Assembly (NCBI RefSeq): GCF_010731895.1
Contig: NZ_AP022596.1
Location: 4,092,001-4,156,000, forward strand
Length of the DNA stretch: 64,000 nt
DNA from: Mycolicibacterium helvum
GTDB lineage: Bacteria; Actinomycetota; Actinomycetes; Mycobacteriales; Mycobacteriaceae
Direction of reading: 5' to 3'
The stretch's first letter is position 1; each line of letters opens with the position of its first letter. The translations under genes were made by a program, and so were the position numbers. Shown here one piece after another: positions 1 through 64,000 of the stretch. The notes beneath the pieces were generated by a model. The model did no database searches. It was not told the DNA's origin and saw only the letters and a program-made list of their open reading frames with translations.

Positions 1-3000
1 ATCGGGCCGGTGGAGACCATGGTCGTGGCCGGCGTCCTGGACGAAGAGCAGCGGCACCTCGGAATTGCCATCTGGGACCGAGCCGATGTGCGCTCACCAG
101 TGAAAGGCGTGGCGGCACGGATTGGCAGAGTCCTGGAACTGATGCCAAGGATGTGGCGCCAGCCGATCGCGCTGGCGGCGGGCGAATGGTTCGGTGTCGA
201 CCACGACGGCGCCTGCCGCGAAGGAGATGCGAGCACGCAGACTCGGTGCCAGCAGCGGGCACCGGCATGGTTTATGGAGAGTACGGGCGGAGTGCTTGCG
301 CATCTGCGGCGACCGGGGATCGACGGCTGGATTGCGTGGCTGGCGAGAAACGACGTAGCTCCCGGCGACATCCTGGTGTTCACCGACGACGACACGGACA
401 AGACCACCGACATGCTCGTCGCCTGCCACCTTGCAGGCTGCGCCTATAGCGTGTGCGACACAGAGGATGAGATTGCGCAGAGGGCGGAGTCGATCGCGGC
501 GCACACCCATGGCTCGTCGATTCACATCGTCGATGTGGCAGGAGCGGACCGCCCAGCCGGGTGCAGCGACGACGACAGTCGACTGGCCGACCGGCGCTTG
601 GAGGAAGTCACACATGACCCCCAGCTCGCTGGCAGGGCTGCGTACATCATGCCGACATCGGGCTCGACCGGGCAGCCGAAACTGGTTCGGGTCAGCCACC
701 TCTCGCTAGCGGTGTTCTGCGACGCCGTACGTAATGCCTATGGATGGGGAACCGACGATACCGTCCTCCAGTGCGCGCCGTTGACATCCGACATCAGCGT
801 CGAGGAAGTGTTCGGCGCCGCGTTGTGTGGGTCTCGCCTGGAGCGCTCGGCCGCCATGAAGGCGGGTGACTTCCGGGCCCTTGCCCGCGACGTTGGTTCT
901 GCGCAATCTACCGTCGTGGACCTGCCAACCGCAGTGTGGCATCTGTTGTGCGATGACCCCGACGCGATGGCGGCGATCGTGCACTCGCGGCTGCGTCAAG
1001 TCATTGTTGGCGGCGAAGCAATCCGGGCCAGCGCAATCAATCGGTGGATTGAATCGACTGCATCGCAGCCGATCTCGATGATCTCGACGTACGGGCCCAC
1101 CGAGACCACGGTGGTGGTTACCCATCTTCCCGTCGTGTCCTGCGATTCCACCATCGAAGGGGACGCCCACTTGCGGCTGGGCTGCCCGATGGTGCCGGGC
1201 AGCGTCTACATCGCCTTTGGTGAAGTGGTGATCGTCGGCGAGCTTGTCGCAGACGGCTATCTAGGCGTCGAGAGCCCCAGCTTCGGCACGGTAACCAACG
1301 CCGATGGCCGGCCACGTCGCGCGTTCGCCACCGGTGACCGGGTTGTCGTCGACGGCAACGGATTTCCCATTATCGCCGGCCGTCGAGACGCCGTCGTCAA
1401 GGTCGGCGGCAGACGTGTCGATACCGCCGAGATCACCAGAGAGCTGAGTGCTGTCGCCGGGGTGACCGACGTTGCGATGGAGGTGCGCAACGGGAGGCTC
1501 GGGGTCTGGTTCGAGACCCATCTGACCCGCGACGGACACGACGACACCGCGGTGGCGGCACGAATCAGGACAGTGCTTGCCGGCTTACGGGTGCCGTCGT
1601 TCTTCGTTATCCGTGTGCCGGGTATTCCGCGCAAGCCCGGTGGGAAGGTGGACAGCGACGGGTTGTGCGCCGTCCCCGAACCAGGCGATGCCGATATCAG
1701 CGAACCGGGGCTCGCCGGCCGCGCGGCCGAACTGGCCCAGATGTGGAGCCGGGAGCTCGGGCGTCCGGTACAGCCGGACTCGTCGTTGCTCGCCGAAGGA
1801 GTCGGCTCACTCGACCTCATCAGAATCCTGCCTTCCACGCGTCGATATCTCGGCCGACACGTCTCCATTCTCGACCTCATCAGCGCCGATACCGCCACCC
1901 ATCTGGTCGACGATGTGCGTGCGGCCTACGGGTGGATGGATGCCGGGACCGCCGCCGAGATCGACCGCGATCTCTGGGATTTGCCGATGCGACCCGCGGT
2001 AACGGGAGTCTCGAAGCCCCTGCCATCCGAGGGAACTGGTCAGGCGCCGATTGTCGTACTGGGTGGTTCTGGAATCCTCGGCACGGGTTGTGCGGAGGCT
2101 GTGCTGGAGCGGCATCGGTCAGGTCTGGCGTGCCCCGAGGTCATCCTCGTCACCAGATCGCCACTACCCGAACGGGATCCGTGGACATCGCTTCGCAAGA
2201 TAACGGCGGTGCGTGTCGAGCTCGTGCCGCCAGACTTCAGAGCAGCTGATATCGACCGTCTGCTGCGCGCCACCCGACCCCGCACCGTGGTGAATTGTGT
2301 AGGCAACACCAACGTGCTGGTCCCGTACCGCGAGCTTCGATCCGCAAACGTGGACCTGGTGTCGGCGGCCGTACGGGCTTGTGCCAGCCACCGCATCAGA
2401 TACATGCATCTGTCGACCTTTGTCGTCACTGGCGAAGTAGCCGGGCCGAGGGTCACTGATCCCCGCGTCGCGCCCTATCCGTACGCCGCATCCAAGGCGA
2501 TGGCCGAACTGATCGTGGCCCGCTCGGCTGCCGAACTCGACTACATGATCCTCAGGTTGCCCAGGGTGCTCGGCCAACCCGAGCAACTGGCCGCGTCGGC
2601 CGACATCCTCGTCTCCATGGTGGACGGCTGCGGCGCGATCGGGGCCTATCCGGACATCGCGCTGACGGAGGAGGTCACCACAGCCCGTGGCGCGGCCGAC
2701 GCCATTATGGGTTTGGTGCCCGAGGTGAGCGGATCGGCCGAGCTGGGACGCGGAATCGTGGTGATACGCGGACAGCAGCTGCCGTACACCGGCTTCCTGA
2801 GCGAGTACGGCGGCGATCGACTGCCCGCCGCGGACTGGAAAGAGCTTCTGGACCAGAGCGACTGGGCTAGCAGAAACCCACGCAGGTGGTCGGCTGTCGA
2901 CGCCTGGTACACGCTTGGTCAGCGATTGGGCACGCGCTCCTTCACCGACTATCTGTCTGAGTATCCGACCATCGACCTGGACACCCAGTCGATTGCCGAA

Positions 3001-3093
3001 GTCGCGACGACTCCGGAGCCGCTGCGCGAACGACTCACCGCTGAATATGCATATCGAATGGCGGCCCACGCCCCGATCAGTGAGGAATGGTAG
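1..3093 (+). CDS. nrp: NRPS C-terminal part: adenylation, carrier and thioester reductase domains (5' partial)
   Basis: The frame is open to the first base, so this is probably the 3' end of a longer multimodular NRPS of the Rv0101/ScoA type; a GTG at 10 could be an internal codon. Counting from that GTG, the first about 40 residues resemble a condensation-domain tail. An adenylation domain follows, with A3 TSGSTGQPK near 215, A5 STYGPTETT near 360 and TGD near 440. A carrier domain has the phosphopantetheine serine at about 600 (GVGSLDL). The end is a short-chain-dehydrogenase-like reductase with GGSGILG near 685 and YAASK near 825. Such reductases release the peptide as an aldehyde or alcohol. 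In the known isonitrile-lipopeptide pathway this enzyme joins isonitrile fatty acyl groups to an amino acid. Neighbours at 4425-7368 support that role. The substrate cannot be read from sequence alone. Confidence 0.85.
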   Translation: MGPVETMVVAGVLDEEQRHLGIAIWDRADVRSPVKGVAARIGRVLELMPRMWRQPIALAAGEWFGVDHDGACREGDASTQTRCQQRAPAWFMESTGGVLAHLRRPGIDGWIAWLARNDVAPGDILVFTDDDTDKTTDMLVACHLAGCAYSVCDTEDEIAQRAESIAAHTHGSSIHIVDVAGADRPAGCSDDDSRLADRRLEEVTHDPQLAGRAAYIMPTSGSTGQPKLVRVSHLSLAVFCDAVRNAYGWGTDDTVLQCAPLTSDISVEEVFGAALCGSRLERSAAMKAGDFRALARDVGSAQSTVVDLPTAVWHLLCDDPDAMAAIVHSRLRQVIVGGEAIRASAINRWIESTASQPISMISTYGPTETTVVVTHLPVVSCDSTIEGDAHLRLGCPMVPGSVYIAFGEVVIVGELVADGYLGVESPSFGTVTNADGRPRRAFATGDRVVVDGNGFPIIAGRRDAVVKVGGRRVDTAEITRELSAVAGVTDVAMEVRNGRLGVWFETHLTRDGHDDTAVAARIRTVLAGLRVPSFFVIRVPGIPRKPGGKVDSDGLCAVPEPGDADISEPGLAGRAAELAQMWSRELGRPVQPDSSLLAEGVGSLDLIRILPSTRRYLGRHVSILDLISADTATHLVDDVRAAYGWMDAGTAAEIDRDLWDLPMRPAVTGVSKPLPSEGTGQAPIVVLGGSGILGTGCAEAVLERHRSGLACPEVILVTRSPLPERDPWTSLRKITAVRVELVPPDFRAADIDRLLRATRPRTVVNCVGNTNVLVPYRELRSANVDLVSAAVRACASHRIRYMHLSTFVVTGEVAGPRVTDPRVAPYPYAASKAMAELIVARSAAELDYMILRLPRVLGQPEQLAASADILVSMVDGCGAIGAYPDIALTEEVTTARGAADAIMGLVPEVSGSAELGRGIVVIRGQQLPYTGFLSEYGGDRLPAADWKELLDQSDWASRNPRRWSAVDAWYTLGQRLGTRSFTDYLSEYPTIDLDTQSIAEVATTPEPLRERLTAEYAYRMAAHAPISEEW

Positions 3094-3452
3094 TGACGGA
3101 CTTTTCGAGGGTGGACGACGCTTCGCCGGGCACCCAACGGATCCTGCTCGATGTGACAGGGATGACCTGTGGAATGTGTTCCTCACGCATCGCGAAACGG
3201 CTCAACAAAGTCGACGGAGTGCGAGCGTCGGTCGACTTGGCGTCGGGGATTGCCATCATCGATGCGGGTCCTGGAATCAGTAGCGCCGACCTCTGTCTCG
3301 TCGTGGAAAAAGCCGGATATAGGGCTACCGAGCATGTTGGGATCGTGACCGAAGGTCTCGACCCCAGCCGACACCGTGTCCGTAGTCCGTTCCGACAGCT
3401 GGTCGACATGGTGGTGATGCTGTTCAGCTGGTTCGGAATTCGCCGGCGCTGA
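3087..3452 (+). CDS. Free-standing heavy-metal-associated (HMA) domain protein
   Basis: This is a 121-residue protein. Residues about 18-85 are an HMA ferredoxin-like fold with the classic GMTCGMC metal site (Cys28, Cys31), which in the family binds Cu(I) or a similar soft metal. The domain most resembles the N-terminal HMA of mycobacterial P-type ATPases of the CtpA/CtpB type. Here the ATPase body is absent, and the chain ends in a short hydrophobic stretch followed by Arg-Arg-Arg, perhaps a peripheral membrane anchor or the stump of the first membrane helix. The ATG lies inside the NRPS stop (ATGGTAG overlap), so translation is probably coupled. The next gene starts after one base. A role in handling a metal bound by the isonitrile lipopeptide is inference. 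Confidence 0.8.
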   Translation: MVVTDFSRVDDASPGTQRILLDVTGMTCGMCSSRIAKRLNKVDGVRASVDLASGIAIIDAGPGISSADLCLVVEKAGYRATEHVGIVTEGLDPSRHRVRSPFRQLVDMVVMLFSWFGIRRR

Positions 3453-3453
3453 G

Positions 3454-4401
3454 GTGTCGCGATCGGTGGTTATCCTGGGTTTCCCAGGCGTGCAGGCGCT
3501 GGACCTGGCCGGGCCGCACGACGTGTTCACCGGGGCGACGATGCTGACCGACGCCGACTACCATGTCCGCCTCACCTCGGTGGGCGGCCGGCCGGTGTCC
3601 ACCTCGAGCGGTCTGGCGTTCGTGGCCGAGGCCATGCCCACGCCCCGCAACATCGATACGTTGGTGTTGCCCGGCGGCGCCGGCGTCCATGCTGCCCGAC
3701 GGGATCCAGCCACCATGGCGTGGATTCAGCAAGCCGCGAAGTCCTCTCGGCGTGTGGTCAGCGTATGCACCGGTGCGTTCCTGGCCGCATCGGCGGGGCT
3801 CCTCGACGGCCGCCGTGCGACGACGCACTGGGCGTTCGCCGATCAACTGGCTCGCGAATTCCCAGAGGTCACGGTCGACCCTCAGCCCATTTTCGTGCGG
3901 AGTTCCCCGACTGTGTGGACGGCAGCGGGTGTGAGCGCGGGCATCGATCTGTCGCTGGCACTGGTCGAAAAGGACTACGGCACAGAGGTTGCCCAGACAG
4001 TCGCCCGTTATCTGGTGTTATATCTACGCCGTCCCGGCGGGCAGTCGCAGTTTGCCACGCCGATCTGGATGCCGCGCGCCGGGCGCCAGTCCATCCGAGA
4101 TGTGCAGGACGCTATCGAAGCAGAGCCCGGCGGCTCGCACAGCATCGCCGAGTTGGCGCGGCGTGCGGCGATGAGCTCGCGGCACTTCACTCGGGTGTTC
4201 ACCGACGAGATCGGGGAGGCCCCGGGAGCCTACGTCGAACGGGTTAGGACTGAGGCCGCGCGTCGTCAGCTCGAGGAGACCGAAGACACGGTGGTCACCA
4301 TCGCCCAGCGATGCGGATTCGGAACTTCGGAGACCATGCGTCGCACGTTCATTCGTCGCATCGGTGTGCCGCCCGACCACTATCGAAGAACCTTCGCGTA
4401 G
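3454..4401 (+). CDS. GlxA-family regulator: DJ-1/PfpI domain plus AraC-type DNA-binding domain
   Basis: This is a 315-residue protein. Residues 1 to about 195 form a DJ-1/PfpI fold with Asp17 (ALDLAGP) and the nucleophile-elbow pair Cys105-Thr106 (VSVCTG). Residues about 215-315 carry two AraC-type helix-turn-helix motifs (SIAELARRAAMSSRHFTRVF, then the GFGTSETMRRTF region). GlxA-type proteins are usually transcription factors whose DJ-1 domain senses a small molecule. The GTG start follows the HMA stop by one base, so it belongs to the NRPS operon. It may control the isonitrile locus. The same Asp/Cys/Thr set occurs in isonitrile hydratases of this superfamily, so the sensor could recognise an isonitrile; that is inference. 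Confidence 0.85.
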   Translation: MSRSVVILGFPGVQALDLAGPHDVFTGATMLTDADYHVRLTSVGGRPVSTSSGLAFVAEAMPTPRNIDTLVLPGGAGVHAARRDPATMAWIQQAAKSSRRVVSVCTGAFLAASAGLLDGRRATTHWAFADQLAREFPEVTVDPQPIFVRSSPTVWTAAGVSAGIDLSLALVEKDYGTEVAQTVARYLVLYLRRPGGQSQFATPIWMPRAGRQSIRDVQDAIEAEPGGSHSIAELARRAAMSSRHFTRVFTDEIGEAPGAYVERVRTEAARRQLEETEDTVVTIAQRCGFGTSETMRRTFIRRIGVPPDHYRRTFA

Positions 4402-4424
4402 CGGGGCGTGGATGTGGATCGTCG

Positions 4425-5942
4425 TCAGTTGACCTGGCGTTCCAGCTCTTTCCAGAATTGTTCTCGCAGTGTGCGGCGCAAGATCTTGCCGCTCGGGTTC
4501 CGAGGGATGGCATCGATGAACTCATACCTGCCCGGCAACTTGAACCGCGCGAGCCGCTGGCGCAGGAATCGCTCGAGCTCGCCGGTCTGCACTTCCTCGC
4601 CCGGCTTCGCTACAACGAATGCGTGAATGCACTCGCCCCGCCGGTCGTCGGGAGCGCCCACCACCGCGCTGTCGTGGACACCTGGATGGGCGTTGATTGC
4701 CTTCTCGACCTCCGCGGGATAGACATTCTCGCCCGCCACGATAATGAGATCCTTGACACGGTCGCGGATCACCAGAAAGCCGTCGTCGTCCAGGTATCCC
4801 GCGTCACCCGTGCGAATCCAGCCGTCGACAATCGTTTCGGCGGTAGCGACCGGATCCCCGAAGTATTCGAGCATCTGGGCCGGACTGCGCAGATACACCT
4901 CACCGGATACGCCTGCGGGCAATTCCATACCCTGCGGACCGCGGATTGCCACGCAGACACCCGGGTACGGGCGTCCGGCCGCATGAAGCCGAGCCCGGCC
5001 CGGCAGGTGTTCGCTCGGTGGAAGACACACCGCGGTGTTGCCGGTCTCGGTCAACCCGTAGATCTGTGCGAACTCACAACCAAAAGTGACGATCGCCTGC
5101 GACAGCAGATCCGGACCGATGGGAGAGCCCCCATAGGTGATCTTGCGTAACGTGGTGAAATCCGATGCAGCCAAGCCGGGTTCGGACAGCATCATCAGAA
5201 GCATTGCCGGGACGAAACAGCTGACCGTCACACCGTGGTCCCGAATTGCCGCAATGGCATCCGATGCGGTGAACCGGGGGATGACAACGCTGGGTATCCC
5301 ACCGTTGAGCGCCTGTGTTGCCCACCACATTCCACCGATATGGAACGCGGGCAGGGCAATCAGACTCACATCAGATCCGGCCCAGTCGATCCAATTGAGT
5401 TCCGCGTCGTCCAGAAGCTCCCGGACGGAGTTAAAGGTTCGGTGCGCCAGCACGACACCTTTGGGTCGCCCAGTCGTGCCGCTGGTGTACATCTGGACAA
5501 CCGGGGTGTCGCGATCGATAGGAAGGTCGGGCAGTTCGCCTGCGGGCGCGGAGTCGCGCCATGCGGCGAAAGCATCTGTGCCCAGTACGTTGTCCGCCCG
5601 GAGATCGGTGCGGTCGGTGACGACGATACGAGCTCGCGAATGTTCGACAATGTAGTCGACCTCGTCGGCGGCCAACCGCCAGTTGATCGGTACCAGCACG
5701 ACGCCGACACGGGCACAGCCATAAAGTAATTCGTAGAACGCCACCGAATCGGTTGCGACGTGCACGACCCGGTCACCAGGACCCACACGGGCCGCCACGA
5801 GTGCGCGGGAAACCGCGATCGACCGTTCGAGAAGCTCTGCAAACGAAACCCGGGCCGAGCCCGAGATCAGGGCGACACTGTCCCCGGCGGTCTGCGCATT
5901 CCGCTCCAGAGCCGAGACCAAATCAAACCGGCGTGCGGCCAT
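4425..5942 (-). CDS. fadD10: FadD10/ScoC-type acyl-AMP ligase
   Basis: This 505-residue ANL-superfamily enzyme has the P-loop MYTSGTTGRPKG (about 151-162), YGLTET (295-300), TGD (378-380) and the C-terminal catalytic lysine in PSGKILRR (about 486). It activates a fatty acid as acyl-adenylate. In the isonitrile-lipopeptide pathway the homologous enzyme loads the fatty acid on a dedicated acyl carrier protein. It is the last gene of a three-gene minus-strand operon: its ATG shares one base with the stop of the FcoT-like gene (TAATG). It converges on the GlxA gene with 23 bp between stops. General FadD activity is certain; FadD10/ScoC identity rests on the neighbours. Confidence 0.88.
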   Translation of the reverse strand: MAARRFDLVSALERNAQTAGDSVALISGSARVSFAELLERSIAVSRALVAARVGPGDRVVHVATDSVAFYELLYGCARVGVVLVPINWRLAADEVDYIVEHSRARIVVTDRTDLRADNVLGTDAFAAWRDSAPAGELPDLPIDRDTPVVQMYTSGTTGRPKGVVLAHRTFNSVRELLDDAELNWIDWAGSDVSLIALPAFHIGGMWWATQALNGGIPSVVIPRFTASDAIAAIRDHGVTVSCFVPAMLLMMLSEPGLAASDFTTLRKITYGGSPIGPDLLSQAIVTFGCEFAQIYGLTETGNTAVCLPPSEHLPGRARLHAAGRPYPGVCVAIRGPQGMELPAGVSGEVYLRSPAQMLEYFGDPVATAETIVDGWIRTGDAGYLDDDGFLVIRDRVKDLIIVAGENVYPAEVEKAINAHPGVHDSAVVGAPDDRRGECIHAFVVAKPGEEVQTGELERFLRQRLARFKLPGRYEFIDAIPRNPSGKILRRTLREQFWKELERQVN

Positions 5943-6484
5943 TATGAATTCGCGGGAAGGTCCACCAACACAATCTCGACGTCACCGACCGCACTCCCGA
6001 CGCTGTCGTCGGAGAACTCGATGGTGGTCTGGAGTGCCAGCAGTGGCCGGGACCGTTCACGGAATTCGATGTCGGTGATGGTCAGGACCCCGCGATACGA
6101 CCGGGCGTTGATCGGCCGCCGGAATCGGCTGCCCATCTTGCTGATCAGTATCGATGGCAGCTGACGTTGCCAATAGTCATCCATCGTCCACGCGCTCAAC
6201 TCCGGAATCAGTTGGTCGCGAACCGATGCCGCCAGCGTGTAGTAGAAGAGCTGATTGTAGGAGATGATGAACTCGACAGCGTTGAAATGGCCGGTCTCTT
6301 CGATGTAGCAGGAGCTTTCGAAGCCCATGTCGCCGGTAGCGACGATTGCGTCTCCGCGTCGTTCCACCGTCGCCTGCTTCAGGTAGACGGTGTTCTTGCC
6401 GACGTAGGGCGTCATCGTGCGGTTGAGCAGGACGGCATCGTCGTGCAGGAAATCAGTCACATTGGCTTGTGTTGCGTGCATCAT
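5942..6484 (-). CDS. fcoT: FcoT/ScoD-type hot-dog protein of isonitrile lipopeptide synthesis
   Basis: This 180-residue protein matches the length (about 183) and context of Rv0098/FcoT. It was first described as a long-chain acyl-CoA thioesterase; ScoD homologues add glycine to an alpha,beta-unsaturated acyl-ACP before isonitrile formation. The fold assignment rests on overall pattern, such as VEFIISYNQLFYYTL and the beta-rich C-terminal half, because hot-dog proteins have few fixed motifs. The start is ATGATG at 6484; the first ATG overlaps the dioxygenase stop (ATGA), so the reading frame open further upstream is not used. The gene is coupled on both sides, between the dioxygenase and the ligase. 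Confidence 0.82.
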   Translation of the reverse strand: MMHATQANVTDFLHDDAVLLNRTMTPYVGKNTVYLKQATVERRGDAIVATGDMGFESSCYIEETGHFNAVEFIISYNQLFYYTLAASVRDQLIPELSAWTMDDYWQRQLPSILISKMGSRFRRPINARSYRGVLTITDIEFRERSRPLLALQTTIEFSDDSVGSAVGDVEIVLVDLPANS

Positions 6485-7368
6485 GCGGCGACCTCGGCGC
6501 CAAGGGGGTGTTCGTCGGTGACGGTGACGCGGAACGACTCGGTTGGCTCGTTGCTTGGGTTGTGCAAGGCGCGGTGGATCAACGTCCGGTTGTCCCACAG
6601 CACGAGGTCGCCAGGCTCGTAGGTCTGAACGAAGATGTTGGGGTGTTCGTAAGAGTCATCGAGTTGTCCTGACGCGCTGAGGAGTTCGTCGAGCAACTGC
6701 GAGGGTAGGGCCTTGCCCTGCGCGTCCTCGATCGCATACGTGAATGCCTCGGAGATGTAGAGAATCCGCTCTCCGGTGACAGGATGAAGGAGCACAGTCG
6801 GCCATGTCTGTGGCGGGGTGACGCGTTCGATGTCGGCCAGAACCTCGCCGATCGGACGGTAAACATCCGAGGGCCGGATCTTCACGTATCGGCGTGCGCT
6901 GTGCTTGCTGTACGTACCGGCAATCGCGTCCTTGAGTTGTGGCGACAGGCGCTCATAGGCGATGGCCATGTTGATGAATCGGGTACCGCGGGTTCCGGTC
7001 GGCAACCGCTGCGGGTAGAAGAGTGTGAACGCGAAAGGCTCGGGCATGAACTGGTAATCGGCATGCCAGAATCCACCGGTCTTGGGGACCCCCATCTGCC
7101 CTTCGGGCCGGGTGAGGTTCGAGGAGACGAAGATGAGCTCATTCTCCGGGTGGTGATACATCGGCTCGTAGTACGCAACCGGAGTTCCGAAATGTCGCCC
7201 CAATTCGACAAACGCGGCCGGTTTCAGCTCCTGGGCCTTGAGGACGACGACCTTGTTCTCGTAAATGCGCTGCCGAAGCAGCTGAATGTCGCTGTAGGTC
7301 GCCGCCGCTGGGTCGAAGTCATGCACCTCGACGCCGGCGTGCTGGCCAACTGCGGTGGTGAGTTGCAT
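6481..7368 (-). CDS. ScoE/Rv0097-type Fe(II)/2-oxoglutarate dioxygenase (isonitrile-forming)
   Basis: This 295-residue TauD/TfdA-family enzyme has iron ligands His102, Asp104 (WHADYQF) and His265 (WDNRTLIHRALH), and Arg280 (ESFRVTV) placed to bind 2-oxoglutarate. In known isonitrile-lipopeptide clusters the homologue oxidises an N-carboxymethyl amino acyl group and decarboxylates it to an isonitrile. The ATG at 7368 was chosen over upstream in-frame codons because AAGGGG sits about eight bases before it and homologues are about 290 residues. It is first in the operon with the FcoT-like and ligase genes, and diverges from the condensation-like gene at 7644. Confidence 0.88.
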   Translation of the reverse strand: MQLTTAVGQHAGVEVHDFDPAAATYSDIQLLRQRIYENKVVVLKAQELKPAAFVELGRHFGTPVAYYEPMYHHPENELIFVSSNLTRPEGQMGVPKTGGFWHADYQFMPEPFAFTLFYPQRLPTGTRGTRFINMAIAYERLSPQLKDAIAGTYSKHSARRYVKIRPSDVYRPIGEVLADIERVTPPQTWPTVLLHPVTGERILYISEAFTYAIEDAQGKALPSQLLDELLSASGQLDDSYEHPNIFVQTYEPGDLVLWDNRTLIHRALHNPSNEPTESFRVTVTDEHPLGAEVAA

Positions 7369-7643
7369 TGAGGATCCCCTTTTGCGACGGCTTGGCATGC
7401 GTTGTTCTTGGATCAGGGCAGCACGATGCGAGCGAGGTGCGGGCACCTGCACCCTCAGGTGGGCTTGTCGGTCGGCGTATAGGTCGCAGAAGAAACGCAG
7501 TTAGTTCCCGGCGATTTCCTACGGTTTGTTCCGCGGCTCCGCGGCCGTCACTTCGCGTAGGAAAAGCCAACGGCGCGATATACATTGAGCGTCGCGGCGG
7601 GACAGCCACCGTCGGGTTCGGCTCGAGAAAAGATAGGGCCCGC
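7369..7643. promoter_or_regulatory. Divergent promoter region of the isonitrile operon
   Basis: These 275 bp separate the dioxygenase gene (minus) and the condensation-like gene (plus) and must hold both promoters. A convincing -10/-35 pair could not be fixed for either side. The main visible structure is the nested inverted repeat annotated separately at 7515-7564. Confidence 0.55.
7515..7564. repeat. Nested inverted repeat between divergent genes
   Basis: The outer arms are TTTCCTACG (7515-7523) and its perfect complement CGTAGGAAA (7556-7564). Between them lies CCGCGGctCCGCGG, itself self-complementary. It could be an operator pair or a structured leader in either transcript. Confidence 0.6.
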
Positions 7644-8987
7644 ATGAACGCACCCACTGACAACATCCTGACGTATATGGACCAAGGCTCGTTTCTCGGG
7701 CTGCGCGCGCTGGGCCGAGGACCGGTGATCCAGTACATCTGGATCTACGAGAACGGCGTCGATCTCGACGGTCTACGCAGGTTCCACCGCAACCTGCAGC
7801 ACACCCTGGTCGCTCGACTGATCGAACGTTCACCCCTGCCGTTCGGCAGGCCTCGCTGGGTGTCATACAGCGGACCGCCCAACCTCGACATCGCCGTCAC
7901 GCTCCGGGGACGCGAGGAGGTGTGGGACTGGGTCGACGAACGGTCGTTCGTCGCCATCGATCCCGAACTCGGACCACCCTGGCATCTTGGGGTGCAGCCG
8001 CTCGTTGGCGGTGGTGCTGCAGTTGCACTGGCCATCTCGCACACGACCGGTGATGCCGTGGCAGGTGTCCAAGCCATTGCCGATGCCGTGAACGGCGTCC
8101 ATCGTGACTTCGGCTTTCCGCCGGCCGGGAAACGTAGTCGCGGACAGGCGCTTCGGGAGGATTTGGCAGTTGCGGCCCGCTCTGCGATGAAGATCCCGGC
8201 GGCGATCACCGCGGGTGTGCGAGTCGCCCGCGAGCAGCCGGACGACCTATCAACGTCGGCTAGGGCGGCCTCGCCCGCATCTTCGGGGGGCACCGGTCAG
8301 CGAATGGTGGTCCCCAGGGTGTACGGCTGCGTCAGGGCAGACGTCTGGGACGATCGCGCCAGGGCTCTCGGTGGCACACGCAATGTTCTTTTTGCCGGCC
8401 TTTCCGCTCGGCTCGGGTATCGACTCGGCCGGCCCGACGACGACGGACGTATCGTGCTCGCGGTGCCGGTCAGTGAGCGCACTGACGGTGACACCAGGGC
8501 CAATCCTCTCAACTCTATTACCGTCCTTGCTGATCCGAGCCAGGTCACCGAAGATCTGACTGAGCTACGCTCGGCCCTCAAGCAGGCTCTGGTTCAACTT
8601 GCCGAGACTGGCAATGCATTGCTGGCGCCGCAGGCGTTGATCCCCTTCACCCCCAAGATCGTGGTCCGCCGGTTGGAAAATCTGGTTCTGAAAGTGGGTA
8701 AGCCCGTGGGTTGCACCAACCTTGGTGACCTGCCTGCCGAGGCGAACCGGCCCGACGGCACCGATGCCGACTTCTTCGGCACGCGTGGGGGCGAGGCCGG
8801 TGTCACTGCGGCGACGTTGGAGCGTTTGGGCGGGCACCTGCTGGTGTCAGCGGCATCGCTGCGCGGCAAGGTGTGGTTCAGCGTGGCGTCGTGGGAGCCT
8901 GGCAGGAGCAATACGAAAGCTGCGCTTGCGGAAGTGGTCGGCGCGGCGCTGGACGACTTCTGTCTGCCGGCGACGCTGGAATGCTAG
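7644..8987 (+). CDS. Condensation/acyltransferase-like protein (CoA-dependent acyltransferase superfamily)
   Basis: This 447-residue protein has the HxxxD active-site motif of condensation domains, Pap acyltransferases and wax-ester synthases (His133 and Asp137 in SHTTGDA). A second half contains conserved-looking VSERTDGDTRANP and FSVASWEP segments. The ATG at 7644 follows an AGATAGGG ribosome-binding region; an upstream in-frame extension runs antisense into the dioxygenase gene and is rejected. Members of the superfamily move acyl or peptidyl groups between carrier, CoA and alcohol or amine acceptors. Its position suggests it acylates or matures the isonitrile product, for example at the alcohol left by the reductase. 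That is inference. The exact subfamily is not recognised. Confidence 0.72.
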   Translation: MNAPTDNILTYMDQGSFLGLRALGRGPVIQYIWIYENGVDLDGLRRFHRNLQHTLVARLIERSPLPFGRPRWVSYSGPPNLDIAVTLRGREEVWDWVDERSFVAIDPELGPPWHLGVQPLVGGGAAVALAISHTTGDAVAGVQAIADAVNGVHRDFGFPPAGKRSRGQALREDLAVAARSAMKIPAAITAGVRVAREQPDDLSTSARAASPASSGGTGQRMVVPRVYGCVRADVWDDRARALGGTRNVLFAGLSARLGYRLGRPDDDGRIVLAVPVSERTDGDTRANPLNSITVLADPSQVTEDLTELRSALKQALVQLAETGNALLAPQALIPFTPKIVVRRLENLVLKVGKPVGCTNLGDLPAEANRPDGTDADFFGTRGGEAGVTAATLERLGGHLLVSAASLRGKVWFSVASWEPGRSNTKAALAEVVGAALDDFCLPATLEC

Positions 8988-9023
8988 ACGCGACCGCGCC
9001 GGTACGCGTCATTCAAACGCTTG

Positions 9024-9141
9024 TCAGCCCGCGCGGTTGTCCCGGTTTTCGGCCTTGGGTAGATCGTGGCGGGCCCGCGCGACACGGGAGCGGATGGTGC
9101 CTACCGGGCGAAATCCGCTAATTCGCCTTCTACCGGGAACC
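9024..9141 (-). pseudogene. Decayed C-terminal end of an ECF sigma factor (region 4)
   Basis: On the minus strand one frame reads PVGTIRSRVARARHDLP and then about 10 residues to a stop at 9024. This is the signature of the last helix of sigma region 4 in actinobacterial ECF sigma factors of the SigC type. Just upstream the match continues in another frame (GELADFA before PVGTIRSR), so at least one frameshift is present and no intact gene exists. It lies in a 218-bp gap otherwise without genes, close to the zinc-finger anti-sigma-like gene at 9707. Only about 35 codons survive. Confidence 0.6.
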
Positions 9142-9205
9142 TGAGCGTGCCACCGTGCGACTCAATCGCTGAAGGATCTTGGGACGGGGAGGAGGCGATC
9201 GAGAT

Positions 9206-9667
9206 ATGGCGAGGTTGAAACGTCTAGGCGAGCTCGAACGCGCGGTGATGGACCACTTGTGGGACATCGGCGGGCCGCAGACCGTGCGTCAGGTTCGCGA
9301 TGGCCTCTGCACCCAGCGCGAACTGGCCTACACCACGGTGATGACCGTTCTGCACCGACTTGCATACAAGGATCTGGTCATTCAAATCCGCGAGGACCGC
9401 GCCTACCAGTACATGCCCACCCACAACCGTGACGAGTTGGTGGCCGGTCTGATGGTCGACGTGCTGGACCAGGTCACCGACCGGGGTGGCCGGCGAGCGG
9501 CACTCATGCAATTCGTCGAGCGAGTCGGAGTCGACGAGGCAAATGCGTTGCGCCACGCGCTCGCTGAGGTCGGCGATGACTCAATGGGTCACGATATCCG
9601 TCACCGCCATCGTGTACCTGGGGAACGCCGTTATGTCGAGTCGCACGAATTCCTGAGCGGCCGGTGA
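9206..9667 (+). CDS. BlaI/MecI/CopY-family transcriptional repressor
   Basis: This 153-residue protein has a winged-helix N-terminal domain (about 1-75: LGELERAVMDHLWDIGG, then TVRQVRDGL and AYTTVMTVLHRL) and a dimerising helical part, the usual BlaI layout. Family members bind palindromic operators and are inactivated by proteolysis (BlaI) or by copper (CopY). The ATG at 9206 has GGAGGAGG upstream; a further in-frame start 27 bases earlier is less likely. The last about 26 residues are basic and extend past the usual family end. No partner M56 BlaR peptidase follows. Targets are unknown; copper or cell-wall control is possible given the neighbours. Confidence 0.82.
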   Translation: MARLKRLGELERAVMDHLWDIGGPQTVRQVRDGLCTQRELAYTTVMTVLHRLAYKDLVIQIREDRAYQYMPTHNRDELVAGLMVDVLDQVTDRGGRRAALMQFVERVGVDEANALRHALAEVGDDSMGHDIRHRHRVPGERRYVESHEFLSGR

Positions 9668-9706
9668 CCGAAGCCTTACCGATCGTAATATGCCAGAGGT
9701 CAGGGC

Positions 9707-10459
9707 TTAGGCTGCAGATCCGTCCGTCGGATAAAGATGTCCTCGGCGGCGGCCTCGGGTTGCGGTGTCAGGCAACACAATATGGTCGGTCACCATGTCG
9801 GCGTCCGATTGTGGTTCGGGCTCGGTCGGGCCTGTGCTCCGCCAGAACAGCAAGGCCAATGCGGTGCCGGCCAACACCGGAGCGTGGCTGAGGATGCGCG
9901 TAAGCGTTACCGCGCCCGCGGTCGCGTCCTTGATGACGTACGCGGCGAAAATGACGGTGAACACGGCCAACACCCCAGCCAGGCCCGGCGCCATGACCGG
10001 CCGCAGCGCGGCGATGACCATCACCAGGCCCAGTGCGGCCGACCATGCCGTCGATTCGTTCACCAGATGCCCGCTCATCATGCCGTGGTCGGCAGGCATT
10101 CCAACGTCACCACCAAGCCCTTGCCTAGCAGCCGAAGCGATTTGGACCACGCCGACACACGCCAACCCCCAGCGTTTCCACGTTGTCGGCGCCCAACGCC
10201 GATGCGATCTCGGTGCCGGTGATCGGTCTGGTGCTGCCGCTACGGAGGACACCTGCGACCTCATGGCGAGCTGGCGTAACCGTTGCCTCTGCTCGACTAC
10301 TCGCGAATACCACTCGCGGCAATCAGCGCAGGATTCCACGTGTTCCTGGACGCGGCGGGTCGGGACGTGCTGCCGCTCATCGTCGATCCGGGCTGACAAC
10401 GCTTCGCGGGCGACGGCACAGTCCAAGTCCACACAGCAATAGTCGCTCATGGCGAGCAT
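9707..10459 (-). CDS. Anti-sigma-like membrane protein with zinc-finger (ZAS/zf-HC2) domain
   Basis: About 250 residues. The N-terminal cytoplasmic part holds the HxxxCxxC motif (EHVESCADC) typical of zinc-binding anti-sigma factors, preceded by paired cysteines (DYCCVDLDC). It is followed by about four hydrophobic segments (near RWGLACVGVVQIA, AALGLVMVIAAL, GVLAVFTVIFAAYV and VLAGTALALLFW). An extracytoplasmic loop between segments 1 and 2 is rich in His and Met (MPADHGMMSGH) and could bind copper. It resembles Rv0093c, which lies near the same isonitrile locus in M. tuberculosis. Starts at 10471 (TTG), 10459 (ATG) and 10450 (ATG) are all possible; none has a strong ribosome-binding site. 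Confidence 0.78.
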   Translation of the reverse strand: MLAMSDYCCVDLDCAVAREALSARIDDERQHVPTRRVQEHVESCADCREWYSRVVEQRQRLRQLAMRSQVSSVAAAPDRSPAPRSHRRWAPTTWKRWGLACVGVVQIASAARQGLGGDVGMPADHGMMSGHLVNESTAWSAALGLVMVIAALRPVMAPGLAGVLAVFTVIFAAYVIKDATAGAVTLTRILSHAPVLAGTALALLFWRSTGPTEPEPQSDADMVTDHIVLPDTATRGRRRGHLYPTDGSAA

Positions 10460-10478
10460 GTTGTTCCACAATGCCGGG

Positions 10479-10494
10479 ATTCGGTTGACCGAAT
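10479..10494. repeat. Inverted repeat between the DJ-1 gene and the anti-sigma-like gene
   Basis: ATTCGGT-TG-ACCGAAT is a perfect 7-bp palindrome with a 2-bp centre. It lies directly after the DJ-1 stop and about 20 bp before the anti-sigma-like start, so it could be an operator. The loop is too short for a good terminator hairpin. Confidence 0.5.
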
Positions 10495-10495
10495 A

Positions 10496-11086
10496 CTAGA
10501 TCGGTGGGGCCGGGTCGTACTGGATGAAGCGGCGGATTTCGCGCGCGCGCTCGACGCCGGCCAGCCGCGCCACCAAGTGCAAGGCCATGTCAATCCCTGC
10601 CGACACACCCGAGGCAGTAATGATGTCGCCGTCATCAACGAAGCGGTCTTCTCGCCGGACATCGATAGTCGGATCGAACGTGGTCAACCAGTCCAGCGAG
10701 GCCCAATGCGTGGTTGCAGGGCGGTGCGAGAGCAGCCCAGCGACGGCATAAATCAGAGAGCCCGTGCACACACTCGTCATCAGCGGTACGGCGTCCCGCT
10801 GGCGACGGACCCACTCCAGCCAAGCGTCGTCCTGCAACAGCGGGCGCACGCCCTGTCCACCCGGATGTAAAAGCACCTCTAGTGAAGGCGCGGCATCCAA
10901 GGAATGGTGAGCCTCCACCGTTAAACCCCTGGCACACCGCACCAAACCACCTGAGCGGGACAGACAAGACACAGCGAAGCCATCATCGGGAAAGTGCTGA
11001 ACCCACGTCGACAACACCTCCCAGGGGCCAATCGCGTCGAGCTCTTCCACCCCGTCGAACAACACGATCCCGATGGTCTTGGTCAT
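10496..11086 (-). CDS. DJ-1/PfpI protein of the isonitrile hydratase type
   Basis: This 196-residue single-domain DJ-1/PfpI protein resembles Pseudomonas isonitrile (isocyanide) hydratase, which adds water to an isonitrile to give an N-formamide. Its known key residues are an N-terminal Asp in the DAIGP-like segment, the nucleophilic Cys and the following Thr. Here they appear as Asp17 (EELDAIGP) and Cys107-Thr108 (SVCTGS). The ATG at 11086 is preferred to the GTG six bases upstream because AAAGGA is spaced nine bases from it. The isonitrile biosynthesis genes 3-4 kb away make isonitrile detoxification or turnover plausible, but the DJ-1 superfamily is broad and activity is unproven. Confidence 0.72.
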   Translation of the reverse strand: MTKTIGIVLFDGVEELDAIGPWEVLSTWVQHFPDDGFAVSCLSRSGGLVRCARGLTVEAHHSLDAAPSLEVLLHPGGQGVRPLLQDDAWLEWVRRQRDAVPLMTSVCTGSLIYAVAGLLSHRPATTHWASLDWLTTFDPTIDVRREDRFVDDGDIITASGVSAGIDMALHLVARLAGVERAREIRRFIQYDPAPPI

Positions 11087-11115
11087 GTGCACAATTCCTT
11101 TACTCGGGGCCGGCA

Positions 11116-11130
11116 GCCAATCCTATTGGC
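11116..11130. promoter_or_regulatory. Palindrome upstream of the DJ-1 gene
   Basis: GCCAAT-CCT-ATTGGC is a perfect 6-bp inverted repeat about 30 bp before the DJ-1 start. On the gene strand a TTGACA (-35-like) hexamer lies just upstream of it. This suggests an operator in a promoter serving the DJ-1 gene; no clear -10 was found. Confidence 0.45.
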
Positions 11131-11138
11131 AGCCGCTG

Positions 11139-11207
11139 TCAACCCCGGACGGTGTCGAGCATCGTGACGGTGGCGACCGTGTCGGAGACGTCTTCAATCA
11201 GGCTGTC
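11139..11207 (-). pseudogene. C-terminal scrap of a second dihydropteroate-synthase-like gene
   Basis: On the minus strand 22 codons read as an acidic segment ending DVSDTVATVTMLDTVRG and a stop. They align with the end of the DHPS-like protein at 11603 (DVPETVDTIAMLSAIWR), with matching spacing of D-V, T-V and M-L. The scrap overlaps the last codons of the ferredoxin-like gene in another frame. It is probably left from a tandem duplication followed by deletion. Confidence 0.5.
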
Positions 11208-11571
11208 GACGCTGCTTTTTCGGTCTATCAAAGCGGTACCGTGTGAGATTGTGGGGAAGTTGAGCTAGGCCGGGCCCGCCGTTACACAGCCAGTTGGTGA
11301 TGTCGGTGGTCGCGGCTTCGTCGAGGACGAAACCGAGCCATGTGGGCCGCCCTCCGTGTCGATGCCCATTTCTGGATGGGGAGACGACGAGGACGTTGGA
11401 CCGTTCACAGGGGCCGAGGCAGTCCGTTATCCGAAAATTGGATATGTCCTTCAGCAGCTCGCGCAGGATCACCTCCTGAGCGTCGTGGTCGAACCCCGAG
11501 TGCTTCCTCGTCGTACCGCAGCAGCAACCACGGCACATGGCGACGGTGGGTCTGGACTTATCCAACGCCAT
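11194..11571 (-). CDS. Thioredoxin-fold [2Fe-2S] ferredoxin-like protein
   Basis: This 125-residue protein has a cysteine pattern typical of thioredoxin-like [2Fe-2S] ferredoxins: CRGCCCG near residue 13 and DCLGPCERSN near residue 50. It may carry a cluster for electron transfer or a regulatory role. The ATG at 11571 has GGAAGG about ten bases upstream. It lies 31 bp after the DHPS-like stop on the same strand, so it belongs to the B12-controlled metE operon. Its C-terminal about 10 residues run over the DHPS scrap in another frame and may be a recent extension. Partner proteins are unknown. Confidence 0.72.
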   Translation of the reverse strand: MALDKSRPTVAMCRGCCCGTTRKHSGFDHDAQEVILRELLKDISNFRITDCLGPCERSNVLVVSPSRNGHRHGGRPTWLGFVLDEAATTDITNWLCNGGPGLAQLPHNLTRYRFDRPKKQRRQPD

Positions 11572-11602
11572 GATGTCAATTCCTTCCGAGTCTTGAGGGG
11601 TG

Positions 11603-12391
11603 TCAACGCCAGATTGCGCTCAGCATTGCGATGGTGTCGACCGTCTCGGGGACATCATGGACGCGGATGGCGTCCACCCCTGCCGCCCACGCCGGCGCGA
11701 TGACGGCGAGAGATGCCGCGAGACGGTCGTCCACGTCACGCCCAGTCACCGCTCCCAGAAACGACTTCCGGCTCACACCGAGTAGTACCGGAAAGGGCCC
11801 GCTGCACAGCTCCGGTAGGCGGTGCAGAAGCGCCAGGTTGTCGGCGGGGGATTTCCCGAAGCCAATGCCCGGATCGACCCACACGTGGGAGGCGCCGCTG
11901 TCGATCGCGGCCTGGCCGGTGTCGGTGACGAACGCTGCGATGTCGGTGCAGACGTCGTCGTAGCGTGGGTAGACGCCGGCGACCACCGGCACGGTGTGTG
12001 CGTGCATGCTGACGTACCCGACCTCGAGGCGGCCGGCCACCTCGTACAGCTTGCCCGACACATCGTTGACAATGCGAGCTCCCGCCCTGACGGCGGCCTC
12101 GGCGACCTCGGCGTGCCGGGTGTCCACCGATACGATGCCGAATCGAGCCAGCTCGGCCACCACCGGTACGACGCGGTCGAGTTCTTCGGCCACTGACACC
12201 GGATCGGCGTCAGGTCTGGTGGATTCGCCGCCGACATCGACCGCCCAGGCGCCGGCGTCGAACATCTGCTGTCCCGCGCCGACCGCCTGCTCCAGCGTCT
12301 CGAATCTGCTTTTGGCCCAGAAGGAGTCGGGGGTTGCGTTCAAGATCCCCATCACCCGCAGCGGTGTGGCGCGGCGCCGTACACCTGTCAC
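11603..12391 (-). CDS. Dihydropteroate synthase-like pterin-binding protein
   Basis: This 262-residue TIM-barrel protein has DHPS landmarks: GILNATPDSF (15-24), DVGGESTRP, SVDTRHAEVAEAA, IVNDVSG, VDPGIGFGKS and LGVSRKSFLG. The usual MHxRGxP segment is changed to MHAHTVP, so a conserved pterin/pABA-site Arg-Gly is missing. The other motifs argue for pterin binding, but DHPS activity is doubtful; M. tuberculosis FolP2 is a precedent for a DHPS paralogue without activity. The GTG at 12391 overlaps the stop of the MTHFR gene (GTGA) and is chosen over a TTG 15 bases upstream. Its place in the metE-MTHFR operon suggests work on methyl- or methylene-tetrahydrofolate. That is inference. Confidence 0.78.
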   Translation of the reverse strand: MTGVRRRATPLRVMGILNATPDSFWAKSRFETLEQAVGAGQQMFDAGAWAVDVGGESTRPDADPVSVAEELDRVVPVVAELARFGIVSVDTRHAEVAEAAVRAGARIVNDVSGKLYEVAGRLEVGYVSMHAHTVPVVAGVYPRYDDVCTDIAAFVTDTGQAAIDSGASHVWVDPGIGFGKSPADNLALLHRLPELCSGPFPVLLGVSRKSFLGAVTGRDVDDRLAASLAVIAPAWAAGVDAIRVHDVPETVDTIAMLSAIWR

Positions 12392-13278
12392 GAGTCTGGT
12401 GCCCAATACGCCAGCATCTCGGCGAAGGTGTCGAACGCCGGCGCGGAGACACCGTAGGGCGCCTCGAAGTGCAGGCTCAACGGATAGCCGAGCTCGGCGA
12501 CGCCATCGATGACTCGCTTGTACAGGTCGAGCAAAAGGCGGCGCTTGGCCTCGGGTTCGCTGGTGGCGAGGGTGCGGACGAATTCTTGTTCGGCGGCGAC
12601 CGCCTCGTTACCCCGATCCTGGATCAGCCAGTCGATCAGACGGACCCGGCTCTCCATCTTGGGGACGAAACCGAAGGACAACAGGATCTCCGGGCGGTGG
12701 TCGCTGAACTGTGCGAACTCGCCCAGGAATCCGACGATCGCATCGGAGTAGAGCAGCTGCGTCATCCCGAACGTCGCGCCCTGGTCGCACTTGAAGTCGA
12801 AGCGGCCCTGCTCACCGTCGCGGGTGGGGATCAGGATGACACCCCGGTTCTCGAAGAGATCGTCGAATTTCGAGAGCGCGTCGGTGGGTGGGATACCGCC
12901 GCCCTCCCCGTCGCTCATCGTGCGGGGCACACCCACGAAGATGACGCCGTCGAACCCGGCGTCACCGAGACCGGTGAGGCGGTCCCGCAGCGCTCGTTCA
13001 TGATGGAAAGGGGTTACCTGCGTGCATAATCCGTGCACATCGGGGAGCTCTGGGCGAATGATCGACCAGAAGTCTGCCACGTCGAGTTTGGGTTTCATCT
13101 CGACCGGGCGGTCGTCGTCTTCCGGGATCATCCCGGGGATCATGACGTGGCCTATCTGCCCGGCGAGGCCGGTCTGGTCCGATAATTGCAGAACCTTGTG
13201 TGCCTCGGCGCGGGCGTGGTCGGCGCCAAGTTCGGTGTTGGGTGGGACCAACTCCAGTGCGATGGTGTTCAGGGGCAC
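12388..13278 (-). CDS. Mycobacterial flavin-independent methylenetetrahydrofolate reductase type
   Basis: This 296-residue protein has the length and character of the non-canonical mycobacterial MTHFRs (Rv2172c and its M. smegmatis homologues), described as monomeric NADH-oxidising enzymes lacking flavin. It starts ALELVPPNT like MetF-family proteins and has a methylenetetrahydrofolate-reductase barrel pattern ([32 protein letters not shown]). Product 5-methyl-THF would feed MetE. The GTG at 13278 has GGAGG six bases upstream. It lies 71 bp downstream of metE across a strong hairpin, and overlaps the next gene. The enzyme class is likely; cofactor use is known only for homologues. Confidence 0.78.
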
Positions 13279-13304
13279 GAGGCGCCTCCGATCTTGTCAT
13301 GGGA

Positions 13305-13340
13305 ACGTTGCGCCCCAGGGAAGTCCCTGGGGCGCAACGT
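13305..13340 (-). terminator. Strong GC hairpin between metE and the MTHFR gene
   Basis: The arms 13305-13320 and 13325-13340 are perfectly complementary (16 bp, ACGTTGCGCCCCAGGG and its complement) around a 4-base loop. There is no U-run. It may act as a partial terminator or an mRNA processing/stabilising element that lowers downstream expression relative to metE. Confidence 0.7.
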
Positions 13341-13349
13341 ATCGGGCGG

Positions 13350-15626
13350 TCAGGCGCCGGCGCGGACCTGCTTGGCCGCTTCGACCATGTTGTGTAGTGC
13401 GGCTTCGACCTCGTCGGTCTTGCGGGTCTTCAGACCGCAGTCCGGGTTAACCCACAGCCGCTCTGGACCCACCGCCGACAATGCCGCTCGCAGTCCGTCG
13501 GCGATCTCCCCGGTATCGGGTACCCGCGGCGAGTGGATGTCGTAGACGCCGGGCCCGATGCTGTTGGCGAAACCTGCGGCCGTCAGATCTTCGACGATCT
13601 CCATGTGCGACCGTGCGGCTTCCACCGATGTCACGTCGGCATCCAGGTCAGCGATCGCCCCGATGATCTCGCCGAACTCGGAGTAGCACAGATGCGTGTG
13701 GATCTGGGTGGAGTCCGCGACACCTGATGTCGACAACCGGAACGATGACACCGCCCAGTCCAGGTAGGCGTCTTTGTCCTCGCGCCGCAACGGAAGTAAC
13801 TCACGCAATGCCGGCTCGTCGACCTGGATGATCGCGATTCCGGCGGCCTCCAGATCCACCGTCTCGTCCCGGATGGCCAGCGCCACTTGGGCAGCCGTCT
13901 CGGATAGTGGTTGATCGTCGCGCACAAAGGACCACGCCAGGATGGTCACCGGTCCGGTCAGCATGCCCTTGACCGGCTTGTCGGTCAGTGACTGCGCGTA
14001 GGTGGCCCAGTCCACCGTCATCGGCTTGGGGCGGGCGACATCCCCGTAGAGGATCGGCGGGCGCACGCAGCGAGTGCCGTACGACTGGACCCAGCCGTTG
14101 ACCGTGGCGAAGAAGCCGTCGAGTTGCTCGGCGAAGTACTGCACCATGTCGTTGCGTTCCGGCTCGCCGTGCACCAGCACGTCGATACCGAGCCGCTCCT
14201 GCAGCCGAATGACCGACTCCACTTCGGCTTTCATCCGGTTGGTGTACTCGTTCTGATCGAGCTCACCGGCCACTAGCGCTGCCCGGGCCTTGCGGATCTC
14301 GACGGTCTGCGGGTACGAACCGATGGTAGTTGTCGGCAGCGCGGGCAGGTTGAGCCGTGCGTTCTGGCTCTCCCGGCGAGCAGCGGCAGGGCCGCGGGTC
14401 CGGCCGCCGGCCAGGATCGATGCCAGCCGTGCCCGGACATCGCCGTTGCGCAGCCGGGGATCCGATTTGCGGGATGCAATCGCGGCGGTGGCCTCGTCGA
14501 TGGCGGCGGCGACTGCCTCGCGGCCTTCCCGCAGCGCACGGGCCAGCGTCGCGACCTCGATGACTTTCTCGGATCCGAAGGCCAGCCAGCTGCGCAGGGC
14601 CGCGTCGATATCGGACTCCGCGGCGAGGGTGTATGGGACATGCAGGGTTGAGCACGATGTGGAAACCGCAACATGGGCCGCCGATTCGCGCAGTTTTTCG
14701 AGCGTGCCAAGTGCGGACTCGAGGTCGGTGCGCCAGACGTTGCGCCCGTCAACGATGCCCGCGACAACGGTCTTGTTCGTCAGTGCCGGCACAGCGGCGA
14801 CGGTGGCGGCTGAGCCGGCCACCAGATCGACGCCGATCGCCTCAACGGGGGTGCCGGCAAGGGAGGTCAAGGCATCGGTGAGTTCGCCGAAGTATGTTGC
14901 CACGAAAATGGCCGGACGGTACGACAGATCGCCGAGGACGCTGTAGGTGTGTCGCGCGAGATCGGCTGCGTTGTCAAGGATGTCGGTGGCTAGCACCGGC
15001 TCGTCGAACTGGACCCACTCTGCACCGTGGTTTGCCAACGTGCTGAGGAGAACTGCGTACACAGCGACGAGTTCGTCGAGCCGGCTGATCGGCACTGCAC
15101 CTCCGTCGACTGCCTTCGACAGCGCCAGGAAGGTGAGCGGCCCCACGATGACCGGGCGTGCTGAAATCCCCAGCGCCTGAGCTTCTTCCAACTCGGCAAT
15201 TACCTTTGTGGGATTGAGCGCAAACTGCGTACCGGGACCGATCTCTGGAACGATGTAGTGGTAGTTGGTGTCGAACCACTTGGTCATCTCCAGGGGGGCA
15301 AGCTCTGCCGTACCACGGGCAGCCGCGAAGTAGCGGTCCACCTCATCGCTGACCGCACTGTACCGGGCGGGCAGTGCGCCCACCAGGACCGCGGTGTCCA
15401 GCATGTGGTCGTAGTAGGAGAACGTGTTGACCGGAACGGAATCCAGGCCGGCGGCGGCGAGCTCGGCCCAGGTCTGCTTGCGCAGCTCAGCGGCCACTGA
15501 TTCCAGCTGGGCCTTGTCCGTGCGGCCGGCCCAGTAGCTCTCGATGGCCCGCTTGAGTTCGCGGTTGGGCCCGATCCGCGGCGATCCCAAAGTTGTTGCG
15601 GTGAATGGTGAAACGGTACGAGACAC
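13350..15626 (-). CDS. metE: Cobalamin-independent methionine synthase
   Basis: This 758-residue protein has the usual MetE length. It transfers the methyl group of 5-methyltetrahydropteroyl-polyglutamate to homocysteine. The C-terminal catalytic barrel shows the zinc ligands in [11 protein letters not shown] and [11 protein letters not shown]; the N-terminal barrel starts with [20 protein letters not shown]. The GTG at 15626 has AGAAGGA nine bases upstream. It is the first gene of a minus-strand operon with the MTHFR, DHPS-like and ferredoxin-like genes. A cobalamin riboswitch in the leader should switch it off when B12 is available for MetH. Confidence 0.96.
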
Positions 15627-15728
15627 GAACAGCGTCCTTCTGATGCGACGGGATGCTCATCGCCATAGGACGTCTGCCAATGCGGTCGTGCCGACCGCTG
15701 GTGGACATCCGCCCATTCCACGAGGCGA

Positions 15729-15749
15729 TGCGCCGCTGGGCGCGGCGCA
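15729..15749 (-). promoter_or_regulatory. Hairpin candidate for the riboswitch expression platform
   Basis: TGCGCCG (15729-15735) pairs with CGGCGCA (15743-15749) around a 7-base loop, just downstream of the B12 box and about 105 bases before the metE start. It could be part of the switching structure. There is no U-run. Confidence 0.4.
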
Positions 15750-15920
15750 CCCAGCACAACTGGCAGGTCTTCGGACTCGCAGGCGCGCACCGAGTCGGTG
15801 CACCTAGTGGCCGTCGCTTCCCAGTCGTGAAGACCAGTGCTGGTGACGGCGGTCGTTCCTGCATACCGCTGCGGGACAGTCCCGGATTCTCACCGGGTTC
15901 CCTCTCACGTCACACCTGAA
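15735..15920 (-). ncRNA. Cobalamin riboswitch in the metE leader
   Basis: On the minus strand the leader carries the conserved core CCGGTGAGAATCCGGG (about 15881-15898) followed by CTGTCCCGCAGC, and the B12 box AGTCCGAAGACCTGCCAG at about 15760-15777. Both are the standard class I adenosylcobalamin-aptamer elements. metE is a known target of this riboswitch in mycobacteria. Ends are approximate. Confidence 0.92.
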
Positions 15921-15962
15921 CTAGCGTGTGCCGTTCGATGTGGTGACCATCAGGTCGCCACA

Positions 15963-15979
15963 GACCAGTTGCACTGGTC
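15963..15979. repeat. Inverted repeat upstream of the metE riboswitch
   Basis: GACCAGT-TGC-ACTGGTC is a perfect 7-bp palindrome located about 45 bp before the aptamer, where the metE promoter should be. It may be an operator for a further regulator of the methionine operon. Confidence 0.45.
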
Positions 15980-16007
15980 AGCCTACCTCTCCGGCCGATT
16001 GCGCAGT

Positions 16008-16022
16008 ATCGCCGTGGGCGAT
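16008..16022 (-). terminator. Short hairpin directly after sodA
   Basis: ATCGCC-gtg-GGCGAT gives a 6-bp stem beginning at the base next to the sodA stop. There is no U-run, as is common in mycobacteria. It could terminate sodA transcripts before the metE promoter. Confidence 0.4.
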
Positions 16023-16643
16023 TCAGAAGATGAGGCCGGTGGCTTTGGTGGTGGCGGCAGCGAACCGTCGTTGTACGTCAGCCCAGTTGACCACGTTCCA
16101 GAATGCCTTGACGTAATCGGCTTTGACGTTGCGGTACTGAAGGTAGTAAGCGTGCTCCCACATATCGACCTGTAGCAGCGGAATGATGCCCAATGGCACG
16201 TTGGCCTGCTGGTCGTAGAGCTGGAAGGTCAGGAGTTTGTCGCCGAGGGTGTCATATCCCAGGACCGCCCACCCGGAACCTTGCAGACCGTTTGCGGCCG
16301 CGGCGAACTGCGCGCGGAAGGTGTCGAAAGAGCCGAACTGGTCATCGATGGCGGCGGCCAGGTCGCCTTCGGGCTTGTCGCCACCGGAGGGGGAGAGGTT
16401 CTTCCACCAGATCGAGTGGTTGACATGGCCGCCGAGATGAAACGCCAGGTTCTTCTCGTTGAGGAAGATCGCGGCGTGATCGTTGTTGGCGCGGGCTTCT
16501 TCCAGCTTCGTGACGGCGTCGTTGACGCCTTTGACATACGCCGCGTGGTGCTTGCTGTGGTGGATCTCGTTGATCTCCCCGGAGATATGGGGTTCCAGTG
16601 CCCCGTAGTCGTAGTCCAGCTCAGGCAGGGTGTACTCGGCCAT
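16023..16643 (-). CDS. sodA: Superoxide dismutase [Mn/Fe]
   Basis: This 206-residue protein is of family length. It converts superoxide to oxygen and peroxide. Metal ligands are at the expected places: His28, His76, Asp160 and His164 (DMWEH). Gln145 lies at the position that is His in the iron enzyme of M. tuberculosis and Gln in manganese enzymes such as that of M. smegmatis, so Mn is the likely metal. There is no signal peptide; mycobacterial SodA is nevertheless often found outside the cell. It is a single gene, flanked by the metE leader and a stretch of gene relics. Confidence 0.95.
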
Positions 16644-16736
16644 GGGGTGTCCTCTGCTTTCGTGCTTGTGGGCAGTTCATCGACGTGTGGTGTGACGATC
16701 AGTCGTACTTCAGCCTATCTGTTCACATGTTCAGAT

Positions 16737-16960
16737 GATACGGTGGGTTTGTGGGTCGGCCGCGGGCACCGCAGTCGATGCAGCACATCACTAACCGCCA
16801 TCCGGTGGCCAATGGTGCCGCGGCCGTCCACGCCACGCCTGAAGTGCCTCTGGCGCAGCAGTTTTCCTGGTGGTTGAGCCGGAACTTGCTGGGCTCAGTA
16901 ATCCCAGGTGGCGGGTACGCACCGGAAGGCGTCACCGGCGGTCGCCACGTGACAGACTGA
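16737..16960 (+). pseudogene. Possible relic of a TetR-family gene start
   Basis: A GTG at 16750 opens VGRPRAP, the usual first residues of mycobacterial TetR regulators, but the frame then loses any TetR helix-turn-helix pattern and stops near 16960. The 12-mer GATACGGTGGGT just before it (16737-16748) also lies directly before the intact TetR gene at 50721. It is probably a decayed promoter and start of a regulator. Confidence 0.35.
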
Positions 16961-17353
16961 CGGGAACGGCAGGTGCGTGGCTACCAGTGCGCCGCCGGTC
17001 GCCGCCAGCTCGCGCAGAAGTTCCACCCGGACGCGCGTCGCCTCCGCGGGGTCGTGCTCGAAACCGTTCTGCCACTCGGGATTATCGAATCCGACAGCGA
17101 AGACCGCATCGCCGGCGAAGGTCAGCTGATCACCGCCAGACTCCAGCCGTACGATGCTGTGCCCGGGTGTGTGGCCACCGGTGCGACTGATGAGCACTCC
17201 CGGTGCCACCTCGTGCTCAGTCTCGAACGGTCGCAGCTGGCCGCGGTAGTCGTTGAGGAATTGGGTTGCCGTTCGTCGCAAGACGTCCGGGATCAGCTGG
17301 ACCGCCTCGTGAAGGTGCTTTCCGCGTGCCTGAACGCAAGATGGTTCGAAAAG
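16895..17353 (-). pseudogene. C-terminal fragment of a metallo-beta-lactamase-fold hydrolase
   Basis: The frame encodes the second half of an MBL-fold protein: APGVLISRTGGHTPGHS, LTFAGDAVFA and ATHLPFPSVCHV near the end. The metal-binding HxHxDH half is missing. Upstream codons to 17353 continue in frame (KHLHEAVQLIPDVL) to a stop, and the next gene begins soon after. No good start exists; only a TTG at 17281 is available. It cannot fold as an active enzyme and is treated as a truncated relic. Confidence 0.7.
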
Positions 17354-17380
17354 TCATCCCGAAAGTGAGATGGGGCGGAG

Positions 17381-17989
17381 TTAGAACTCGCTTCGTCCGG
17401 TGATGTGCTTGAACGAGTGGTCCAAGCGTCGCGTCATACGTCTCGTATCGTCGAGATCCCGGTCAGGTGCGGTATCGGCGGAATCATTGATGCCCGCTGC
17501 GTAGGTGCCCGACACCACGGCCGACCAGACCCTGACGGTTCGCAGAATCAAGGGGTCTTCAGGGTCCATGCCGTAGTGATCGGCGAGCGCGAGCGGCAGC
17601 GTCTGCTTGCGTCGCTCCGAGATCGCGGTCGCCACGGTGCGTGAGGCCATCGCCAGCAACCCCATCTGTTGCATCCGCTGCAGGGGGACGGTCCCGGTAC
17701 CGTCGATGATCCCACTCAACATTGCCTTGTGGGCCCGACCCAGTGCGTCGACGAGATCCTCGTCTTGCTCGCCGTCGGCCAAGCACTTGATGGCAGCGGC
17801 CAGCATGTCGTCGACGACCTCAAGGACGACCGACTCCTTGGTCGGGAAGACCTCGCAGAGGGTCTGGATGGGTATTCGGCATGTGTTGGCGACATCGTGG
17901 AGTGTCGTATGACCGAATCCGCGCGCCAGGAACAACGGCAGGGCAGCATCGATCACCGCACCGCGGTCAAACTCTGCTGTCGAATCCAT
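17381..17989 (-). CDS. TetR-family transcriptional regulator
   Basis: This 202-residue protein has an N-terminal TetR helix-turn-helix (about 10-55: AVIDAALPLFLARGFGHTTL, then DVANTCRIPIQTLCEVFPTK) and a helical ligand domain. The ATG at 17989 (MDSTAEFDRG) gives the normal family length; the long open frame upstream lacks homology and is rejected. Its nearest intact neighbour is the divergent secreted-protein gene at 18092, which it may control. The ligand is unknown. Confidence 0.85.
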   Translation of the reverse strand: MDSTAEFDRGAVIDAALPLFLARGFGHTTLHDVANTCRIPIQTLCEVFPTKESVVLEVVDDMLAAAIKCLADGEQDEDLVDALGRAHKAMLSGIIDGTGTVPLQRMQQMGLLAMASRTVATAISERRKQTLPLALADHYGMDPEDPLILRTVRVWSAVVSGTYAAGINDSADTAPDRDLDDTRRMTRRLDHSFKHITGRSEF

Positions 17990-18091
17990 GGCTAGAGGAT
18001 CGTAGGCCTCCCAGGGCAATAGCGCCCTTCCACTAAGCCAAATCGAGTAAAGGTGGCTCCGGAGAACCGTCGCGATGCGAAGGTGGATCCA

Positions 18092-18460
18092 ATGTGTCGA
18101 CGAATGTTGGGCGCCATACTCGCGGCTGCCGTGGGCCTGGCTTCCGCGCCGGTGGCGGCTGCCGGCGATGACGACTGCAGTCTTCTTCTGCCGGCGGCCG
18201 ATCGGCTGGAAACCGTGTTCAACGAGGTCGCCCCGACCGGCACACCACCATGGGTGGCAGCCCAGGTACGAGCCCCGTTGAGTCCGCTGCACAACTTGAG
18301 CAGCCCGCCCGGGATCGATCTGCGGATCCGGTCGAACATGGTGGCATCGCAAATCGACAACGGCGACCCGTACCGGCCGGCGACCCCGGAACGACTTGCC
18401 AGCGATCTAGCCAAGGCCAGAGACCTGCTGAACGCGGTCCGTGACTACTGCGCACCGTAG
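18092..18460 (+). CDS. Small secreted protein of unknown function
   Basis: This 122-residue protein has a signal peptide (MCRRMLGAILAAAVGLASA, cleavage near AAAG) and a mature part with two cysteines (DDCS near the start, DYCAP at the end), likely forming a disulfide. The ATG at 18092 has AAGGTGG upstream. It converges with the secreted-protein gene at 18464, with only 3 bp between stops. I do not recognise a family; its position next to the mce operon suggests a cell-envelope protein. Confidence 0.65.
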   Translation: MCRRMLGAILAAAVGLASAPVAAAGDDDCSLLLPAADRLETVFNEVAPTGTPPWVAAQVRAPLSPLHNLSSPPGIDLRIRSNMVASQIDNGDPYRPATPERLASDLAKARDLLNAVRDYCAP

Positions 18461-18463
18461 CGC

Positions 18464-19240
18464 CTAGTTGCCGCCGACGCCCCAGCTCTTGATCGAAACA
18501 CGTTCGGCGTCAGGCCAAATGGCCCTGGCGGCAGGAGAATTGCAGAAGTAGTCCTCCGCCTGGCGGATGCTCATATCGACCGCGTGCAGGCCGTCTTCCT
18601 GGTGGGCGCGGCAATTGACGGTCAAGACCCGGTTGGTGGCAGGATCCGCATCCAAGACTTCGATCGTCAACACCACAACGAGTGTGTATCCCGCTCCGGT
18701 CGGCAGGTAGAAGGTGAGATCCCGGCTGGCAAGGCCACCGCCGTTGGTCACCAGATAGCCGTCGCCACTGGGATATGTGGCCTGCCCGACCATTTGGGTG
18801 CGTTCGTAGTGCTGGCTGTCCCCGTGGGCCCGCCACACCGCGAAGCGGGTATTCGGGTTCGCCCCGTTGAGCAGATTCTGCGAAATGGGGATGATCAGCT
18901 CATCGCGGCCGTCGCCGTCGACATCCTGTAACCCGACGCCGCCCGGGGCCGACGGTTCGAGCAGTTCGTCGATCGTCTGCACCACCGCTCCCGACGGGTC
19001 GGTCACGGTGACCTTCACCGCCCTGGGGTGCGGCAGTTCGGGCACGCTCCAGTACTCGACCGCGAAATCGAGATCACCGGAGTGCAGGGTGCAGTCCACT
19101 TGCGGCGATTTCCCTGTCGGGGTGATAACCGGGTTCGATTGCGGACAGGGCGGCAGCGAGGTGTCCGCCCCGGCTACCGGGCACAGCGTGCTCGTTGCCG
19201 CTATCGTCACGACGGCGACGAGTAGCGACAGCCGATTCAC
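18464..19240 (-). CDS. Secreted protein at the end of the mce operon
   Basis: This 258-residue protein has a signal peptide (MNRLSLLVAVVTIAATS, cleavage after VAGA). It contains an FG-GAP-like calcium-binding loop, DVDGDGRDELII, and several cysteines. The GTG start overlaps the stop of the Mce-associated gene (GTGA), so it is translated with that operon. Secreted or membrane proteins of unknown function often close mce operons. A role in the periplasm or cell wall with the Mce complex is inferred. Confidence 0.7.
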   Translation of the reverse strand: MNRLSLLVAVVTIAATSTLCPVAGADTSLPPCPQSNPVITPTGKSPQVDCTLHSGDLDFAVEYWSVPELPHPRAVKVTVTDPSGAVVQTIDELLEPSAPGGVGLQDVDGDGRDELIIPISQNLLNGANPNTRFAVWRAHGDSQHYERTQMVGQATYPSGDGYLVTNGGGLASRDLTFYLPTGAGYTLVVVLTIEVLDADPATNRVLTVNCRAHQEDGLHAVDMSIRQAEDYFCNSPAARAIWPDAERVSIKSWGVGGN

Positions 19241-20007
19241 GGACGGGGCGCCGGCGTGGCCGGGGCGGGCGCGGGAGCTGGAGCAGGCGCGGGAGCCGCG
19301 CCGGGTGGCGGAGCGGGTGGAGCCCCAGGAGCTGGGGGAGCCGCAGGGGCGCCAGCTCCTGGGAGCTGTTGCTCCTCGGGCGCCTTGGTGCCGGTCTTGG
19401 GGCCGATATCGGTGACCTGCCAGGCATTGCCGATGTTGTTGACGGTCACCCGCAACAGGATGATCGACACCTTCGGGGTCGGGTTCTGCAGATTGCGGGT
19501 GGTTTGGTGGGCCGACACCACCACTTCGTAGGAACCGTCTTGTTGCAGGACCGGATCGGTGGCCAGCACCTCACCGGTGGAGCTGACCTGAGCCTGCAGC
19601 ATGACCGCTTTGAGTAGGTCGGTGGCGTTGACGTACTTGTCTTTAAGCTGTTGCGAAACACCATCTTCGACGGCGTGGAAGAAGGCGTCTGGGTCTTCGA
19701 AACTGTACGTCAGTGACTTCATTGCGTAGTCCCTGGCGAGCTGTGCCGCGGCCGCGCGATCCGACTCGCTCTGGCGCAGCTGGGCAAGCTGGTCGCTAAC
19801 CTGCCGATACTTGATGAACCCGAACACTCCGCCGGCGATCACCACCGCCACCAAAACAATGGCAATCCAGAGCCCGCGGCTCTTCGACCACTGCCGACGC
19901 GTGGGGGACGGGTCAGCTGGCGCAGTGTCCTCGGCCGTGGCCCCGGCTGTTGCCGGGGTCGCGGTGTCGTCGACTGTTGTCTCATCACCAACAGTTGGCT
20001 CGCTCAT
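19237..20007 (-). CDS. Mce-associated membrane protein
   Basis: This 256-residue protein has an acidic Thr/Ala-rich cytoplasmic N-terminus (1 to about 40), one membrane helix (about 47-70, GLWIAIVLVAVVIAGGVFGF), and a Mam-type extracellular domain (SDRAAAAQLARDYAMKSLTYSFEDPDAFFHAV and onward). It ends in a long Pro-Ala tail with (AP)n repeats that may reach into the cell wall. The ATG at 20007 has AAGGAAG upstream. It sits 35 bp after mceF. Homologues in M. tuberculosis help stabilise Mce complexes. Confidence 0.85.
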   Translation of the reverse strand: MSEPTVGDETTVDDTATPATAGATAEDTAPADPSPTRRQWSKSRGLWIAIVLVAVVIAGGVFGFIKYRQVSDQLAQLRQSESDRAAAAQLARDYAMKSLTYSFEDPDAFFHAVEDGVSQQLKDKYVNATDLLKAVMLQAQVSSTGEVLATDPVLQQDGSYEVVVSAHQTTRNLQNPTPKVSIILLRVTVNNIGNAWQVTDIGPKTGTKAPEEQQLPGAGAPAAPPAPGAPPAPPPGAAPAPAPAPAPAPATPAPRP

Positions 20008-20042
20008 GTGGAGATCTTCCTTGGTTGTCGCGTGGTTCGTGG

Positions 20043-21008
20043 TCACTGGTGCCACTCGGGTACGTTGAGCTGAACCCGCACGCCACCGGTGTCGTTGAAC
20101 GTCGATTCCCAGAAGTCGAGCCAGTGCCCGGCGTCCACCTTAACGTCGTGCAGCGGTGCCATCGCAGGCTGCAGGATGGTGGCGAAGGTACTCAGCGGGC
20201 CGGCCAGCATGTCGAGCCATTCGCCCAACTTGGCCACCAGGATGCCGACTGGGTCCTGAGGGCCGATCACGCCTATGCCGGTATGCGACAGGATCTCGAT
20301 CTGGTGGATCAGCTGCAAGAAGGCCGGCACTGATTTCGGCAGCATTGTGCCGGTCTCGCTGATGATTTCGCCGGCGTGGAGCTCGCCCAGGTTGGTCGTG
20401 AACGTGGAGACGTTGCTGAACAGCGTACCCAGCAGTTCCTTGTCGTCGCGGATCACTTTGGCCGTCAACCCGGCGGTGACGGCCAGCGAGTCGATGGTCT
20501 CGTCGTTGCCCTTGAACGCCGCGGACATGTCGTTGATGATGCCGTGGATCTGGTCGAGGTTGAGCGCCGTGAACAGCACGTTGGCCTTGGTGAGCAGATC
20601 GCTGGCGGTCACGATCGGGGCGACCCGCTCCGCGGGGATCACCGCCCCGTCGGCGAAGTACGGCGGCGCAATCAATTTCGGCCGGAAATCAATGTACTGT
20701 TCGCCGGCGGCCGACAGGTTCTCCACGCTGATCGTGCTGTCGGCGGGGACTTGATACTTGCTGTCGACGTCCATCGAGACCGCCAGCCCGCTGTTGGTGG
20801 TCTGGATCCCGGTCACCCGGCCGACCTTGATGCCGCGCATCGTCACTTCCGAGGTGGACATCAAGCCGCCGGAGCTGTTGAGCAGCAGGGTGAGTCGGGT
20901 GATCTGCTTCGTGGGGCCCATATCGAGTACACCGAACGACATGTAGGCCGCGCCGGCCAGCGTCATGACCACCAGGATGGCCAGCGTGGTGCGCGCACTG
21001 AATTTCAT
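20043..21008 (-). CDS. mceF: Mce family protein, MceF position
   Basis: This 321-residue protein has an N-terminal membrane helix (about 8-28), an MCE/MlaD domain (about 35-115, TSEVTMRGIKVGRVTGIQTTN) and a long helical region. It is the sixth MCE subunit of a lipid-import tunnel energised by an MceG ATPase encoded elsewhere. It overlaps mceE by ATGA. It lacks the long C-terminal tail seen in some MceF proteins. The substrate (fatty acids, sterols or other lipids) cannot be read from sequence. Confidence 0.92.
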   Translation of the reverse strand: MKFSARTTLAILVVMTLAGAAYMSFGVLDMGPTKQITRLTLLLNSSGGLMSTSEVTMRGIKVGRVTGIQTTNSGLAVSMDVDSKYQVPADSTISVENLSAAGEQYIDFRPKLIAPPYFADGAVIPAERVAPIVTASDLLTKANVLFTALNLDQIHGIINDMSAAFKGNDETIDSLAVTAGLTAKVIRDDKELLGTLFSNVSTFTTNLGELHAGEIISETGTMLPKSVPAFLQLIHQIEILSHTGIGVIGPQDPVGILVAKLGEWLDMLAGPLSTFATILQPAMAPLHDVKVDAGHWLDFWESTFNDTGGVRVQLNVPEWHQ

Positions 21009-22051
21009 GGCACCAGTCCCATCGTCTGCATGGTCTGTACCGCCGCGTCGGCCTTGTCCGCGGGATCGACGCCCTCCTGTCCGGTCGGCGCATGAAGTTC
21101 GGTGATGGTGTATTTCGGGCCACCGTTGCGGAAGAAACCGAGGAGCTTGTAGCGCAGCAAGGCGACGAATTTGTCAGCGATCACCGGAATCGTGGTATCC
21201 GCGGTTGCCATCGTGTGGATCATCGGTGTGATGTAGGAGAGGATCTGCATCAGGTCACCGGCGATGGGGTTGATGAGATCGCCGCCGAGCTTGCCGACGT
21301 CCCGAGAAGCGCCGACCACGTTGAGGATCGCGATCGTGACCGCCGATAGGCCTTGGAGTTTGGCCGGGCCCTCGGTGACCAGCCGATTGAACACCTGCGT
21401 GTTGGCCGCGAAGCCGGAGGTGATGTTCTCCATGCCGTCGAGCATCTTGTTGATGGTGTCCTGATTGGCGGCCAGGTCATTGAGCACGCCGGCAACGGTG
21501 TGCTGCATCCGGGTCAGCTCGCCCGGGTCCTGGGGGAAGGCCTTGTTGACGTTGACCACGGTGGTTTGCAGCGTGCCGATCGCGCCGCCGGCCACCAGGT
21601 TCGACATCGAGCGCAACAGGTCTTCGACGTTGTCGGCCGGTGCTGTGTTGCGTAGCGGGATGGTGTCGCCGTTGCCCAACACCGGCCCGGACTTGTCATC
21701 CGGCGGGAGTAGCGCGATATAGATGTCGCCCAGCGGGGTTGCCTGGCGAAGTTCCGCCCGGGTGGTGACGGGGAGCTTTGTGTCACCGGCGATCTCGACG
21801 TAGGTGACCGCGGTGGTGCCCTCGAGCTGGACGCGGTCGAGCACGCCGATCTGCACCCCGCCGGAGTCGACCTTGGCCCGCGCGGGCAGGTTGAGCACGC
21901 TGGCGAACTCGATCTTGATGTTGTAGGAGTGCCGGGGGGTGTAGGCGCCCGGCACGGGTAGCCGAGTCGGATCCAGCGAGCATGCCGCCGTCAGACTCAG
22001 CGCCACGGTGGCCAGCAGTATGCAGAGCGTGCGCATCGATCGTCGGATCAT
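21005..22051 (-). CDS. mceE: Mce family lipoprotein, MceE position
   Basis: This 348-residue protein has a lipoprotein signal with the lipobox LTAAC near residue 24, the hallmark of MceE (LprK-like) proteins, and then an MCE domain (KVDSGGVQIGVLDRVQLEG) and helices. Lipidation would anchor it in the membrane. The ATG at 22051 overlaps the mceD stop (ATGA); the longer open frame upstream is rejected for that reason. Confidence 0.92.
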   Translation of the reverse strand: MIRRSMRTLCILLATVALSLTAACSLDPTRLPVPGAYTPRHSYNIKIEFASVLNLPARAKVDSGGVQIGVLDRVQLEGTTAVTYVEIAGDTKLPVTTRAELRQATPLGDIYIALLPPDDKSGPVLGNGDTIPLRNTAPADNVEDLLRSMSNLVAGGAIGTLQTTVVNVNKAFPQDPGELTRMQHTVAGVLNDLAANQDTINKMLDGMENITSGFAANTQVFNRLVTEGPAKLQGLSAVTIAILNVVGASRDVGKLGGDLINPIAGDLMQILSYITPMIHTMATADTTIPVIADKFVALLRYKLLGFFRNGGPKYTITELHAPTGQEGVDPADKADAAVQTMQTMGLVP

Positions 22052-23214
22052 GGTGACAGCGCCGCCCCCAGAACGAGATTGGTAAGGCCGAGGGTGATCG
22101 GGTCCGTCGGCGTGCCCGACGCGCACGCCGCGGCCGCGCCGGGGATATTGCGTTCTTTGAGTCCCGCACAGATGGCGCCGGCCTGCGTCGGAGCGATCGA
22201 CACCTGCGGTGGGATGTAGGTGACGTTGTGGGTGCCCCACGCCGGTTCGTAGATATCGGCGATCCAGTGGCTGAATTGCGGCCACGAATTGATCATCGCC
22301 GTGATGGCCGGGATGTGTCTGTTCAGCAGGTCCCGCAGTCCGCCGAAGCGGGCGTCGAACTTCTCATAGAACCGTGGCCCGAACCGGTTGATCGCTTCGA
22401 TCAACGTGGGAAGCAGATGTGACACATAGGCCATCGCCGCTCCGAAATTATCCGAGAGGCCTTCCATCAACTGCGTGGTGACTGGCAGAGTTCGGATCAC
22501 TGAGGCAAAGCTGTCCCAGTTCTTGAGGAAGTCCGAGGTGAGGATTTCGCTGTTCTCGAATAGCTGCCGATAGTCGGCGTCGGCTTTATACGGGTCGGCG
22601 AGCATGGTGACCAGATTGCGCATTGTCTTGTTGATGCCGGGTCCGGTGCCCTTCAGCGAATTGCTGGCCGCGGACAAGCTGTCATTGATGGCTTGCACGC
22701 CCGGGGCCTTGGAAGGGTCTTGGCCCGGTTCGGATCCCAGGATAGCGTCGGTGAGATTGCCGATGGCAGAGAATGTTTCGCTGACACTGATCGGGGTCTT
22801 GGTGGCCTTCAGCTTGATGCACCCGGGGCCGGTGAATTTCGGGCCGCCGGTGTAGGGCTTGGTCAGTTCGATATGTCGGTCGGTGACGATCGATTGCGAA
22901 TAGGTGACCGCACCGACGTCGGCAGGTAGCACGAGATCGGCGGGCACGGTGAAGTCCACCTCGACGTGGTCGGGCTTGTTGACGATCGCGGTCATCGAGC
23001 CGACCTCGATACCCAGCAGCGCCACCTTATTGCCCGGATAAAGCCCTACCGCGTCAGTGAATTCGGCGCACATCGCGCGGGTGGGATTGATCTTGGGTGT
23101 CAGGACCTTGATGCCCACGACCACCGCGACCGCGATGATGGCGACGATGACCACCGCGACGGCGATACCCCGCCGCGACCGTAACGGGGAGCCGGTTCCT
23201 GACATCTTGGCCAT
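22048..23214 (-). CDS. mceD: Mce family protein, MceD position
   Basis: This 388-residue protein has a membrane helix at about 16-35 and an MCE domain with AVGLYPGNKVALLGIEVGSM (about 55-75), followed by the helical needle region and a hydrophobic C-terminus. The ATG starts one base after the mceC stop. It is the fourth subunit of the hexameric Mce tunnel. Confidence 0.92.
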   Translation of the reverse strand: MAKMSGTGSPLRSRRGIAVAVVIVAIIAVAVVVGIKVLTPKINPTRAMCAEFTDAVGLYPGNKVALLGIEVGSMTAIVNKPDHVEVDFTVPADLVLPADVGAVTYSQSIVTDRHIELTKPYTGGPKFTGPGCIKLKATKTPISVSETFSAIGNLTDAILGSEPGQDPSKAPGVQAINDSLSAASNSLKGTGPGINKTMRNLVTMLADPYKADADYRQLFENSEILTSDFLKNWDSFASVIRTLPVTTQLMEGLSDNFGAAMAYVSHLLPTLIEAINRFGPRFYEKFDARFGGLRDLLNRHIPAITAMINSWPQFSHWIADIYEPAWGTHNVTYIPPQVSIAPTQAGAICAGLKERNIPGAAAACASGTPTDPITLGLTNLVLGAALSP

Positions 23215-23215
23215 C

Positions 23216-24259
23216 TCAGCAGGTCTTCATGATGTTGGGCAGACACAGGTCTTGGCCGGGGACCAGCCGGTTGTGCTGGTCGAAGGTGACGCCGTTCCCA
23301 CTGAGCATAGGCCCGACGATATTGAGCGTCTGGCCCAGACCGTCCAGCGCCATACCCCAACGCTCGGGGTGGGCTGCGAGCGTGTCGCTGATGTCTTCGA
23401 TTCCCTCGGCGATGGGCATGACGTCTTTGCCGTACCACATCGTGAGGCGGTCGAGGATGCGGGTCAATTCTTTGATCAGACTGAAGAACTCGACGATGTC
23501 GACGGCCTTCGAGGTGTACATCTGGCCGAGGACATCGAACTGTTCGAATAGTGCGATCAGCTGCGCACGTCCGGCGGTCATTGCCCGCAGTCCGTCGTTG
23601 ACGAAGTCCAGGCCGCGATGAAAGTCAGCGGTGGACTTGCTCATCGATTCGGTCAACTGATCCGCAGACTGCAACAGGTTACGCACCGCGTCGGGATAGG
23701 TGTTGGCGGCATTGGCGACCTCAGCGAAAGTGTCGTGGATGACCTGGCCGTCCACTTCTTTGACCACTGGGGTCGCCGCTTGAATGATGTCGTTGACTTC
23801 GAACGGCAAGGTCACGCGTTGCGGCGGAATCCCGTTGCGGCCCAGCGGCATCGTCCCCTTGGGGTCCAGCGCCACATAGTGGCCCCCCAACGGGGTCAGC
23901 AGTTTGATGTCCAGGGTGGAGTCGGAGCCGACCTTCACCGCGTTGTCGACGTCGAACTTCATCTCGACCAGGGCGCCGTCGAGGCGGACGCTGGTGACCT
24001 TGCCGACCGCGATTCCGGCCACCCGTACCTGATCGCCGGCGCGCAGGCCGGCGGAGTTGGGCATATGCGCGGTATAGCCGGCTTCGTCCGCCGGATTCAG
24101 GTAGGCCATCGCGGTGCCGGCGAGCGAGGCAATGATCACGGCGACGCCGATGATGCCGTTTCGGCGATTGCGAATGGCCGTGGCGCGTTCGTCGCGCGAA
24201 TTATGCCGTCCGCCGATTCGGGCGCTCAATGCGCTGAGGCGATTGCCGCGTTTGATCAC
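23216..24259 (-). CDS. mceC: Mce family protein, MceC position
   Basis: This 347-residue protein has a basic N-terminus, a membrane helix near 35-52 (GIIGVAVIIASLAGTAMAYL) and an MCE domain (SAGLRAGDQVRVAGIAVGKV) with LTPLGGHYVALDP. The GTG at 24259 overlaps the mceB stop (GTGA) and is preferred to a GTG six bases upstream. It ends in DLCLPNIMKTC, with two cysteines. Confidence 0.92.
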   Translation of the reverse strand: MIKRGNRLSALSARIGGRHNSRDERATAIRNRRNGIIGVAVIIASLAGTAMAYLNPADEAGYTAHMPNSAGLRAGDQVRVAGIAVGKVTSVRLDGALVEMKFDVDNAVKVGSDSTLDIKLLTPLGGHYVALDPKGTMPLGRNGIPPQRVTLPFEVNDIIQAATPVVKEVDGQVIHDTFAEVANAANTYPDAVRNLLQSADQLTESMSKSTADFHRGLDFVNDGLRAMTAGRAQLIALFEQFDVLGQMYTSKAVDIVEFFSLIKELTRILDRLTMWYGKDVMPIAEGIEDISDTLAAHPERWGMALDGLGQTLNIVGPMLSGNGVTFDQHNRLVPGQDLCLPNIMKTC

Positions 24260-25266
24260 CGGCACACCACCAGATTCTGTTGGGCAAAGGAAACCTCGCC
24301 GATACCGGGCAGGGTCACTTCGCCACGCGTGCAGGAAAACGTTGGTGTCGCGGGTTGTTCATCGACCAGCCAGTCCCGCATGCCCTGGATCAACGATGGA
24401 GCGAGCGACAGGCCTGCGATGATCGTGGGGGTTTGCGGCCACATCCGGCTGGACAGGTCGTAGAGCGGACCGGTCGTCCCGTCGAACGTGCGCTCGAAAT
24501 ACTGCAGAACGTGGGTGGTGCTGCGCAGGACGGGCAGTCCGCTGTCCAGGGCGGCGCGGAATTCTTCAGCCTTCGAGCCGAATTTCGCCAGCACCTCGTT
24601 GAGCTGGGAGATGAGCGCAAACAGTTGTCCTGATTTGCCACCCAGATCTTGGGAGATCGCGCTGAGATTGCGGATCATGGTGGTGATCACGACCTGGCGG
24701 TCGACCGCCAGCTTGGAGATTTCGTCGAGGTCGTGAAGGAATGGGCCGATACCGGATTCGTCGCCCTGAATCAGCCGCAGCAGGTTCTCGCCCAACAGAT
24801 TGAACTGGGCGGGGTCAAGGGTCTGGAACATCGGCTGAAACCCGTTGAACAGCTTCGCGACATCGAACGACGGGATCGTCTGTCCGATCGCAATGATGCC
24901 ACCGTCCGGCAGGCGGTTGTCGGGCTTGGGTGGCTGGACAAGCTCGACGTAGCGCTGACCGATCAGGGTCTGATAGCGCACCGCGGCAACGGTGTTGGTG
25001 TACAGCGGATGGTCGGCTTGGGCGCTGAAATCCACCTTGGCGACCCGCCCGTCGAGCCGGATGGTCTGCACCTTGCCGACTTGGACCCCGGAAATGCGGA
25101 CGTCGTCACCGACATAGAGACCCGACACATCGGAGAACGTTGCCGTGTATCGGGACAACGCTCCGGTGACCGGACTGCGCAGGGCTGTCAGTACGACGAG
25201 CGTGCACACCACGGCGACCGCGGTGAAGATCGTCAGCCAAATCACGGATTTGGTAACGCTTCTCAC
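24256..25266 (-). CDS. mceB: Mce family protein, MceB position
   Basis: This 336-residue protein has an N-terminal membrane helix (about 6-28) and an MCE domain with SGLYVGDDVRISGVQVGKVQ and LIGQRYVELVQPP. The C-terminal helices end with two cysteines (FSCTRGEV and VVCR). The GTG at 25266 overlaps the mceA stop (GTGA), so the long open upstream extension is not used. Confidence 0.92.
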   Translation of the reverse strand: MRSVTKSVIWLTIFTAVAVVCTLVVLTALRSPVTGALSRYTATFSDVSGLYVGDDVRISGVQVGKVQTIRLDGRVAKVDFSAQADHPLYTNTVAAVRYQTLIGQRYVELVQPPKPDNRLPDGGIIAIGQTIPSFDVAKLFNGFQPMFQTLDPAQFNLLGENLLRLIQGDESGIGPFLHDLDEISKLAVDRQVVITTMIRNLSAISQDLGGKSGQLFALISQLNEVLAKFGSKAEEFRAALDSGLPVLRSTTHVLQYFERTFDGTTGPLYDLSSRMWPQTPTIIAGLSLAPSLIQGMRDWLVDEQPATPTFSCTRGEVTLPGIGEVSFAQQNLVVCR

Positions 25267-26330
25267 CGGCCACCCCCTTGTGGCGCCGCGGAAGGGGAAG
25301 CGGGGGCTACCGAGTCTGCGGCGGGCAGGGCCGCCGCCAGCCCTGGCATGGTGTCCAGGGTGAGTTCGAGATTCAGCCGGACTTTCCCGTTGATGATCGG
25401 AAACGCCGTACTGGTGCGATCCAACAGACCGGATATCCGGTCGTAGGCCGGCGACATACTCCCGACGGCGTAGGAGTACGGCACAAGGACACTCATGATC
25501 CCGCCGAACAACGGGACGAGCCACGTCAGGTGCTTGGCGAAAATCCCGTCAGTGGTGAACAGCAGCTTGCTGAGCTGGTCCATGATCTGGTTCATCCGAT
25601 CCACCCCGTCGGGGTGCGCCAGGAAGTCCATGCCGTTGAGCAGGTCATAGGCCAAGCTGACCAGCGGCACAGCGTCGCTGACCCCGTTGACCACCGAAGC
25701 GAGCACCGAAAGTGATTCCGAGAAAGGCACTTTCTGGGAGTCGGTGAGCATCTTGATCAGATCGAAGTAGGACCGGGTGACCGGTTCGGTGAGGTCGGAG
25801 TGCTTGCGCACGATCCCGATGATGTGGTCGATATCGGGAGAGTCCATGATCCGGCCGAACTTCTGGCCTTGCCGCAGCAGTCCGGTGATCGATGCGGACT
25901 TCACATTGGTGTCGACTGTCAGGGTCTGGTTCGGGCTCAACCGGGGACCCGTTCCGCTGCTGACCAGCTCGACCGCCGCGAGGCCAAAGGTGTTGGAGGA
26001 CATGAAATTCGCCGTGGTGTCGGCGGCCAAGGCCGCGGCCTGGCGCGGCTCGAGCTCGAGGGTGATCTTCTGCTTGTTGAAACCGGCCGACTGCAGGGTC
26101 TTCACCGAACCGATGGTCAGGCCACGGAACTTGACCTCCGCGCCCGGGGTCAGCCCCTCGCCGAGTTTGTCGGCCATCACCGTCAGTTTGAACGTGTCGG
26201 CGTAACTCCCGGTGCCGAGTTGATAGAGCACGGTGCCCGCGACAGCCAGCACCACCGCGGCAATGAGGCCCCGAACTCGCAACGCGCGCGAACTGGGTGT
26301 CCGCCCTCCTTGGTCGGCAGATACAGGCAT
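25263..26330 (-). CDS. mceA: Mce family protein, MceA position
   Basis: This 355-residue protein has a membrane helix near 20-40 and an MCE domain (GLTPGAEVKFRGLTIGSVK, about 59-77; NTFGLAAVELV), with a Pro/Ala/Ser-rich end. It is the first MCE subunit. It is shorter than the 400-plus residues of Mce1A, lacking part of the C-terminal tail. It starts three bases after the yrbEB stop. Confidence 0.92.
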   Translation of the reverse strand: MPVSADQGGRTPSSRALRVRGLIAAVVLAVAGTVLYQLGTGSYADTFKLTVMADKLGEGLTPGAEVKFRGLTIGSVKTLQSAGFNKQKITLELEPRQAAALAADTTANFMSSNTFGLAAVELVSSGTGPRLSPNQTLTVDTNVKSASITGLLRQGQKFGRIMDSPDIDHIIGIVRKHSDLTEPVTRSYFDLIKMLTDSQKVPFSESLSVLASVVNGVSDAVPLVSLAYDLLNGMDFLAHPDGVDRMNQIMDQLSKLLFTTDGIFAKHLTWLVPLFGGIMSVLVPYSYAVGSMSPAYDRISGLLDRTSTAFPIINGKVRLNLELTLDTMPGLAAALPAADSVAPASPSAAPQGGGR

Positions 26331-26333
26331 GCC

Positions 26334-27203
26334 CTATCCCGAAATCCGAATCCCGGGACTGTTGCCCCAGAACAACAGCGTCAGCACCATATCGGCGGCG
26401 ACGACGGTGACGATGCTGGCCCGGATGGCGCGACCTGAGGCTCGCCCGACACCTTCGGGACCGCCGACGGCGTAGTAGCCCTGGTAGCCGTGGATGGCGA
26501 TGATCAGCGTCACGAAGATGACCGCCTTGAGCACCGAGAAGATCACGTCGGAGGGTTGGATGAACGAGTCGAAATAGTGGTAGTAGGTGCCAGATGACTG
26601 CCCGTGCAAGACGTTGACCACCAGCGCGCACGACACGTAGCTCAGCGCCAGCGTCACGACGTAGAGCGGAATGATCGTCAGCATTCCGGCGATCACCCGG
26701 GTGGTCACCACGAACGGGATCGACCGAATCCCCAGCGCTTCCAGCGCATCGATTTCCTCGGAGATCCGCATGGCGCCGATCTCGGCGGTCATCCGGCAGC
26801 CGGCCTGGGCGGCGAAACCGATGCCGGCGATCATCGGCGCCATTTCCCGGGTATTGGCGTACGCGGAGACGAATCCGGTCAGCGGGCCCATCCCGACCAT
26901 GTCCAGGGCGCCATACCCTTCGATGCCCACCGAACCGCCGACTGCCGCGCCCATGAACACCAGTACGCCAATGGTGCCGCCGCCGACGATCAGCGACCCA
27001 TTGCCCCACATCACGTCGACCAACAACACCCCGGTCTGGTTCCGGTAGTGCTTCAGCGTGTGCGGGATCGCGCCGAGCACCTGGGCCAGAAAGCTGACTT
27101 GATGGCCGAGGCGCTGGAACAGGGAGTCGCCGCGGTCGGCGATCCACAGCGGGGCGCGTACGACGCCAGGCATATGTCGAGACGGTGCTGAAATGCGAGC
27201 CAT
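26334..27203 (-). CDS. yrbEB: YrbE/MlaE-family permease subunit B
   Basis: This 289-residue integral membrane protein of the MlaE family has about five or six helices and the conserved IGAMRISEEIDALEALGI segment that contacts the ABC ATPase. With YrbEA it forms the inner-membrane channel of the Mce importer. The ATG at 27203 overlaps the yrbEA stop (TGATG). Confidence 0.93.
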   Translation of the reverse strand: MARISAPSRHMPGVVRAPLWIADRGDSLFQRLGHQVSFLAQVLGAIPHTLKHYRNQTGVLLVDVMWGNGSLIVGGGTIGVLVFMGAAVGGSVGIEGYGALDMVGMGPLTGFVSAYANTREMAPMIAGIGFAAQAGCRMTAEIGAMRISEEIDALEALGIRSIPFVVTTRVIAGMLTIIPLYVVTLALSYVSCALVVNVLHGQSSGTYYHYFDSFIQPSDVIFSVLKAVIFVTLIIAIHGYQGYYAVGGPEGVGRASGRAIRASIVTVVAADMVLTLLFWGNSPGIRISG

Positions 27204-28219
27204 CAGCCCATCCTGAGCGGCATGGACATCGACACGCCCTGAGTGATGATGAGGTTGAGAACGAACACCGCGACCACGCCGATGACGACCGAGGCGTTGA
27301 CCGCGTCGGCCACACCCCGCGCACCGCCGCTGGCTTCGAGGCCGCGCTGGCAGGCCACCAGGATCACAACCACCCCGAAGAGCCAGGTTTTGAGCATGGC
27401 AACCACCACGTCGCTGACGCTGGCGAACGACGCGAACGACGCGATGTAGCTGCCGGGCGTGCCGGACTGGAAGCCGACGTTGATCGCGTACCCCGCCGCC
27501 AGCCCCATGAAGATGATGAATGCGCACAGCACCGGCGCCACGAACACGATCGCTGCCAGTCGCGGGGTGACCAGTCGCTGCACCGGGTCGACGCCCATCA
27601 CGCGCAGTGCGTCGACCTCTTCGCGGATGGTGCGGGCGCCGAGGTCGGTGGCCACGGCTGAACCGGCCGCGCCACCCAGTAACAATGCCGCCACCATCGG
27701 TGCACCCTGCCGGATCACCCCGAGGCCGCCCGCCGCACCCGAGACCGACGAAGCGCCGACCTGTTGAATGAAGTTGCCCACCTGCACCGCCACGATCACC
27801 CCGAACGGGATGGACACCAGCAGTGCCGGGATCGCCGTGACACTGATGATGAACCAGGCCTGGTTGATGGTGTCTCGCCATGGGTGGCGCAGCCGGGCCA
27901 GGTCCGCGATCAGGAAGCCGAACGCCTGTCCGCCCAGGCTGAAGAAGCGGCCCAGCGTCTGCAATGACGAATCCATTTGAAGCAGCACATGCCTAAGCGG
28001 TCTGCTCAGGATCGTGATGACCTCGCGGCCGGTCGATACCTCCGCGACCGGCTCGACCGCGTCCTGCGTGGCGGGCGTCGCCGGCGCGGCCGAAGTATCA
28101 GGGGAGACGGTGTCGCCGTCGGTGGTGGAGTTCGGGCCGACATCGACGCAGGCAATTTCGATGTCTTCTGGCTCGGTCGCTGCTTGGGCCGCCGTCGCGT
28201 CATGGACACCTGCGGTCAA
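27203..28219 (-). CDS. yrbEA: YrbE/MlaE-family permease subunit A with N-terminal extension
   Basis: This 338-residue MlaE-family permease has the conserved LGARTIREEVDALRVMGVDP coupling segment and several membrane helices. The first about 70 residues are an acidic Ala/Thr/Pro-rich extension not found in the core family (about 265-290 residues). The TTG at 28219 is supported by AAGGAGGTG seven bases upstream. It is the first gene of the mce operon; the 5' region holds a direct repeat that may bind a regulator. Confidence 0.9.
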   Translation of the reverse strand: MTAGVHDATAAQAATEPEDIEIACVDVGPNSTTDGDTVSPDTSAAPATPATQDAVEPVAEVSTGREVITILSRPLRHVLLQMDSSLQTLGRFFSLGGQAFGFLIADLARLRHPWRDTINQAWFIISVTAIPALLVSIPFGVIVAVQVGNFIQQVGASSVSGAAGGLGVIRQGAPMVAALLLGGAAGSAVATDLGARTIREEVDALRVMGVDPVQRLVTPRLAAIVFVAPVLCAFIIFMGLAAGYAINVGFQSGTPGSYIASFASFASVSDVVVAMLKTWLFGVVVILVACQRGLEASGGARGVADAVNASVVIGVVAVFVLNLIITQGVSMSMPLRMG

Positions 28220-28832
28220 CGGCGGGCACCTCCTTAATTGCTGGCAAAACTACTTCCCCCCAGCAAAGTTCGAGCGTGGTTGTCGTGCGTTCACCAGCGG
28301 TACGGGTACGTGCGTTGTACCAGCGGCGGCGTGCGTGTGTTCGCGGAAAGAACCTCAGTGTGAGGTACGCCACAATCGAGCGTCAAGCGCTGTTGGTGCT
28401 TGGCTGGGCGGGCCGATGCGAGCGCAGAGTTGCGGCGGGGTCAATAACGTGCGCAGACGGGGGAAATAGCCGTAGATCGTCGTAAGTTCCCTGGATCGGC
28501 GATGCTTCGCGTCGGCGGGCGGGCGTCCGCTCGTCCAGCGCCGGCCTCACATCGTCGCGGACTGCACAGGTAATTGACAGTGTGACCGACCGGCGACGAG
28601 CCGAGGTTTGGCACCGTGGCCGATCGCGACTGCGAGGGCCGAAGCCTGGTCGTAGGTGGGCGCAGTGATTCGGACATCGTCGTGTTCACATTTCGCGCTT
28701 GCCCGGTCGGCATCCGGTTTCGGCAAATACCGCTACGGCGCGGCGCGATTGTCTGTCAGATCGCCAAAGCTCGGCGAAGAACTGGCCGTCTGCACTAGGG
28801 TTCGTGCAAGTTAGACAGACTAGGTGGGGGTC
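28220..28832. promoter_or_regulatory. Long divergent intergenic region between the mce operon and the biosynthetic operon
   Basis: More than 600 bp without a supported gene. It must contain the yrbEA promoter (minus) and the promoter of the ThDP-enzyme operon (plus). Visible elements are an excellent ribosome-binding site before yrbEA and an imperfect direct repeat at 28285-28326. No terminator, RNA motif or gene relic was recognised in the rest. Confidence 0.5.
28285..28326. repeat. Direct repeat upstream of yrbEA
   Basis: GTGCGTT-ca-CCAGCGG (28285-28300) recurs as GTGCGTT-gta-CCAGCGG (28310-28326), 25 bp apart and about 70-110 bp before the yrbEA start. The spacing (about 2.4 helical turns) suits a protein binding two sites. 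Confidence 0.4.
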
Positions 28833-28901
28833 ATGGCGAGCGCTGTTTCTGGGCAGGTGCCGGGGGCGACTGCGCTCGAACGTCATGCCGGTCAGCTCTG
28901 A
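28833..28901 (+). CDS. Possible 22-residue leader peptide upstream of the ThDP enzyme
   Basis: ATG at 28833 has the strong site AGGTGGGGG two bases upstream. It encodes a 22-residue peptide that stops at 28901, overlapping the start of the ThDP-enzyme gene (28885) in another frame. The larger gene has no good ribosome-binding site of its own, so this frame may deliver ribosomes to it by coupling. Peptide function is unknown; it may be only a translational leader. Confidence 0.35.
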   Translation: MASAVSGQVPGATALERHAGQL

Positions 28902-30564
28902 GCGCAACGGCGCAGCGGATGGGCGCAGGCGAGTAGTCGACTACATCGTCGAACACCTGGCGCGGCGCGGCATCCGGCATATGTTCGGTGTGGACGGCGC
29001 CAACATCGAAGACCTCTATGACGCGGCCTACGGCTGCTCCGACGTCACCGCCGTGGTCGCCAAGCATGAGTTCTCCGCAGCGGCCATGGCGGACGCCTAC
29101 AGCCGTGCCGCGGGCGGCATCGGCGTCGTCGTCGCGACATCCGGCGGTGGCGCCCTCAACACCATCCCGGGGCTGGGGGAGTCGTTCGCCAGCCGCGTCC
29201 CGGTCCTGGCGCTCATCGGCCAGCCACCTACGACGACGGACGGCCGCGGGTCATTCCAGGACACCAGCGGTCGCGGCGGCGCCCTGGACGGGGAGGCTTT
29301 GTTCTCGGCGGTGTCCGTTTTCTGCCGGCGGGTGCTGACCCCGGCCGACATCGTGACCGCGTTGCCGCAGGCCCTTGATGCCGCGACAGCCCACGGTGGG
29401 CCCGCGGTGTTGTTGCTGCCCAAGAACATTCAGCAGGCGCTCATTGAGGTGCGGCCGCACGAGGTCACCGAAGGGACGGCGCGCCGGGTCGGGGACCTCG
29501 GCGCGCTGGTCGAGTTGATCCGCAACATCGACGACCCGGTGACGATCATCGCCGGCGACCAGGTCGCTCGCGACGATGCCCGCGCGGAGCTGGAGACGCT
29601 GCGAACGGTTCTGCAGGCGCGCGTCGCCACCGTGCCCGACGCGAAGGACGTGGTCACCGCCGAGGCCGAGCTAGGGGTGACCGGGGTGATGGGGCATCCC
29701 GCGGTGGGTGCCGTGCTGGCCCAGAGCGGGCTGTGCCTGCTGGTGGGCACCCGGCTGCCGCTGATGGCGCGCGCCGGCCTGGAGCAGGAATTGGAATCGC
29801 TGCCGATCGCGTCGGTGGGTTCGGCGCCGCCATATCTACCGGGCACCCACGTGGACAGCGACGATCTGCGCGTGTCGCTGACTCTGCTCGCCGACGGGTT
29901 GGCCGGTTCCACGCAGCGCCGGCCGATCGCGGAACGGGTCGCGCGCGGTGAGCTGACACCCCCGGCGCACGTCGGGGAGGGGGTGCGTTACCGGGAAGCG
30001 ATGCTGACGCTGGACGCGCTGCTGCCGCAGGACAGCGACATCGTTGTCGACGCGGGCAATACCGGCGCAGCCGCCATCCACTGGCTGCCGGCGCGCCGCG
30101 ACGGCCGATTCCTGGTGGCGCTGGGGATGGGCGGCATGGGATACAGCTTCGGCGCCGGCATCGGGATGGCCTTCGCGCGCGAACGTCGTACGGTGGTCAT
30201 CGCTGGAGACGGGGCATTCTTCATGCAGGGCATGGAGATTCACACCGCACTGCACCACCGGCTTCCGATCACCTTCGTGCTGTTCGACAACCATGCACAC
30301 GCGATGTGTGTCACCCGTGAGCAGGTGTTCTTTCGCGATCGCTACAGCTACAACCGGTTCGGCCCCAGCCGGCTCGGCGCCGGCCTGGCCGCCATGTTCC
30401 CGGCATTGCCGTCGATCGAGGTCACCGAGATCGCCGAACTGGCGGTAGCGATCAAGGCCGCGCTGGATGTCGAGGGTCCGTCCGTGGTGGCCGTCGAGTG
30501 CTCAGCCGACGAAATCCCGCCGTTCACAGCCTTCTTGGACGAATCACTACCGAGGGAACACTGA
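28885..30564 (+). CDS. Thiamine-diphosphate enzyme of the acetolactate synthase type
   Basis: This 559-residue protein has the three-domain layout of the acetolactate synthase/benzoylformate decarboxylase superfamily. The catalytic Glu62 lies in AKHEFSAAAMADAY, and the ThDP-Mg motif starts GDG at 441-443 and ends FDN about 28 residues later. Such enzymes decarboxylate 2-oxo acids or join acyl anions to carbonyls. It lacks a regulatory subunit neighbour, so a role in branched-chain amino acid synthesis is unlikely. It opens a nine-gene operon with an ACP, ligase and KAS III-like protein, where it may perform an acyloin-type C-C bond step. The start is ATG at 28885; the next gene overlaps by TGATG. 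Confidence 0.85.
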   Translation: MPVSSERNGAADGRRRVVDYIVEHLARRGIRHMFGVDGANIEDLYDAAYGCSDVTAVVAKHEFSAAAMADAYSRAAGGIGVVVATSGGGALNTIPGLGESFASRVPVLALIGQPPTTTDGRGSFQDTSGRGGALDGEALFSAVSVFCRRVLTPADIVTALPQALDAATAHGGPAVLLLPKNIQQALIEVRPHEVTEGTARRVGDLGALVELIRNIDDPVTIIAGDQVARDDARAELETLRTVLQARVATVPDAKDVVTAEAELGVTGVMGHPAVGAVLAQSGLCLLVGTRLPLMARAGLEQELESLPIASVGSAPPYLPGTHVDSDDLRVSLTLLADGLAGSTQRRPIAERVARGELTPPAHVGEGVRYREAMLTLDALLPQDSDIVVDAGNTGAAAIHWLPARRDGRFLVALGMGGMGYSFGAGIGMAFARERRTVVIAGDGAFFMQGMEIHTALHHRLPITFVLFDNHAHAMCVTREQVFFRDRYSYNRFGPSRLGAGLAAMFPALPSIEVTEIAELAVAIKAALDVEGPSVVAVECSADEIPPFTAFLDESLPREH

Positions 30565-31250
30565 TGACACTGCCCGCACTCGAGGACATCACCGCCCACC
30601 ACAATCAACGGGTCGGGGGCGGCGCCGATCCGATTCCCGGGCTGATGCGCATCGAGACATCGCCCAGGGAGAAGGCCACCCCGATCCTGATGGAGATGAT
30701 CCACGCGGTCTATCCGCATGACGACGTCTTCGGCGAGTTCTGCACCGTCAACGATTTCATCGACTGCCCACCCGACGCGCTGTTCGACTACCTCGCCGAC
30801 ACCCGCTCGCTGGAGGAGTGGACGTACAGCCTGCGCGGGTTCACCCCCACCGATGAAGAGGGGCTCTGGCTGGCCCATGACCGCCTCGGCAGCGAGACCG
30901 AGATCTACACCCGCACCGTCGCCAACCGCGAGGCCCGCACCGTCGACTATCACTGCGCCTGGGACCAGGGCCGGCATCTGTGGATGATCTATCTGATGCG
31001 CGTGGTGGATGCGCAGGTGGTGTTCAACAAGCCGGGATCGGTTGTGCTCTGGACCAACTGCCACCATCCGTTCTACGACGACAATCCGTATCCCGAGACC
31101 GCGCCGCCGGAGCGTCCGGTCTGGGTGGGTGACTTCTGGGAGATGTTCGGCGCGGGCCACGAGCTCGAGCTGAAGAATCTGAAGGCCATTGCCGAGTACC
31201 GGCACCGCAACGGGCTGCCCATCACCCCGGACTGGATGCGAACATCATGA
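30564..31250 (+). CDS. SRPBCC (START-like) fold protein
   Basis: This 228-residue protein has a segment typical of polyketide cyclase/START-like proteins, FIDCPPDALFDYLADTRSLEEW (key residues Cys, Pro and Trp, about 57-79), followed by alternating strands and a long C-terminal helix region. Such proteins bind hydrophobic ligands and can act as cyclases, aromatases or carriers. It is coupled on both sides (TGATG before, ATGA after) to the ThDP enzyme and the KAS III-like gene, so it probably acts on the same acyl intermediate. Specific chemistry is not recognisable. Confidence 0.72.
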   Translation: MTLPALEDITAHHNQRVGGGADPIPGLMRIETSPREKATPILMEMIHAVYPHDDVFGEFCTVNDFIDCPPDALFDYLADTRSLEEWTYSLRGFTPTDEEGLWLAHDRLGSETEIYTRTVANREARTVDYHCAWDQGRHLWMIYLMRVVDAQVVFNKPGSVVLWTNCHHPFYDDNPYPETAPPERPVWVGDFWEMFGAGHELELKNLKAIAEYRHRNGLPITPDWMRTS

Positions 31251-32275
31251 GCCCCGCCCAGCCCGCGGTCAGCCTGATCGACGTCGCCACCTACCTGCCC
31301 GAAAATCGGGTTCCCGCGCAGTGGTACACGCAATTCGGCGACAACGACGATCTGCGTGACAATCCGATGTTCCGACCACCGGACTTCCGTCATCACGCCG
31401 CCGACGACGAATCCAATGTCGACATGATCGAGCGCGCCGTCGCCGAATTGGTGGCCCGCCACGGGGCCGACGTGCTGGGCGAGGTCGACGTCCTGCTCAC
31501 ACACTCTCAACTGCCCGATCTGCCCATCCTCGGGGCAGGCGGCGAGGTCGCCAAGCGCTTGGGGATCAGTCCCGAGTGGATCATCGACGTGCATAACGGC
31601 GGCTGCGCGGCGTTCGTGTTGATGCTCAAACTGGCTCGCCAGCTACTGGTCAGCGGCGCCGGTCGCACCGCGCTGATCGCCGTCGCGCAGAACGCCGCAG
31701 GCAAGATCTTCGAACAAGACCAGGTCCGCAAGCTGGCCCAGGCGTCGGTCCCCGGCGACGGCGCAGCCGTTGGATTGGTCACGCTCTCGGACAACTCGCC
31801 GGTGCTCGACATCGAATGCCGCTACTTCGGCGAGAACGCCACCGACATGACCCTGGCGGCCGATCCAGCGCGGCGGTGGTGGGAGGCCGGCCCGGGACAG
31901 GGCTACGTGGGGTTCAACGAGGGCAAGATCATCAAGGTGCTCGCCCGCGGTAACCGGCAGGTGCCCCAGGTGGTGCGTGCGGTGTGCGACCGCATCGGAG
32001 TGAAGCCGGGCGACCTCGACCTGCTGGTCACCAACCAGCCCAACCGGTTGCTGCTGCGCAACTGGAATGAGGCGCTGGGGATTTCACCCGAACGTCACCG
32101 CGATACCTTCCACGAGTGCGGCAACCTGTTCGCGGTCGCCATCCCGGTCAACTTCGAGGCCGCGATCCGCGATGGCCAGATCGGGGCCGGCGACATCGTC
32201 ATGATGGCCGGGTTCGCGCACGCCGGAGACTTCGCCGGTGCCGCCGCCATCCACTGGGGCGGAACCCGGAAATGA
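31247..32275 (+). CDS. KAS III (FabH)-like thiolase-fold protein with altered catalytic triad
   Basis: This 342-residue protein is of KAS III type. The acyl-accepting cysteine is Cys120 (HNGGCAAF) and the oxyanion Asn is Asn293 (HECGN). The usual catalytic His (PHQAN in FabH) is replaced by Asn263 in VTNQPNRLLL; the 30-residue gap to Asn293 equals that in E. coli FabH (244 to 274). Loss of His argues against ordinary decarboxylative condensation. Related FabH-like enzymes in natural-product clusters can catalyse acyl transfer or non-standard condensations. The gene overlaps the ACP gene by ATGA, so ACP is the likely partner. Confidence 0.85.
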   Translation: MSPAQPAVSLIDVATYLPENRVPAQWYTQFGDNDDLRDNPMFRPPDFRHHAADDESNVDMIERAVAELVARHGADVLGEVDVLLTHSQLPDLPILGAGGEVAKRLGISPEWIIDVHNGGCAAFVLMLKLARQLLVSGAGRTALIAVAQNAAGKIFEQDQVRKLAQASVPGDGAAVGLVTLSDNSPVLDIECRYFGENATDMTLAADPARRWWEAGPGQGYVGFNEGKIIKVLARGNRQVPQVVRAVCDRIGVKPGDLDLLVTNQPNRLLLRNWNEALGISPERHRDTFHECGNLFAVAIPVNFEAAIRDGQIGAGDIVMMAGFAHAGDFAGAAAIHWGGTRK

Positions 32276-32544
32276 CGGCAGCCGGCCGACCGCCGACGAC
32301 GCTGGCCGCGGTCACCCAGGACATCATCGGACTCATCGGATCCGAAACCGACGGCGCCGCCATCGATCTCACGGCGGACTCAGGCCTGCAAGACGCCGGC
32401 CTGGATTCGGCCCGGGTGCTGTCGCTGGTCTTCCGCATCGAAGCCCGCTACGACATCGACTTGGACGCCGAGGACGGTGACGACCTGCGCACCATTGGTG
32501 AGCTGGCTCAGTTGGTACTACGCCGCATTCAGGAGCGCCCGTGA
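32272..32544 (+). CDS. Acyl carrier protein
   Basis: This 90-residue acidic helical protein carries a phosphopantetheine site at Ser46 in AGLDSARVLSLVF, the ACP signature with Ala in place of the usual Leu after Ser. It would carry the acyl group loaded by the adjoining fatty-acyl-AMP ligase. It overlaps the KAS III-like gene (ATGA) and the ligase gene (GTGA), which fixes its start at 32272. Confidence 0.88.
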   Translation: MTAAGRPPTTLAAVTQDIIGLIGSETDGAAIDLTADSGLQDAGLDSARVLSLVFRIEARYDIDLDAEDGDDLRTIGELAQLVLRRIQERP

Positions 32545-34151
32545 ACGGCGCCCCGGCGATCCAGCCCAAGTTCGAGACGCTCACCGAAATGCTCGACAGT
32601 GCAGCGCACAGCGGCCAGAGCCTGTTCTTCGTCGACCGCAACGAGAACGACATCGACGTGTCCTTTGCCCAGATTCGCCGGCACGCCGGCGAACTCGCCG
32701 CCGGCCTGCGCGCCGCCGGTGTGCGCCCCGGCGATCGTGTCGCACTCGTGCTGCCGACCGGGCCGGACTTCGTCGCCAGCTTCTTCGGCGTGCTCTATGC
32801 GGGTGCCATCCCCGTGCCGCTGTACCCACCGGTGCGCCTTGGCAAGCTCGACGAGTATCGCCACCGCACCGCGGCGATGCTGCGGGCAGTTCAGGCGGTC
32901 CTGATCGTCACCGAGGATCGGATCCGTCCGCTACTGGAGTCCGACGAGACTCGCTGTCTTACCGCAGCCGAATTACACGGCAGCGAAAGCGATGAAATCA
33001 GGCTGTCTGCAACTGATCTGGCGTTGGTTCAATTCTCCTCGGGCACCACGCACGATCCCAAGCCTGTCGCCCTCACTCATGGAAACCTGCTGCACAACCT
33101 CGCCGCGATCGCCGACTACTTCGTCCGGGCAGGCATGCCCGAGCAGGTGGGTGTCACGTGGTTGCCGCTGTACCACGATATGGGGCTGATCGGAAACCTG
33201 TTGATGGCGTTCTATCTTCCCCGCCCTTTGGTGTTGCTGCCGCCGGAACTGTTCCTTGCGGTGCCCGCCGCGTGGCTGCGCGCGATCTCGCGACACCGCG
33301 GCACCGTTACCGCGGCACCCAATTTCGCTTTCGGCTTGTGCCTGAAACGGATTCGCGACGAGGACCTGGCCGGTGTCGACCTGAGTTCGTGGCGGTTGTG
33401 CCTGAACGGCGCCGAGTTGACCAGCGCCGAGGTTCAGCGGCGATTCAGCGAGCGCTTCGGGCGCTGGGGATTCGATGCCAGCGCCTTCACTCCGGTCTAT
33501 GGGCTGGCCGAGGCGTCGCTGGCGGTGACCTTCAAGCCGGCCGGCAGCATGTTCGGAGTCTGCGAGCTCGACAACAAGGAGCTGGTGAGCACGGGTCGCC
33601 CGTTGGCAGGGGTCGAGGTCGAAATCCGCGGAGACGATTCGCGTCCCTTGCCCGAGGACCAGGCTGGACACATCTTCGTGCGAGGACCGAGCGTGATGGC
33701 CGGTTACTTCGGCCGCGCCGACCTCACCGGTCAAGTGTTACATGACAGCTGGCTGGATTGCGGTGACCTCGGATTCATCCATGCCGGTGAGCTTTTCGTC
33801 TGCGGGCGCAGCAAGGAGACCGTGATCATCCGCGGGGCGAACCACGCACCCCAGGACTTCGAAGCGGCACTTGACGGGATAGCCGGTGTCCGCACCGGCT
33901 GCGCGGTGGCCGTCGGCTACCTGCCGGTCGACGCCGACGATGAGGCACTGGCCATGCTCGTCGAGACCACCGCTGATGCACCCGACGACTTGGCGGTCGA
34001 CGTGGCAGCACGGGTGCTGGCGCGCACCGGTATTGCCGTCGGGCACGTCGAGCTACTGGCGCCGGGTACGTTGCCTCGGACATCCAGCGGAAAACTCCGC
34101 CGGCTGGAGGCGCGTACCCAGTGGCTGGCGGGAACGCTGTCGTCGTGTTAG
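32541..34151 (+). CDS. Fatty-acyl-AMP ligase (FAAL)
   Basis: This 536-residue ANL enzyme is of the FAAL group, which loads fatty acids onto ACPs rather than CoA. It shows PVPLYPPVR (91-99), P-loop FSSGTTHDPK (165-174), TWLPLYHDMGLIG (206-218), VYGLAEAS and the C-terminal SSGKLRR lysine. After the P-loop the usual PKG is PKP. The GTG at 32541 overlaps the ACP stop (GTGA), strongly suggesting it charges that ACP. Chain length of the substrate is not predictable here. Confidence 0.88.
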   Translation: MNGAPAIQPKFETLTEMLDSAAHSGQSLFFVDRNENDIDVSFAQIRRHAGELAAGLRAAGVRPGDRVALVLPTGPDFVASFFGVLYAGAIPVPLYPPVRLGKLDEYRHRTAAMLRAVQAVLIVTEDRIRPLLESDETRCLTAAELHGSESDEIRLSATDLALVQFSSGTTHDPKPVALTHGNLLHNLAAIADYFVRAGMPEQVGVTWLPLYHDMGLIGNLLMAFYLPRPLVLLPPELFLAVPAAWLRAISRHRGTVTAAPNFAFGLCLKRIRDEDLAGVDLSSWRLCLNGAELTSAEVQRRFSERFGRWGFDASAFTPVYGLAEASLAVTFKPAGSMFGVCELDNKELVSTGRPLAGVEVEIRGDDSRPLPEDQAGHIFVRGPSVMAGYFGRADLTGQVLHDSWLDCGDLGFIHAGELFVCGRSKETVIIRGANHAPQDFEAALDGIAGVRTGCAVAVGYLPVDADDEALAMLVETTADAPDDLAVDVAARVLARTGIAVGHVELLAPGTLPRTSSGKLRRLEARTQWLAGTLSSC

Positions 34152-36355
34152 CGGGTATCGCTCGGCTTGCGACGCACGCTCCTCGCCGGATGATCGCGGT
34201 CGCGGCGCTCGTTCTGGTCGGCACCGCGGCATTCGGAATTCCGGTGGCCGGCCGGCTTTCTGCCGGCGGCCTCACCGACCCCGGCGCCCAGTCGTCACAG
34301 GCAAGGACCCTGCTGGCCCGCACCTTTACCCAAGGTGACATGCCGCTGCTGATCACCGTCAGCTCGCCTGCCGGCGCGAATTCCAGCGCTGCGCGGACGG
34401 TGGGCACCGAGATCGTGCAGACGCTCACCGGGGCGCCGAATGTGGCGATGGTGACCTCGCCGTGGACCGCACCACCGTCCGCGGCCGCATCGCTGATCAG
34501 CAAGGACGGCACGATCGGCGTCATCGTGGCAGGCATCACCGGCGGTGACAACGGCGCACCCAAGAACGCCGGCGCACTGATCAGCAAGGTCGTACACGAT
34601 CGTGACGGTGTGACCGTGCGGGCCGGCGGTGAGGCAGCGCTGATGCTGCAGATCACCCAGCAGAGTGAAAAAGACCTGAAGATTATGGAAGGCGTTGCGA
34701 TTCCGCTGAGCTTTCTGGTTCTCGTCTGGGTGTTCGGCGGCCTGGTGGCGGCCGCGCTGCCGCTGGCGGTCGGTGCCGTCGCGATCTTCGGTGCGATGGC
34801 CGTTCTGCATGTGGTCACCTTCGCCACCGACGTGTCGATCTTCGCGCTCAATCTCGCTGTGGCACTGGGGCTGGCGTTGGCCATCGACTACACGCTGCTC
34901 CTGCTGAGTCGGTTCCGCGACGAATGTGCTGCTGGTGCGGAGCGCAACGAGGCGCTGATGCGCACCATGGTCTCTGCGGGCAGGACGGTGTTGTTTTCCG
35001 CGATGACGGTGGCGCTGTCGATGTCGGCGATGGTGCTCTTCCCGATCTATGCGCTCAAGTCATTCGGCTATGCGGGCGTCGCTGTGGTCGCGTTTGCCTC
35101 TCTCGCCGCTGTTTTCGTGACGCCGGCCGCGATCGTGTTGCTTGGCGACCGCCTGGACTCGCTGGATCTACACCGCTGGCTGCGACGCCCGGTCGCGGCC
35201 GTACGCCCGATCGAGGAGAGCCCGTGGTATCGGCTGGCGATGTTCTCGATGCGCAGGGCGGTACCGGTCGCAGTGGCGATCGTCGCGTTGTTGGTCGCGC
35301 TCGGTGCGCCCTTTCTGACCGTCAAATGGGGGGTTCCCGATGACCGGGTCCTGCCGACGTCGAGTTCGTCGCACGTGGTCGGCGACCAGTTGCGCACGCA
35401 GTTCAGCGCTGACCTGGCCAAGAACCTGACCATCGTCATACCGGATGTCAACGGCGTCAGTCCGGTCCAGCTCGACAGCTACGCTGCCGCGCTGTCGCAG
35501 GTCTCCGACGTGTCGTCGGTGTCCTCACCCGGCGTCACCTTCGTCGGCGGTGCCTCCGTGGGACCGCCGACGGCGGCGACCGCGATCACCAACGGCAGCG
35601 CGTTCCTCACCGTCACCAGCACTGCGCCGCTGTATTCGCGCGCATCCCAGACGCAGCTCGACGCGCTGCAAGCCGTTCCCACTCCGGCCGGCCGGCAGGT
35701 GCTGATCGGTGGGACACCCCAGGTCAACCAGGACACCGCCAGCGCGATCGCATCCCGGCTGGGTCTGGTGCTGGCGATCATCGCCGGTATCACCTTCGTG
35801 CTGCTGTTCTTGATGACCGGCAGCGTCGTGGTTCCGCTGAAGGCGTTGATACTCAACGTCTTATCGCTGACCGCCGCATTCGGCGCGTTGGTGTGGATCT
35901 TCCAGGACGGCAATCTCGGCGCCCTGGGCACCACCTCAACCGGGACTCTGGCGATCAGCATCCCCGTGCTGTTGTTCTGTATCGCCTTCGGCCTGTCGAT
36001 GGACTACGAGGTGTTCCTGGTGTCGCGCATCCGTGAATTCTGGCTGGCGAGCGGCAAGTCCGCCGCGGACAACGACAGAAGCGTCGCACTGGGGCTGGCG
36101 CGCACCGCGCGAGTGATCACGGCCGCCGCGCTCATCATGGCCATCACCTTCGCGGCGCTGTCCGGCGCGCAGGTGTCGTTTCTGCGGATGCTGGGAGTCG
36201 GTCTCACGTTGGCGATCCTGGCGGATGCCACCCTGGTGCGCGTCCTGCTGGTCCCGGCCTTCATGCACTTGATGGGCCGCTTCAACTGGTGGGCGCCCAG
36301 ATCGCTGGTGTGGCTCCACCAACGAGTAGGAATCCGGGAGGCACCCCATGTCTAA
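34145..36355 (+). CDS. MmpL-family RND transporter
   Basis: About 736 residues. It has two halves of six membrane helices each, with a large extracytoplasmic loop after helices 1 and 7. The proton-relay segments are in the expected places: GLALAIDYTLLLLSRFRDE in the first half and FGLSMDYEVFLVSRIREF in the second. MmpL proteins export lipids and siderophores. The start is taken at GTG 34145, which overlaps the FAAL stop; a GTG at 34121 is possible. It overlaps the next gene by 8 bp. No MmpS partner is present. It most likely exports the product of this operon. Confidence 0.88.
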   Translation: MLAGIARLATHAPRRMIAVAALVLVGTAAFGIPVAGRLSAGGLTDPGAQSSQARTLLARTFTQGDMPLLITVSSPAGANSSAARTVGTEIVQTLTGAPNVAMVTSPWTAPPSAAASLISKDGTIGVIVAGITGGDNGAPKNAGALISKVVHDRDGVTVRAGGEAALMLQITQQSEKDLKIMEGVAIPLSFLVLVWVFGGLVAAALPLAVGAVAIFGAMAVLHVVTFATDVSIFALNLAVALGLALAIDYTLLLLSRFRDECAAGAERNEALMRTMVSAGRTVLFSAMTVALSMSAMVLFPIYALKSFGYAGVAVVAFASLAAVFVTPAAIVLLGDRLDSLDLHRWLRRPVAAVRPIEESPWYRLAMFSMRRAVPVAVAIVALLVALGAPFLTVKWGVPDDRVLPTSSSSHVVGDQLRTQFSADLAKNLTIVIPDVNGVSPVQLDSYAAALSQVSDVSSVSSPGVTFVGGASVGPPTAATAITNGSAFLTVTSTAPLYSRASQTQLDALQAVPTPAGRQVLIGGTPQVNQDTASAIASRLGLVLAIIAGITFVLLFLMTGSVVVPLKALILNVLSLTAAFGALVWIFQDGNLGALGTTSTGTLAISIPVLLFCIAFGLSMDYEVFLVSRIREFWLASGKSAADNDRSVALGLARTARVITAAALIMAITFAALSGAQVSFLRMLGVGLTLAILADATLVRVLLVPAFMHLMGRFNWWAPRSLVWLHQRVGIREAPHV

Positions 36356-37454
36356 GGCTGCGAAGGTGCCGCCGGCCTGGCTCGCCCGCGCCGTCGAGTG
36401 GACGCGCCATCATCTGCTTCTGCTGCATCAGCGGATGCTGCCCGCACCTATGGCGATGATGGAACTGGTGGTGTCGGGGTGGCCCGCGCAGGCGATCACC
36501 ACAGCCGCGCAACTGGGTATCGCCGATGCGCTCGCCGACGGGCCGCTGGCGATCGACGAGCTGGCCGCGCGGGTGGGCGCCGACGCCGATGCGCTGCGCC
36601 GGCTGATGCGGGCGCTGATCGGCCGGGGAATATTCCGTCGCCGACGCGACGGCCGCTACGCACTGAATTCGCTTGCCGCCACCCTGCGTTCCGGCGCGCC
36701 CATCTCGCTGAGGGGGGCGGCACTGTTCCAGGGCTCCCAGGAGCAGCGCGAGCGCTGGACTCTGCTGACCGACTCGGTCCGAACGGGTGAGTCCATCGTC
36801 CCGGCATTGCGTGGCATGGATGGCTTCGACTACCTCGTCGAAATACCCGATCACGCCGAACTTTTCGATCAAACGATGACCAGCCTTGCCCAGATGACGC
36901 TGGCCGTGGTGGTGGCCAGCTATGACTTCGCGTCCCATCACACCATCGTCGACGTCGGCGGGGGACAGGGCGCGATGCTGGCCGCCATCCTGGCTGCGAC
37001 GCCCACGTCGAGGGGCGTTCTCTACGACGTGCCGCGCGTGGTCGCCGGCGCCCCAGAGTTGTTGCGCACCAACCATGTCGCCGACCGTGTGCAGATCGTG
37101 GAAGGGTCCTTCTTCGACCACGTTCCCAGTGGGGGCGATGCCTACCTACTCAAGAACGTCATCCATGACTGGGCGGACGACAAAGCATTGCAGATCCTGC
37201 GCAATGTGCGGGCGGCAGCCAAGCCGGGAGCCACCGTGCTGCTGGTCGAGATGGTCGTTCGCGAGAATGGCCGCGACGGCCCGGAGAACTGGGTGGATCT
37301 GGAGATGCTGCTGAATTTGGGATCCCGCGAGCGAACCGCGCAGGAGTACCGGAATCTGCTGCAGCAAAACGGCTTCCGGATGACCCGGGTGGTGCCGACC
37401 GCCTCACCGCTCAGTGTGGTCGAGGCTGTCGTCGACGATGCGTCACCGGGCTAG
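36348..37454 (+). CDS. SAM-dependent O-methyltransferase, plant-OMT/hydroxyneurosporene type
   Basis: This 368-residue protein has an N-terminal winged-helix dimerisation domain (about 45-110: AAQLGIADALADGPLAIDEL) and a Methyltransf_2-type catalytic domain. The SAM loop is VDVGGGQGAM (about 200-210), with a later DAYLLKNVIHDWAD (about 263-276) containing the His of the family. These enzymes methylate hydroxyl groups on lipids, polyketides and phenolics. It overlaps the MmpL gene, so it belongs to the operon. Substrate unknown. Confidence 0.85.
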   Translation: MSKAAKVPPAWLARAVEWTRHHLLLLHQRMLPAPMAMMELVVSGWPAQAITTAAQLGIADALADGPLAIDELAARVGADADALRRLMRALIGRGIFRRRRDGRYALNSLAATLRSGAPISLRGAALFQGSQEQRERWTLLTDSVRTGESIVPALRGMDGFDYLVEIPDHAELFDQTMTSLAQMTLAVVVASYDFASHHTIVDVGGGQGAMLAAILAATPTSRGVLYDVPRVVAGAPELLRTNHVADRVQIVEGSFFDHVPSGGDAYLLKNVIHDWADDKALQILRNVRAAAKPGATVLLVEMVVRENGRDGPENWVDLEMLLNLGSRERTAQEYRNLLQQNGFRMTRVVPTASPLSVVEAVVDDASPG

Positions 37455-37457
37455 GCG

Positions 37458-38201
37458 GTGGCGCTGATGGATATCGCAACCATGCCGCGCGGCGGGTTCG
37501 ACGCCTCATGGCTGGACCGGCGCCTGCAAACCGACCGGCCGGAATACCTCGACCGCGACGACGTCGACGATCGCGTCAAGCGGCAGGTGATCTGGTCGCT
37601 TGACTGGATGGGCCGGATCCTGCGCGATCACGACCACCTCGCCGCCCGGGCCCTGCCGCTGGTCGCAGGCATCGGCGACCCGAAGATTCTGGAACTGGGC
37701 GCCGGCCACGGCGCGTTGTCGCGCGCGGTACTGAAAATGCACTCCACCGCGCAGGTTACGGTGACCGACATCGATCCGGTGTCGGTCTCGAATATCGCTG
37801 CCGGCGACCTGGGCCGTCATCCGCGCGCCGCCGTGCGTAGGGTCGACGCCACCGACATCGATGCCCCCGACCGGTCCTACGACCTCGCTTTGTTCGCCCT
37901 GTCGTTTCATCACCTGCGGCCCGCCCAGGCGGCCCGGGTGTTGACCGAAGGAACCCGGGTGGCGGACAAGCTGGTGGTGTGCGACCTGCGTCGGCCACCG
38001 GCCCCGGTGCACGTGCTCCGGCTGGTGTCGATGCTGCCCTTCGTCTTCCTGCCATTCGCTCACGACGGCTTGATCAGCTCGTTGCGCGCGTACAGCCCCT
38101 CGGCATTTCTGGCGTTGGCCGCGCACGCCGACCCGGCGATTCGCCTCGAGTTCAGCCGACTCGGGCGTAACCAGGTCGTCGTGGCGTCGAGGGTGACGTG
38201 A
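37458..38201 (+). CDS. Class I SAM-dependent methyltransferase
   Basis: This 247-residue protein has a Rossmann-type SAM domain: motif I ILELGAGHGALS (about 77-88), an acidic strand end at VTDIDP, and a UbiE-like LALFALSFHHLRP segment (about 143-155). The C-terminus is hydrophobic (VHVLRLVSMLPFVFLPF), suggesting a lipid or membrane-near substrate. It starts at GTG 37458, or ATG 37467, just after the O-methyltransferase stop, and overlaps the P450 (GTGA). It would add a second methyl group to the product. Confidence 0.82.
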   Translation: MALMDIATMPRGGFDASWLDRRLQTDRPEYLDRDDVDDRVKRQVIWSLDWMGRILRDHDHLAARALPLVAGIGDPKILELGAGHGALSRAVLKMHSTAQVTVTDIDPVSVSNIAAGDLGRHPRAAVRRVDATDIDAPDRSYDLALFALSFHHLRPAQAARVLTEGTRVADKLVVCDLRRPPAPVHVLRLVSMLPFVFLPFAHDGLISSLRAYSPSAFLALAAHADPAIRLEFSRLGRNQVVVASRVT

Positions 38202-39508
38202 GGGCGGCGTCGACGGTGGCGGCGCTGGGCCGGGCCGCCTGGGCCGGGGTGGACCCGGAAGGATTCTTCCGCCGCCACGCGTCCGACAGAAAGCCGTTCG
38301 GAGTGCGGTTCCCCGGACTCGGCGAGGTGCTGTTCTTCTCGACCGCAGACGGTGCGCGCGACATACTGACCGCTCCGGGCTCTCAGTGCCGGGCGCCACT
38401 GCCCAACCCGATCGAACCGGTCGTCGGACAGAACTCGCTGATCCTGCTGTCCGGTGAGGCTCATCGGCGGGCCAGAAGCATCCTGACGCCCCCGTTTCGC
38501 GGTGAACTCGTGCGCTGCTACGCCGATGTGATCGCCGAGGTTACCAACGGCGAGATCGCGGGCCTGCAACCCGGCGAACAGTTGCTGGTCGGCCAAGCGG
38601 CCCAGCGCATCACCCTGGATGTAGTGATCCGCGTGGTGTTCGGCGTGACGGACAGCGCCCGCCGCAGTGAGTATGCCCGGGTGACAACGCAATTACTACG
38701 ATCCGGCAGCGCGGCGCTGATGCTGGTGCCGTGGTTGCGCCGAGATATCGCTGGGCGGGGTCCGTGGGCGCGGCTGGTTTCCTTTCGCGCGGAGCTCGAC
38801 CGGTTGCTGTCAGATCAGATCGAAGAGCGAAGGCGCAGCGGCGAACACGGCGGCGATGTACTAGGCCTGATCCTCGCCGCTACCGACGAGGTCGGCAGCC
38901 TGCCCGGCGACGAAGTGCTGCGTGACCAACTGCGGACAATGCTCGCTGCCGGGCACGAAACCAGCTCGACCTCGTTGGCGTGGGCACTGTTCCACATTCA
39001 CCGTGACGACAGGATCCGCGGACGAGTCATCGAGGAGTTGGCGACGGCGGCCACGCCGGCGGAGATCGCTACGCTGCCTTATCTGGGCGCGGTGATCCAC
39101 GAGACGCTGCGCATGCATCCGACGGTGCCGATCGTGTTACGTCGGCTCACTGCACCGCTGACGGTGGACGGCGTTGTCTGCTCGGCCGGTGATGTGGTGG
39201 GAATCGCCTTGCCCGCATTGCATTTCAACCCCCGGATGTGGAGCGATCCGGAGTCCTTCGTGCCGGAGCGGTTCCTGGACGCCAAGCCGTCACCATTTCA
39301 GTACGCGCCGTTCGGCGGCGGGTACCGTCGTTGCATCGGTGCGGCCTTCGCGCATAACGAGTTGGCGGTGGCGATCGGCACCGTTATGAAAACACTCGAC
39401 TTGCGGCTGCCGGCGCACCAACGCGGCAGCCTGCCGCGAGCGGTGCCCCGCGGCATTGCCACCAAGCTCAGTCGCGAGATCACCTTGGATGTGATCGCGC
39501 GACGGTGA
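38198..39508 (+). CDS. Cytochrome P450
   Basis: This 436-residue protein has all P450 landmarks: the I-helix AGHETSS (about 251-257), ExxR in HETLRMHPTVP and the haem-binding loop FGGGYRRCIG with Cys at about 379. It would hydroxylate or otherwise oxidise the product, using a ferredoxin encoded elsewhere. It is the last gene of the operon and meets the convergent aminotransferase gene with no gap between stops. The length and PFGGGYRRCIGAAFA pattern fit lipid-oxidising bacterial P450s, but the substrate is not assignable. Confidence 0.92.
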   Translation: MRAASTVAALGRAAWAGVDPEGFFRRHASDRKPFGVRFPGLGEVLFFSTADGARDILTAPGSQCRAPLPNPIEPVVGQNSLILLSGEAHRRARSILTPPFRGELVRCYADVIAEVTNGEIAGLQPGEQLLVGQAAQRITLDVVIRVVFGVTDSARRSEYARVTTQLLRSGSAALMLVPWLRRDIAGRGPWARLVSFRAELDRLLSDQIEERRRSGEHGGDVLGLILAATDEVGSLPGDEVLRDQLRTMLAAGHETSSTSLAWALFHIHRDDRIRGRVIEELATAATPAEIATLPYLGAVIHETLRMHPTVPIVLRRLTAPLTVDGVVCSAGDVVGIALPALHFNPRMWSDPESFVPERFLDAKPSPFQYAPFGGGYRRCIGAAFAHNELAVAIGTVMKTLDLRLPAHQRGSLPRAVPRGIATKLSREITLDVIARR

Positions 39509-40720
39509 TCACTGGCGATAGGTCGCCAGAAACTGCCCGATTCGCTCGATGGTGGATCCCAGTTCGTCGGCATGGGGCAGGGTCACGATCCGGATGTGGT
39601 CGGGCTCGGGCCAACTGAGGCCCGTCCCAGGGATGATATGAATCTTCTCCTGCAGCAACAGATCGAGGACGAACTGCTCGTCATCGCGGATCGGGTACAC
39701 GCTGAGGTCGATCTTCGGAAAGGCATACAGCGCGCCTCTGGGCTTGACGCACGAGACACCTGGAATCGCGTTGAGGGCGACCCACGCGCGGTCGCGTTGC
39801 TCGTGCAATCTACCAACGGGCAGAGTGAGGTCGATGTCCGACTTCTCGGCATCCAGCGCAATCCGAATCGCCTGTTGGGCCGGCACATTCGCGCAGCGGC
39901 GCAATCCAGCCACGGTCGCCAGGCCGTCGAGGTAGCTCGTGGCGTGGTCGGTCGGTCCCGACACCGCAAGCCAGCCGGCGCGAAACCCCGCACAGCGGTA
40001 CGCCTTGGACAGACCGTTGAAGGTCAGACAGAGCAGATCCGGCGCCAGGGACGCTGTCACGGTGTGCGTGGCGTCGTCGTACAGGATCTTGTCGTAGATC
40101 TCGTCCGAGCAGACGACGAGGTTGTGTTCCCGTGCGATCTCGAGGATCTCGGTCAGTACTTCGGGCGGGTACACCGCGCCAGTGGGATTGTTGGGGTTGA
40201 TGATCACAATCGCGCGCGTTCGGGCGGTGACCTTCGCCGCGATATCGGCGACGTCGGGGTACCAGTCCGATGATTCGTCGCAACGATAGTGAACGGCGCG
40301 GCCACCGTTGACGTTGACTGCGGCGGTCCAGACCGGGAAGTCGGGCGCGGGCACCAGGACTTCGTCGCGATCTTCGAGCAGCGCGGTCATCGCCATCGTG
40401 ATCAATTCGGAGGCGCCATTGCCGAGGAACACGTTCTCGACGTGGACATCCGGGACAGCACGGGCCGAGTAGTACTGCGTGACGGCGTGCCGCGTCGACA
40501 GCAGCCCTTTGGGCCCGGTGTAGCCGGCCGATGCGGCCAACGTTGCGGCGATCTCGCTAACCAGTTCGGCGGGTGCCTCGAAACCGAACGGATGCGGATC
40601 GCCGGCATCCAGTCGCATGACATGGTGTCCAGCCATTTCCAGCCGGGCCGCCGCTTCGGCGATCGGGCCCGGGGTTTCGTGCGACAGGTTGGACAGCCTG
40701 CTCGACTGCGCGAACTTCAT
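39509..40720 (-). CDS. aspC: Class I/II aminotransferase (AlaT/AspC type)
   Basis: This 403-residue PLP enzyme of fold type I has PNNPTGAVYP (about 175-184), SDEIYDKILYD and the Schiff-base lysine in FNGLSKAYRCAGFRAGW. It matches the alanine/aspartate aminotransferase annotated aspC (Rv0337c) in M. tuberculosis and probably interconverts alanine/pyruvate with glutamate/2-oxoglutarate. The ATG at 40720 has AAAGGA upstream. It is a single gene, convergent with the P450. It marks the return to core genome at the end of the biosynthetic operon. Confidence 0.9.
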   Translation of the reverse strand: MKFAQSSRLSNLSHETPGPIAEAAARLEMAGHHVMRLDAGDPHPFGFEAPAELVSEIAATLAASAGYTGPKGLLSTRHAVTQYYSARAVPDVHVENVFLGNGASELITMAMTALLEDRDEVLVPAPDFPVWTAAVNVNGGRAVHYRCDESSDWYPDVADIAAKVTARTRAIVIINPNNPTGAVYPPEVLTEILEIAREHNLVVCSDEIYDKILYDDATHTVTASLAPDLLCLTFNGLSKAYRCAGFRAGWLAVSGPTDHATSYLDGLATVAGLRRCANVPAQQAIRIALDAEKSDIDLTLPVGRLHEQRDRAWVALNAIPGVSCVKPRGALYAFPKIDLSVYPIRDDEQFVLDLLLQEKIHIIPGTGLSWPEPDHIRIVTLPHADELGSTIERIGQFLATYRQ

Positions 40721-41058
40721 GCGGTTCCTTTCCCGCTGGAAGCATCGCAGACGGCGGTGCGCTAAGTGCGGTTAAGCGATGGCCGATGTGCTCGCCGGTT
40801 GTCTGCCGGTCAAATTCGCAGGTCATCTGGGGTGGTGAACCTATTAACGAGGGCGTCAGAAGCCTAATGCCCAGTTCCTGCCCTGATCAATTAATCAGTG
40901 GGTGTTGCCCCGCCTGCGAACAGGGGAGCGTTTGCGGTTTCCTCGTCGGGGCTAGCCGGAGAGGCGACAAGAAGCGCGGGTAGATCTGGTGCGCTTTCGA
41001 GTCCCGTTGGTCGGTAATCGCCGGTCAGCGGGCCATCCGGCGCTAATATCTACTCGCT
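40721..41058. promoter_or_regulatory. Divergent promoter region, aminotransferase and LuxR-type regulator
   Basis: These 338 bp carry an inverted repeat, CTGAT (40883-40887) and ATCAG (40894-40898) around CAATTA, and a strong -10 element TAATAT at 41044-41049. The -10 lies 9 bp before a GTG, so the regulator mRNA may be leaderless. No gene was found in this stretch. Confidence 0.5.
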
Positions 41059-43746
41059 GTGCGGGGGAGCCGTGCGCCGCACGGAAGAGCGCTACGAGGG
41101 AAGGCTGGCCTGCCATTGAACTGGCCGTTCGTTGCCCGGTCGGCGGAGATCCACCAAGCGATGGACGCCGTCGACAACTCGTCTTTCAGCGGCGTCGTTT
41201 TCGTCGGGGAGGCCGGTGTCGGTAAGACCGCGCTGGCACGTCAGGTAGCTGAACGGTTCAGCGGCCGCGGGATGCGGACCCATTTCGTCCTGGGGACTCA
41301 GACATCTCGGGACGTGCCGCTGGCGGCCTTCGCGGGCATCGTGCAGATCCCGGGTGCACTTGAACCGATCCGCCTGCTCGCCGCGGCCCACGCCGCGCTC
41401 GACGACGTGGAGAACCTGCTGCTGGTCGTCGATGACGCGCATTTGCTCGATCCGCTTTCGGCGATCGTCGTGCACCAGCTCGCCGTGCGCGGGGCGGCCA
41501 CGCTGATCGTCACCATGCGCACGGAAACCGAGGTCCCCGACGCCATCACCGCGTTGTGGAAAGACCAGTACCTTCGCCGCATCGAGGTCGGCGCGTTCTC
41601 GCACGCCGACACCGGGCGGCTGCTCACCGAGACGTTGGGTGGCCCCGTCTCCGGCACCGTCGTCGACCAGCTTTACGAGTTGTCGGCGGGCAGTCCGCTG
41701 CTGTTGCGTGGCCTGATGGACACCGCGGTGGACGACGGTGCGCTCACCGACGACACGGGCCGGTGGCGGCTCACCCATTCGCCGCGGCTTAGCTCAGATA
41801 TCGAGGAACTGCTGGAGTCTCGGGTTCGCGGCCTGCCGCCAAACGAGCGTGACGTTCTCGAAATCGTCGCAGCCGCAGAAGTTCTGGACTGGAACGCGCT
41901 CCGGTCGATGTGTGATATCGACGCGATCAGCGATGCTGAACGTCACGCTGTCATCCACGTGATCAGCGACCCGCTACGCATGCGTGTTCAGGTGGCGCAC
42001 CCGGTACTGGCTGACGTCGTGCGCAAGAACTGCGGTGTGGCGCGGCTGCGGCAGATCAACACGTCTCTGGCGCAGAAGTTTTGGTCGCTGGTCGGTGATT
42101 CGGACCCGAATGCGGCGCGGGACCCGCGGCTGGTCATCGAACTCGCCCGGCTGATGATGAACAGTGATGCGACACCGGACGTCAGCCTGGTGATTGATGC
42201 CGCCGAGAGTGCGATGACGATGTCCAGTCTCGCGCTCGCCGAACAGCTGGCGCGGTTCGCCTACGAGCATGGCGGGGGATTGCGCGCGGCCATCGCGCTT
42301 GCTGATGCGCTGGGCTGGCAGGGTTTCAACGAGCAGGCTGAAGAGCTCTTGGCGTCCTTCGATCCGCGCGACGAGGTCATGCTTGTGCGTTGGGGGTGCC
42401 TGCGGGCCACCAACCTGTTCTTCGGCTGCGGGCAGCGAGTGGAAGCCGAGGAGGTATTGGGCACCGTCCGCTCCCGCGTCACCCTTCCCGCCCTGCGCAG
42501 CTACGCGCTGGCGGTCGAGGCGTCCATCGCCTACTTCGCTGCCGACCTCGACACCGCCGACGCGGCAAGCGCGGCCGTCATCTCCGATCCGGACGCGATG
42601 CCGATGGCAGTTCTGTGGGCGGCAGTCCCGGCCGCGGCGTCCGCGAACCTCCGAGGTCGGCCCGAGGTGCTGGCGGCCGCGGCCAGCCGTGGCGCCGACG
42701 CCGCACTGCACTGTGCGTCCGGGCCACACCAATACGCCATCTCGTTGTCGGAGGCGCTCTCGGCGCTCAACCGCGGTGACATCGCCGCCGCCGCGGCGAT
42801 CGTCGACCGGCAGCAGGCCCAGGCTCACGGGGCCCCGCACGCCGAGGCCATCGTCGCCGCAATGGCAGGCCGCGTGCAGCTTGCGGCCGGGCACCCGCAG
42901 GCCGCCTGCGACTGGCTGCAGCGTGCGTTGTCCGCGATGGTGTCCACCCTGTCTGGTGGCTGGGTGCCTCTGGTTGCGGCCTGGACCGTCCAGGCCGAGG
43001 TACTGCGCGGTGACAGCGGTGCGGCCGCCCGAGCACTGAGCATGGCCGAAGGCGCGTGGGGACCCGCGGTGGAAGTGTTCCGGCCATTGCTCGAGCTGGC
43101 CAGGGCGTATCTCGGCGCCGCCACCGGCGCGACCGCCGAAGCCCACAGCGCGATCGAGCGGGCCGCGGAAGCCGCCCACCGCTCCGGTGGCACCACCGGC
43201 GAGCTGGAAGCGCTCTATACCGGCTTGCGGTTCGGGATGGAACCCGACGTTGCCCGATTCAAAGCCCTTGCAGAACAATTGAATACGCCTATTGCCACGC
43301 TTGCGGCGGAGCAGGCGCAAGCGGTCACGACCGGCGACGGGGAAGGCCTCGACCGGGTGGCCACTGAATGGGAATCCCTAGGGATGGCGGCGCATGCGGC
43401 CGACGCCTTCGCTGCCGCGGCGCTGGCACACCGGCGAGCGGGCGCACGGCTGTCGGGGCTTCAATCCTCGACGCGGGCGCACTGGCTGGTCAGTACCTTC
43501 GGGCTGCATACTCCTGCGACGGCAGCCGGCGGAGTTCCGTTGCCGCTCAGCGGTCGTGAGCGTGAGATCGCGACCCTGGTCGCGGACGGGCTGACAAACC
43601 GGCAAATCGCCGAACGGCTGGTGGTATCGATCCGCACCGTTGAAGGCCACCTCTACCGGGTGTTCAAACAGCTCGGAATCAACGAACGCGAGCAGCTGAT
43701 CCGTCTGATGCGCAACGCCGATCCTGACACACCGGTAAACGGCTAG
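41059..43746 (+). CDS. Large LuxR-family regulator with N-terminal ATPase domain
   Basis: 895 residues if it starts at GTG 41059, which follows a TAATAT -10 element by 9 bp and may be a leaderless start; TTG 41115 is an alternative. An AAA/STAND-type ATPase domain shows Walker A VGEAGVGKTAL near 50-60 and Walker B LLLVVDDAH near 125. The middle is helical and repeat-like. The C-terminal LuxR helix-turn-helix reads LSGREREIATLVADGLTNRQ (start near 830). Such proteins are ATP-dependent activators of carbon or lipid metabolism genes. The ligand and targets are unknown. Confidence 0.88.
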   Translation: MRGSRAPHGRALRGKAGLPLNWPFVARSAEIHQAMDAVDNSSFSGVVFVGEAGVGKTALARQVAERFSGRGMRTHFVLGTQTSRDVPLAAFAGIVQIPGALEPIRLLAAAHAALDDVENLLLVVDDAHLLDPLSAIVVHQLAVRGAATLIVTMRTETEVPDAITALWKDQYLRRIEVGAFSHADTGRLLTETLGGPVSGTVVDQLYELSAGSPLLLRGLMDTAVDDGALTDDTGRWRLTHSPRLSSDIEELLESRVRGLPPNERDVLEIVAAAEVLDWNALRSMCDIDAISDAERHAVIHVISDPLRMRVQVAHPVLADVVRKNCGVARLRQINTSLAQKFWSLVGDSDPNAARDPRLVIELARLMMNSDATPDVSLVIDAAESAMTMSSLALAEQLARFAYEHGGGLRAAIALADALGWQGFNEQAEELLASFDPRDEVMLVRWGCLRATNLFFGCGQRVEAEEVLGTVRSRVTLPALRSYALAVEASIAYFAADLDTADAASAAVISDPDAMPMAVLWAAVPAAASANLRGRPEVLAAAASRGADAALHCASGPHQYAISLSEALSALNRGDIAAAAAIVDRQQAQAHGAPHAEAIVAAMAGRVQLAAGHPQAACDWLQRALSAMVSTLSGGWVPLVAAWTVQAEVLRGDSGAAARALSMAEGAWGPAVEVFRPLLELARAYLGAATGATAEAHSAIERAAEAAHRSGGTTGELEALYTGLRFGMEPDVARFKALAEQLNTPIATLAAEQAQAVTTGDGEGLDRVATEWESLGMAAHAADAFAAAALAHRRAGARLSGLQSSTRAHWLVSTFGLHTPATAAGGVPLPLSGREREIATLVADGLTNRQIAERLVVSIRTVEGHLYRVFKQLGINEREQLIRLMRNADPDTPVNG

Positions 43747-43847
43747 CGGTGGGAAAACTCCGGGTTCTCAACCGGTGTCGATGATTGGTCCTCGTCCTTC
43801 GACGTGGCGGATTGGGCTTGGACAGGATGGGAAAACAGTGGGTCCAT
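43743..43847 (-). CDS. Possible 34-residue protein downstream of the STAS gene
   Basis: ATG at 43847 has AAGGGGA seven bases upstream, and the frame runs 34 codons to a stop overlapping the LuxR-type regulator's stop. The peptide is hydrophilic, with no signal or membrane segment. It begins 13 bp after the STAS gene, so it could share its transcript. No family is recognised; it may be a small partner of the STAS protein or chance. Confidence 0.4.
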   Translation of the reverse strand: MDPLFSHPVQAQSATSKDEDQSSTPVENPEFSHR

Positions 43848-43860
43848 GAAGTGTCCCCTT

Positions 43861-44241
43861 TCAGGCACAGGCTGATTCGAACTGGCCGCCACTGGCCATC
43901 GGCAGTTCGTTGAACGGATCACAGATGTTCACGACGCGTGACATGCACGGCGCCGCTTGGATCATCCACGTGACATTGGCCTGCTGGCAACGCTCGTCGA
44001 TGTTGGCGAGCGCCGAAAATCCAGCGCAGTCAAAGAACGTCACTCGGGTCATATCGAGAGTCAGGAGCTTGCAGTTGCCTGCCCGGCGGAATACATAGTC
44101 ACTGAGTTGCTGGGCCGTGCACATGTCGACGTTGCCGGCGACGGTGATCCGAACGTCAGTGGTGCTCAGCCATTCGGTGACGAGTTGCAGTGGACTTCGG
44201 GTTCCGCCGTCGATAGGCGAACCGGACATAGAAGAAGACAT
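43861..44241 (-). CDS. STAS-domain anti-anti-sigma-like protein
   Basis: This 126-residue protein has a STAS fold: VRITVAGNVDMCTAQQL, LLTLDMTRVTFFDCAGFSAL and a C-terminal helix. In anti-sigma-factor antagonists the phosphorylated Ser/Thr lies in D-S-S/T-G; here the segment is FFDCAGFS, so the usual phosphorylation site is Cys-Ala. Switching by phosphorylation is therefore unlikely in the normal way. There are several cysteines (five in all). The ATG at 44241 has GGAG eight bases upstream. No anti-sigma kinase lies nearby. Confidence 0.78.
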   Translation of the reverse strand: MSSSMSGSPIDGGTRSPLQLVTEWLSTTDVRITVAGNVDMCTAQQLSDYVFRRAGNCKLLTLDMTRVTFFDCAGFSALANIDERCQQANVTWMIQAAPCMSRVVNICDPFNELPMASGGQFESACA

Positions 44242-44410
44242 TGAGTCGGCTCCAAGTGAGCACTAGAAGGAAAGCAAAAGCTTCTGTGGAACACGCACGA
44301 AAGGCTTCGCATAGCGGGTGGGAGGCACACCGCTCGCCTGCGACGAATACCGCGGCTGGAAAGTCAACCTTCGGCCAGCTTACACCTCGGGCGCCGATTC
44401 GCGTACTGGC

Positions 44411-44647
44411 TCAGGTGCAGGGGGCGTCGCCAGGCGTGTAGAACGTCGAGCCGTCGGGGGCGAAACAAGGCTCTCGTCCAGCCGCGGCTTGGGCTGCTGC
44501 ATCGAGCGGGTCGGCGAAAGTGATGCCGGGACCGACCTCGACATTCGGGCCGACGACGACGTTGGGGCCGAACACGTCATCGGCGTGAGCCGACGGGGCC
44601 AACAGCAGCGCCGCGGCCGTCATCCCGGCGGCGAACAGTGTCTTCAT
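44411..44647 (-). CDS. Small secreted protein with GPNV repeats
   Basis: This 78-residue protein has a signal peptide (MKTLFAAGMTAAALLLAPSA, cleavage after AHA). The mature part has a short repeat (GPNVVVGPNVEVGPGI) and two cysteines near the end (PCFAPDGS and APCT) that could form a disulfide. It is divergent from the small secreted gene at 44718. Function unknown; mycobacteria encode many such short exported proteins. Confidence 0.6.
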   Translation of the reverse strand: MKTLFAAGMTAAALLLAPSAHADDVFGPNVVVGPNVEVGPGITFADPLDAAAQAAAGREPCFAPDGSTFYTPGDAPCT

Positions 44648-44717
44648 CTGCTTAGTTGTAGTCGAAAGCGCGGCGGGATTTGCGTTTCTCCGCATCAATT
44701 CCGGTGTATCTGGGCGC

Positions 44718-44915
44718 ATGGCACCGAAGACGATGTCTCTTGTCACGATTTTCCTCACTGGTGCTGCGGCCGCTGCGATCGCGGGCGCTCCGCCGGCCGG
44801 AGCCGAACCGGGTTGCGTCAACCCAGATGGCAGCCCCTGCGGGGTAGCCACCGCTGGTCCGAATGGCGCTTCCGGCAGCATTCCGTACCTGGGTTGCGCT
44901 ACGGTCGACAGATAG
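44718..44915 (+). CDS. Small secreted cysteine-containing protein
   Basis: This 65-residue protein starts with a signal peptide (MSLVTIFLTGAAAAAIAGA, from the second ATG at 44733, or the first at 44718), cleaved near GAEPGC. The mature peptide of about 35 residues has three cysteines and GPNGASGSIPYLGC. It ends before the bluB gene, to which it is convergent. No family is recognised. It may be co-regulated with the divergent secreted gene through the 70-bp gap between them. Confidence 0.5.
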   Translation: MAPKTMSLVTIFLTGAAAAAIAGAPPAGAEPGCVNPDGSPCGVATAGPNGASGSIPYLGCATVDR

Positions 44916-44927
44916 GCCGAAATCCGG

Positions 44928-45572
44928 CTAGCCCCAACGGTTCTCGCTGACGAACTCGGCGAGCGGGCGGCCGAACGTCCACTCGTCGATCTCCAGAGCG
45001 GGCCGATCGGGGAAGTCGGGTACCGGACCAAGGCACAGGATCGCCACCGGCTCGGCGTCGACCGGCATTTCGAGTAGTTCGCCGAGGCGCCGCGGATCGA
45101 AGATCGAGACCCAGCCCATGCCGAGACCTTCGGCGCGGGCGGCAAGCCACATGTTCTGAATGGCGCACGACACCGAGGCCAGGTCCATGTGGGGCATCGT
45201 GCGTCGGCCGAAGACGTGCTCGTCGCGGTCATCACCGAGGGCGACCACCAGCAGTTCGGCGCAGTCGAGGATGCCTTCGACCTTCAGCGCCAGGAACTCC
45301 GCGGATCGCGTGCCCAAGGCAGCCGCCGTCTGCTGACGTTCCTCGTCGACCAGGGCGTGAATCGTGCGCCGTAGACCGTCGTCGGTGATCCGCAGGAACC
45401 GCCAGGGCTGCATCAGACCAACACTGGGGGCGGCATGAGCGGCCGCGAGTAGCCGGGCCAGCACCGTTTCGGGCACCGTGGCGCCGGGGCTGAACCTGCG
45501 CATGTCCCTGCGTTCGTTGATCACCCGGTAGATGGCTCGGCGTTCCGCGGCGGTGAACGCGTGGTCGGTCAC
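44928..45572 (-). CDS. bluB: 5,6-dimethylbenzimidazole synthase
   Basis: This 214-residue nitroreductase-fold protein has BluB features: RRDMRRFSPG (about 22-31), HAAPSVGLMQPWRF (46-59) and the FMN-lid region with FGRRTMPHMDLAS. BluB cleaves reduced FMN with oxygen to form the lower ligand of vitamin B12. Its presence fits an organism that makes or completes cobalamin, in line with the B12 riboswitch at metE. The start is GTG 45572. It stands alone; the neighbouring gene on the other side is divergent. Confidence 0.85.
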   Translation of the reverse strand: MTDHAFTAAERRAIYRVINERRDMRRFSPGATVPETVLARLLAAAHAAPSVGLMQPWRFLRITDDGLRRTIHALVDEERQQTAAALGTRSAEFLALKVEGILDCAELLVVALGDDRDEHVFGRRTMPHMDLASVSCAIQNMWLAARAEGLGMGWVSIFDPRRLGELLEMPVDAEPVAILCLGPVPDFPDRPALEIDEWTFGRPLAEFVSENRWG

Positions 45573-45697
45573 CGGGTCATCCTAAAGAGCGGCACGGAGC
45601 GGTAACGACGGGCGCGGTCTACCAGATCAGCCGGGTGCTGACAGCTACTCTGATAGTCCCGGTGGGGCAGCGTCGCCGCGCCGAGCAAGGGGGAATC

Positions 45698-46645
45698 ATG
45701 TCGATGTCCCATGCGGCCGTTCTCAGCGGACCCACGTTGCCGCCCAGTCAAACCCTCGAGGTCAAGGCCGCCGACGGTACCCGCCTGCACACCGAGGTCT
45801 TCGGCCCCGATGACGGCTACCCGATCGTGCTGGCGCACGGCATCACCTGCGCCATCCGGGTCTGGCACGAACAGATCAATGACCTGTCGCGTGACTACCG
45901 GGTGATCGCCTACGACCATCGCGGGCATGGCCGTAGTGGGTTGGCCCCTCGGTCGTCGTACAGCCTCGGCCACCTCGCCAGTGATCTGGATGCCGTCCTG
46001 TCGGCCACCCTGCGACCGGGGGAGCGGGCCGTCATCGCCGGACACTCGATGGGCGGGATCGCGATCAGCGCCTGGTCCGACCGCTACCGGCACCGGGTTG
46101 CACAGCGTGCCGACGCCGTCGCCCTCATCAACACCACCACTGGTGACCTGCTCAAAGAGATCAACCTGTTGCGGGTGCCGCCCATGTTGGCCGGCGGCCG
46201 GTCGCTGGCCGCGCGCCAGGTGATCAGGGCGTTCGGCGGGGCACCGTTGGTACGGGGCGCCCAGCCCGGCAGCCGCTGGTTCGTCGCGATGATGGCCGTC
46301 GGCGCGGGGGCCGACCCTGCCGTCGCCGACCTCATCCATGAGCTCTTCGCCACCACCCCGGCGGCTGGGCGTGGGGCCTGGGCGCGCGTGCTTGTCGACG
46401 AGATGGGGCCCCGCCACATCGACCTCACCGGTCTGACCGTGCCGACCCTGGTCATCGGGAGCAGCAAAGACCGGTTGCTGCCGATGTGCCAAGCCCGCAA
46501 GATCGCCGACGCCGCCCCCAACCTGGTCGAACTGGTCGAGATGCCGGGCGGGCACTGCGCCATCCTGGAACACCCTGAGGCGGTCAACGCGCACCTGCGG
46601 ACGCTGGCCGAATCAGTGTCCACGCAGCGGCGCATCAGCTCCTGA
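45698..46645 (+). CDS. Alpha/beta-fold hydrolase
   Basis: This 315-residue protein is of the alpha/beta hydrolase fold with oxyanion HGITC, nucleophile elbow GHSMGG (Ser at about 118), a late acid near GSSKDRLLP and a His in [12 protein letters not shown]. The ATG at 45698 has AAGGGGG five bases upstream. It overlaps the end of the convergent amine oxidase gene by 11 bp. It could be an esterase, lipase or epoxide hydrolase; the cap domain has no recognised specificity. Confidence 0.85.
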
Positions 46646-47981
46646 GGGTCGCGGCGACTTCGGCCGCCGCGCGCTGCCCGGAGCGCACCGCGCCATCCAG
46701 GAACCCCGTCCACTCATCGGCGGTCTCGGTGCCGGCCCAGTGCAACGGACCGACCGGCTCGCGCAGCAGCGGCCCGAATTCTGTCCACGCCCCCGGCGGC
46801 ACCGCTGCCGTCGGCCCGCCGGCAGCGAAAGTCTCTGCGCCCCAACAATGGTCGAGGTACTCGATAGGGCTCTCGGCGTCGGGGCCGAACAACGCGGCGA
46901 ATCCCTTGAGCGCGGCTTGGCGGCGCTGGTCCGGGGGCAGCGCGTCGAACCCGCGGGAGTCGACGAAGCCGAGCAGGACTCCTGGACCGTCGTCCCCGGG
47001 GCTGACATCGAAGGTGATGAACACCGGCCCCTGATCGGACAGCGCCTGACCGGACAGGTGTTTGTCCCGCCAGAATGGCCGGGAATAGGCGGCGTAGGCC
47101 TTGCTCAGGGCGCCCTGTGGCCAGCGTTGGGCCAGCTGCTGATAGCCGAGCGGCGGTGCGGGGGCGATGTCGATACCTTGGCGGTGCGCCGGCGGAATCG
47201 CCAGGATTGCGCGCCGTCCCTCGACCACACCACCTGAGGACATCACCGCCACCGCATCGTCGGACCACTCGATTCGGGAGACGACACAGTCGAGCCGGAC
47301 CCGGTCACCCAACTCGGCAGCCATCTTGAGTGCGATCTGTTGAGTACCGCCGGGGAAGTGGTCCTGCTGGGCGCCGCCGACCACGTCGAGCATGCGATCC
47401 AGACCGCCCGCGGCCTTCACGTAGCGCACGGCGTGCAACATCGACACGTCGTCGGGCTCGGCGCCCCAGGTCACCCGCGCCATGATGGCCAACAGGTCCC
47501 GGGAGGAGGCGCTGGCGCCCACCGAGTGCAACCAGCCCGCCAACGTCGTGCCGTCGAGCTGTTTGGCTCTGGGGGCCTCCCACGGCCTCGTGATGTCGAC
47601 GTCCCTGCCGAGCCGCCCGACCTGCCACTGGATCCGGGCGATGTCGAGCAGCTGAAACACCGACAGCCGGGGAACCGTGCCGCGGTACGACCGCACCTTG
47701 CCGCGCCACCGGATGACGTTGGCGCCGTCGCAGTAAGTCGGTTCGGTGGGGCAGCCGAGTTCCTTGGCCAGTGCCAGGACCTCGTCCTGGGTGGGGCCGA
47801 CGAAGGTGCCGCCGAGGTCGACGGGAACGCCGGCCAGCGTCGTGGTGCTCGAACGTCCGCCGACGCGGTCGCGGCCCTCCAGCACCACGACGTCGAACCC
47901 GCTTTTTACCAGCTCACGCGCCGCCACCAGGCCTGCGAAGCCCGCGCCGACGACCACAACGTCATAACCCACCCCGCCCAT
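46635..47981 (-). CDS. Flavin-containing amine oxidase
   Basis: This 448-residue protein has the FAD-binding motif [20 protein letters not shown] at 8-27, VGGRSST with the second FAD-contact Arg, and a C-terminal FAD segment [20 protein letters not shown]. It resembles mycobacterial monoamine/putrescine-type flavin oxidases, which oxidise amines to aldehydes with H2O2. No membrane segment is evident. It is followed by the hydrolase gene in opposite orientation and preceded by a decayed oxidoreductase gene. Confidence 0.88.
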
Positions 47982-47999
47982 GGTGCCCGTCCCGGCTTC

Positions 48000-48392
48000 T
48001 CAGCGGGCCAGTTCGTCGACGATCTCGGCCAGTGTGTCGATCGCGATCGGGCTCGACTCGCTCGCTGATCAGCCCGGCCATCTCCAGCCATTTGCCTTGT
48101 TTGGACATCGAATTCAGCTCCGGCTGCAGATCGCCCCAGCCGTGAATGTCCAGCACCGGGCGGTAGGCCGGGGTGGACCCGTAAAACGCCAGCAACCGCC
48201 GCGTCGCGTCGTGATCCTCGCCGGCCGACAGAATGATCTCGGGCACCACCGCGAACGACGACTCCGTGCGCCCCGCGGCGGCCAGGCCATCACGCGTCGC
48301 GCAACGCCCGCGCGCGGTCGACGGCATCGGTCGGCCCATACAGGGCAGTCATGACTTTCACGGCGTAATCACGCCTTCCGGGATTGAAAGCT
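48000..48392 (-). pseudogene. Decayed LLM-class (F420-dependent) oxidoreductase
   Basis: Three frames each hold part of one protein's C-terminal third. First comes DYAVKVMTALYGPTDAVDRA, then AAGRTESSFAVVPEIILSAG through GKWLEMAGLISE, and last IAIDTLAEIVDELAR with a stop at 48000. The pattern is that of luciferase-like mycobacterial oxidoreductases. At least two frameshifts separate the pieces and the N-terminal two thirds is missing, so it is a pseudogene. Its start abuts the end of the gene at 48393. Confidence 0.75.
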
Positions 48393-49532
48393 CTAGGGTG
48401 CGACCGTCAACCAGTCCGCGAAGCCGGACGGATCGTGACGGCCCAGCGCACCGTGTTCGAACAGCCCCCAGCCTTCGGCCGACGAGTTGCCGTCGTGGCA
48501 GACCGCGCGTCCGACGTGGTCGATCACCCCGAAGGCCGAACGCCCGATGATCGCCGGGTCGTTCATGTCGTAGGTGAGCCGCTCGGCGAACTTCTCGCCC
48601 TTCCACACGCCGTGGATCCAATCCGAGTCGCCGCCGTAGCCGCCACCCACGTGGATCGGGCAGGGGAGCTTGGACTCCACATCAAACCGCAACGGCGCAC
48701 CCTTGGCGTCGGTCGCCTCGATGGTTGCCCCGGTAGGGATGCGGGTGCCCGAGCGGTAATGGATCTTCACCCGCGGCCAGCCCAGCTGCTCGACCCGGCC
48801 GTCGCGCCAGATCCGGGTGCAGTCGTTGAGTGAACGGAAGCCGTCCGGGGCCTCCTGGATAATGACCACGATCGCGTAGTCCTCGAAGGCCATCGGCACG
48901 TACAGCCACCACATGCCCTCGAATGGGGGATCGGCCGGCCGTCCCGCAGGCTCGGCTTCCCCGATCGGACGGATGCCCCAGGACCGGTCGCGGCTGCCGA
49001 TCCAGACCGACGGGTCGACGGTGATTTCCTCACCGTCAATGGCGATATGCCCCGCCCACGAACCCAATTGGGCGAACCGCTGCGCATCCAGCGTCACTCG
49101 ATTGCCCTGACGCATGATGTGCGGCTGCTCTTGCACGACCGGGAACAGGCCTTCCCAGGTGAGGTCGACCGCCATGCCTTCGGTCTCCTCCATCACGATC
49201 CGCACCTTCTGCAGCGGCTCGATGACCTCGATGCGGTAGCTGTTGACGTGCTGGTTGAGCCGGTCCTGATCGATGGCATCGGACACGTGCACCGCGGTCT
49301 GCGTGTCACCACTTGCGCCGTATTTGCCGCCTCCGCGGCGGGCGACCAGCACGTAGGCGTCCTTGACCCCGAGGTTCGGGTAGTAGCCAAGGCCGGTGAT
49401 TAGGAAGATGTCCCCGGTGCGGTCGTGGGCGTTGAAGTAGCTGCGGTCGTAGAAGTTTCGGTCCGATGATCCCGGCCAGGCGATCGGCAGCGGCGCCTGG
49501 TGGACGGGATATTCGTCGAGCGGTCCGAGCAT
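48393..49532 (-). CDS. Conserved protein of a lipocalin-like/CrtC-like fold family (DUF7064/7065 type)
   Basis: This 379-residue protein is rich in beta strands and aromatic residues (GDIFLITGLGYYPNLGVKD, DRSWGIRPIGE, EGMWWLYVPM, GVIDHVGRAVCHDG). It resembles actinobacterial proteins found beside phosphotransferase-like and SDR genes and distantly related to carotenoid hydratases. It has no signal peptide. It lies six bases after the phosphotransferase-like gene in a TetR-flanked operon. The biochemical role is unknown; lipid or terpenoid binding is a guess from the fold. Confidence 0.65.
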   Translation of the reverse strand: MLGPLDEYPVHQAPLPIAWPGSSDRNFYDRSYFNAHDRTGDIFLITGLGYYPNLGVKDAYVLVARRGGGKYGASGDTQTAVHVSDAIDQDRLNQHVNSYRIEVIEPLQKVRIVMEETEGMAVDLTWEGLFPVVQEQPHIMRQGNRVTLDAQRFAQLGSWAGHIAIDGEEITVDPSVWIGSRDRSWGIRPIGEAEPAGRPADPPFEGMWWLYVPMAFEDYAIVVIIQEAPDGFRSLNDCTRIWRDGRVEQLGWPRVKIHYRSGTRIPTGATIEATDAKGAPLRFDVESKLPCPIHVGGGYGGDSDWIHGVWKGEKFAERLTYDMNDPAIIGRSAFGVIDHVGRAVCHDGNSSAEGWGLFEHGALGRHDPSGFADWLTVAP

Positions 49533-49538
49533 TGGCGC

Positions 49539-51323
<1,785 letters not shown>

Positions 51324-51336
51324 GCGGAGGTATGGG

Positions 51337-52224
51337 ATGACAGGACGACTGGCCGGCCGAACTGCCATCGTCACCGGAGCCAGCCGCGGACTCGGCCGCG
51401 CGACCGCGCTGGCTCTGGCCGCGGAGGGGGCCGCGGTGGCGGTGGTGGCTCGAACTGAACAGCAGTGGGATGAACGGCTGCCGGGCACCATCGGCGAGAC
51501 CGTTGCGGCCATCGAAGCCGCCGGCGGACGGGCCGTGGCGATCGCCGCCGACCTGCTCGAGCGCGATGACCTTCCTCGACTGGTCGCTGAAGTCCGCGGG
51601 GCCCTGGGGCCCATCACGATCCTGGTCAACAACGCCGCGTTCACCGCTCCGGGCCGCCCGCCCAAGCCTGACGCCGCATCAAAACAGGCCAAACCGAAGG
51701 GCGCACCGGGTGCGGCCAACGCCGACTGGCCCGGCTTCCTGGCGATCCCGCCGAGTGCTTATCGCCGGCACTTCGAGATCGGTGTCTTCGCCTCCTACGA
51801 GCTGATTCAGCTGGTGTGCCCGGATATGTTCTCCGCGGGCGTCGGCTCGATCATCAACGTGACGTCGGTGGCTTCCCGGGTACCAGGCGACGGACCGTAC
51901 TCGAACTTCGCGGGCGGAGTGCTGCCCGGCTACGGCGGGTCCAAGGCAGCGCTGGAGCACCTGACCTGGTGTGCGGCTTACGATCTGCAACGGCACAACA
52001 TCGCCGTCAATGCGTTGGCGCCGTCGCGCCCCATCCCGACACCGGGCCTCTCGTATTACCGCAATGACTTCGCCAGTGTGTCACCGGAGGACGAGTTTGC
52101 CTGCGCGGCAACCGAACTTGCGCTGGTCGATGCGAATGTCGTGACGGGCCGCACCATCGGGCACCTCGAAGTGCTCGACGGCAGTTTCGCGCCGTTCACG
52201 AACACCGCCTCCGCATTGGGCTAG
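51337..52224 (+). CDS. Short-chain dehydrogenase/reductase
   Basis: This 295-residue SDR has the cofactor motif TGASRGLG (14-21), NNAA and the catalytic YxxxK in GYGGSKAAL, with Ser in NVTSVAS. It probably oxidises or reduces a secondary alcohol/ketone with NAD(P). An inserted Lys/Pro/Ala-rich loop (PKPDAASKQAKPKGAPGAAN) lies between NNAA and the substrate region. It is in an operon with the TetR gene and converges on the enoyl-CoA hydratase gene with 22 bp between stops. Confidence 0.85.
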   Translation: MTGRLAGRTAIVTGASRGLGRATALALAAEGAAVAVVARTEQQWDERLPGTIGETVAAIEAAGGRAVAIAADLLERDDLPRLVAEVRGALGPITILVNNAAFTAPGRPPKPDAASKQAKPKGAPGAANADWPGFLAIPPSAYRRHFEIGVFASYELIQLVCPDMFSAGVGSIINVTSVASRVPGDGPYSNFAGGVLPGYGGSKAALEHLTWCAAYDLQRHNIAVNALAPSRPIPTPGLSYYRNDFASVSPEDEFACAATELALVDANVVTGRTIGHLEVLDGSFAPFTNTASALG

Positions 52225-52246
52225 CGGTGAATCGCAGCTGCGGGCG

Positions 52247-53008
52247 CTAGTGGATCTGACGCTTGTTGCGCTCGGCGACTTCACGCTGGCGGGCGGCGAG
52301 CTGCCCGGTGTCCACCGAAGCCGCGCCGGCCACCGCGCGTTCGGCCTTCAGTGCCGGCCCGGTGACGGCCTCGGCTCCGGTGCGATAGATCTCCTTGAGG
52401 CCCGCCATGGTCGGTGCGGGCACCTCCGCGATCTGGCCGGCGAGTTCGAGAGCATGCGGCAGAAGCTGTTCGTGGGCAACTACTTCGGTGACCAGTCCAA
52501 TCCGTTCGGCGCGGTGCGCATCGACCACCTCGCCGGTCATCGACAGCCGCCGCGCCATCCCGGAACCGACCAGCCGCGGCAGCCGCGCCGTCATCCCGCC
52601 GCCGGGCAGGATCCCTACGCGGGCATGGGTGTCGGCGAAAACCGCACGCTCCGAGGCGATCAGGAAGTCACACGCCAGTGCGATCTCCAGCCCGCCGGTG
52701 AATGTCGCGCCGTTGACCGCGCCGACGACGGGCTTGCTCAACGCGACGATGGCGTTCATGCAGTTCATCTTGTCGAACCGGCCGAAGTAGTCCATGCCCA
52801 GGTTCTGCGCCTGCTTGAGGTCGACACCCGCGCAGAACGCCGGATCGGTGCCGGTGAGCACCACGGCACGGACCGAGTCGTCGGCATCAGCTTCGCCAAG
52901 TGCGGCGTATAGCGCCTCAAACAGCTCGGTGCTCAACGCGTTGCGGACCTCGGGGCGGTTCATCGTCAAGACCCGGACGGCGCCGTGGTCATCGCTGAGA
53001 AGGATCAT
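52247..53008 (-). CDS. Enoyl-CoA hydratase/isomerase family protein
   Basis: This 253-residue crotonase-fold protein has the oxyanion-hole segments FCAGVDLKQ and NGATFTGGLEIALACDF and the catalytic region DTHARVGILPGGGMTARLPR. It would hydrate or isomerise enoyl-CoA in fatty-acid oxidation. Its ATG shares a base with the nuoN stop (TGATG), so it is translated from the nuo transcript. This is unusual and may couple beta-oxidation to respiration. The exact substrate is not assignable. Confidence 0.88.
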   Translation of the reverse strand: MILLSDDHGAVRVLTMNRPEVRNALSTELFEALYAALGEADADDSVRAVVLTGTDPAFCAGVDLKQAQNLGMDYFGRFDKMNCMNAIVALSKPVVGAVNGATFTGGLEIALACDFLIASERAVFADTHARVGILPGGGMTARLPRLVGSGMARRLSMTGEVVDAHRAERIGLVTEVVAHEQLLPHALELAGQIAEVPAPTMAGLKEIYRTGAEAVTGPALKAERAVAGAASVDTGQLAARQREVAERNKRQIH

Positions 53009-54570
53009 CAATTCAGGAATCTAGCCGCATGGTCGACGAGGTCGAGCAGCGGCTGCGGTAGCGCACCGAGCGCGAACGTGATGGCCGCGGTGAGCGTGAT
53101 CGTCGCGACGCTGAGCGAACTGGGCGTGATGACCTCCGGGGCGTCCTCGGGCGGATCGGTGAAGAACATCAGCACGATCACCCGCACGTAGAAGTATGCG
53201 GCGATCGCCGACGCGATGACACCCACCACCACCAGCGGGATGGCCCCACCTTGCCCGGCGGCCTTGAACACTGCGAACTTGCTGACGAACCCGCTGGTGA
53301 GCGGGATGCCGGCAAAGGCGAGCAGGAACAGTGAGAACACCACGCCGACAAGGGGATAGCGACGACCCAGCCCGGCCCAGCGGGCCATGTTGGACTCCTC
53401 GACACCGTTGACGTCACGGACGACGCTGACCACCGCGAAAGCGCCCAGCGTGGAGAACCCGTAGGCAAACAGATAGAACAGCGTGGCTGACAAGCCCGCG
53501 GGGTTGGCGGCAATCACCCCGGTCAGGATGAAACCGGCATGTGCGACAGCGGAATACGCGAGCATCCGTTTCACGTCGGTCTGGGTCACCGCGGTGACGG
53601 TGCCCACGGCCATGGTGAGGATGGCCACCGCCCACAGCACGGGCCGCCAGTCGTGGTTCAGGCCGGGGAGCGCGACGTAGAAGATGCGCAGCATGGCGCC
53701 GAAGGCGGCGACCTTGGTGGCCGCAGCCATGAAGGCGGTGATGGGAGTCGGTGCGCCTTGGTAGACGTCGGGGATCCAGGAGTGGAACGGGACGGCGCCG
53801 ACCTTGAACAGCAAGCCGACCGCGACCAAGGAGCCACCGAGCAGGGCCAACGTCGTGTTGTCAGTGCTGGTGTCAATCGCGCGCGCGATACCGGTCAGGC
53901 TCAGCGTGCTGGCGTAGCCGTAGAGCAGGGCGATGCCGTACAGGAAGAATGCCGATGAGAAGGCGCCGAGGAGAAAGTACTTCAGAGCAGCTTCCTGAGA
54001 CAGCAGCCGCCGCCGGCGGGCCAGCCCGCACATCAGGTACAGCGGCAGCGAGAACACTTCCAGGGCAACGAACATCGTCAGCAGGTCGTTGGCGGCGGGG
54101 AAGATCATCATGCCGCCGATGGCGAACATGGTCAGCGGAAAAACCTCGGTTTGCACCAATGCGGCCTTGGTGGCGATCTTCTCCGCGATGCTGCCCGGCA
54201 CCGCCGAGGCGTCGGGGGTGAAAGCATCCAAACCCGCTGCGCTGTCGGACTCGGCTGGCACTCGTCGTTCCGCGATCAGCAGGACGCCCAGCACGCCGAT
54301 CAGCAGAATGGTGCCCTGCAGGAACAGCGCGGGGGCATCGACGGCCACGGCGCCGACGACGACGGCCTGCCCGACCCCGCCATGCAGATCGCGGGCCAGT
54401 AGCACCACGGCGACGAAGGCGGCCACCAGGCCGGCCAGACTCAGGGTGACCTGGGTGGGATAGCGGCTCTTGCGCGGCAGGAAGGCTTCGACCAACACCC
54501 CGGCGACGGCCACCCCGAGGACGATCAACATCGGGGATAGCTGGGCGTATTCGATGCTGGGCGCGTTCAT
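53008..54570 (-). CDS. nuoN: NADH-quinone oxidoreductase subunit N
   Basis: This 520-residue antiporter-like membrane subunit of complex I has about 14 helices. Proton-channel residues are in the expected helices, for example MTMFVALEVFSLPLYLMCGL-like and KVGAVPFHSWIPDVYQGAP with conserved Lys and His. It forms part of the proton-pumping arm with NuoL and NuoM. The start overlaps the nuoM stop (ATGA). It is followed by the coupled enoyl-CoA hydratase gene. Confidence 0.95.
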   Translation of the reverse strand: MNAPSIEYAQLSPMLIVLGVAVAGVLVEAFLPRKSRYPTQVTLSLAGLVAAFVAVVLLARDLHGGVGQAVVVGAVAVDAPALFLQGTILLIGVLGVLLIAERRVPAESDSAAGLDAFTPDASAVPGSIAEKIATKAALVQTEVFPLTMFAIGGMMIFPAANDLLTMFVALEVFSLPLYLMCGLARRRRLLSQEAALKYFLLGAFSSAFFLYGIALLYGYASTLSLTGIARAIDTSTDNTTLALLGGSLVAVGLLFKVGAVPFHSWIPDVYQGAPTPITAFMAAATKVAAFGAMLRIFYVALPGLNHDWRPVLWAVAILTMAVGTVTAVTQTDVKRMLAYSAVAHAGFILTGVIAANPAGLSATLFYLFAYGFSTLGAFAVVSVVRDVNGVEESNMARWAGLGRRYPLVGVVFSLFLLAFAGIPLTSGFVSKFAVFKAAGQGGAIPLVVVGVIASAIAAYFYVRVIVLMFFTDPPEDAPEVITPSSLSVATITLTAAITFALGALPQPLLDLVDHAARFLN

Positions 54571-56132
54571 GGGCGTGTTCCCTCCGCGACGGTGGGTGCC
54601 GGGTCGGGTTGGTGAATCGACGTCAGGGTCGCGGTGACCGCGGGGTTGATGACGTCCAGGGCGATCTTGGGGTACACCCCGAGCCCGATCAGCAGCGCGA
54701 TCAGCGGTGCCACCACGAGCAGCTCACGTGGACGCAGATCCCGAACCTTCTCGTTGCCGTCGGTGACCGATCCGGTCATCATCCGCTGATAGAGCCACAG
54801 GATGTAGATCGCCGAAAGGACCAGTGCGGCGGACGCGATCACGGCGAAGGCCGGGTAGCGGGTGAATGTGCCGATGAGAACCAGGAATTCACTGATGAAC
54901 GGTGCCAGCCCGGGTAGCGACAGCGTCGCCAGACCTGCCACCAGGAACGTACCCGCCAAAATGGGTGCGACTTTCTGGATCCCGCCGTAGTCGGCGATGA
55001 GCCGGCTGCCGCGGCGGCTGACCAGGAATCCGGCGATCAAGAACAGTGCGGCCGTGGAGATGCCGTGGTTGACCATGTAGAGGGTGGACCCGGCCTGGCC
55101 CTGGCTGGTCATGACGAAGATGCCCAGAATGATGAAGCCGAAGTGGCTGATCGAGGTGTAGGCGATCAGCCGCATGACATCGGTCTGGCCGATGGCCAGG
55201 ACGGCGCCGTAGACGATCCCGATAACCGCCAGCGCAATGATCAACGGCCGGAACAGCGTTGCCGAGTCAGGGAACAACGGCAGGCAGTAACGCAGCATCC
55301 CGAACGTGCCGACCTTGTCCATCACCGCCATCATCAACACCGCCGACGCGGGCGTGGCCTGCACTGCGGCATCCGGCAGCCAGCGATGGAACGGCCACAG
55401 CGGGGCCTTCACCGCGAACGCGAACATGAAGCCGAGGAACAGTGCGTTGGCGATGCCGGGGCTCATGGTGAACTTCCCGGTGGCGACGGCGTCGACGATG
55501 GCGCGGAAGTCGAATGTGCCGGCGTCGAACGCCTTACTCGCGGCGGTGACCACATAGAGCCCGATGACGGCGGCCAGCATGATCAACCCGCCGAACAGGT
55601 TGTACAGCAAGAACTTCACCGCGGCTTTGGACTTGTTCTCGGCGCCGAACCCGCCGATCAGGAAGTACATCGGGATCAACATGGCTTCGAAGAAGACGTA
55701 GAACAGCAGGATGTCGAGCGCGACCAGCGACATCATGACCATGCCCTCGACGGCCAGCATCAGCGCGATGTAACTGTGCGGTGCCCGGCCGGACAACCCG
55801 AGCCGGTCGTCGGCGTCGTTCCAGCCGGCGATCAGCAGCAGCGGCATCAGGACAGCGGTAAGCACCACCAGCGCCAGGGCGATACCGTCGATGCCGAGGA
55901 TGTAACCCGTGCCGAATGACGGTATCCACGGATGGTTCTCGACGAATTGGAACTGCGTGCCCGCCGGGTCAAACCGCACGGCGAGCAGAAGCGACAGCGC
56001 CAGCACCGCCAGTGAGACGACCACCCCGGCGTACTTCGCGAACTTCCGTAACGAGGCGGGGAGCACGATGATCACCGCCGCGCCGACCACGGGGATCGCC
56101 CACAGCACCGTCAGCCAGGGCATGTTCGTCAT
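54567..56132 (-). CDS. nuoM: NADH-quinone oxidoreductase subunit M
   Basis: This 521-residue antiporter-like membrane subunit has FFEAMLIPMYFLIG (catalytic Glu region), KAPLWPFHRWLPDA and TSISHFGFIILG. The ATG at 56132 has GGAGGTGA five bases upstream, inside the end of nuoL; a GTG further upstream is possible but less likely. Confidence 0.95.
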   Translation of the reverse strand: MTNMPWLTVLWAIPVVGAAVIIVLPASLRKFAKYAGVVVSLAVLALSLLLAVRFDPAGTQFQFVENHPWIPSFGTGYILGIDGIALALVVLTAVLMPLLLIAGWNDADDRLGLSGRAPHSYIALMLAVEGMVMMSLVALDILLFYVFFEAMLIPMYFLIGGFGAENKSKAAVKFLLYNLFGGLIMLAAVIGLYVVTAASKAFDAGTFDFRAIVDAVATGKFTMSPGIANALFLGFMFAFAVKAPLWPFHRWLPDAAVQATPASAVLMMAVMDKVGTFGMLRYCLPLFPDSATLFRPLIIALAVIGIVYGAVLAIGQTDVMRLIAYTSISHFGFIILGIFVMTSQGQAGSTLYMVNHGISTAALFLIAGFLVSRRGSRLIADYGGIQKVAPILAGTFLVAGLATLSLPGLAPFISEFLVLIGTFTRYPAFAVIASAALVLSAIYILWLYQRMMTGSVTDGNEKVRDLRPRELLVVAPLIALLIGLGVYPKIALDVINPAVTATLTSIHQPDPAPTVAEGTRP

Positions 56133-56137
56133 GGTGC

Positions 56138-58021
56138 TCACCTCCACGCCGTGAACAGGACGACGGCGATCACCAGTGCCGTACCGGCCAGCATGGACAG
56201 GGCATAGGAGCGGGCGAACCCGGTCTGCACCTGACGTAGTCGCTCCGAGATGCGGCCGACTGCGTAGGCAAGCCCCTGCGTCACACCGTCGACGCCCTTC
56301 TCATCCACGACCACAAGGCCTTTGGTCAGCTCCTGGCCGCTGCGCATGAACGCCACCTCGTTAAACGCATCGCCGTAGAGATCGTTGCGTGCCGCGACGG
56401 TCAGCGCGGACACATCGAGCGGGGCGGTCTCGGGCACCTTGTGCATCGCGTATTGCCGGTAAGCCACCGCGATCCCGATGGCGACCACCCCCAGCGCGGT
56501 CATAGTGATGATCCAGGCCGGGATCATGTGTTCGGCCTCATGGCTGCCGACCACCGGTTCGAGCCAGTGTTGCAGCGTATTGCCGAGGGCCAGTAGGGCG
56601 CCGGCGCCGATCGAGCCGACAGCCAGCACGATCATCGGACCGGTCATTGTGGCGGGAGATTCGTGAGGGTGCGTATTGGGTTTCCAGCGGCGCTGGCCGA
56701 AGAACGTCAAGAGCATGACGCGCGTCATGTAGAAGGCGGTGATCCCGGCGCCCAGCAGCGCCGCGCCGCCCAGCAGAAAGCCTTTGACGCCACCGCTGTT
56801 GAATGCGGCTTCGATGATGGCGTCCTTGGAGAAGTATCCGGCGAACGGCGGCACGCCGATGATCGCCAGATAGCCGAGCCCGAAGGTGACGAAGGTGATG
56901 GGCAGCAGGGTGCGCAGGCCACCGTAGCGGCGCATATCGGTCTCGTCGTCCATCGCGTGCATAACCGAGCCGGCCCCCAGGAACAGGCCGGCCTTGAAGA
57001 AACCGTGGGTCAGCAGATGCATGATCGCCACCGCATAGCCGGCCGGCCCGAGCCCGGCGGCCAGCACCATATAACCGATCTGGGACATCGTGGACGCGGC
57101 GAGCGCTTTCTTGATGTCGTCCTTGGCGCAGCCGATGATCGCCCCGAACAACAGGGTGACCGCACCCACGGTGACGACGGCGATCTGAGCAGCAGGCGCG
57201 GCGTTGAAGATCGGGCCCGACCGGACGATGAGGTAGACACCGGCGGTGACCATGGTGGCGGCGTGGATCAGCGCCGACACCGGGGTGGGGCCTTCCATGG
57301 CGTCGCCGAGCCAGGACTGCAGCGGCACCTGCGCGCTTTTGCCGCAGGCACCCAGGAGCAGCAGCAAGCCGACAGCGGTGAGCGCGCCCTGACTCATGGC
57401 CGGCACTTCAGCGAACACGGTGGCGAAGGTGACCGAGCCGAGGCTGGCGAACAACACCATCAATGCGATGGCCAGGCCCATGTCGCCGACGCGGTTGACC
57501 ACGAAAGCCTTCTTGGCAGCGGTAGCCGCCGACGGCTTGTGGGACCAGAACCCGATCAGCAGATACGACGCGAGCCCGACGCCTTCCCAGCCCATGTAGA
57601 GACCCAGATAGTTGTCGGCCAACACCAGCAGCAGCATTGCGGCCACGAACAGGTTGAGGTACCCGAAAAACCGCCTTCGGCCGGGATCGGACTTCATGTA
57701 GCCGATCGAGTAGATGTGGATGAGGGCACCCACCCCGGTGATCAGCAGTACGAAGCACATCGACAGGGCGTCGAGCTGAAGGCCGAAGTCCACCCGCAGG
57801 ACGCCGACCGGCACCCAGGAGAACAGCACGTCGTGCACCACCCGGTCGTCGCCCGGCAGCCCGAGCAGATGGGTGAACAACACCGCCGCACAGCCAAAGG
57901 CGCCGAGCACGGCGGCACAGCCCAGAAGATGTCCCCACGCATTGGTGGCCTTGCCGCCCAGCAGCAGGACCACCGCCCCGGCCAGGGGCAGCGCAATGGT
58001 CAACCACACCAGTGTGTGCAT
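56138..58021 (-). CDS. nuoL: NADH-quinone oxidoreductase subunit L
   Basis: This 627-residue largest membrane subunit of complex I has the antiporter core [15 protein letters not shown] and [20 protein letters not shown], plus an extended C-terminal amphipathic helix and terminal membrane helix. It drives proton transfer at the distal arm. The ATG overlaps the nuoK stop (TGATG). Confidence 0.95.
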
Positions 58022-58320
58022 CAGTGCCGCAACAGGTGGGCGTCGTCGACGTTAGCGCTGCGTCGGGTGCGGAAGATGGTCATGATGATCGCCAGACCGA
58101 CCACCACCTCGCAGGCGGCCACCACCATGGTGAAGAACGCAACCACCTGACCGTCCAGCTGGCCGTGCATGCGAGAGAACGTCACAAACGCCAGATTCGC
58201 GGCGTTGAGCATCAACTCCACGCACATGAACATCACGATCGCATTGCGCCGCAACAACACCCCGGAGGCGCCGATCGTGAACAACAACGCCGACAGGTAC
58301 AGGTAATTGGCCGGGTTCAT
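58021..58320 (-). CDS. nuoK: NADH-quinone oxidoreductase subunit K
   Basis: This 99-residue protein has three membrane helices and the conserved glutamates in [16 protein letters not shown] and [13 protein letters not shown], which lie in the proton path between antiporter subunits. The ATG at 58320 overlaps the nuoJ stop (ATGA); a longer open frame upstream is rejected. Confidence 0.95.
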
Positions 58321-59063
58321 CGTTGGCCGTTCCCGTTGTCGGGCCGCGCAAGGATTGTGCTCACCGACGATTCCTCCTTTGTGCCGTCGGGTAGTCGAGC
58401 GAGCGTGTTCACGGCGTTGTGCCGGGCGTACACCCCGGGACTGGGCAGCGGGGTAGCGCGGGCGCCGGTCTGGAAACGCTCGACGACCAACTCGCGCTGG
58501 GTCTTTCGCTGCTCGAAACGTTCCCGGTGCGCCAGGACCATCGCGCCCAGTGCCGCGGTGATCAGCAGCGCGCTGGTCAACTCGAATGCCCACAGATCGC
58601 GAGTGAAGATCAGCATTGCCAGACCCTGCACGTTGCCGCCCGCATTTGCCTCAGCCAGCCCGACGAATCCCGTCGTGGTCACCGTGCCGATCGCGGCGAT
58701 CAGCAGAATGCCGAATCCCAGGCCGGCCACGATTGCCGCAACGCGTTGGCCCCGAATCGTTTCCACCAGCGACTCGGCCGAGTCGACGCCGATGAGCATC
58801 AGCACGAACAGGAACAGCATCATCACCGCGCCGGTGTAGACCACCACCTGCACGACTCCCAGGAACAGTGCGTCCTGCGCGACGTAGATCATTGCCAGCG
58901 CGATCATCGTCGTCGCGAGAAAGATCGCCGCATACACCGCCTTGGGGGCAGCGACGACGCCGATCGCACCCGAGACCGCGATGACGGCGAGGATCCAGAA
59001 CACCACCGCCTCCGTTGTGGATGTGCGGCTGAGGGTTTCGGCCGCCAGCAGGGTCATGGTCAC
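58317..59063 (-). CDS. nuoJ: NADH-quinone oxidoreductase subunit J
   Basis: This 248-residue protein has five membrane helices and the [19 protein letters not shown] segment whose helix changes shape in the catalytic cycle. A hydrophilic C-terminal tail of about 70 residues follows, as in other mycobacterial NuoJ. The GTG at 59063 overlaps the nuoI stop (GTGA); an ATG is two codons later. Confidence 0.94.
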
Positions 59064-59623
59064 CCAGCCACCTCCTCGCTTGACCTATGCCCCGGGTCGC
59101 TGCGCTCCTGCCCGCCGGAAGGGGTGATCCGCCCCAGGTAGTAGTCGTCGTCGGTGGCTCCCGGTGCCATGGCGTGTGGCGGGGGGCGCATCCCAGGCTG
59201 CAGTGGTGCCAGCAGTTTGTCTTTGCCGTAGATCAGGTCGGAGCGGTTGTCGTCGGCCATTTCGTAGACGTTGGTCATGGTGAGCGCACGGGTGGGACAG
59301 GCCTCGATGCACAGTCCGCAGCCGATGCAGCGCAGGTAGTTGATCTGGTAAACCCGCCCATAGCGTTCGCCCGGGGAAAAGCGCTCATCCTCGGTGTTGT
59401 CCGCACCTTCGACGTAGATGGCGTCGGCAGGACACGCCCAGGCGCACAGTTCGCAGCCGATGCACTTCTCTAGCCCGTCGGGATAGCGGTTGAGCTGGTG
59501 GCGGCCGTGATAGCGCGGTGCGACCGGTCCGGGCTTCTCGGGATACTCCTCGGTGATGGGAGGTTTGAACATCGTCCCGAACGTCACGCCGAAACCCTTG
59601 ATCGCATCGAGGAAGTTAGGCAT
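59060..59623 (-). CDS. nuoI: NADH-quinone oxidoreductase subunit I (ferredoxin-type)
   Basis: This 187-residue protein has two [4Fe-4S] cluster motifs, [12 protein letters not shown] and [12 protein letters not shown], which pass electrons from NuoG toward cluster N2. The Pro/Asp-rich C-terminus is typical of actinobacteria. The ATG at 59623 lies 8 bp inside the end of nuoH. Confidence 0.96.
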
Positions 59624-60845
59624 CGGCTGTCTCCTTGCGTGATGCCGCCGTGCCGGGCAGCGGGGGTATCGGGAATGCCCGGGCATCCGCCGGTGGCGGT
59701 GGTGGCACGGTCTTGCGTTGGATGAGCCTGTGCCGCAGGGCGTTCGCCGCGAGCAGGACGAGTAACAGCGCAGCCGCCGCGATCACATTGGGAATGATGC
59801 CGACGTGGCCGGTGGTGTGCAGGATGGCCACGATCATGATCCAGACCAGCGAGACCGGGATGAGCAGCTTCCAGCCGAGTGCCATGAACTGGTCGTAGCG
59901 CAGCCGGGGCAAGGTGGCACGCAGCCACATGAAGATGAACAGGAAAGTCCACACTTTGGCCACGAACCAGATCAGCGGCCACCATCCGGTGTTGGCGCCG
60001 TCGATCAGGCTGATCGGCCACGGGGCATGCCAGCCACCGAGGAACAAGGTGGTGGCCAGAGCGGAGACGGTGGTCATGTTCACGTACTCGGCGAGCATGA
60101 ACATCGCAAACTTCAGCGAGGAGTATTCGGTGTGAAAACCGCCCACCAGTTCGCCTTCGGCCTCAGGCAGGTCGAACGGGGCCCGGTTGGTTTCCCCGAC
60201 CATTGACGTCACATACACCGCGAACGACGGCAGGAGCAGGAAGATGTACCAGGTGTGTTCCTGGGCGGCCACGATCCCCGACGTGGACATGGTGCCGGCG
60301 TAGAGGAACACCGCAGCGAATGACAGCGCCATGGCGATCTCATAGGAGATCACCTGCGCGCTTGAGCGCAACCCACCCAACAAGGGGTAGGTGGAGCCCG
60401 AGGACCAGCCCGCCAGCACGATGCCGTACACCCCGATCGAGGTGACCGCCAAGATGTAGAGCACCGCGACCGGGAGATCGGTGAGCTGCAACGGAGTCCG
60501 GTGCCCGAAGACCGAGACCACCGGACCCAGGGGAATCACCGCGAAGGCCAAGATCGCCGGGACCACCGAGATGACCGGGGCCATCAGATAGATGGGCTTG
60601 TCCACCCCGGTTGGCGTCAGCCCCTCCTTGAGGGCGAGTTTGATGCCGTCGGCCAGGGATTGCAGGATGCCCCACGGTCCGACCCGGTTGGGCCCGTACC
60701 GCATCTGCATGCGGCCCAGAATCTTGCGTTCGAGCAGGATCGCCACCAACACGGTAAGCAACAGGAAGGCGAAGACGGCGACCGCTTTAACGATGATCAG
60801 CCACCACGGATCCAGGCCGAACACCGTCATATCCGGAGGGATCAT
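59616..60845 (-). CDS. nuoH: NADH-quinone oxidoreductase subunit H
   Basis: This 409-residue membrane subunit forms the quinone site, with [20 protein letters not shown] and [17 protein letters not shown]. It links the quinone cavity to the membrane arm. The C-terminus is Pro-rich ([10 protein letters not shown]). The ATG at 60845 has GAGGAGGAG upstream; 46 bp separate it from nuoG. Confidence 0.95.
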
Positions 60846-60891
60846 GCGCCGCTCCTCCTCATCGCTTCGCTCTGCATCGTCGCCGGCGGCC

Positions 60892-63273
60892 TCATGCGGT
60901 CCCCTCCCGCTCGATGCACACCACGGCACCCGTGGTGACTCCGAGTTGCTCGTGCACCGCGCTACCGGGTGAGTTCAGCGGCAGCCACACCACGCCATCG
61001 ATCATGTCGGTGACAATCAGCGGCAGACTGATCGCGCCGCGGCCGGTCGACACGGTGACCACATCCCCGTCGGCCGCCCCGATCCCGGCTGCCGAAGCGG
61101 CAGACAACCGCACCACCGCTGGCCGCGCGGTGCCAGCCAGGTACGGCTCACCGTCTTGTAACCGGCCGGAGTCCAACAACAATCGCCACCCCGCCAAGAC
61201 CGCCTCGCCGCGCTCCAACGGTGGCAGCTCCTTCGGCGCGACGGATGGGGGAGCGGCGCGATCGCCGTCCCACCGTCCCAGCGTCGCGATCTCGGCGCGG
61301 GCGTCCTCGGCGGTGCGGAACCCCAGGTCCACACCGAGTTCGTCGGCCATGATCTGCAGCACCCGCAGATCGGGGAAGGAGTTGGCAGGCAGTGCGGGTT
61401 CGAAGGGACGAAACCGGCCTTCCCAGTTCAGGAATGACCCGGCCTTCTCGACGACGGGGGCGATCGGGAACACCACGTCAGCCAGAGCCGTCACCGTGGA
61501 CTCACGCAGTTCGAGGCTCACCACGAAGCCGGTCGACTCGATGGCCGCCAATGTGGCGTGCGGCTCGGGCAGGTCGGTCGGGTCCAGCCCGCCGATGAGC
61601 AGCGCGTCGAGCTCCCCGTCGGCCGCGGCGGACAGGATTGCGGTGGTATCGCGGCCCGGCTCCGCGGGAAGATCGTCGACATGCCATGCGGTTGTGAGCT
61701 GTTGGCGCGCAACAGCATCAGCTACAGGCCGTGCACCGGGCAACAGGTTGGGCAGGCAACCGGTATCCACGGCACCGCGGTCACCGGCCCGGCGGGGGAT
61801 CCAGGCCAGCCGCGCACCAGTTTGGTGGGCGAGTCGGGCCACCGCCGACAGCGCGCCGCGGCTGGTAGCCAGACGTTCCCCGGCCAGGATGACGGCCGAG
61901 GACGGCAGTTCGGTGGCCAGGCCGTCGAGGGCAGCGGCCTCCTGCCCGGGTTCGGTCGGCACCACCCGGGCGGCCAGCTTGACCGATCCCGGCGAGGCGA
62001 ACGGCGCGATCGTCACCACGCGCAGGCCGTGCTTGCGGACCGCCTTGCGCAGCCGCAGGAAGATGATCGGCGACTCCTCCTCGGGCTCGAACCCGACCAA
62101 CACCACCACCGGGGCGGCCTGCAGATCGGCGTAGCCCACGTCACAGCGGCCCGCCACCGCAGCGGCCAGAAAATCCTGTTCCTCCACCGAGTGCGGCCGA
62201 GAACGGAAGTCGATATCGTTGGTGCCCAACGCTATCCGGGCGAACTTAGCGTAGGCGTAGGCGTCCTCGACCCCGACCCGGCCGCCCACCAGCACACCGG
62301 TCCGCCCCGATGTCAGCCCGGCGGCCGCCACCGCGATGGCCTCCGACCAGGACGCCGAGCGCAACGCGCCGTTCTCGTCGCGCACCAGCGGGGTGGTGAG
62401 GCGATCGCCGACGCGGGTGTAGGTGAACGCCCAGCGGCCCTTGTCGCAGTTCCACTCCTCGTTGACGTCGGGGTCGTCACCGGCCAGTCGGCGCAGCACC
62501 ACGCCGCGGCGATGATCGGTGCGCTGAGCGCACCCCGACGCGCAGTGCTCGCACACACTGGGACTGGACACCAGGTCGAACGGGCGGGCCCGAAAGCGAT
62601 ACGCGGCACCGGTCAGTGCCCCGACCGGACAGATCTGCACGGTGTTACCGCTGTAGTAGGAGTCGAACGGCTGGCCCGGGGCGATGCCCACCTGCTGCTG
62701 TGCACCACGCTCCAGCAGCGAGATGAACGGATCCCCGGCGATCTGCTCGGAAAACCTTGTGCAGCGGGCACACAACACGCAGCGCTCCCGGTCCAGCAGG
62801 ACCTCAGTGGACAGGTTGATCGGCTTGGGGAAGGTGCGTTTGATATCGGTGAAGCGCGTTTCGACCCGGCCGTTGGACATCGCCTGGTTCTGCAGCGGGC
62901 ATTCACCGCCCTTGTCGCATACCGGGCAATCCAGCGGATGGTTGATCAGCAACAGTTCCATCACGCCGTGCTGGGCTTGGTCGGCGGCCTCGGAGGTGTA
63001 TTGGGTGCGGACCACCATGCCTTCGGTCACCGTCGTGGTGCAGCTGGCCATCGGCTTGCGCTGGCCTTCCACCTCGACCAGACATTGCCGGCACGCCCCG
63101 ACCGGATCCAGCAGCGGATGGTCACAGAACCGCGGGATCTGCACCCCCATCAATTCCGCGGCGCGAATCACCAGTGTGCCCTTGGGCACGGCGACGTCGA
63201 CATCATCGATGACGAGATTGACCATCTCCACTGCGGGAGCTGCCGATGAGTCTGTATCTGAGGTCTGTGTCAT
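60892..63273 (-). CDS. nuoG: NADH-quinone oxidoreductase subunit G
   Basis: This 793-residue iron-sulfur subunit has a [2Fe-2S] domain ([20 protein letters not shown]), the His/Cys NuoG segment [20 protein letters not shown], a [4Fe-4S] ferredoxin part ([14 protein letters not shown]) and a molybdopterin-oxidoreductase-like domain with CEHCASGC. It carries electrons from NuoF to NuoI. The start overlaps the nuoF stop (TGATG). Confidence 0.95.
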
Positions 63274-64000
63274 CAGGCTCCCACGCCCTCCGGTGCGGCC
63301 AGCATCGAGGCGTACGGGTCGAACGGACAGCTGCCGCTCAGGTGAGCCTCGTATTCGGCGCGGAAATACTTGATCGACGAGATGATCGGCGAGGCGGCGC
63401 CATCACCCAACGCGCAGAACGATTTTCCGAAGATGGTGTCGGAGATGTCGAGCAGTTTGCCGATGTCCTCTTCGGTGCCGCGGCCGGTCTCGAGCCGTTC
63501 GTAGATCTGACTGAGCCAGTACGTCCCTTCGCGACACGGTGTGCACTTGCCACACGATTCGTGAGCATAGAACTGGGTCCAGCGCCGTACGGCACGCACC
63601 ACACAGGTGGTTTCGTCGAAGATCTGCAAGGCCTTGGTGCCCAGCATCGACCCGACCGAGGCCATGCCTTCGTAATCCAATGGCACGTCGAGGTGTTCGG
63701 TCGTCAACAATGGGGTCGACGAGCCACCAGGGGTCCAGAACTTCAGTTCATGACCGGCGCGGACTCCGCCGGCGTACTCCAGCAACTCGCGCAGGGTGAT
63801 GCCCAACGGCGCCTCGTACTGTCCGGGGTTGGTGACATGCCCCGATAGCGAATAGAGCGTGAAGCCAGGGGATTTCTCCGAACCCATGGACTTGAACCAG
63901 TCCACGCCGCCCAGCAGGATTGGCGGCACGCTGGCGATGGACTCGACGTTGTTCACCACAGTTGGGCAGGCATACAGTCCGGCGACGGCCGGAAACGGCG
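63273..64000 (-). CDS. nuoF: NADH-quinone oxidoreductase subunit F (N-terminus beyond window)
   Basis: The C-terminal about 240 residues of the NADH- and FMN-binding subunit are present. The frame stays open to the right edge and reads [18 protein letters not shown] at the window end. The [4Fe-4S] N3 motif is [15 protein letters not shown], and [12 protein letters not shown] follows. The FMN and NADH sites lie outside the window. Confidence 0.95.

Follow-up and report, generated by a model that had tools for sequence, protein, structure and literature searches.

Nine plus-strand genes lie tightly packed near the middle of the window (the whole 64,000-nucleotide stretch of Mycolicibacterium helvum DNA that was analysed), at 28885..39508, and are separated by junctions of, in order, -1, -4, -4, -4, -31, -8, +3 and -4 bases (Table 1). 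As an earlier note made from the sequence had listed, all nine are present, and their families were assigned using Pfam and NCBIfam, except for the SRPBCC protein, which has no match in the Pfam search and was placed instead through PDB entry 6ipv. We infer from the spacing that the nine genes form one transcript. The true start of the MmpL gene may be a GTG near 34145. The nine-gene set of the earlier note stands, with the addition of a convergent aminotransferase gene that it had omitted. Beyond this gene lies a possible cluster regulator of LuxR type, a relative of which also adjoins five of the other loci (L004, L006, L009, L010 and L099).

Table 1. Genes of the operon and its flank (positions in the window).
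Feature	Coordinates	Strand	Basis
ThDP enzyme	28885..30564	+	Pfam TPP_enzyme N/M/C; KHE and GDG motifs
SRPBCC protein, putative carbazole synthase (CqsB2-like cyclase)	30564..31250	+	PDB 6ipv match
KAS III-like condensing enzyme, CqsB1-like in putative role	31247..32275	+	Pfam ACP_syn_III and ACP_syn_III_C; KAS III fold
Acyl carrier protein	32272..32544	+	Pfam PP-binding, E 2e-9; GLDS motif
Fatty acyl-AMP ligase (FAAL)	32541..34151	+	NCBIfam PRK09192; PDB 3pbk
MmpL transporter, predicted exporter	34121..36355	+	Pfam MMPL, two stretches
Aromatic O-methyltransferase-like protein	36348..37454	+	Pfam dimerisation and Methyltransf_2; PDB AlpH 8h3t
Class I SAM methyltransferase	37458..38201	+	Pfam Methyltransf_25/12/11
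Cytochrome P450, putative tailoring enzyme	38198..39508	+	Pfam p450, E 1e-55; heme motif FGGGYRRCIG
PLP aminotransferase, convergent with the operon	39509..40720	-	Pfam Aminotran_1_2
LuxR-type protein adjoining the cluster, putative regulator	41059..43746	+	Translation read by eye

All nine genes occur in identical order in 14 of the 20 loci of the operon type examined (in one of these, L014, the MmpL match spans only 61% of the length). The single operon proposed earlier is plausible. The second methyltransferase alone is missing from three loci (L015, L100 and L101), the block from MmpL to P450 has been lost from one, and contig ends truncate the remaining two. The recurrence of the arrangement is not a matter of chance. 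The ThDP, SRPBCC and KAS genes occur together in most loci inspected, the exceptions being L091, where the KAS gene is separate and on the opposite strand, and the L021 stretch, where no SRPBCC gene was seen and the ThDP gene is only a scrap of 75 residues.

The SRPBCC protein identifies the probable chemistry. Its match to 6ipv makes it a putative CqsB2-type carbazole synthase, in which four of the five CqsB2 catalytic residues are kept and Asp stands in place of Glu105; among the 120 homologues listed, D106, H199 and E202 are each absent from one. The structure model of the protein has middling confidence (pLDDT 78) and aligns with CqsB2 in Foldseek at a TM score of 0.61, which weighs somewhat against the carbazole reading. 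The core trio of ThDP enzyme, SRPBCC cyclase and KAS III-like enzyme matches the described carbazole biosynthesis trio CqsB3/CqsB2/CqsB1, equivalent to NzsH/NzsI/NzsJ (PMC7466098), and the scaffold can therefore be predicted as an indole-derived carbazole. The ThDP enzyme, adjoining the SRPBCC gene in the putative CqsB3/NzsH role, is 35% identical to its counterpart in the reference locus L085; its best PDB relatives are BbmA and CsmA, on whose pathways nothing was found in the open-licence literature. The CqsB2 match leads us to reject the reading of the operon as an unknown pathway. A relationship to ScyC and scytonemin (NCBIfam E 1e-4) and an OleA-like or dialkylresorcinol-type condensation were both dropped as far weaker than that to CqsB2.

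The KAS III-like enzyme, which adjoins the other two genes in the putative CqsB1/NzsJ role, departs from the reference enzymes. Alignments with FabH and PqsC and inspection of the residue columns give C120-N263-N293 instead of Cys-His-Asn, so that the triad of CqsB1-type KAS III enzymes, as represented by the reference loci L085 and Embleya, is absent from the operon enzyme; all 120 homologues among the matches listed have Asn at the position of the triad His. Because the triad His is lacking and identity to the reference enzymes is only 27% (L085) and 25% (Embleya), the reaction may differ, a point against the carbazole reading. CerJ-like KAS III enzymes carry out acyl transfer to oxygen, and the uniform loss of His would suit an enzyme that only moves a fatty acyl group to the oxygen of an acyloin, giving an ester that the SRPBCC protein binds or isomerises. 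We regard this as quite unlikely, however, as it would leave a CqsB2-type cyclase with most of its catalytic residues, clustered with the ThDP and KAS genes in most loci, without a clear job.

Carbazole synthase clusters have been described from Streptomyces, with homologues named in Sorangium and Scytonema (PMC7466098). The cqs (carquinostatin) and nzs (neocarazostatin) clusters of Streptomyces share with the operon the trio, an ACP, a P450 (NzsA) and an aminotransferase (CqsB7) (PMC7466098). They differ in that the operon has an FAAL, an MmpL protein, two methyltransferases and an AlaA-like aminotransferase, together with the Cys-Asn-Asn KAS and the Asp-type cyclase, and that no prenyltransferase, isomerase or CqsB5-type KAS III lies within 28885-40720. 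The chlCz (chlocarbazomycin) cluster of Streptomyces tubbatahanensis shares an aminotransferase, ThDP enzyme, KAS III, ACP, SRPBCC protein and O-methyltransferase (listed size 365), but the available part of its description names FAD oxidases and SDRs, proposes acetyl-ACP as acyl donor and names neither an FAAL nor a P450 (PMC10100901). Lipocarbazoles come from the genus Tsukamurella (PMC7466098). Its representative here, T. tyrosinosolvens (NZ_LR134449.1; used in place of T. pseudospumae), has a trio of the same Asp/Asn subtype as the operon (SRPBCC 68% and KAS 54% identity); unlike the operon it has no ACP, FAAL or MmpL gene annotated within 12 kb, and a flavodoxin-domain gene lies upstream. 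A second copy of the trio in the M. helvum genome, also of the same residue subtype (63/80/64% identity), differs in having sigL-rslA upstream and a HisC-like aminotransferase and a MarR gene downstream; matches to ACP and FAAL were not found for it.

The convergent aminotransferase is probably the supplier of the 2-oxo acid. A copy of 78-94% identity occurs together with one of 58% in six of six tested genomes that carry this cluster type, and the other 24 genomes tested have only a copy of 57-60%. The adjoining enzyme is alanine-aminotransferase (AlaA)-like, and those of L085 and chlCz are HisC-like; this difference, and the lack of the gene beside L024, speak against a carbazole route. Models of tyrosine and alanine aminotransferases likewise match the adjoining enzyme, and the closest PDB entry to the aminotransferase of the SigL-linked copy is a putative phenylalanine aminotransferase, as would be expected if the same enzymology took phenylpyruvate or 4-hydroxyphenylpyruvate to a 1-alkyl-2-methyl-naphthalene-diol or naphthoquinone instead of a carbazole. 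This alternative is unlikely, since most CqsB2 catalytic residues are retained in the cyclase, a benzene ring should be a poorer nucleophile than indole, and the genus that yields lipocarbazoles has the same trio subtype.

The acyl chain is predicted to reach the ACP encoded in the operon through the FAAL, which is best matched in NCBIfam by PRK09192 fatty acyl-AMP ligase (421 bits, under the cut-off of 600) and in the PDB by fatty acyl-adenylate ligase 3pbk, with FadD32 and FadD23 also high. Such a ligase should charge the ACP with a plain fatty acid, which counts against a carbazole route given that CqsB1 and CqsB2 accept beta-hydroxyacyl groups only (PMC7466098). A KAS III of CqsB5/NzsF type, which forms short beta-hydroxyacyl-ACP, is absent from 28885-40720, which holds one KAS III-like gene and the FAAL. 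The O-methyltransferase-like protein has AlpH as its best PDB match (E 3e-91) and carries HDW and SAM motifs; PDB matches to the P450 are generic only.

What we observe are the genes present, their homologies, the retention of cyclase residues, and patterns of conservation and co-occurrence; all of the reactions, the use of an indole substrate, the length of the chain and the identity of the product are inferred. The operon quite likely serves to produce and export a carbazole alkaloid with a lipid tail, resembling a lipocarbazole, carbazoquinocin or carbazomycin. An aminotransferase would convert tryptophan to indole-3-pyruvate, and the FAAL would charge the ACP with a fatty acid; Cys120 of the KAS III-like enzyme would receive the acyl group, followed by decarboxylative condensation with the keto acid, and the SRPBCC cyclase would close and aromatise ring A to give a 1-alkyl-2-methylcarbazole with oxygen at C3 and perhaps also at C4. 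The methyltransferases may then cap hydroxyls, the P450 may oxidise the ring or chain, and MmpL would carry the product to the envelope. Part of this had been anticipated by the earlier note, which plausibly proposed FAAL loading of the ACP, ThDP joining of a 2-oxo acid unit, SRPBCC shaping, methylation, oxidation, MmpL export and a small product of neither PKS nor NRPS origin, and which missed the carbazole trio (PMC7466098). A methylated acyloin-type lipid with a scaffold unrelated to carbazoles, although allowed by the enzyme families, is highly unlikely in view of the specific CqsB2 relationship and the matching trio.

Carbazoles with fatty tails are a class of antioxidant alkaloids known mainly from Streptomyces. 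No mycobacterial carbazole synthase was found in the open-licence literature (judged mostly from listings), which likewise does not contradict the note's statement that no mycobacterial product has been described for this gene set. Of the mycobacterial species sampled, about two thirds carry related core genes. The trio is a common mycobacterial trait, found in one form next to sigL-rslA and in another accompanied by an FAAL, an ACP and an MmpL of its own. More tentatively, with the chances somewhat short of even, these may constitute a second class of carbazole assembly, one that lacks the His, in which a Cys-Asn-Asn KAS and an Asp-type cyclase yield (mono-oxygenated) lipocarbazoles in roughly two thirds of Mycobacterium species, mostly under the redox-sensing SigL-RslA pair as a membrane antioxidant system, and of which the window operon would be an FAAL-fed, methylated and MmpL-exported elaboration. 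The finding of the trio would add indole alkaloids, probably membrane-active and antioxidant, to a genus known for its lipids, and a candidate output is suggested for the SigL-RslA redox switch; a KAS III lacking the catalytic His poses a mechanistic question. In the tree (from which the partial locus L020 was excluded) groups A1 and B each fall on one side of a branch, but A2 does not form one group, L021 being placed next to L023. The branch that leads to L085 is very long.

All nine genes that the earlier note had placed in one plus-strand operon were found in their places, and their successive junctions are -1, -4, -4, -4, -31, -8, +3 and -4 bases. Families were assigned with Pfam and NCBIfam; the SRPBCC gene, a CqsB2-like cyclase that forms a trio with the ThDP enzyme and a KAS III-like enzyme (CqsB1-like in role), has no Pfam match and a faint NCBIfam match to ScyC (E 1e-4). 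The interpretation offered earlier, in which a fatty acyl group is loaded on the ACP, joined to a 2-oxo-acid-derived unit, methylated, oxidized and exported, is supported in part: by its core sequence features the operon appears to work like a carbazole alkaloid pathway, and it departs from that family in two respects: its KAS triad is not of the CqsB1 type, and its acyl supply is not the short-chain one. A search of the open-licence literature found no carbazole pathway of this family in the genus (Mycobacterium in the wide sense). The nearest PDB match of the O-methyltransferase-like protein is AlpH, so its reaction should not be taken for granted. Among named organisms, closely related loci occur in Mycolicibacterium sphagni, M. 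rhodesiae and M. vinylchloridicum, and in strains like these.

Coordinates and content of the operon, its locus types and related loci
Feature	Record	Coordinates	Strand	Content
Window	C1 (one-contig genome, 6.4 Mb)	4092001-4156000		
Operon, type A1	window	28885-39508	+	trio-ACP-FAAL-MmpL-OMT-MT-P450, with convergent aminotransferase
Convergent aminotransferase	window	39509-40720	-	alanine-aminotransferase-like, not HisC-like
mce-like gene and neighbours	window	25263-26330	opposite to operon	upstream; reads like an mce-family protein by eye
Type A2	L016, L017, L018, L025			trio-ACP-FAAL, aminotransferase, FMO-like gene, divergent P450
Type B	L028, L096, L097, L098, L102, L103, L104			sigL-rslA, then downstream trio and HisC-like aminotransferase
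Second trio of window genome	G000:C1	about 1248600-1253000		near secY
Second trio, as compared locus	L028	12060-18446		
Type A1 with deletion	L099 (G172)	about 7626-7857		MmpL to P450 lost, 38-residue MmpL match remaining; core genes and aminotransferase kept
Chalcone/stilbene-synthase-like gene	L024	16448-17605		
Tsukamurella tyrosinosolvens trio	L105	9813-13637		ThDP, SRPBCC, KAS consecutive
Trio outside the genus	L089	7899-16370		trio and aminotransferase near sigL-like/rslA-like pair, three genes between
Rhodococcus opacus plasmid trio	L106	7107-11717		adjoins a hemerythrin gene; several further SRPBCC genes alongside
Rhodococcus oxybenzonivorans plasmid KAS	L107	10651-11337		adjoins ThDP and SRPBCC; match spans only 67% of its length; absent from gene listing

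The described carbazole type was represented by two loci, one in Embleya (NZ_CP108777.1, L108), with one ThDP match, two KAS III-like matches and an SRPBCC protein 85% identical to CqsB2 over 179 residues compared, and one in a genome of the same class (L085), whose SRPBCC protein is 72% identical to CqsB2 and whose trio adjoins a HisC-like aminotransferase. Both have Cys-His-Asn in the KAS at the CqsB1 position and Glu at SRPBCC position 105; in the window Asn263 replaces the KAS His and the SRPBCC protein carries Asp106. Asn stands at the His position in 46 of the 47 rows of the locus set (the exception being L085), and among the homologues most similar to the window, a ranking that favors its own subtype, Cys120, Asn263 and Asn293 occur in 120/120 KAS proteins (best 120 of 2171) and Asp in 119/120 SRPBCC proteins (best 120 of 1153). 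Because these residue columns differ between the described type and the window with its relatives, two subtypes, Glu/His and Asp/Asn, are distinguished on alignment, the window belonging to the latter. The KAS is where the main uncertainty of the proposed pathway lies: an enzyme lacking the triad His would fit a free beta-keto acid substrate, which loses CO2 more readily than malonyl-ACP, or it may have switched to acyl transfer.

In described clusters the acyl chain is started by a KAS III, CqsB5/NzsF (PMC7466098), whereas the window has a FAAL, whose best NCBIfam match is fatty acyl-AMP ligase PRK09192 (below the model's cut-off) and whose best PDB match is 3pbk, with FadD32 and FadD23 also high; the FAAL is likely a replacement for CqsB5/NzsF. 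CqsB1 and CqsB2 accept beta-hydroxyacyl groups only, and the carbazoquinocin and carbazomycin enzymes likely accept plain acyl groups (PMC7466098); a FAAL-fed route fits this plain-acyl class.

A search of plasmid records with the SRPBCC protein gave six matches, one of them in T. tyrosinosolvens. The trio of this species has the Asp/Asn residues, and its SRPBCC protein is 68% identical to that of the window and 96% to that of L093, a genome with similar surroundings; a flavodoxin-domain gene lies upstream of this trio and a TrpB-like gene nearby. Lipocarbazoles come from T. pseudospumae Acta 1857, according to a title cited in PMC7466098, and a passage of PMC11350554 gives them a 1-alkyl-2-methylcarbazole frame in common with carbazoquinocins and carazostatin. 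Since loss of the KAS His is paired with the change of Glu105 to Asp, and the subtype occurs in Tsukamurella, the Asp/Asn subtype is suggested to make mono-oxygenated lipocarbazoles, whose A-ring machinery is called unidentified in a review (PMC7466098); coming from different species, the Tsukamurella evidence is genus-level support for the product and not proof.

Within the genus, three layouts were observed. All nine genes are present in 14 of 20 A1 loci, the second methyltransferase is missing in 3, and 2 are truncated by contig ends; the mce-like gene is kept beside many A1 clusters. In A2 the aminotransferase shares 64-66% identity with its type B counterpart, and MmpL comes next in L016-L018 and was not found in L025; L019 and L021 are A2-related, with a smaller part of the gene set within their stretches. 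The B layout is found in all seven wide-flank loci, followed by a MarR gene in six; L098 instead has an MmpL gene 64% identical to that of the window. The KAS tree recovers A1 and B as separate clades (96/92 and 97/98, respectively) and groups A1, A2 and L023 together (99/97). In L086, from outside the order, an MmpL-like gene (43%) lies upstream of the trio, with one gene between.

A copy 57-60% identical to the window aminotransferase, a putative supplier of the keto acid, is present in 30/30 genomes tested, and an additional copy of 78-94% identity in 6/6 A1 genomes and 0/24 others; the window genome has the same pair. The convergent gene is absent beside the A1 locus L024, where a chalcone/stilbene-synthase-like gene follows the P450 at the place of the aminotransferase in other A1 loci. 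By KAS match counts, with five candidates scored per genome, a second trio is lacking in 15 of the 27 A1 genomes, which therefore could not obtain a B-type aminotransferase from one.

The second trio of the window genome lies directly downstream of an ECF sigma/anti-sigma pair (sigL-rslA) and is followed by a HisC-like aminotransferase and a MarR gene. Among 16 genomes picked for absence of this copy, 12 have a sigL match, and sigL, rslA and MarR adjoin without a trio in 10 of their 14 sigL loci; the trio and aminotransferase block thus behaves like a presence/absence island. An excerpt of PMC13002591 places the MarR gene rv0737 immediately downstream of sigL-rslA in M. tuberculosis and describes its ortholog as varying in position by species, that of M. 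smegmatis lying in a separate cluster. Oxidation lowers the affinity of RslA for SigL, according to the abstract of PMC2877774; a natural hypothesis would be that the putative B-type product is an antioxidant alkaloid under redox control.

Of the 396 genomes examined in the genus, 268 (257/362 of good quality) have an SRPBCC match at E <= 0.001, a few of these matches being weak or split, and 263 have a KAS match at E <= 1e-60. By KAS identity 27 genomes are A1 (82% or more) and 16 are A2-like (72-80%), the gene content of the latter having been inspected in L016-L021, L023 and L025 only; L023 has no ACP or FAAL match. The remaining KAS matches, among those listed, are at 70% or less, and the wide-flank loci inspected there are type B. 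A class-wide draw of 394 genomes from 137 genera gave matches in 29 genomes and 7 genera; not counting the window's own genome, 18 of the 29 belong to its genus. In four genomes of the genus of 3.1-3.3 Mb (G075, G115, G329 and G089) the SRPBCC matches are weak or split only, possibly decayed copies.
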